Virus record (IMG/VR): IMGVR_UViG_3300037054_000361
Coordinates: 1 to 25,579 of that record
DNA length: 25,579 nt
Source: a virus
Reading direction: 5' to 3' (one strand)
Positions 1-25,579 of the stretch are shown here, in pieces (positions within the stretch are counted from its first letter, which is position 1; each line of letters opens with the position of its first letter). Position numbers and translations under genes: made by a program. The notes under the pieces are model-generated. The model searched no databases and was not told where the DNA came from. It saw only the letters and a program-made list of their open reading frames with translations.

Positions 1-81
1 ATGCTCGAAAAGACGCACGGAGTTCCGGCCAGAACGGACGCAGCGCCCCTCAATGATCGCAAACCAATTGCACGTGGCCCC

Positions 82-708
82 ATGAAAGACAGAGACGTGC
101 GCGACGCGCTTTGGGCAAGGCTTGCCGCTGAGTACCAGGGCGACACCGAGACGCTGCTCTTACATGAGTTGGGGCTTCGCGGTGGCGTTAGCAGGATAGA
201 CTTGGCGGTAGTTAACGGATCGATCCACGGCTTTGAGATTAAGAGCGAGTGCGACACGCTAGAGCGCCTACCGTTTCAAGTCGCCGTATATAGTCAGGTC
301 TTCAACCTTGTCACGATTGTCGTCGCCGGGCGACACTGGACGAAGGCGCTGTCTATTATTCCTGAATGGTGGGGAGTGATGGTCGCAACGCCCGAGGGCG
401 CAACGGTATCGTTTGAACAGAAGCGTCTGCCAAGACAGAACCCTCAGCGAGACCACGGGGCGCTCTTGGAATTGCTTTGGCGCGAAGAATGTCTGGCGAT
501 GCTTCAAAGTGTTTCTGCGAGCGACGGCGTAAGAGGCGCTACCAAGCCGATGCTGCGCGACAAGATTGTCGCGCTATTCAGTTGTGACCAAATCGATGAT
601 CATGTGCTGAGGAGTCTGAAGGCGCGGGAGCGATGGAGAGACCTTGGCTCTCCAGGCACCCCGTCAGTTGGGCCGTTTAGAAAAGGCCGAGGCGCTACGG
701 GGCGATAG
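82..708 (+). CDS. sce7726 family protein, nuclease-like
   Basis: I recognise this as an sce7726-family protein of unknown function. The frame is open from base 1, but the family usually begins with an MKD-type start, so ATG 82 (208 aa) is preferred; an N-terminal extension to base 1 is possible. Counting from ATG 82, E29, D40 (in RIDLAVV) and E52-I-K54 (in HGFEIKSE) give the spacing of a PD-(D/E)xK nuclease core. A DTLERLPFQ stretch and an IPEWWGVM stretch are family hallmarks. The C-terminal half is helical and charged. The stop codon overlaps the 3' end of the facing beta-family gene by 14 bp. From memory, sce7726 and sce7725/beta-family genes often sit side by side, which suggests a functional pair. 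The family call is firm; nuclease activity is inferred from residue spacing only. Confidence 0.85.
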   Translation: MKDRDVRDALWARLAAEYQGDTETLLLHELGLRGGVSRIDLAVVNGSIHGFEIKSECDTLERLPFQVAVYSQVFNLVTIVVAGRHWTKALSIIPEWWGVMVATPEGATVSFEQKRLPRQNPQRDHGALLELLWREECLAMLQSVSASDGVRGATKPMLRDKIVALFSCDQIDDHVLRSLKARERWRDLGSPGTPSVGPFRKGRGATGR

Positions 709-1774
709 CGGCGACCGCATTTGCCACGAACGTCATGTGTTGATTTGCTCCAACAAAACGCCATGTCGTCGGGTTCCCCGTTCCGCCGCGCCCTGCTGCG
801 CAATCGGAGATGAAGTTATCGCCCGCGCAGTAACCGGCCCCGTGATAGCGAGCGTCACTGATGCAGGCACGACTGAGCGTCCGGTATTGGTTGAACCCGC
901 CGGCGCCCGGAGTGTGAAGTCCCCGGCCTCGAAAAACCAGCCACTCTCCCGCAGTTGTATAACGGATTCCGGCAGACGTTCTGGGGAAAGGCGGAAGCTC
1001 GGTTGGGATTGGGTGCTGGATCGTGTAGTCCCCGAATGCAGGCTTCCTATTCAGGCCCTGCCTCTGAAGGACTTGCTGCCAAAGGTTCCACTCACGTTGT
1101 TCTATCGGAGTTATTCCCTGTGCGAACCCCGTCAAATTCTCGGGAAAGCTGCCACCCAGAACTGTCATGCTGCGCCATGCGCCGACGGCCGCGATGTCGT
1201 TGAGTGCGCGCGGTAAGAACGCCACGGAAAGTGCCACCGAGTTCTGCGCGAGGAAGCCTAGGTCCACGACGATGTCAAGGTCAGCGGGACTCAATCCCAG
1301 CGTCTGCATCAGGGCCCGCACAATCTGAACGTCGCCAATGTCCTCGGGTCCTAGGCGAAGAGCGACCCCGTGCCCGTGCGCCCCGTGCACAGCAATGCAT
1401 GCGGCGTTATAGTCCGGATCTCGGTCCGGCGAAGTAACTGGAATCAGGTTGGTTTTCTTGCTTGCCGTCTCGTTGCAGACCCAGAGAAGGGGGTGTTCTC
1501 CCGAGGCCATGCGCGCCGTGGGGTCGATCTGTCCGGCGTCAATCATGCACGCTGTGCCCATGGCTGCGTCGGATATTCTCTTCGGCAGAGTTGCCAGTGG
1601 CACGTTTGCTGTCTGCTGAGCGTCATTGGCATCGTAGTCATCCGGCAGTGGTTGCACTTCAAATAACGGCGTGATTGACGCCCTGATTGTCGGCGACAAC
1701 TCCCGTAACGCCTGGAACTCACCCTGCTTGCAACGGAGCGACGGTACGTAGTGACGATGATCGAACGCTGGCAC
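695..1774 (-). CDS. Beta family protein (T4 beta-protein-like, sce7725-type)
   Basis: A 359-aa protein that matches the beta family (Pfam T4 beta protein) along its length. It has the N-terminal block FDHRHYVPSLRCKQGEF, then SPTIRASITPLFEV, a central LDIVVDLGF, TVLGGSFPE, FGDYTIQHP, and a C-terminal DCAAG...TGNPTTWR block. The GTG start at 1774 is chosen because it places the family N-terminus at residue 2 and has an AGAGGTGG Shine-Dalgarno about 7 bases upstream; the frame runs further up to 2008, but that stretch is not family-like. Its 3' end overlaps the 3' end of the sce7726 gene. The biochemical role is unknown. I infer that the two proteins act together, possibly in phage conflict, from memory of their frequent co-occurrence. 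Confidence 0.85.
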   Translation of the reverse strand: MPAFDHRHYVPSLRCKQGEFQALRELSPTIRASITPLFEVQPLPDDYDANDAQQTANVPLATLPKRISDAAMGTACMIDAGQIDPTARMASGEHPLLWVCNETASKKTNLIPVTSPDRDPDYNAACIAVHGAHGHGVALRLGPEDIGDVQIVRALMQTLGLSPADLDIVVDLGFLAQNSVALSVAFLPRALNDIAAVGAWRSMTVLGGSFPENLTGFAQGITPIEQREWNLWQQVLQRQGLNRKPAFGDYTIQHPIPTELPPFPRTSAGIRYTTAGEWLVFRGRGLHTPGAGGFNQYRTLSRACISDARYHGAGYCAGDNFISDCAAGRGGTGNPTTWRFVGANQHMTFVANAVAAIAP

Positions 1775-1787
1775 GTTATTTCCACCT

Positions 1788-1804
1788 CTTGGGGCCGCCC
1801 CAAG
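1788..1804 (-). promoter_or_regulatory. Leader hairpin abutting the RBS of the beta-family gene
   Basis: CTTGGGG and CCCCAAG form a perfect 7-bp stem with a 3-base loop. On the minus strand the stem ends right at the AGGTGG ribosome-binding sequence, 13 bases before the GTG start of the beta-family gene. A hairpin in this place could tune translation initiation. Regulation is inferred from position only. Confidence 0.4.
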
Positions 1805-1967
1805 TACGAGCGTGGGCGCTAAGCCATAGCAGCTCCCCGCAGACGGCCCATGGCCTGAGGGATCGTAGACGAACGCCGAACCCGACGCCCGGAGTCGGCC
1901 GGTATGTGGCCTACCTTTATGGACCAATCTCGCGATTTCCCCGGACCTCGTTGCATTTTCCCGTGAG

Positions 1968-2200
1968 TTAGGACCGCATATGGTACGTGACGGAATGGTC
2001 GGTCGCATCGACCGAATACGTGCCGAAATACGATTCGGTCATATAGATGGGCGCGGCGTCCTCCGCGGCGGTTGCTCGCCGCGAATTTCGGCCGGTCGGC
2101 GCCGATGATCTGCGACGAGAACTGTGCGGACGTCGAGCGCGGAACGCGCTCCGTCTCGGTTGAAGTCGCACGGCGGATCGCCGCAGCGCTCGATGCGAAG
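1968..2200 (-). pseudogene. Lipocalin-like domain gene remnant, frameshifted
   Basis: Two minus-strand frames each carry part of what looks like a lipocalin-like (Lipocalin_5-type) domain. One frame reads FSSQIIGADRPKFAASNR (about 2117-2064). The adjoining frame continues with AEDAAPIYMTESYFGTYSV and DATDHSVTYH down to a stop at 1968. Joined across a shift near 2060-2070, they resemble the family's DRPKF...SYFGTYSVD...VTHH order. The C-terminal part is missing, and the upstream part breaks into other frames. I read it as a decaying housekeeping-type gene, perhaps broken by element insertion. The family call is from memory of the motif order, and the upstream limit is approximate. Confidence 0.45.
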
Positions 2201-2357
2201 TTGCAGTCGATCCTCGACGCCATCGAACGTGGAAGATAGAGCTCGGCCTAGGGCAATCCGTTCGCCATTCTGCGGCCCTCCGACACAAATCGCCCGTGCG
2301 CTTAGGCAGAGCAATTTGAATCGGTCGCCGAAAGTAGGATAGCCACCAGAGGTTCGG

Positions 2358-2373
2358 GTGCAAAACGGGTGCA
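2358..2373 (+). repeat. Direct repeat copy 1, GTGCAAAACGGGTGCA
   Basis: This 16-base sequence recurs exactly at 2552-2567, 194 bases further on and in the same orientation. Each copy has TGCA at both ends. The two copies bracket the tRNA 3'-end fragment (2481-2503). Sequences of this kind often occur next to tyrosine integrase genes and attachment sites, so arm-type integrase binding sites are a reasonable guess. Confidence 0.6.
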
Positions 2374-2480
2374 GTCCGAGGCATCCAACTACAACCTTCG
2401 GCGACCCACGGTATCCTCGAAACCCGTATTTTTCTTCGTCAGTGACCTCTAGCCACCGCGCCAAACCGCTTCAGGGCTGA

Positions 2481-2503
2481 TTCGATTCCCGTTGGCGCTA
2501 CCA
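2481..2503 (+). other. tRNA 3'-end fragment, candidate att core
   Basis: The 23 bases read as T-loop TTCGATT, T-stem 3' strand CCCGT, acceptor 3' strand TGGCGCT, discriminator A and CCA: the last third of a tRNA gene. The five bases before the T-loop (GCTGA) cannot pair with CCCGT, and no matching acceptor 5' strand (AGCGCCA) lies in the preceding 100 bases, so this is not an intact tRNA. Integrases commonly use tRNA 3' ends as attachment cores and leave just such a copy at one element end. An intrinsic terminator follows directly, as after many real tRNA genes. The second att copy is not in the window. Confidence 0.6.
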
Positions 2504-2504
2504 T

Positions 2505-2535
2505 GAAAACCCTGATTTCACCGGGGTTTTTCTTT
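2505..2535 (+). terminator. Rho-independent terminator after the tRNA fragment
   Basis: AAAACCC pairs with GGGTTTT across a loop of about 10 bases, and the descending arm runs into a T-rich tract (GGGGTTTTTCTTT). It starts two bases after the CCA end, the usual place for a tRNA terminator. Confidence 0.6.
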
Positions 2536-2551
2536 GCCGAAGGTACGGCGA

Positions 2552-2567
2552 GTGCAAAACGGGTGCA
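2552..2567 (+). repeat. Direct repeat copy 2, GTGCAAAACGGGTGCA
   Basis: Exact second copy of the 16-base repeat at 2358-2373, about 50 bases after the tRNA fragment. It is followed by an AT-rich tract (TCTTTTATTTTT), which would suit a site that is bent or melted during recombination. Confidence 0.6.
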
Positions 2568-2697
2568 ATCTTTTATTTTTGGGGTCGGACGCCAGGCGGC
2601 GCCTTGAAAGTGGCACCGCGGCCGGGCAGCCGTTGAACCGCTCGTGAACGAAGTAAATAACGGGCGGTGCCGCAGCCCAGTTCTGCGAGGTTTGTCA

Positions 2698-3108
2698 GTG
2701 ATCTATTGGTTCCAATGCCGGGAGGGTCACACTGAGCCGTTGGGCGACCGTGGATGCCCCGGCGAGATCCCGAAAACAACCCAGTGCGCCGCGATCCTTG
2801 GTTCCAGACGGGCATGCCGCGCGCCAGTTGCGCTTTCGGACCGCCCGAGCCTGCTATCGTACGATCGCTTCTTAGATGTCGTTCGCTCTCAATTGAGGGC
2901 CGACTACGCTGGCGAGGTTCTGAGTGAGGTAGTCGAATCTGTTATTCATTATGACGACCGACTCACTGCGGCTGTCAGCATCGAATCATGGGACACGCGC
3001 ATGGTCCAGATGTGGCACGCTCCTTTTCCTCTTACCGAGGACGGCGCGACTCGTGCCGCCGCGGTTATTCGCAATCATGTCGCGGTGAAACCGGAGCAAG
3101 CGCAATAA
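2698..3108 (+). CDS. Hypothetical protein with Cys/His-rich N-terminus
   Basis: A 136-aa protein that I do not recognise. The GTG start at 2698 is chosen because GCGAGG lies about 8 bases upstream; the frame is open from 2644, but the extra residues look non-coding. Residues 6-40 contain C7-x3-H11 followed by three more cysteines, including a CRAPV motif near the end of the cluster, which suggests a zinc-binding ribbon. The rest (about residues 50-136) is a compact alpha/beta-like domain with no motif I know. It is the first gene right of the candidate attachment site and converges on the 3125-3343 gene with a 16-base gap. No role can be assigned. Confidence 0.6.
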   Translation: MIYWFQCREGHTEPLGDRGCPGEIPKTTQCAAILGSRRACRAPVALSDRPSLLSYDRFLDVVRSQLRADYAGEVLSEVVESVIHYDDRLTAAVSIESWDTRMVQMWHAPFPLTEDGATRAAAVIRNHVAVKPEQAQ

Positions 3109-3124
3109 TTTGTCGCCGAACGGC

Positions 3125-3343
3125 CTACGACATGTGGCGCTTCTGCAACCCTGAGGCTATGCGCTTCATTAGGCTTCCGTCGCCCTTGGTCAATTTGAGC
3201 AAGATGTCCAAGACGCTTTGCTGGGTGGCGCGGTAGCCTTGATCTTTCAGATCCTGAACGAGGTGTTCAAGCGTCGACTTGCCCAGAGGTGTTAGATTCG
3301 GGCCAGACGCGACGTAGACTTGATCCAGCTTGGGCTTCGGCAT
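3125..3343 (-). CDS. Small hypothetical protein (72 aa)
   Basis: The protein begins MPKPKLDQVYVASGPNL and continues with a helical, Lys/Gln-rich region that ends RIASGLQKRHMS. The start at 3343 is the most protein-like. An ATG six codons upstream (3361) is also possible, and neither has a clear ribosome-binding site. The central LGKSTLEHLVQDLKDQGYRA segment followed by a second helix could be a small helical DNA- or protein-binding fold, but I see no diagnostic motif. It is divergent from the Panacea gene at 3676, with about 330 bases between. Confidence 0.5.
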   Translation of the reverse strand: MPKPKLDQVYVASGPNLTPLGKSTLEHLVQDLKDQGYRATQQSVLDILLKLTKGDGSLMKRIASGLQKRHMS

Positions 3344-3675
3344 GGGGCGGAAGCATATCACAATTTCCGAGAAACCGGAATCCAGGGGAACCGGAAAATT
3401 CAGAAAGCGCAGAATCGGAAAACCGATATTGCCATTTCCGGAGAATCGTGATACCCTTGCAGGTGTCCCCTTCTCGTGTGCGCCGAACCACGGAATCCGG
3501 CCTTGCGGCCCAACCGACTAGGAGCGCCGCGGTCTTGGTTGAAACCGCCCGACGTGGTCCGCTGTAGGGGATTGCGAGCGCGGTCGACGTGCTCGCCTAA
3601 CTGGCGGCCTAGTCTTACGTTTCCTTTTTCATCCAATTGGGAATCACTCAACACCAGAACGATGGTAGCAACAAG
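3344..3675. other. Gene-free divergent intergenic stretch
   Basis: About 330 bases between the divergent genes at 3343 (-) and 3676 (+). I see no convincing gene. The first third is purine-rich with several CCGGAA/CGGAAA motifs, two of which (CGGAAA...TTTCCG, near 3415-3440) could pair as a short stem. It probably holds the promoters of both flanking genes, but I cannot place them. Confidence 0.4.
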
Positions 3676-4116
3676 ATGGCATCCGCAAACGACGTAGCAG
3701 CGTACTTGCTCGCGAGAGCCGGCGGGGCATTGGAGCAGATGAAGCTCCAAAAACTGCTCTACTACTGTCAAGTTTGGCACCAGGCGAATTACCGTCGTCC
3801 GCTATTCCCCGATCGAATCGAGGCGTGGGCCAATGGACCCGTCTTGCCCGAGTTCTGGGAGCAGCATCGCAATGAATTCATCGTTCGTAAGGTTGCTAGC
3901 AGCGTGGCGCTGACAGCTTTTGATCAGGCTCTCGTTGACGCCGTTTTGATGAGATACGACCAATACACTGGTGTGCAGCTAAGTCAACTTACACACAAAG
4001 AGACACCTTGGATCGAAGCGCGTGGAAATCTTCCGCCGGCGGCTCCGTGTAATACCGCGATTAACATCGAGCGAGCTGGCGAGTACTATCGCGCGAGAAC
4101 TGCTAGCCCGAGCTAG
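3676..4116 (+). CDS. Panacea (SocA/DUF4065) domain protein, antitoxin-like
   Basis: A 146-aa protein with the Panacea domain across nearly its whole length: ANDVAAYLL at the N-terminus, the hallmark MKLQKLLYYCQVWHQA, then RIEAWANGPVLPEFW, and a C-terminal SQLTHKETPWIEARG. Panacea proteins (SocA-type) typically serve as antitoxins to many unrelated toxins, sometimes as proteolytic adaptors. The ATG at 3676 starts the domain; an in-frame ATG at 3637 would add 13 unlikely residues. No co-directional partner of a known toxin family lies next to it, which is odd. The neighbours are a convergent membrane-protein operon whose last gene overlaps its 3' end by 4 bases and a divergent 72-aa gene. The family call is firm; the partner is unknown. 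Confidence 0.85.
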   Translation: MASANDVAAYLLARAGGALEQMKLQKLLYYCQVWHQANYRRPLFPDRIEAWANGPVLPEFWEQHRNEFIVRKVASSVALTAFDQALVDAVLMRYDQYTGVQLSQLTHKETPWIEARGNLPPAAPCNTAINIERAGEYYRARTASPS

Positions 4117-4415
4117 TGCGGCCGGGGACTTGGCGTCGCCAGAACCCTAACGCAGTCGCGGATCTGTTCATCAATTTCGTTTTGTTTTAACGATCTTGTA
4201 GCCTTGTGAGCCGCTGCCGCCACGCAGCGGATGGCTGCTTCCCTGCGGTTTGTCGTGTCTTCTGCACTGGAAAAGTACTCTTTGTCTTGGTCTATCTCGA
4301 CCTTCACCCTGTAGCCCATTGTCACGAACACGAGCAATACGACGCCGATAGATATGAATAGGAACCTTTTCGGCGGGATCAAATCGGCGAGCTTCCATTT
4401 GCTCGTTCTATTCAT
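4113..4415 (-). CDS. Small single-pass membrane protein
   Basis: A 100-aa protein with a basic N-terminus, one hydrophobic segment at about residues 17-35 (RFLFISIGVVLLVFVTMGY) and a charged C-terminal part, probably periplasmic or extracellular, with two cysteines. The ATG at 4415 overlaps the TGA of the upstream gene (ATGA), so the two are translationally coupled. Its last codons overlap the 3' end of the Panacea gene on the other strand by 4 bases. I do not recognise the family. It is the third gene of a minus-strand operon (5453 to 4113). Confidence 0.65.
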   Translation of the reverse strand: MNRTSKWKLADLIPPKRFLFISIGVVLLVFVTMGYRVKVEIDQDKEYFSSAEDTTNRREAAIRCVAAAAHKATRSLKQNEIDEQIRDCVRVLATPSPRPH

Positions 4416-5203
4416 GGTAAGTCAACTCGCTGATCCATAGGCGGAATCGGCGGGGGCTTAGTATTCTCAGCTTTGGCTTCGGTCTCGATGCCAAATCGCG
4501 GCTCTCGCGCGTTTAACTCAATGTCACTCGCAAATGCATTTCCCGTACGGTTGATAGCCTGACCCTTCCAGGCGAATTGGACTCTTGCCAGCGCGGTAGA
4601 AATCCACAGCCGCAGGAGCACATTCTCATTCGCGGGGATGCTGCCTATATCAATTCGTAGGGGGTGCACATCCCCATTTGGTGAGGTGCTTTCAATCTCT
4701 AAGGTGCCATTGATGAGTGCTGATCGTCCTACGCATGAGCAGTCAAACTCGATGGGCTTGTAAGCAGTCTTGGTAAACCCGTTTGGTTTCTCCATTTCAA
4801 AGCCTTGCGCGATTGTTCTGATGTAGCGGTGTTCTTCGCGGTAGACTCTGTGCTCTGGGGCAATCGCCCGACGGTCGGCCGCCCTTGGCTTCTGAGCCCT
4901 TTCCATCGGCACAAAGCATCTATTAATCGACAAGATAACTTCGCTTTCCATCGCCAGAGTCTGGCTTGCAAAACGGATGGCTCTGTAAGCCGCGAGAAAA
5001 GCGCATACGGTGATTACGCAAAGTAGGTACGTCGAGATCGCGAGCGAACAAACCGGGTCGCCATACATGCACCTAGCAAGGTGAAACCCGACCTGATTCC
5101 AGTAGACCGCGCCGGGTATGACCACGGCGAGGAACAGCGCAACAAAGGCCAGAGCCCAATGCCGCGTCTTGAGTTCGTCGCGGTCGTCGCCGCTACTCGA
5201 CAA
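4412..5203 (-). CDS. Two-pass membrane protein with soluble C-terminal domain
   Basis: A 263-aa protein with hydrophobic segments at about residues 16-34 (WALAFVALFLAVVIPGAVY) and 54-74 (LAISTYLLCVITVCAFLAAYRA), then a soluble region of about 180 residues rich in beta-type sequence and ending in a proline-rich tail (TKPPPIPPMDQR). The start is a TTG at 5203 that overlaps the end of the upstream 86-aa gene by 11 bases; no better start is visible. From memory, many phage and plasmid proteins of unknown function share this shape (two membrane helices plus a beta domain), but I cannot name a family. It lies in an operon with the 86-aa and 100-aa genes and next to an antitoxin-like Panacea gene, so a toxin or effector role is possible but unsupported. 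Confidence 0.65.
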   Translation of the reverse strand: MSSSGDDRDELKTRHWALAFVALFLAVVIPGAVYWNQVGFHLARCMYGDPVCSLAISTYLLCVITVCAFLAAYRAIRFASQTLAMESEVILSINRCFVPMERAQKPRAADRRAIAPEHRVYREEHRYIRTIAQGFEMEKPNGFTKTAYKPIEFDCSCVGRSALINGTLEIESTSPNGDVHPLRIDIGSIPANENVLLRLWISTALARVQFAWKGQAINRTGNAFASDIELNAREPRFGIETEAKAENTKPPPIPPMDQRVDLP

Positions 5204-5453
5204 TAACGCCCATTACGCTCTTGGCCTTCTCCGCTATTCGTTCATTCGGCGCTGTAAGCAACAATTCGTAGACCGACTTTGCGAGCGCTTCAGCGTCCCG
5301 TTGTTGAGTCAAGGCTCGGTCTCGAATACGAAACTTTAGCATCAGACGACCGTCGGGGGTCGTTATTTCGTCGACGTACTGCAAGCCCAATTCGAGGATG
5401 AGCTCGTCGATCTCGTCTGCCAGTGCCACCGGTGGGACCTCCACAGTTGCCAT
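5193..5453 (-). CDS. Small hypothetical protein, first gene of membrane operon
   Basis: An 86-aa acidic protein with the shape of a small alpha/beta fold (ALADEIDELILELGLQYVDE, then LMLKFRIRDRALTQQ and a helical C-terminus). ATG 5453 is well supported by an AAGGGGGA Shine-Dalgarno 5 bases upstream. It overlaps the next gene by 11 bases, which implies a shared transcript. I do not recognise it. It could be a soluble partner or regulator of the two membrane proteins downstream. Confidence 0.65.
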   Translation of the reverse strand: MATVEVPPVALADEIDELILELGLQYVDEITTPDGRLMLKFRIRDRALTQQRDAEALAKSVYELLLTAPNERIAEKAKSVMGVIVE

Positions 5454-5533
5454 GTGTCCCCCTTTACTTCAAAACGCGCGGTCGTAAAACCGCCAGGCTC
5501 AAATAGGCTCCGCGCTTGCCGCCTTCTCGGCGA

Positions 5534-5749
5534 TCAACCGCGAACCGGTCGGATCTGGGCGCCCTTATACTCGGACGAGGCGAACGAGATACCGCCTCCG
5601 ATCGAAACAACGCAGGTTGTGCCCTCTTTAACGGCCTTGGTCAAGCCTGCCACCGCGGCCTGAGCGTCAGCCTCGCTCGAATATCTCTCGGCCAGCGGGT
5701 CCTTCGTGTCTTTCAGAAAGACCATTAACAGATGGGCGCCATCAGACAT
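5534..5749 (-). CDS. Small hypothetical protein (71 aa)
   Basis: The protein runs from MSDGAHLLMVFLKDT to EYKGAQIRPVRG. The ATG at 5749 has an AAAGAAG Shine-Dalgarno about 6 bases upstream and is preferred over an in-frame ATG 25 codons earlier. The sequence alternates beta strands and one helix (AQAAVAGLTKAVKEG), ending with a glycine-rich VSIGGGISFAS hairpin, so a small beta-rich fold is likely. It is a separate unit 80 bases upstream of the membrane operon on the same strand. The family is unknown. Confidence 0.55.
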   Translation of the reverse strand: MSDGAHLLMVFLKDTKDPLAERYSSEADAQAAVAGLTKAVKEGTTCVVSIGGGISFASSEYKGAQIRPVRG

Positions 5750-5900
5750 ATAGTCTTCTTTGGCTACGTGCCGCAGCACGCCTGCGAATTCGGAACGGCT
5801 CCAGATAGCTCTTTTAGTCCCCACGTCGCCCTAGCGCAAGCTGCTAAGCTGGAGACCATTAGGCGCAGATCACGGGCTGCTTCGTCGGCTCAATTGGCCG

Positions 5901-5909
5901 TGGTATGCT
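5901..5909 (+). promoter_or_regulatory. Candidate extended -10 promoter for the micro-protein cluster
   Basis: TGGTATGCT fits an extended -10 element (TGnTATxxT). A weak TTCGTC lies 17 bases upstream at the -35 position. A purine-rich GAGGAGGG follows shortly after the expected start point and precedes ATG 5940. Confidence 0.3.
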
Positions 5910-5939
5910 TCGACGAAAGAGGAGGGTCAATCCACAGCC

Positions 5940-6080
5940 ATGACGATGGAACATTGTCTAAACAAGAACTGCTCCTGGAATACCGGACGCGCCGTCGCAG
6001 ACGGCGCTGACTCAAAGCACTATTGCCCCGATTGCCGGAAGCTCGCGGACCAGTTGTTGGAGAATCACGATGGCACGTAA
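5940..6080 (+). CDS. 46-aa zinc-ribbon-like micro-protein
   Basis: The protein begins MTMEHCLNKNCSWNTG and contains HYCPDCRKLADQLL. C6-x4-C11 and a second C-x2-C pair give a four-cysteine zinc-ribbon pattern, followed by a short amphipathic helix. A strong GAGGAGGG lies about 14 bases upstream of the first ATG; a second ATG two codons later is an alternative start. It overlaps the next micro-gene by 11 bases. Four metal-type cysteines in such a short frame, a good ribosome-binding site and overlap with a co-directional gene together argue that it is real. Confidence 0.55.
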   Translation: MTMEHCLNKNCSWNTGRAVADGADSKHYCPDCRKLADQLLENHDGT

Positions 6081-6210
6081 GAAGCCGATTCGGAAAGTCG
6101 CCGGCAAGGGAGTGATAATCGGAAATGACGGGGCGTCACAGATTGTGCCACTTGCTTTCGATTTGACCGGAGCGTATCGAAAGTCTGAAGACCACGAGGG
6201 TGAACTCTAG
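6070..6210 (+). CDS. 46-aa basic micro-protein
   Basis: The protein begins MARKKPIRKVAGKGVIIGND and ends with an acidic SEDHEGEL. The ATG lies inside the end of the zinc-ribbon micro-gene, and the TAG lies one base before the GTG of the DUF1883 gene, so it bridges the two and is likely translated by coupling. The lysine/arginine-rich N-terminus could bind nucleic acid. I know of no family. Confidence 0.5.
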   Translation: MARKKPIRKVAGKGVIIGNDGASQIVPLAFDLTGAYRKSEDHEGEL

Positions 6211-6211
6211 C

Positions 6212-6478
6212 GTGGACTTTATTCATCGTCGTGAACACCTGAGTGATGGCGATGTAGTGGTCGTTCAATGCTCGCATCAGTGCAACATCCGCCTGATGAC
6301 GGACTCTGATTTCAGATCCTATCGAAACCGCGAAGCGCATCACTACTACGGCGGTCGCTTTAAGCGATTTCCAGCTCGCATCGAAGTGCCTTCGACCGGA
6401 TACTGGAACGTCACGATCGATCTAGGTGGCGGAGTCGCGAATATTAGGTATTCGATCAAGTTTCTGCGCGTGCGCTGA
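6212..6478 (+). CDS. DUF1883 domain protein
   Basis: An 88-aa protein that matches DUF1883 throughout: FIHRREHLSDGDVVVVQC, then QCNIRLMTDSDFRSYR, HHYYGGRFKRFPARIEVP, and a C-terminal GYWNVTIDLGGGVANIRYSI. The fold is a small beta-sandwich of unknown function. GTG 6212 is chosen because GAGGGTGA lies about 9 bases upstream and the family starts near here; another in-frame GTG at 6200 overlaps the upstream gene. From memory, DUF1883 is sometimes joined to TIR-type domains, which hints at immunity or signalling, but here it stands alone behind two micro-proteins. Confidence 0.8.
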   Translation: MDFIHRREHLSDGDVVVVQCSHQCNIRLMTDSDFRSYRNREAHHYYGGRFKRFPARIEVPSTGYWNVTIDLGGGVANIRYSIKFLRVR

Positions 6479-6703
6479 TTGCGACTCCGTCAGATGCGCG
6501 CTTGACGAGGAAGCGTATGCGGTCTTCGGCCTCCAGAGGTGGAGATGGCGCTTCTCGCCCGGGAATAGACGAAGACCCGACAAGCGGGCACCAGAAGCGG
6601 CCGGGCGGCTAGGATTCGCGGTTCTTTCCGTCAGCCCAGTCACGAAAGCGTGACTTGACTAGCTGCTCCACTTCGGCAGAAGCCGTTGCAACGTTCATTC
6701 GGG

Positions 6704-7294
6704 TTAGGCGCCCGCCGTTTTCTCTTGTGCGATCGCATCGAAGGCGTCGCCGAGGAGATCCGTTGCCTTGCGCTTTGCCTCTGCGAGAACGTGCGCGTAA
6801 ACGCCGAGCGTCGTCGCCGGCGTCGAGTGCCCGAGGACGCCCGCCGTCGTCGCAACGTCAACACCCGCGAGCAGCATCGTCGTCGCAGCCGTATGCCGGA
6901 GGTCATGCAATCGCGTCGAGGAGAGCTTCGCCTTTTCTGCGATCCGCGCGTAGGCGCTCGTCGCTGCCATTGGCGACATGCAGCCTCCGAGCTCATCGGC
7001 GAAGACGAATCCGGCGTCTTGGTAGAGAGCACCGGCGCGGAGCTTGTCTGCCGCCTGCGTTGCGCGTTGACGGGCTAAGGCTTCGAGAGCCGGGCGTGAT
7101 AGCGGAATCGTGCGCGTACGGTCGGTCTTCGTGCCTTTCACCGAAACGCCGTCCTTCGTCTGCGATAGCGACGATGCGATCGTGACGGTAGCGCTCTCGG
7201 TGTCGATATTCGACCAACGTAGTGCAAGCAGTTCGCCGCGACGAGCGCCAAGCGTGAGTGCCAACGTGACGAATGCTGCCCAACCGCCACTCAT
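6704..7294 (-). pseudogene. Tyrosine integrase, 5'-truncated
   Basis: The C-terminal catalytic domain of a phage-type tyrosine recombinase, about 197 aa instead of the usual 370-420. All core residues are visible: arginine in GARRGELLALRW, HxxR in HDLRHT, GHS in LGHSTPATT and the tyrosine in GVYAHV. The whole N-terminal arm-binding and SAM-like core-binding region is gone. Upstream of the first recognisable residues (SGGWAAFVTLALTLG) the DNA switches to the nuclease-like gene on the other strand, so the gene was cut by a rearrangement near 7285-7300. The catalytic-domain motifs resemble those of the intact integrase at 24311. Probably inactive. Confidence 0.85.
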
Positions 7295-7297
7295 TGC

Positions 7298-7807
7298 GAG
7301 TTCACTGCGACCCACCGAGAAACTGGCAAGACATATTCTGTTGAGGCGAAGAGTCGGCATCGTGCCGGATTTCTCGGCTACCCTGGTGACCGGAGGCCGC
7401 TGAACGAAATTGAAGCCGACCTTTCGGGGTTGTTCGTCCCCGCCCCCCGGAAGGAGGCGAAATACGAGCGGATTGTCTTCATCGACGTTAACATGCCGCC
7501 TAGCGAATTGCCGACACCTCAGACGGAGTGGTTCAGAAAGGTCGCGTCGCAGGTTATTCGGTGGGAGGAAAATTCACAACTCAAGGACTTGCCGCCGGCG
7601 ATCGTGTTCCTAACGAATTTTCCATATCACTTTGTAGAGAAATCTGAGCCGCTCCGCGGCCAGACAGCGCTATTCTCCGGATTCAAAATGCCTGAATTCA
7701 ATATCACTAAGAGTGACCCAGCGCTTGTGCCGAGCAAGTTTCCGGCAATTTTCGCACTCCATGATTCGGTGTTACGGCACACGCAAGTTCCGCACGATCT
7801 CGGTTAG
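7298..7807 (+). pseudogene. Nuclease-like protein, 5' end lost
   Basis: A continuous frame from about 7298 reads EFTATHRETGKTYSVEAKSR, then a glycine-rich turn, ADLSGLFVPAPRKEAKYERI, FIDVNMPP, and PPAIVFLTNFPYHF, ending at 7807. The VEAKSR motif after an acidic beta strand fits the ExK of a PD-(D/E)xK nuclease core. No start codon with a ribosome-binding site precedes the conserved part: the frame runs straight into the antisense of the truncated integrase. A TTG at 7430 could start translation but would omit the ExK motif. I read it as the C-terminal remainder of a larger nuclease-like protein. The family name is unknown to me. Confidence 0.6.
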
Positions 7808-7985
7808 GGGTCCCAATGCGAATGGAAAGTATCGCGCCTCAGTACCGCCTTTCGGTCGAGCGGGTAGGTGCCGCGGGACAGCCCTAGGGAAAGGAGCGGG
7901 ACCGAACGCCCCGCGTGTATGGCGTATCTTGCGGGAGCCTGCAATTAACAACTCCGACCCTAAGCGATCCTCCGCGCCGCGGCGG

Positions 7986-10697
7986 ATGAACCCGACCGAG
8001 ATCGAGTTCGCCCTCAGGGACCTCGTATCGAAGCCCTACGACGCCGAGGCGTTCCCATATGACTTGATCGCGATCTTCAACGCCTCGAAGATGACCGTCA
8101 GTCGCCTCAAGAGCGGAACGACGAACAAGGCGACGCGCCATGGCGATGTCCTCTGGCAGAAGAATCTCTTTTTCCGGCCGGCTCAACCGGGCGAAGACGT
8201 CGGGGCCGTTGGCGACGGCCTCTTGGCCGACCCGCTGACCACAAAGCACAAACCGCGGTTTATCCTGGTTACGAACGGCCAACAGGTTCACGTACGTGAC
8301 CTCAAGTTTGAGGAGACCGTCAACGTCGAGTTCGAACGCCTCGACGAGCAGTCGTATTTTCTATTGCCGCTTGCCGGCTATGAACGTCGCGCCATCGTCG
8401 AGGAGCACCCGGCCGACATCAAGGCCGCAAAAAAACTCAAGAAACTCTACGACGCGATCCTTGCAGCGAATCCGACGTGGAACAGCGGCCACCATTCGCA
8501 CGAACTCAATCTTCTTATGACGCGGCTGCTCTTCTGCTTCTATGCGGAAGACACAGGCATCTTCGACATGCCCCAGATCTTCACGAATACCGTCACGCTA
8601 CACACCTCAGAGGGCGGCAGTGATGTTGCCCCATTGCTAGACCGGCTGTTCCGCCTCATGAATATCGAAGAGACGGCGCGCTCCAAGGGCACGTCGGCCG
8701 TGGACGCCAGGTTCCCTTACGTCAACGGCAGCCTCTTCGAAGACACTTTGGAGATTCCACAGTTCAGTCGCACCGCTCGGCGGCAACTTCTCGAATGCGG
8801 CGACCTCGATTGGACCGCTATCAACCCGGACATCTTCGGGTCGATGATTCAAACCATCGCGCAAGATGGCACTCGTAGCGATCTGGGCATGCACTACACG
8901 AGCGTCCCGAACATTATGAAGGTTCTTCAGCCGCTGTTCCTTGACGACCTCAATGAGGCGTATGACAAGGCTAAGGACAGCGTCGCAAAGCTTAAAGCGT
9001 TGCTCGGACGACTCTCCATGATTCGAGTCTTCGACCCAGCATGCGGCTCGGGCAACTTCCTCATTATTTCGTACAAAGAACTGCGAAAACTCGAAATACA
9101 GGTACTTGGCCGACTCGCCGAGATCGCGCCGGACACGCCGCTATGTCTTTCCGGCATCTCCCTGCACAACTTTTTCGGAATCGATATCGTCGACTTTGCA
9201 TGCGAAACAGCAAAGCTATCGCTTTGGATTGCGGAACACCAGATGAATGCGCTGTTCAAAGACATCTTTGGAACCGCAAGGCGCGCGCTTCCACTTGGCA
9301 AGATCTCAACGATCAAGAACGGCAATGCTCTTCGTCTTGATTGGCTGGAAGTGTGCCCTCCGGATGATGAGGGTGAGACCTTCATTTGTGGCAATCCACC
9401 CTTTCAGGGAAGCATCTATCATTCCGCGGACCAACAGAACGAATTGGTCGCGGTATACCGCCAGATCGGAATCGAGACGCGGGAATTGGACTACGTTGCC
9501 GGTTGGTTCGTAAAAGGGGCGACGTATCTCAGTCTTATTGACCGAGCCGCACTTGCGCTCGTAAGTACAAACTCGTTGTTCCAGGGCCGCCAAACCGCCT
9601 TACTTTGGCCTGCGATCTTCGCAAAGGACATTGAATTTTTCTTTGCATATGCGACTTTTAAGTGGCGAAATAATGCCGCACTCAACGCAGGTGTTGCTTG
9701 TAATATTGTGGGACTCCGTCGAAAAATGTCAGGCCCCAAGCGCATCTTTGGCGTTGACACCGTACGCGCTGTCTCAAACATTAATGCGTATCTCGCCGCA
9801 TCGCGGGCAATCGGCATTTCGGAGGCCCCGGCGCCAGTAAGCCATCTTCCCCGACTGAAGTCCGGCAATCAGCCATGCGACGCCGGCCACTTCGTTCTTA
9901 ACGGCCAGGAAAGAGCGTCTCTCCTCTCGCGTTTTCCTGAAGCAAAGCCGCTAATCATGAAATATCGCGGTACAAGAGAGTTCCTTTACAACCTCGATAA
10001 GTCGTGCATTTGGATCACCGACGAGTTGCTGCCGCTTGCACTTTCGATACCTCCAATTCGAGAGCGCATCGACGCAGTACGTGCAGATAGACTTAAGCGT
10101 GGCAAGGCTACAAAGCAATCCGCGAAATACCCTCATAGATTTCGGTACATTACGTACCGCGGCGGGGACACTTTGCTAATCCCTAAAGTCACTTCGGAGC
10201 AACGAGACTATTTCACAATCGGGTATTACAGTAAAGACACAATTGTGAATGACCTGGCATTCACGATTTATGATCCGCCGATGTTCTTGCTTGCAGTTTT
10301 ATCTTCGCGCCTTCATATGATTTGGGCCGAAACGGTCAGTGGGCGACTCGAAAACCGGTTGCGCTACTCAAGCACGTTGGTATACAATACATTCCCGATC
10401 CCCGAACTGTCGGATGAGCAGAAACGCGCACTCGCTGATCGTTCAGGAGAAATCATAAAAGCCAGAGCACGGCACGTTGGACGAACAATTGCTTCGCTCT
10501 ACGACCCGAAGATGATGCCAGGGGACCTTCACGCCGCCCACGACGCGAATGACCAATACGTAGAACAAGTCGTTTATGGCCGCCAGTTCAAGGACGATAC
10601 GCATCGCTTAGAGCACTTGTTCGCGATGTATGACAGGATGAGCAAGAACAAACAACCGATGGGACCACTCTTGGATGAATTACCGACCGACAAATAA
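7986..10697 (+). CDS. YeeA/MmeI-type class I SAM-dependent DNA methyltransferase
   Basis: A 903-aa N6-adenine-type DNA methyltransferase. The N-terminal MmeI_N-like region runs from MNPTEIEFALRDLV to about residue 190 (LLMTRLLFCFYAEDTGIF), followed by a helical spacer. Motif I is FDPACGSGNF (349-358) and motif IV is NPPF (470-473). The target-recognition region follows, with a C-terminal helical bundle after NTFPIPELSDEQ. I see no D...ExK site in the N-terminal region, so unlike MmeI it probably cannot cut DNA alone. ATG 7986 matches the family N-terminus, although the ribosome-binding site is poor and the frame is open upstream. The helicase gene starts 5 bases after its stop. From memory, the neighbour set resembles Bacillus subtilis YeeA-YeeB-YeeC. 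Likely role: sequence-specific modification that protects host DNA. Confidence 0.92.
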   Translation: MNPTEIEFALRDLVSKPYDAEAFPYDLIAIFNASKMTVSRLKSGTTNKATRHGDVLWQKNLFFRPAQPGEDVGAVGDGLLADPLTTKHKPRFILVTNGQQVHVRDLKFEETVNVEFERLDEQSYFLLPLAGYERRAIVEEHPADIKAAKKLKKLYDAILAANPTWNSGHHSHELNLLMTRLLFCFYAEDTGIFDMPQIFTNTVTLHTSEGGSDVAPLLDRLFRLMNIEETARSKGTSAVDARFPYVNGSLFEDTLEIPQFSRTARRQLLECGDLDWTAINPDIFGSMIQTIAQDGTRSDLGMHYTSVPNIMKVLQPLFLDDLNEAYDKAKDSVAKLKALLGRLSMIRVFDPACGSGNFLIISYKELRKLEIQVLGRLAEIAPDTPLCLSGISLHNFFGIDIVDFACETAKLSLWIAEHQMNALFKDIFGTARRALPLGKISTIKNGNALRLDWLEVCPPDDEGETFICGNPPFQGSIYHSADQQNELVAVYRQIGIETRELDYVAGWFVKGATYLSLIDRAALALVSTNSLFQGRQTALLWPAIFAKDIEFFFAYATFKWRNNAALNAGVACNIVGLRRKMSGPKRIFGVDTVRAVSNINAYLAASRAIGISEAPAPVSHLPRLKSGNQPCDAGHFVLNGQERASLLSRFPEAKPLIMKYRGTREFLYNLDKSCIWITDELLPLALSIPPIRERIDAVRADRLKRGKATKQSAKYPHRFRYITYRGGDTLLIPKVTSEQRDYFTIGYYSKDTIVNDLAFTIYDPPMFLLAVLSSRLHMIWAETVSGRLENRLRYSSTLVYNTFPIPELSDEQKRALADRSGEIIKARARHVGRTIASLYDPKMMPGDLHAAHDANDQYVEQVVYGRQFKDDTHRLEHLFAMYDRMSKNKQPMGPLLDELPTDK

Positions 10698-10702
10698 CGC
10701 TG

Positions 10703-12694
10703 ATGCCTGATCTCATTACCCACGTCTGTGGAACTCACACGGCCGTCATCAACACGATGGGAATGCGCGAGATGCAGTCGCGTGCCTTTGACGCTCGCAA
10801 CGCGCAATTTCTGCTCATCAAGGCTCCGCCTGCCTCCGGCAAGTCACGCGCGCTCATGTATATCGGTCTGGACAAACTCGCGCATCAGGGCATCAAGAAG
10901 GTCATCGTCGCGGTCCCCGAGCGTTCCATTGGCAACTCGTTCAAGACCACGCCGCTCAAGCCGAGCGGATTCTTCGCGGATTGGCTGGTCACACCGAAAT
11001 ACAACCTGACAACCTCCGGCGGTGGACAGAAGACAGCGGCCGTCGCCGAGTTCCTCGCGTCCGACGAGTCGGTGCTCGTCTGCACGCACGCGACCCTTCG
11101 CTTTGCATATGAAAAACTCGGGGCCGAGGCGTTCGAGGACTGCGTCGTTGCCATTGACGAGTTTCATCATACGTCCGCCGACGCGGAATCCAAACTTGGG
11201 GAACTGGTTCGCGGCCTCATCGGCAACGGCAAGACGCACATCGTCGCTATGACCGGCTCCTATTTTCGCGGAGACACGTTGCCGGTGCTGCGACCTGAGG
11301 ACGAGAACCGCTTTACGCGCGTTACCTACACCTACTACGAGCAACTCGCTTCGTATCAGTATCTCAAGAAACTCGGAATCGGCTACCATTTTTACTCCGA
11401 GTCGTACATCACGGCCATTGAAGAAGTCCTCGATCTCTCCAAGAAAACCATCATTCACATTCCGAGCGTCAACTCCGTCGAATCTCCGAAGGGCAAGAAC
11501 GAACAAGTAGACGACCTGCTGGAGTTCATCGCGGACGGCGACACGAGCCGCGTCAACCGCGACACCGCCACGGGCTTTTACCACGTCACACGTCCGGATG
11601 GCACCGTTCTGAAAGTCGCGGATCTCGTTGATGATAGCCCCTACCGCGAAACAGTGCTCGCGAGTCTGCGGAGCGTCGAGAAGCGCGACGACCTCGACAT
11701 GATCATCGCGCTCGGCATGGCGAAGGAAGGCTTCGACTGGATTTGGTGCGAGCACGTGCTCACGGTCGGATACCGCAACTCGATGACCGAGGTCATCCAA
11801 ATCATCGGGCGTGCGACTCGGGACGCGGAAGGTAAGGCGCACGCGCAGTTCACGAACCTGGTTGCCTTTCCCACCGAAGACCAGGCAGTCGTGGCCGAGG
11901 CGGTCAACAACATGCTCAAGGCGATCTCTGTGTCACTCATCATGGAGCAAGTGCTGGCGCCCAATTTCAACTTTACAACAAAGGTGCCGGGCGCGCCGAT
12001 CGAAGAGCCGAAGCCGGGTGTGCCGATCCAGGTCAAGGGCTATCAGCCACCATCCACCGACCGTGTACGCCAGATCGTCGAGGAACAACTTGACGAACTC
12101 AAGGTTGACCTCTTTCAGGACCCTCTCATGAAGCTCGTGCAGGTCCATCCCGACGTGTATACGCCGGCCGAAATCAATACCACACTCATCCCGATGGTGA
12201 TTGCCAAGCGCTTCCCGGACCTCACTGAATCGCAAGTCAACGAAGTTCGGCACGCCGTCCTGCTCGACCTCAACTTCAAGAACGCCGTTTCTCCTCTTCC
12301 CGGCGACCCAAATCCATGGACGGGCGGCGAACTCGAAGTCAAACGCGAGGGCGAAAACGTTCTCATCAAACTCGCAAAGAGATTTGTTAACCTGGACGAT
12401 CTCTCGATAGACCTCATTGACAGCATCAACCCCTTCGAACACGCTTACGAGATTCTCTCGAAACACCTCGATGAGCGCGTCTTGCGCACAATTCATGGTA
12501 ACGTCGTCGCCGCACGGCTACCCATGAGCGACGAAGAAGCCGCGATGCTCTGGCCAAGCGTCAAAGCATTTGCAAAGAGTCACGAACGGGAACCGAACCT
12601 CAATGCGCAAGATCCGCGTGAACAACGACTTGCGCATGCGCTCTCAATCATCCGCGCGGCTAAGCGGAAAACTGAACGGGCAAACGCACTTTGA
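10703..12694 (+). CDS. DEAD/DEAH-box superfamily 2 helicase/translocase
   Basis: A 663-aa SF2 ATPase. Walker A is APPASGKS (41-48), the Walker B box is DEFH (152-155), motif III is MTGSYF near 190, and motif VI is QIIGRATR (366-373). The two RecA-like domains fill roughly residues 25-420. The remaining 240 residues are a helical, charged extension that may contact the methylase or nuclease. The ATG is 5 bases after the methylase stop, and the stop overlaps the TTG of the nuclease gene by 4 bases (TTGA), so all three genes form one translationally coupled operon. It would translocate along or remodel unmethylated DNA to license cutting, by analogy with type I and type III restriction motors. 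The family call is secure; the mechanism is inferred. Confidence 0.92.
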   Translation: MPDLITHVCGTHTAVINTMGMREMQSRAFDARNAQFLLIKAPPASGKSRALMYIGLDKLAHQGIKKVIVAVPERSIGNSFKTTPLKPSGFFADWLVTPKYNLTTSGGGQKTAAVAEFLASDESVLVCTHATLRFAYEKLGAEAFEDCVVAIDEFHHTSADAESKLGELVRGLIGNGKTHIVAMTGSYFRGDTLPVLRPEDENRFTRVTYTYYEQLASYQYLKKLGIGYHFYSESYITAIEEVLDLSKKTIIHIPSVNSVESPKGKNEQVDDLLEFIADGDTSRVNRDTATGFYHVTRPDGTVLKVADLVDDSPYRETVLASLRSVEKRDDLDMIIALGMAKEGFDWIWCEHVLTVGYRNSMTEVIQIIGRATRDAEGKAHAQFTNLVAFPTEDQAVVAEAVNNMLKAISVSLIMEQVLAPNFNFTTKVPGAPIEEPKPGVPIQVKGYQPPSTDRVRQIVEEQLDELKVDLFQDPLMKLVQVHPDVYTPAEINTTLIPMVIAKRFPDLTESQVNEVRHAVLLDLNFKNAVSPLPGDPNPWTGGELEVKREGENVLIKLAKRFVNLDDLSIDLIDSINPFEHAYEILSKHLDERVLRTIHGNVVAARLPMSDEEAAMLWPSVKAFAKSHEREPNLNAQDPREQRLAHALSIIRAAKRKTERANAL

Positions 12695-13932
12695 GAGAGC
12701 GCTTCGCTTCCTTCGCCGACATTCTTGCAGAAGACGATACACTCGGTCTCCTTGCATCGAAGCCTGATGGGCCATCACGTTCCAGCGAAGAAGACATATT
12801 TATTGGGCAGTTCGAGGCCATCAACGCATTCATCGATGAGCACGGAGTCGAGCCCGGCAGCACGGAGAACGGGCGCAATCCGAGCCTCAGCGAGTATACG
12901 CTCGAAGGTAATTTGGAGGCGTTCCGCGGCGACGATAATCACCGCGGATTGCTCGCGGCGTACGACCGGCACGTCTTGCTCGGGTCGGCCGCGTCCTCCG
13001 CGACGATCCCAACGAGCATAGACGAAATCCTCGCATCCGAGGATCCGTTGCTTTCCGGGCCCGCTGACGTCATCTTTGACCTCAAGCACGTCGCCGATCC
13101 GGCGGTTGTGAAGGTCAATACGCCGGACGAAATCGCGAAGCGCCGACCTTGCCCGGATTTCGAGCGCTTTGGACCCATCTTTGCGGAGATCAAGGAAGAC
13201 CTCAAATCGGGCCGACGCTACACGAAGCGCTTCGAGAGCGCGGAGAGCATCGTTCCCGGGGCGGTGTTCATCCTCAACGGGATCATCTCGTACGTCGCGT
13301 CCGTAGACGAGCGACAACGTCGCGGCAAGGACTACAACGGACGCATCCGGGTCATCTTCGACAACGGCACGGAAGCCAATTACTTGTGGCGCTCGTTCGC
13401 GCGCGCGTTCTACGAAGACGAAAACGGCCTGCAGATCCTCGAATCGACACCAACCGTGAGAGGGCCGCTCTTCGGCGGCGCCGGACATATTTCAGGACCC
13501 CTGTTTACAGGTGAGCCGGACAAAGACGAGTTTGGCGAGGTGAAGGGCACCGTCTACATCGTTGAAAGCCTCTCAGAAGACCCGAATATTATCGCGCTCA
13601 AGGGGAGACTCTACAAGATTGGCTTCACCACGCAGCCCCTCGAAAAACGGCTCGCTGATGTCGAAAAAGACCCGACCTTCCTCTGCGCCAAGGTTCAGGT
13701 TCGGGCCACCTACGAAACGAACTTCAGTCCCCGCAAACTTGAGAAGTTGCTGCACCAGTTCTTCGCGCACGCCAATCTCCAACTCGAGGTCGTGCTCGGC
13801 AGGCCAGTCGTGCCGAAGGAATGGTTCGTCGTTCCGCTCGATCTCGTCGAAGAGGGCGTGAGGCGCATCCTCGACCGCAGCATCATCAACTATCGGTACG
13901 ATGCAGTAAGTCGAAAGATTCTCCCTCGATGA
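12691..13932 (+). CDS. GIY-YIG (T5orf172-type) nuclease, effector of the operon
   Basis: A 413-aa protein with a C-terminal GIY-YIG domain. TVYIV (287-291) and LYKIGFT (307-313) are the two signature strands, R320 is in the catalytic arginine position, and E351 (KLEKLLHQFF) fits the metal-binding glutamate. The 280-residue N-terminal part has no nuclease motif I can name; its second half, with a beta-rich FILNGIISYVASVDE segment, may be a DNA- or partner-binding module. The TTG at 12691 overlaps the helicase stop. As the only recognisable nuclease in the operon, it is probably the cutting subunit that acts with the methylase and helicase. A stable inverted repeat lies 62 bases downstream. Confidence 0.88.
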   Translation: MRERFASFADILAEDDTLGLLASKPDGPSRSSEEDIFIGQFEAINAFIDEHGVEPGSTENGRNPSLSEYTLEGNLEAFRGDDNHRGLLAAYDRHVLLGSAASSATIPTSIDEILASEDPLLSGPADVIFDLKHVADPAVVKVNTPDEIAKRRPCPDFERFGPIFAEIKEDLKSGRRYTKRFESAESIVPGAVFILNGIISYVASVDERQRRGKDYNGRIRVIFDNGTEANYLWRSFARAFYEDENGLQILESTPTVRGPLFGGAGHISGPLFTGEPDKDEFGEVKGTVYIVESLSEDPNIIALKGRLYKIGFTTQPLEKRLADVEKDPTFLCAKVQVRATYETNFSPRKLEKLLHQFFAHANLQLEVVLGRPVVPKEWFVVPLDLVEEGVRRILDRSIINYRYDAVSRKILPR

Positions 13933-13994
13933 AGGCTACGAAGGAACCGAAAAGCGCGAAGTCCTGTCTACGGTAGACCGCGAGTTCGCGCGCG

Positions 13995-14035
13995 ATGCTG
14001 TCGGGAGCGGTCCACCGCCCTCTCCCGACAAGCAT
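13995..14035 (+). repeat. Long inverted repeat after the GIY-YIG gene
   Basis: ATGCTGTCGGGAG (13995-14007) pairs with CTCCCGACAAGCAT (14022-14035): 13 base pairs with one bulged A and a 14-base loop. No T-tract follows, so it is not a standard intrinsic terminator. It lies between the nuclease stop and the serine recombinase promoter and could be a transcript-end hairpin or a recombinase-related site. Confidence 0.6.
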
Positions 14036-14158
14036 GAAAGCGGCGTCACCGTGCAAGAAGCGTCCCAAACTTCCATGGTAATGGCGGGCGCGCGAAGGGA
14101 CGGCCTCATTGAAGGGTAGCTCGTGTACTTAACCCCCGCTCGTCATTTATAACAAGGC

Positions 14159-14187
14159 TTGAACGTTCGATGAAGCTGTGTTACGAT
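14159..14187 (+). promoter_or_regulatory. Candidate sigma-70-type promoter of the serine recombinase
   Basis: TTGAAC (14159-14164), a 17-base spacer and TACGAT (14182-14187). The expected transcription start falls at about 14194, exactly on the GTG proposed as start codon, which would give a leaderless mRNA. Confidence 0.45.
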
Positions 14188-14193
14188 GGGCAC

Positions 14194-14985
14194 GTGGAGA
14201 TCGTTTCGTATGTTCGGGTGTCGACGCACCGGCAGGGCGCCAGCGGGCTCGGTCTCGACGCGCAGCGCGCCGCGATCGAGGCATACTGCCGGCAACACGG
14301 TGCCACCGTGGCTAAGGAGTACCGCGAGGTCGAGTCCGGCAAGAACAACGACCGGAAGGCGCTCCGGCACGCCATTGCCCACGCTAAGCGCGTGGGCGCC
14401 AAGCTCGTGATCGGGAAGCTCGACCGGCTGGCCCGGAACGTGCACTTCATCAGCGGCTTAATGGAATCGAACATCGACTTCGTCGCCTGCGACCTCCCTG
14501 AGGCGAACCGGCTGCTGCTGCACATCATGGCGGCCGTCGCCGAGAACGAGGCCAAAGCGATCTCGGACCGCACGATCGCTGCCCTCCAGCAGGCGAAGGC
14601 GCGCGGGATAGCGCTGGGTGCGACGAACCCAAAAAGCCGCAACCTGACTGACGAGTCGCGCGCAGCTGGTGCGAGATCCACGCAGGCGAAGGCCATCAAG
14701 GCGTATGCCGCAGTGCGGCCGACGATCATGCGGATGCGTGCGGCTGGCTCTTCGCTCGCTGAGATCGCCGCGGCGCTGAATGACGAAGGCCACACGACAC
14801 GCACCGGGAAGCCCTGGAACGCGATGCAGGTCAGCCGTGTGCTGGAAACCGCGCAACGCGAGACCGCAGCGTTCGACCGAGTCATGACACCGCCTGTAGA
14901 CGGCGTGGCCCGCGCAGCGGATCTGACCGAGTGGGCCACCGCCAACGACGCGCACGATGACGCGATGAATCCGGACGATGGTTAG
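14194..14985 (+). CDS. Serine recombinase (resolvase/invertase family)
   Basis: A 263-aa small serine recombinase. The catalytic serine is in IVSYVRVSTHRQG (residue 10 from GTG 14194). It is followed by LGLDAQRAAIEAYC, the active-site arginine region KLDRLARN, the E helix (IMAAVAENEAKAISDRTIAAL), and a C-terminal Recombinase-type helix-turn-helix (SSLAEIAAALNDEGHTTRTGKPW) that binds the site. GTG 14194 puts the serine at the family-typical position and sits right after a plausible promoter; ATG 14170 would add eight residues. It could resolve or invert DNA of a nested element. No partner site is recognised, though the inverted repeat at 13995-14035 is close by. Confidence 0.92.
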   Translation: MEIVSYVRVSTHRQGASGLGLDAQRAAIEAYCRQHGATVAKEYREVESGKNNDRKALRHAIAHAKRVGAKLVIGKLDRLARNVHFISGLMESNIDFVACDLPEANRLLLHIMAAVAENEAKAISDRTIAALQQAKARGIALGATNPKSRNLTDESRAAGARSTQAKAIKAYAAVRPTIMRMRAAGSSLAEIAAALNDEGHTTRTGKPWNAMQVSRVLETAQRETAAFDRVMTPPVDGVARAADLTEWATANDAHDDAMNPDDG

Positions 14986-15180
14986 CCGCGCGACCCCACC
15001 TTGGCGGAGCGCTCGCGGGGATCGCGTCGCCGCGTCCGGGGCGTGCTACCGCCTCCGCGGTCTCGTCGTACTTTGCAGAGCCCGGGTCCTATTTTGCTCT
15101 TAGTGAGCAATTGGAGCGAATCGTCACTCGTTCGACCTGCTCAAGAGCGTACCGCGGGCCTGAGCGCGAATTCTTGTCGT

Positions 15181-15678
15181 ATGAGCGATTCGGACGACCC
15201 CCTGGAAGCTGCACGAAAAGCCAAAGAGGCGGCTGAGGCAAAGAAACGTGCTGAGGCTGCCCAAGAAGCCGCCGAGATAAACGGAATGCTTCAGAAATGG
15301 GGAGACGATCTCGCTGCGGCCTTAGACGCGGCGGCGGCTACGATCCCGTCACTGGAGGGATCATCTAATCACAAGGTCGCGATCGAAGCCAACGAAGCCG
15401 CACTGTCTTACCGTCGTCGCGGAACTTCTTTCGAACTGCGGGCCAAAGCACGAGCGATCTGCCAGTCGACATCGACGTCATTGGTCAAGGGCCAGCTAAT
15501 AATCAGCGGTGACGAGCCGGGTGAGCAAATGAACACCTGGCTCCTCGAAGCGACTCTCCAGCCCAATGATCGCGGCCCGGAGATGGGTTACTATTCGTAC
15601 GGTCTTCAGCCGTTAGGGGGCAGTGTTAGCGTCGACCCGGTAGGCTTCGCGATGTTCCTGAAAACACTGGCAGGCTAG
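15181..15678 (+). CDS. Hypothetical protein with Ala/Lys coiled coil
   Basis: A 165-aa protein that starts MSDSDDPLEAARKAKEAAEA. Residues 8-45 are a strongly helical Ala/Lys/Glu coiled coil. A 110-residue domain follows with alternating strands (GTSFELRAKARAICQS, LVKGQLIISGD, WLLEATLQPND) and ends FLKTLAG. ATG 15181 is preferred to the in-frame start at 15001 because the stretch in between is Arg/Pro/Ser-rich and unlike protein. I do not recognise the family. It may be co-regulated with the following two genes. Confidence 0.6.
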   Translation: MSDSDDPLEAARKAKEAAEAKKRAEAAQEAAEINGMLQKWGDDLAAALDAAAATIPSLEGSSNHKVAIEANEAALSYRRRGTSFELRAKARAICQSTSTSLVKGQLIISGDEPGEQMNTWLLEATLQPNDRGPEMGYYSYGLQPLGGSVSVDPVGFAMFLKTLAG

Positions 15679-15737
15679 CGAACGTAACCCAAACGCTCGG
15701 GGAATGGGCTACCGCGTCCTGCGCGCTTCGACAAACA

Positions 15738-15785
15738 GCAACGCCGGGGCGACCGAACCTAGGCTCCCGGACGATCCGGCGTTGC
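15738..15785 (+). repeat. Perfect 10-bp inverted repeat in intergenic gap
   Basis: GCAACGCCGG (15738-15747) and CCGGCGTTGC (15776-15785) are perfect reverse complements around a 28-base loop that contains CCTAGG. It begins 60 bases after the preceding stop and ends about 70 bases before the next gene. There is no T-tract. It may be an RNA hairpin or a protein-binding site. Confidence 0.5.
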
Positions 15786-15856
15786 CTCCGTCCTCGAGTG
15801 GCAATGGTCGAGTCGCCTGCTGCAAAGCGCGTATTGATGTGAATGAGTAATCGGCA

Positions 15857-16451
15857 ATGAACTGGGACGAGAAAGCCAAAAACGATCCTCTAACTGGCAT
15901 CGAGCAGTTTGAGGCAGCGTTTCGCGCTCGGCGCAATCTTCTGCAGACCTTATTCTACTCGACGCGAAACAGCTGTAGCGACGCATGGGCATTCCATCTG
16001 CGTGCTGAGAAGAGCAACGCCCCAGGGGGGTCGGCTATATCCGGACTGCTGACAAGCATCGTATATTCATTTGATAAGACCGTGGCCGAGCAGACTGCTC
16101 AGGACGCGGCTTGGGCGCTTATGCTAATCGTCGATTATGCCCTCCAGCGACTTGGGGATAGCATAAGGCCAGTAGACACTCGCGATCTTGGGCCCAAACT
16201 CTCAACAGGCGTACGGCTTAGCGAGGTGATTTGGGCACTTGCAAACCAGGCGCGCCATCTTCACGAGTGGATGCAAAACCCCCACGGAAAGGCTTGAAGA
16301 AAATCCTTCGGTAACGATCATCCGATCCTTACAGCACGACCCGCTAAATCCTAACGTGGCCCGCGAAGTCATTGCCGCATTACCGTATGAAGCCTACGTT
16401 GATTTTGAAGATGCCGTTTTCGCTATCGCCGCCGACGCACGAAACGCTTGA
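15857..16451 (+). pseudogene. Hypothetical protein, split by a frameshift at a C5 run
   Basis: The first frame (15857-16297, 146 aa) reads MNWDEKAKNDPLTGIEQFEA to ALANQARHLHEWMQNPHGKA and stops. A second frame continues without a start of its own as NPTERLEENPSVTIIRSLQ... to FAIAADARNA at 16451. Reading four C's instead of five at 16279-16283 joins the two smoothly (HEWMQNPTERLEENP) into a 197-aa protein. The cause may be a true mutation, a slippery or phase-variable tract, or a sequencing error. The protein is helical, and an ANQARHLHEW stretch resembles conserved positions in a family of uncharacterised proteins; I cannot name it. Confidence 0.6.
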
Positions 16452-16517
16452 CAGATCTTCGCCAAGAATGAGCAGTCGCGCGTTGGTCAGTCCATGCGAT
16501 GAGTGGGGTTACACGTA

Positions 16518-17318
16518 ATGAGTACGATACCGACAGGCCCAGATGCAGCTGACGTCGTCACCCTTGGAAATGCGGTTCTGAGCAAATTCTACGAACTTTC
16601 AATCACCAAAATGAATCGGCTGGCCGGTCGTGCAGGCCTGGACGTATCGCAGATTCCGTTCGCAAGTGAAAGTAGAGCGAAGATCCAGCCCGCGATATCA
16701 GCGATTTTTGCTGGCATGTCAGACGAGAGACGATTAGCAGTGCTCACTTTGATCGCCGACGGGCTCATGGATGAGCACAGAAACAATGAGGCGGAGACAG
16801 CCGACTTAGCCAACCTCCTTCGTAGGCACGGTTTTCAGTACATCAACGGGTCCTTCATCCGTGTGGCCGCGTTTGACGAACGGGAGCGCCCATTTCTTCC
16901 GAACATGGCCTTCGACGAGATAACCGATGCTTTTTCGCGCCTTGCTGCAGGTGACGACAGTGGCGCAGTAACTAAGGCGTGCGGCGCCGTGGACTCCACT
17001 ATGCAGTCTGCGTATGCGAAGCTCGGCCTGGGCCAGCCGCCCGCTTCGTTCCAGACAAAGGTCAATACCGTATTTGATCGCCTCGACGTGTACGCAAAGC
17101 TCAGGGACAGCCTAGTGGCTCTAAACGTTCCTCCTGTTGACGCTCAGAAAGTCGCAGACGAGGCACACGAGACGATTAAGCACGCTGCAGAACTCCTTCA
17201 GGTGGTCCGGCGTGTCCAAGGTGACGTACATGGCACGAAGCTAGCAGATAGCAGTCTCGCTTACGATGCCATCAAGCTTTGTTCAGTCGTGTGCGGGCTG
17301 CTGCGCCCGTATCTCTAG
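16518..17318 (+). CDS. Abortive-infection family protein (Abi_C-like C-terminus)
   Basis: A 266-aa protein from ATG 16518; an in-frame GTG at 16503 would add 5 residues. The N-terminal half is helical, with a central FIRVAAFDERERPFLP. The C-terminal half (about residues 135-266) resembles the Abi_C domain: a GAVTKACGAVDSTMQSAYAK helix, FQTKVNTVFDRL, and a final LQVVRRVQGDVHG ... SSLAYDAIKLCSVVCGLL. The R...H pair in this last block fits HEPN-type RNases linked with phage abortive infection. It lies next to the terminase module of the right-hand element, so it is a plausible defence cargo. I am fairly sure of the C-terminal similarity and less sure of activity. Confidence 0.7.
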   Translation: MSTIPTGPDAADVVTLGNAVLSKFYELSITKMNRLAGRAGLDVSQIPFASESRAKIQPAISAIFAGMSDERRLAVLTLIADGLMDEHRNNEAETADLANLLRRHGFQYINGSFIRVAAFDERERPFLPNMAFDEITDAFSRLAAGDDSGAVTKACGAVDSTMQSAYAKLGLGQPPASFQTKVNTVFDRLDVYAKLRDSLVALNVPPVDAQKVADEAHETIKHAAELLQVVRRVQGDVHGTKLADSSLAYDAIKLCSVVCGLLRPYL

Positions 17319-17347
17319 CCTTTATTATTCCTACTAGATAATAGAGC

Positions 17348-17373
17348 AGCATCGGCGGTCGTACGCCGACGCT
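17348..17373 (+). terminator. GC-rich hairpin downstream of the Abi gene
   Basis: AGCATCGGCG and CGCCGACGCT pair over 10 bases with one A-C mismatch and a 6-base loop, 30 bases after the Abi stop. The following sequence (GGCCTTTCC) has only a weak T-tract, so it is a possible terminator at best. Confidence 0.4.
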
Positions 17374-17402
17374 GGCCTTTCCTCAGTTTGCCCGTTAACA
17401 AT

Positions 17403-17431
17403 TTAGCGTAAAATCGAAGTATTTTCGCTAA
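17403..17431 (-). terminator. AT-rich hairpin downstream of terL
   Basis: TTAGCG-T-AAAAT pairs with ATTTTCGCTAA over 11 bases, with one bulged T and a 6-base loop. It starts 2 bases after the terL stop on the minus strand and probably ends the seven-gene operon, perhaps in both directions. Confidence 0.5.
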
Positions 17432-17433
17432 GA

Positions 17434-18702
17434 TTAGATGCCCCGGCGCGTTCCCTCGTTCGTTCCGCGCGCCATCGCAATTCCATAGCAGAAACAATCC
17501 AGGAGGTCATCGCTAGCCCCGTCCTGCGAACCGATCCGGAAGCTGGTTATTTGTGCTATCAGGTGGTTCGCCGATCGTCCTTTATGGACTTTCCTTTTAT
17601 GAAACGCCATGTCCGTGATTTTGACATCACCGCGGAAGACGTAGGGACTCGCCGCGATGGCACGCTCGTTTTTCCCCATCGACGTCAGTTTGCTCTCGAT
17701 CGGATGCGCAGGCCACCCGCTGTTTCTTGCCTGCTGCAGAAGCACCGTCCCGGAGGCCTTATCTTCGATCATAACGCCACTCGATCCCATTCGCGCTCCG
17801 CATTCCCGGCTCAGTTCTTCGAGCCGGGCGAAGACGGACGGCAACCACCCTTCCAGCGCCGCTCCCTCGATTTGAAGAATATCCCAATCCAAGATGTGAA
17901 GGCACGGATTGGCGAGCGAATTGTATGCCCAAAAAACTGCGCCGGTCGCGTCGTGCTCAAGCCCGGACTTGATCGCCGTATCCATGGTCGCGAACACCGT
18001 GTCGCACCGCACCGGCATGGGCACCGGAGCCCCGTCGACGAGCAGCGCGTCCATCGTGAAGAAAGCAACTCCCGCCCAATCGACGAACTCGGCGAGATAC
18101 TCCTGACGGTAGACCTCAGGCGAATTGTCGCGTTCCAGCCGCGCGAGCTCGTCCTGCGGGAGATACGGATTGGCCGCAGTGGGAGCGTGGAATTCAACGA
18201 ACCCATGCGCGGGATCAGTGCAGATGTTGTAAAACCAGTTCCCCTCATCTTTGCCGGCGGGGGTCGAGAGCGCCCAGCCGACACCTCGATAATCGAGCAG
18301 CGTGGGTTTGATCGATTTGTCCCAGATGTCTTGCATGTCCGGACTCGCGAAAGCCGCCTCATCGATCATGACGCCGTGGTATTTGCGGGAGCGCCCCGCG
18401 CGCGGGTTGTTCAGCGTCCAGAAGTCAACGCGCCCGCCACCTAAACACCGAATCACGCAATCGATCTTAGAGGCCGAGAGTGTGATTGGTGCAAGTATCT
18501 CGAAAATGTCGCGGTAGGTTTCGGACGTGATCTTGTAATCCGGCGCGAAGAGACCCCAGTTTTGCCCCCGCGCTACACCATCGCAAATAATCGTCGAGGC
18601 CAGCATCGTCTTACCCCACCGCCGACCGCAACGGATTGCCATATATCGCCCCGGGACGTTCCAGGCATCGATCTGGCCGGCATGAAGCGTTGGTAGCATC
18701 AC
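17434..18702 (-). CDS. terL: Phage terminase large subunit
   Basis: A 422-aa packaging motor. Walker A is CGRRWGKT (25-32), Walker B is VMIDE (111-115), and AGRSRKYHG leads into it. A coupling-motif-like ALSTPAGK follows. The C-terminal RNase H-like nuclease domain shows an acidic strand TMDTAIKSGLEHDATGAV, then VMIEDKASG and a late DDLLD. The length fits typical TerL. The start is GTG 18702 or the next codon ATG 18699, overlapping the TGA of terS. It translocates DNA into a prohead and cuts it. No portal or capsid gene follows: an AT-rich hairpin ends the operon. It must therefore either serve a helper phage's capsid or be a relic of a prophage. Confidence 0.93.
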   Translation of the reverse strand: MMLPTLHAGQIDAWNVPGRYMAIRCGRRWGKTMLASTIICDGVARGQNWGLFAPDYKITSETYRDIFEILAPITLSASKIDCVIRCLGGGRVDFWTLNNPRAGRSRKYHGVMIDEAAFASPDMQDIWDKSIKPTLLDYRGVGWALSTPAGKDEGNWFYNICTDPAHGFVEFHAPTAANPYLPQDELARLERDNSPEVYRQEYLAEFVDWAGVAFFTMDALLVDGAPVPMPVRCDTVFATMDTAIKSGLEHDATGAVFWAYNSLANPCLHILDWDILQIEGAALEGWLPSVFARLEELSRECGARMGSSGVMIEDKASGTVLLQQARNSGWPAHPIESKLTSMGKNERAIAASPYVFRGDVKITDMAFHKRKVHKGRSANHLIAQITSFRIGSQDGASDDLLDCFCYGIAMARGTNEGTRRGI

Positions 18703-19208
18703 TGTGAGCGTGGCGGCAATCCTCCCTCGATAACGATTTTGACCGCGCCGGACTGCTCGGTCTCGAGCCGCTGCCGACCGAACTCCTTAGACCAGCGGTG
18801 CTCGAGCATCCACGCTGCAGCCCTCCAGTCGTTCAGCGCCGACTTCGAGATCAGCGTTACCAGTTTGACCTTGGACATCTCGCGCGCGTGTTCGACCCGC
18901 GCCGCGAATTCCGGGTCGGCCTTCCGCCGGCGCCCGAGGGTGTCGTCCGAGATCCCGGCGTAGGCGCACGCCTCCCGAAACGACATCGCCGCGTCGCGGA
19001 TCCCGCCGAGGATCTTGGCTTCGACCTCGGGCGTAAGCACGGTCGGGCCGCCCTTCGGATTCGGGACGCGCTTCGCGCGCGCGCGTTGGCCGTCCGCATG
19101 AGCCGCAGGATTAACCCCGTGTTCGCCCCCCGGGGGGGCGCTGGGGGAAGCGGGCGCCGCTGGAGCCTTCTCCCGCGCCGTGCGGCCGTGTCGCGCCTTT
19201 GTGGACAT
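18699..19208 (-). CDS. terS: Phage terminase small subunit
   Basis: A 169-aa protein. The N-terminal 60 residues are disordered and Ala/Pro/Arg-rich. A helix-turn-helix follows (SFREACAYAGISDDTLGRRR, with KADPEFAARVEHAREM after it) and then a coiled region (WRAAAWMLEHRWSKEFG), as in terminase small-subunit-like proteins that select the packaging site. ATG 19208 lies 2 bases after the stop of the methyltransferase gene, and its own stop overlaps terL. In satellites, a private TerS redirects the helper's packaging to the satellite's DNA; here it comes with its own TerL. Confidence 0.82.
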   Translation of the reverse strand: MSTKARHGRTAREKAPAAPASPSAPPGGEHGVNPAAHADGQRARAKRVPNPKGGPTVLTPEVEAKILGGIRDAAMSFREACAYAGISDDTLGRRRKADPEFAARVEHAREMSKVKLVTLISKSALNDWRAAAWMLEHRWSKEFGRQRLETEQSGAVKIVIEGGLPPRSQ

Positions 19209-19210
19209 CG

Positions 19211-20509
19211 TCAGCAGCCCGCCTCTGGCCGCCGGGCCTCGAGTCCGGTGTGCGCTTCCCACCGTGCCACAATAACGTCACAGTAGAGCGGATCGAGTTC
19301 GATCGCCCGGCAGACGCGACCGAGCCGCTCGCAGGCAATCACCGTTGACCCGGAGCCGGAGAACGGGTCCAGCACGATTCCGCCGTCGCGCGAGCCGTCG
19401 CGCAGGAGCTGCTCAAGCAGCGCGACCGGCTTCATCGTCGGGTGCAGATCGTTCTTTGTCGGGACATCGTACTCAAGCACGTTTGTGCGCGCGTGACTGC
19501 CGTAGAAGCGATGGCGTTCGGGCCATCCGAAGATCGCTACGCCGGCGACCTCCTTGGCTTCGACCGGGGGTTCGCCGAACGTGATCGGCTCGTAGACTTG
19601 GTTGTAGTCCTTACGCGAGAGCACCGGACGGTTCTTGACCCACAAAAGCATATCGTGCCACTTCCAACCGAGAGCGTCGATTGCGATCCGGAGGTTGTGC
19701 ATCTCCTGGCTCGACATGAAGATGTAGAACGCCGCGTAGGGCGCCCATGGGATGATCGAGAGCCACGAGCGGAACCAAATCGCATAGTCGGTGCGGTCGT
19801 CGTTGACGATGTCGCGGTGCGCGGTTGCGCCGCCATTCCGCTGCGCTGCATCGCGCGACTTCGCGCCATAGCTCACGCCGTACGGCGGATCGGTTAGCAG
19901 CAGCTCGACTACGTCTTCGCCGAGTACCGCGGTGATCGTCGCAGCGTCGGCAGCATCGCCACACACCAGCCGATGCTGGCCAAGGCGGATGACGTCGCCG
20001 GGCTTCGTTCGCGGCGTATCGTATGGCGGAGGTGGGACTTCGTCGGGATCAGACCCGAATGAGTGCGCGATCTCGTCGGTACGCAGCGCACCAAGCCGCA
20101 AGTCCTCGAACAAGTCTGGATTTGCTGCGGCCAGTTCGTCGAGAATCGCCTGCAGCTTGTCGGTGAACTCCCCAACGATGTGGTGGCTGTTGAGCGCGAT
20201 ATTCAACGCGCGTTCTTCGGTGTCGTCCAGGTCGACCCAGGTGACTGGCACGACCTTAGCCTTCTTCGCTTTGATTGCTTTGAGCCGCTGGTGACCGCCG
20301 ACAACGTGCATCGTGCGACGGTTCACGACGATGTCCTGAACCAAGCCGAATCGGTCGATCGACTTCTCGAGTCCCGCCATGGCGGCCGGATTGATCCTGC
20401 GCGGATTGTAGGGCGCGTTCTTCAAATCGCGGACCGGGACCATTTCGCGCGTGACCACGGGCGAAATGCAAGCGCGCTGACTATCGAAAACGTCTTCGCG
20501 CGTCCTCAC
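19211..20509 (-). CDS. ParB-domain/DNA methyltransferase fusion
   Basis: A 432-aa protein. Residues about 20-110 form a ParB/Srx-like N-terminal domain (MVPVRDLKNAPYNPRRI, HVVGGHQRLKAIK). Residues about 170-420 form an N4/N6 DNA methyltransferase with DPPY (207-210) before FSGSGST (383-389), the order of beta-class enzymes. TMKPVALLEQLL and RAIELDPLYCDVIVARWE complete the fold. The GTG at 20509 overlaps the stop of the preceding gene (GTGA). The fusion is common in phages and phage-like elements. It probably methylates element DNA to escape restriction or marks DNA before packaging, since it lies immediately upstream of terS-terL. Confidence 0.92.
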   Translation of the reverse strand: MRTREDVFDSQRACISPVVTREMVPVRDLKNAPYNPRRINPAAMAGLEKSIDRFGLVQDIVVNRRTMHVVGGHQRLKAIKAKKAKVVPVTWVDLDDTEERALNIALNSHHIVGEFTDKLQAILDELAAANPDLFEDLRLGALRTDEIAHSFGSDPDEVPPPPYDTPRTKPGDVIRLGQHRLVCGDAADAATITAVLGEDVVELLLTDPPYGVSYGAKSRDAAQRNGGATAHRDIVNDDRTDYAIWFRSWLSIIPWAPYAAFYIFMSSQEMHNLRIAIDALGWKWHDMLLWVKNRPVLSRKDYNQVYEPITFGEPPVEAKEVAGVAIFGWPERHRFYGSHARTNVLEYDVPTKNDLHPTMKPVALLEQLLRDGSRDGGIVLDPFSGSGSTVIACERLGRVCRAIELDPLYCDVIVARWEAHTGLEARRPEAGC

Positions 20510-20865
20510 GGCCCTGCCCCGTCCTTCGGCGTCGGGTAGTGCTTACTCCATGACGCCCAACAGCGTCGGCACGTCTCGCCGGGCTGCCCACAGTGGAACG
20601 CGCACACGGGTGGGGTTTGCGGCCACCGCCCCTCGCGGAGAAGCAGCGCAGCTGTGCGGACGGCATCCGCCGGCGTCGGTATGATCCCGATCGGGCGTTG
20701 TTCGCGACGGAGCAGCTCGCACACGATCGCAGGCTTGTGCTCGCGGACCGCGTCGATCGTAGGCTGGTCGAGCTTGCTTCCCGGCCGCAGGACGATCTCG
20801 TCGCCGTCGAGCGCGGCCGAGACGCCGACGCGGTCTAGGCGATCGAGGAGCGCCGCGGCGGTCAT
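20506..20865 (-). CDS. TubC_N-like small protein with Cys cluster
   Basis: A 119-aa protein. Residues 1-50 (LLDRLDRVGVSAALDGDEI, LRPGSKLDQPTIDAVREHKP) match the TubC N-terminal docking domain pattern, here outside any polyketide or peptide synthase. The C-terminus has CAFHCGQPGETCRRCWASW, four cysteines and a histidine that could bind zinc. The start overlaps the primase stop (TGATG), and the end overlaps the methyltransferase start. From memory, such proteins recur next to phage and plasmid primases, so a protein-docking role in replication is plausible, but no function is proven. Confidence 0.75.
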   Translation of the reverse strand: MTAAALLDRLDRVGVSAALDGDEIVLRPGSKLDQPTIDAVREHKPAIVCELLRREQRPIGIIPTPADAVRTAALLLREGRWPQTPPVCAFHCGQPGETCRRCWASWSKHYPTPKDGAGP

Positions 20866-22508
20866 CAGACCCTCACCTCGTCGAAGATAGGCGAAGTAGA
20901 TGAAGAGGATGAATTTTCAGGTTTGCGCTCGCGTGCGCGGGATGAGCTAAAACCCCGATTTTCATCCTCGTCATCTACTTGGTCATGCTTGCCATTCTCG
21001 CCGACAGGGCCATCCCCGCGGTCGTCGCGCAGACCGATTCCCCGGAAGGTCACTTGTCCGCCGCTTAGGCCGTCGGTGATCGTCCCCGCGAACTGTCGGC
21101 GCAACTCGGCGAACATGGCGCGCGAGGTTAGCGTCTCGTGTTCCCCGTTGTCCTCGGCCCATTTGCGATAGGCTGCATGGAGTTTCGGCCCTCGAACGAC
21201 GGCGCCGGGCTTGCGGACGCAGACGTCGTCAAAAAACCGTTGGACGATTGACTGCTCTTCGCGATACGTGTTTGTCGCGGCCATCACAGTCTCCGGAGCG
21301 CAGAGTCCGACCCGTTGCCATTCCAAACATCCGCGCACGGCCCACGCTAAGATCCCCGGCAATTCGGCCTTGAGCTTGTCGACGATCGCCGTGTCGCGGC
21401 TCTCGCCGCTGAACTTCGCGAGGAAGGAAACGAGTTGAACGCGCCGCCAAATTCCGTGATCGGTTCCTCGAATTTCGGGTCGGTGATTCGTTGCGAGTGC
21501 GAGCTTAAATGCCGGCAAGAATTCGAAGATGTTCTGGTGCAAAAACCGCGCTGGGATTCGATCGCGACCAGTAATAATCTTTACAAATGATTCGTTTAAG
21601 CGGATGCCTTGCGTCGGCTCAGCCGACGCGACGAACCGCGCGCCGGCGAAGCGGGCGACGTCAGGGGACGCCGCGTTGCCATCCCGCCGCTTCTGCACAA
21701 ACGTCGCGATGTCTGCAGTTATCGCGTACTCGCCGAGGATCAGCAGGATGACTTCGATGAATTTCGACTTCCCATTCTCTCCGTCGCCCCAAAAAATCAG
21801 GAAGACTTCCTCGCTCGTCTCTCCCGTGAGGACGTATCCGACGAATCGCCGCATGTAGGCAACGAGGTCCGCGTTCGTCTTGCCTTCTTCGTGAATGAAG
21901 ACTTCGTCCAAGAACTGCAGGAAGCGCGGACACGTCCCGTTTGGGTCGTACTCGATCGGCGCCAGCTTCGAGATCAAGTCCGCGGGATTGTGTGGCCGCA
22001 GTTCTCCGGTGCGAAGATCGATCGTTCCATTCAAGACGTTAAGGAGAAACGGATTCCGGTCGAGGTCGGCGTTGTTGATCGCGAGTCGCGTCGCCGCTTG
22101 ACGAAGAACTGCGCGCTGCGTTCGATCTTTCGATAGGAATATCGCCCAATCGATGGCGCGCGCGCGTTTTTCTTCGTCTTCGCTCTCGGCGGCAATCCGC
22201 AGCAATAAGCGCGCCAGCCTCTGGACGTCGGCGAGCGCCAAATCGCCAGCGCTGTCATCACGCCATCGGCGATTGTCCCAAACGGCAAACCGACCCCGCT
22301 CCCGCAAGTACTTCAAGCGCCCAACGTAAAGTTCGGCGACGAGATCGCCCAGCAAGAGCTCCGTCGGCACCTTCGCCCTGCGCAGAAACTTGATTACCAT
22401 CTCAATAAGCTGCGGGGCCAGCGGTTGCTCGAACGCGACGTCGGCTTCGGGGAGCGCATCGACCCCGGTCAGCGCGACCTGAAGTTCCCGATCTGCGCCG
22501 CCGTCCAT
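20865..22508 (-). CDS. P4-family phage/plasmid primase-helicase
   Basis: A 547-aa protein from ATG 22508, which overlaps the upstream stop by one base (TGATG). D5_N-type and SF3 helicase domains are present: NPFLLNVLNGTIDLRTGELR, then Walker A GDGENGKS (241-248), a B-type strand RFVASAEPTQG, and sensor-like ALATNHRPEIRGTDHGIWRR. The C-terminal 60 residues are disordered, acidic and serine-rich (VDDEDENRG, ENSSSSSTSPIF). It melts the origin and unwinds DNA for element replication, and pairs with the zinc-finger primase upstream. The DNA of the disordered tail contains a 20-bp inverted repeat (20894-20980), an unusual constraint on a coding end. Confidence 0.93.
   Translation of the reverse strand: MDGGADRELQVALTGVDALPEADVAFEQPLAPQLIEMVIKFLRRAKVPTELLLGDLVAELYVGRLKYLRERGRFAVWDNRRWRDDSAGDLALADVQRLARLLLRIAAESEDEEKRARAIDWAIFLSKDRTQRAVLRQAATRLAINNADLDRNPFLLNVLNGTIDLRTGELRPHNPADLISKLAPIEYDPNGTCPRFLQFLDEVFIHEEGKTNADLVAYMRRFVGYVLTGETSEEVFLIFWGDGENGKSKFIEVILLILGEYAITADIATFVQKRRDGNAASPDVARFAGARFVASAEPTQGIRLNESFVKIITGRDRIPARFLHQNIFEFLPAFKLALATNHRPEIRGTDHGIWRRVQLVSFLAKFSGESRDTAIVDKLKAELPGILAWAVRGCLEWQRVGLCAPETVMAATNTYREEQSIVQRFFDDVCVRKPGAVVRGPKLHAAYRKWAEDNGEHETLTSRAMFAELRRQFAGTITDGLSGGQVTFRGIGLRDDRGDGPVGENGKHDQVDDEDENRGFSSSRARERKPENSSSSSTSPIFDEVRV
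20894..20980 (+). repeat. 20-bp inverted repeat inside the primase 3' end
   Basis: The left arm 20894-20913 and the right arm 20961-20980 match as reverse complements at 19 of 20 positions; the arms begin AAGTAGATGA and end TCATCTACTT. The loop is 47 bases. It lies wholly inside codons for the disordered acidic/serine tail of the primase, and the two arms encode different peptides. It could be an RNA structure that divides replication from packaging expression, or a DNA site such as an origin or packaging signal. Confidence 0.7.
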
Positions 22509-23155
22509 CACGCGATTCCTCTGTGGCGCGCCAGTTCGCGTAGGTCGCCCGCGGCGCGACTCGCGGCCTCGAACCATTCGTCTGGCGAGTGTTTACGGTC
22601 GGGGTCTACGGACGACTCGATCAGCACCTCGCGTAGACGGCGCTCGAACAGCGCGGGCCAAGCGGGATCGTCGTCGTGCGGCGCACCCTGCCAGGCGAAC
22701 GCCGCGATCGGTGCGAGCTTGACGCCATAGATCGCAGCGACGCGCGCGCGCACCACGTTTATGTCCGCCGAGCGTAACGGCCGCGCGTACCCCAACTCGG
22801 CGAGGATCTTATCGCGAGTGCGTTTCAGTTCGCGCTCGATCGCGACGCGCACCGTTGCGCGTGGCGTCCGTCGGAAACGTTGGCGCTCGGTGGCGATCTC
22901 CGCTTGCCGCTGGCGCCAGGTGTCAGTGTTCGGGAACAGGTCTCTGAGCTCGAGCTGCAGCGCGTGCATGACCGCCTCGGCGGTGCAGCCGGCGTGACAC
23001 TTCAACAGCACGGCGCCGCCGGCTCCCTCTCGAACCGCGAGTGTACCGCCGCGGCTGCCGTGCGCCGGGCACCGCGCCCGAAACGCATGATGCTGGCCGC
23101 TAACGACGTGCAGACGCGATCGCACGAGGTCGATCGGATGCGGCGCGACGGTCAT
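22508..23155 (-). CDS. CHC2-type zinc-finger primase component
   Basis: A 215-aa protein with an N-terminal zinc finger: C29-x2-H32 (RARCPAH), C53 and C57 (LLKCHAGC), then the MHALQLELRDLFP segment that follows this finger in bacterial and phage primases. No TOPRIM or polymerase motif is present; the remainder is Arg-rich and helical (residues 75-215). It probably supplies template recognition to the helicase-primase encoded next. The ATG at 23155 overlaps the stop of the HTH gene, and its stop overlaps the primase start, so expression is tightly coupled. Confidence 0.82.
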   Translation of the reverse strand: MTVAPHPIDLVRSRLHVVSGQHHAFRARCPAHGSRGGTLAVREGAGGAVLLKCHAGCTAEAVMHALQLELRDLFPNTDTWRQRQAEIATERQRFRRTPRATVRVAIERELKRTRDKILAELGYARPLRSADINVVRARVAAIYGVKLAPIAAFAWQGAPHDDDPAWPALFERRLREVLIESSVDPDRKHSPDEWFEAASRAAGDLRELARHRGIA

Positions 23156-23397
23156 CGCCCGTCGTCCACCTCGGCGCGAAGGCGGTCGGAAATGTATTTG
23201 GTGATCGCGCGCCGCGAATAGAGCCTGCGCCTCGCGATCTTGCAGGACCGGATGACGCCATCGTGCGCGAGTTGTCTAAGCAGCGTTCGACCTATGCCGC
23301 CCAGCAGCTCGCGCGCTTGGGCCTCGCCGACCAACGAATCCTGAGGGTCTTTTTCTTTGGCGTCCGCGGGAGGGCGCCGAGTGTCGAGCGATATCAT
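23152..23397 (-). CDS. HTH excisionase/AlpA-like DNA-binding protein
   Basis: An 81-aa protein. After a short charged leader it contains SLVGEAQARELLGG, then RTLLRQLAHDGVIRSCKIAR and RRLYSRRAITKYISDRL, the layout of a MerR-type/HTH_17 winged helix as in excisionases and AlpA-type activators. ATG 23397 has a GGAG about 8 bases upstream. It is the first gene of the seven-gene operon and is divergent from the regulator at 23525, so it probably directs excision or switches on the operon. Confidence 0.8.
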   Translation of the reverse strand: MISLDTRRPPADAKEKDPQDSLVGEAQARELLGGIGRTLLRQLAHDGVIRSCKIARRRLYSRRAITKYISDRLRAEVDDGR

Positions 23398-23431
23398 GCG
23401 GCCATCTCCGGGGAGGGGACCCGACAGTCAT

Positions 23432-23447
23432 GGCCGTATCTATGGCC
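23432..23447. promoter_or_regulatory. Candidate operator between divergent regulators
   Basis: GGCCGTA-TC-TATGGCC is a near-perfect palindrome (one mismatch) in the 127-base gap between the HTH gene (start 23397, minus) and the regulator (start 23525, plus). ATGGCC also occurs twice in tandem here. The position suits a switch operator, but nothing shows which protein binds. Confidence 0.4.
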
Positions 23448-23524
23448 TTATCGTGCCTTCCGAAGTCCCGCGGGCGCCCGCCTCGACCCTCACCGATTAC
23501 GCTAACAAAGCGAAGGATCGGCGC

Positions 23525-24310
23525 ATGCAAGCGATAGCACGGATCGCGCTCTCGCAGGGTGAGTCGGTGAGCTCGCTCGCACGCAGACTCGGCGGTGGCC
23601 GCGATGCATCTAACATCCGTCGCCACTTCGAGCTCAATAAACGCGGGCAGGGTGTGGTCGAGCTTTACGTCGAGAGGCTTGGCCGCAACGAGGTCGAGCG
23701 TAATCTCATCCGGGAGTACCTCGACATCGTCGATGGCCGCGTTGACGCACGGGCCGCGCGCGAGGCGCTCATCAACGACCTTCGCGCTCGTGAGCTAAGC
23801 CTGCGTGAGGGCGCGCTCTCGGATCTCCTGGCCGCGATCGAGGCGATCGACGACAAGACGCTACTTCCGGCGCTCCAGGCGTATCTGCGAACGAGGCGAG
23901 AGTTGAGTCTTTCCCTCGTCTTCCCGTCATCGTTCGTGACACCGCTCATGCTTTCGTTCGTCGGGCGTAAGCTCGACCTCGCATTTGCAGTATTCGCGGC
24001 CGCGATCAACGAGCACGTCGACGTCGAGGCATTCCTAGCCTCCGAACGCACGCCCGCCGAAGATTGCTTATGGCTCCTCTGGGTGCACATGCAAATGCCC
24101 GATTCGCCGTTTACAGATGACGACCGTGAAGCAATCATCGCAACTGCCGCGGGTCGCTTACTAATGGGCGACATCGACCCGATTTCGATGCTGCGTTATG
24201 TGGACCGTCTACGTAAGCACACTGCGCGGCACGCGGCAGTACTACGTCAACGGGCCGGTTTGACAATCCAAGAGCAATTTATCAAAACCAATGGAACTGA
24301 GGAGGGCTAA
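23525..24310 (+). CDS. Putative element regulator in phage-repressor position
   Basis: A 261-aa protein. ATG 23525 is chosen because AAGGA lies 7 bases upstream; the frame is open from 23357, but that would overlap the divergent gene and leave no promoter space. The N-terminus holds an HTH-like block (ALSQGESVSSLARRLGGG, then SNIRRHFELNKRG), followed by helices rich in Arg/Glu (ELYVERLGRNEVERNLIREY) and a long helical C-terminal domain with no peptidase motif I can see. It directly precedes the integrase with a 0-base gap and diverges from the replication operon, as repressors do in phages and satellites. The exact family is unknown. Confidence 0.7.
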   Translation: MQAIARIALSQGESVSSLARRLGGGRDASNIRRHFELNKRGQGVVELYVERLGRNEVERNLIREYLDIVDGRVDARAAREALINDLRARELSLREGALSDLLAAIEAIDDKTLLPALQAYLRTRRELSLSLVFPSSFVTPLMLSFVGRKLDLAFAVFAAAINEHVDVEAFLASERTPAEDCLWLLWVHMQMPDSPFTDDDREAIIATAAGRLLMGDIDPISMLRYVDRLRKHTARHAAVLRQRAGLTIQEQFIKTNGTEEG

Positions 24311-25579
24311 ATGAACGACAAACGGTTACGACAAAGGGGTTTCAAGAACGGCAAGCCTGTCTGGACCGGCCGCGCTCGGTCGAAGAAGGGCGACGGGCCG
24401 ACGCACCCCCGGTTCACGTACATGGGGAACAAGAAAGACGCGGAGAGGGCTTGGATCAAGTGGCTCGCGTCGATCGAGGATGGCAGCTTCGTTCCGATGG
24501 ACCGCGCAACGTTCGGGCACTACCTCGATGAGTTTCTCGCTGGCGCCAAGACGACGCTGGCGCGCAAAACGTGGGAACGCTTCGAAGGAATGGCTCGCGT
24601 TCACGTCATTCCGAAACTCGGCCGCCTCCCGCTGCAGAAACTCGCGACGTCGCAACTCAACAAGGCTTACGCCGAATGGCGAGAGAGCGGCCTCGCCGGT
24701 CAGACCGTGATCCATCACCATCGCCTGATCCATCGGGTCCTTGCGCAAGCGCTGCGCGAGGGTCGCGTGCGGCAGAACGTCGCAGCGATCGCCGACAAGC
24801 CCAAAGCACCGCGGCGCGAGATGCGGTGCCTATCGTCCGCAGAGATTTGCCTTCTCATGGCTGCCGCAGCCGGGACCGATCTTGCGGCACCCGCCGCCGT
24901 CGCGCTTGCGTGCGGGGCACGTCGCGGCGAGTTGCTCGGCCTCAAGTGGATGGACGTCGATTTCGAGCGCGGAACGCTCTCGATCCGCCGATCGCTCGAA
25001 CAGGTGCGCGTCGTAAAGGGACGCGACGCCGAGGGAGTGGTCGTCGCTGACACGTTCGTCGCCGAGAAGCCGCCCAAGAGCGGTAAGCCCCGCGTCATTG
25101 TGCCGCCGGCCTGCGCCGTCGAGTTGCTGAGGGAACTACGTCTCGAGCGTGCGAGGACAGAGGGGCACATTCCGACCGGCTACGTCTTCCCCGATCCCAA
25201 GGGAGGCGGCGGACCGTGGGCCCCGCACAAGATCACGGACGCCTTTCGGGAGTTAGCCCGCAAGGCCGGCCTCGTTCCGATACGCGCTCGCGCGACGACG
25301 CGCGCCGGCCGCCGGGCGAAGCCCGCCGCTCCGAAGCTCCCGAAGGAGCAGCGCACGCCGACGATCACGTTTCACACGCTACGGCACACGTGCGCCAGCC
25401 TGCTGCTCGCCCAAGGGGTTCACCCGAAGATCGTTCAGGAGATGCTCGGGCACAGCTCCGTCGCGATAACGATGGACCTCTACAGCCACGTCACTCCGTC
25501 GCTTCAGGCCGAAGCTGCCCAGCGGCTCGATGCGATCCTGCGGCCTTCGCTGGCGGCCGTCAGCGGGTTCGGCGCATAG
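24311..25579 (+). CDS. int: Tyrosine integrase (phage/ICE type)
   Basis: A 422-aa integrase with complete catalytic set: R204 (GARRGELLGLKW), H355/R358 (FHTLRHT), H381 (LGHSS) and Y391 (DLYSHV). The N-terminal arm-binding part (residues 1-60) is Lys/Arg-rich; the SAM-like core-binding domain spans about 65-165. Between ARKAGL and TFHTLRHT lies a 25-residue basic insert (ARATTRAGRRAKPAAPKLP), not usual in this family. ATG 24311 follows the regulator stop with no gap and has a GAGGAGGG site 5-10 bases upstream, so the two are co-transcribed. It should integrate the element at a tRNA-type site; the att site is probably just past the window. Confidence 0.95.
   Translation: MNDKRLRQRGFKNGKPVWTGRARSKKGDGPTHPRFTYMGNKKDAERAWIKWLASIEDGSFVPMDRATFGHYLDEFLAGAKTTLARKTWERFEGMARVHVIPKLGRLPLQKLATSQLNKAYAEWRESGLAGQTVIHHHRLIHRVLAQALREGRVRQNVAAIADKPKAPRREMRCLSSAEICLLMAAAAGTDLAAPAAVALACGARRGELLGLKWMDVDFERGTLSIRRSLEQVRVVKGRDAEGVVVADTFVAEKPPKSGKPRVIVPPACAVELLRELRLERARTEGHIPTGYVFPDPKGGGGPWAPHKITDAFRELARKAGLVPIRARATTRAGRRAKPAAPKLPKEQRTPTITFHTLRHTCASLLLAQGVHPKIVQEMLGHSSVAITMDLYSHVTPSLQAEAAQRLDAILRPSLAAVSGFGA

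Follow-up and report, generated by a model that had tools for sequence, protein, structure and literature searches.

The right 8.1 kb of the window, by which we mean the whole stretch of DNA analysed here (the complete IMG/VR record, G000, 25579 bases), form an integrative element (17434-25579) in which the terminase subunits TerS and TerL are the only hallmark genes of tailed phages, as in a cryptic element of the NitKor-E1 kind. This combination of genes is real and not random. On balance, we take it to be an integrative capsid-less satellite that probably packages itself, using its own complete TerS-TerL pair, into the procapsid of a helper phage. More tentatively, we suggest that it could represent a distinct satellite mode that evolved more than once: such elements would bring TerS and TerL, in many cases accompanied by a ParB-methylase and a serine recombinase, would take only procapsid and tail from the helper, and would supply the missing step from PICIs to cf-PICIs.

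Layout and genes of the element

The record is cut at its right end exactly at the stop codon of an integrase gene. This gene and a 317-aa gene lie on the plus strand, and the opposing operon on the minus strand runs in the order HTH_17, primase zinc-finger part, D5/P4 helicase, small ORF, ParB-methylase, TerS and TerL. Adjacent ORFs of the operon overlap by 1-70 bases, and from the HTH gene to TerL they behave as those of a single operon would. The element comprises the following features.

24311..25579, plus strand: tyrosine integrase, 422 aa (PF00589, PF14659, phrog_1)
23357..24310, plus strand: putative regulator, 317 aa, co-oriented with the integrase gene (no Pfam or PHROG match)
23152..23397, minus strand: HTH_17-like regulator of the excisionase/AlpA type, opening the operon (PF12728, E 1e-4, a weak match under the Pfam cut-off)
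22508..23155, minus strand: primase zinc-finger part (phrog_6088, DNA primase N-terminus)
20865..22577, minus strand: D5/P4-type primase-helicase (PF08706, E 1e-30; phrog_6088, E 5e-118)
20506..20865, minus strand: small ORF (no Pfam or PHROG match; L019 has a counterpart in this position, 43% identical)
19211..20509, minus strand: ParB-domain N4/N6 DNA methyltransferase (PF02195, PF01555, phrog_498)
18699..19262, minus strand: TerS, whose true start may be internal (phrog_4102, E 1e-18)
17434..18702, minus strand: TerL, full length, with uninterrupted ATPase and nuclease (phrog_2, E 1e-36; PF03237)
17347..17374, no strand: hairpin resembling a terminator, between terL and the gene convergent with it (11-pair stem)

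An earlier note on this DNA had described the same gene order and coordinates, which hold in the ORF coordinates and in the Pfam and PHROG searches. The hairpin that it placed after terL, at 17347-17374 with a stem of 11 pairs, is real (one found, against 0.3 expected in shuffled sequences), whereas its description of the small ORF as TubC_N-like found no confirmation, the searches returning zero Pfam or PHROG matches. In an alignment with its family, TerL keeps the Walker A motif, the DE residues and the C-terminal acidic residues. Integrases 44-52% identical to that of the window occur in Eremiobacterota MAGs, and the D5 helicase and the 317-aa regulator, used as queries against viral contigs, returned zero relatives. 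Neither a tRNA, part of a tRNA or Rfam match nor a convincing direct repeat was found that could mark att sites in the window.

Search for structural genes

That the element has a terminase pair of its own and no capsid, portal or tail genes, as the earlier note had proposed, was confirmed with Pfam, PHROGs and six-frame HMM searches with positive controls. The HMMs were built from genes common to many phages of the same TerL group, namely those for the portal, head and capsid-region proteins, and were run on six-frame translations. The control phages L131, L132 and L134 matched the structural HMMs at 1e-20 to 1e-217; the window, the element of its relative L019 and the G006 element (both described below) gave TerL only, with no portal, head or capsid-region match. 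Among the main ORFs of the left part of the record (1-17.4 kb), Pfam and PHROGs detected no head or tail genes. By PHROGs and six-frame HMMs the window has no portal, protease, major capsid protein or connectors of the cf-PICI type, and the portal, capsid and tail gene set of a tailed temperate phage is likewise absent by Pfam, PHROGs and six-frame HMMs. A tail-terminator match at 5193-5453 (E 3e-4) was judged to be due to chance, being sub-threshold, 86 aa long and without neighbours. The record is a cut provirus with its left border and both att sites beyond sight, and the absence of a capsid therefore refers to the 17 kb read leftward from the element.

The left 17 kb of the record

These 17 kb contain genes of defence type, and the stretch that meets the element at terL is its probable cargo.

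7713..17318, plus strand: candidate cargo block (MmeI domains, DEAD, T5orf172/MUG113), made up of the features below except the serine recombinase
7713-10697, plus strand: MmeI-like type IIG restriction-modification enzyme (MmeI domains)
10703-12694, plus strand: helicase (DEAD)
12691-13932, plus strand: GIY-YIG protein (T5orf172/MUG113)
14170..14985, plus strand: serine recombinase of the resolvase/invertase type (PF00239, phrog_125)
starts at 15001, 15857 and 16503, plus strand: three genes without an assigned family

The serine recombinase is 46% identical to one located downstream of terL in L019. The MmeI-like type IIG enzyme, the helicase and the T5orf172/GIY-YIG protein follow one another in a row (7713-13932) and are a possible composite defence operon. 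Further to the left lies the C-terminal part of a second tyrosine integrase (6704-7360), the N-terminal half of which is gone; it is the remnant of another element, and the left part of the window may thus be a separate island. At the left end of the record, a plus-strand gene (1-708) with a match to the PADLOC model 'cll' and a minus-strand 'Beta protein' gene (695-2008) with matches to PD-Lambda-2_C models face each other, and the two may form a defence pair.

The closest relative

The closest relative of the window is L019, on contig PMHO01000003.1 of a Candidatus Eremiobacterota MAG. It is 90% identical in TerL, 90% in the ParB-methylase and 70% in TerS; its integrase (26% identical), regulator, replication protein and cargo differ from those of the window, and the 342-aa protein beside its integrase has no detectable similarity to the 317-aa gene. 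At the DNA level the two match over 17433-20653 of the window with 86% identity, and the match ends at the terL stop codon. The L019 element adjoins the 3' half of a tRNA-Ala gene, and its integrase is flanked by host genes. Behind its terL there are an 869-aa gene, a serine recombinase and then the contig end, with no portal and no capsid gene in these 5 kb. A ParB-methylase/TerS/TerL block is thus common to two elements whose integrases, replication genes and cargo differ, and both are portal-less, which argues for a satellite. Three IMG/VR contigs (L002-L004) considered as additional relatives are 100% identical to L019 and are no independent copies, and the window and L019 are the only two independent members known of the close lineage.

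The 869-aa protein of L019 (11471-14080) has no Pfam, PHROG or PADLOC match, and by eye its C-terminal part resembles a PD-(D/E)XK nuclease. The same genome carries a second trace of a terminase, an 86-residue C-terminal TerL remnant, 56% identical, that adjoins a solute-binding protein gene (L107, 10217-10558, G001:C49). In another genome, beside a tRNA-Lys, lies a probable terminase-less cousin (L125, 9065-13649, G117:C33), in which no terminase is seen; it has an integrase (52%), a regulator, a small gene of HTH type and a replication protein of 835 aa that is 47% identical to that of L019 over 262 aa.

The earlier note had proposed looking for co-occurring helper prophages, and none was found: the draft MAG that hosts L019 contains no intact related prophage and no helper, and among 149 genomes of the phylum a related portal occurs in a single other one.

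Phages with the same type of TerL

Ordinary temperate phages have the same gene order in their first half. A portal gene lies at most 6 kb behind terL in 184 loci with this TerL type, and in a few phages of the group up to about 8.5 kb beyond it. The nearest phages (L027 and L129-L136, TerL 66-74% identical) are temperate and tailed, with the portal directly behind terL. According to the earlier note, close relatives with portal and capsid genes directly after terL would make this copy a deleted prophage; such genes are absent in L019 and appear at 66-74% TerL identity. In the TerL tree the window and L019 form a clade with 100/100 support nested within the phages, and a second clade apart from it, again with 100/100 support, unites L031, L032 and L037. 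TerS has moved further than TerL: it is 27-33% identical to phage TerS where TerL is 68-74% identical, and the nearest phages are 46-61% identical in TerS among themselves.

Within this TerL family the neighbouring genes also set the capsid-less loci apart. A fused ParB-methylase lies upstream of TerL in the window, L019 and L031 and within 3 kb upstream in 0 of 141 portal-bearing loci; a resolvase-like gene lies downstream on the same strand in L019, L031, L032 and L122 and, within 10 kb, in no portal-bearing locus. As a general mark of satellites the ParB-methylase was rejected, since many phages carry it before TerS, TerL and portal and the contrast holds only inside this TerL family. The order ParB-methylase/TerS/TerL/portal is common in other phages, including Javan117, AcaML1 and many IMG/VR contigs, which implies that the operon is of phage origin.

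Other capsid-less loci

Capsid-less copies arise in at least two separate, supported TerL clades. In the second clade, L031 has a ParB-methylase, two TerS-like ORFs and TerL, followed by small ORFs and a large serine recombinase, with no portal; in L037 the DNA behind terL is too short to judge. No TerL of the L031 type was found at 1e-60 in 385 alphaproteobacterial genomes.

A complete example comes from another genome of the same phylum as L019. This 19 kb element (G006:C3:106595-125677) is bounded by a 99-bp repeat (94%), the right copy of which sits in an intact tRNA-Phe, and contains a D5 primase, a DNA polymerase, a split TerL, a serine recombinase and an integrase; none of its ORFs qualifies as a portal or capsid gene. 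Its TerL consists of separate ORFs for the ATPase (phrog_7579) and the nuclease (phrog_27743) and shares only about 23% identity with that of the window, and the element is therefore a parallel case from another lineage. The two TerL ORFs (L122, 15985-18104, G006:C3) lie in the same frame, with a second nuclease-like ORF, a diverged paralogue, behind them.

Loci of low TerL identity that show no portal (L013, L014, L017, L022-L026, L163 and L164) were left uncounted because the portal model may miss their portals, as were L036, L238 and L242, which have too little DNA downstream; L232 and L237, likely sister loci of L238 and L242, have a distant portal. No portal appears in 4.8 kb of L230, which otherwise carries no sign of a satellite.

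Selection on the packaging motor

Between the window and L019, dN/dS is 0.14 both for TerL, with a dS of about 0.45, and for the ParB-methylase; within TerL it is 0.09 for the nuclease and 0.16 for the ATPase. Phage TerL pairs, many of which share sequences and which are therefore not independent, have a median of 0.047 and lie mostly under 0.14. TerL is thus clearly constrained, under purifying selection that is somewhat weaker than in phages. For TerS the value is 0.66 (0.55 in its core), against 0.25 or less in all phage TerS pairs. A TerS value this high is compatible with a shift in packaging specificity as well as with loosened constraint, and a single pair cannot tell these apart; taken together with a TerL at the top of the main phage range, it may reflect relaxed constraint.

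Proposed mode of action and alternative explanations

As a satellite, the element would reside in the chromosome through its tyrosine integrase, as is seen in its kin at tRNA-Ala (L019) and tRNA-Phe (the G006 element). An incoming phage would trigger the HTH operon, and the D5 helicase/primase, judging from its family, would replicate the element into concatemers. TerS would then select the element's own DNA, and TerL would dock on the portal of the helper procapsid and fill it. The resolvase-type serine recombinase may resolve multimers, because two or more copies of about 20 kb would fit a head of about 50 kb, and the ParB-methylase may mark or protect the element DNA. The operon would have come from phage modules, with the late genes lost in an ancestor whose lineage persisted without them. 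The earlier idea of a satellite with its own motor is favoured by the portal-less L019, the two TerL clades, the purifying selection and the G006 element. It falls short of proof, neither virion, helper nor induction having been seen.

The main rival, which we consider rather unlikely, is a defective prophage that lost all its late genes and acquired cargo behind terL, and whose terminase is a relic still to decay. The order from replication genes through ParB-methylase and TerS to TerL is normal in phages, TerLs at 66-74% identity have a portal right behind them, TerS changes quickly and the constraint on TerL is looser than in phages; the helper is missing, a C-terminal TerL remnant lies elsewhere in the L019 host genome, and the precedent NitKor-E1 was itself interpreted as a relic (PMC6563490). 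Yet in both elements all operon ORFs are open at a dS of about 0.45, and the phage-like DNA ends at the same base. A relic would require either that exact losses happened twice independently or that a capsid-less ancestor was long-lived, in which case TerL should have drifted towards a dN/dS of 1, and a second TerL clade also contains capsid-less copies. The terminase might instead cut the element's own concatemers or interfere with helper packaging, the filling being left to the motor of the helper. Other satellites are known to interfere with helper packaging (PMC6092414, PMC10690885), cargo of defence type may be present in the element, and an arms race would fit the fast evolution of TerS; a whole motor is unnecessary for interference, however, and conservation extends to both TerL domains and is strongest in the nuclease (0.09 against 0.16 for the ATPase), which makes this reading improbable.

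An ordinary prophage or cf-PICI with its capsid genes beyond base 1 or 25579 would fit a cut provirus in which no att sites are seen, but is very improbable. The right end is the integrase, and the 17 kb on the left, longer than the roughly 8.5 kb that separate the farthest portals of the group from terL, hold defence-type genes and the remnant of another integrase; moreover, the L019 integrase is flanked by host genes, the 5 kb beyond its terL are without a capsid gene, and the G006 element is complete and capsid-less.

Comparison with known systems

Known satellites either borrow the TerL of their helper or bring motor and capsid together, and the self-packaging satellite proposed here stands between the two. 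Of the terminase, PICIs encode no more than TerS, and they rely on the TerL of the helper (PMC6092414). The element resembles PICIs and SaPIs in having integrase and regulator on one strand and a replication operon on the other, with a packaging gene at the end of the operon, cargo and no capsid genes (PMC6092414); it differs in having a full-length TerL of its own (17434-18702), and no stl/alpA or capsid-remodelling family was identified in the window. The cf-PICIs encode both terminase subunits together with HNH, portal, protease, major capsid and connector proteins (PMC10690885). The element has the TerS and TerL of this set, and none of the HNH, portal, protease, major capsid or connector genes was found in the window.

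With P4-like satellites it has in common a P4-type primase-helicase (PF08706, phrog_6088) and a tyrosine integrase (PF00589); the Sid, Psu and delta families are not among the window's matches in general family searches. PICMI satellites and AH14b are likewise capsid-less with integrase and replication genes of their own, and differ in being without terminase genes (PMC10803314, PMC4936722). The DNA of PICMIs fills full-size helper heads as concatemers (PMC10803314). Among phages, L027 and L129-L136 belong to the same TerL clade, and Javan117 and AcaML1 have the same order of early and packaging genes; all of these differ in the portal and capsid genes behind terL.

The closest likeness, drawn by gene content and from the published description, is to NitKor-E1 of Thaumarchaeota, which has a tyrosine integrase, restriction-type cargo and TerS adjoining TerL with no other viral gene; its authors called the function enigmatic and thought a relic likely (PMC6563490). 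It differs in its archaeal host and in being a single element without evidence from selection or lineage. The 'new class' of the earlier note is accordingly too strong a term, TerS and TerL without other viral genes having been described in NitKor-E1 in 2019 (PMC6563490), and beyond this one close published match further precedent in the literature is possible. If the proposed mode of packaging is true, TerL can work on a foreign portal, the element is a middle step in the evolution of satellites, and searches for satellites in poorly studied phyla, Eremiobacterota among them, gain an extra rule. NitKor-E1, of which it was written that the 'function remains enigmatic' (PMC6563490), would then move from a relic to a testable mechanism.
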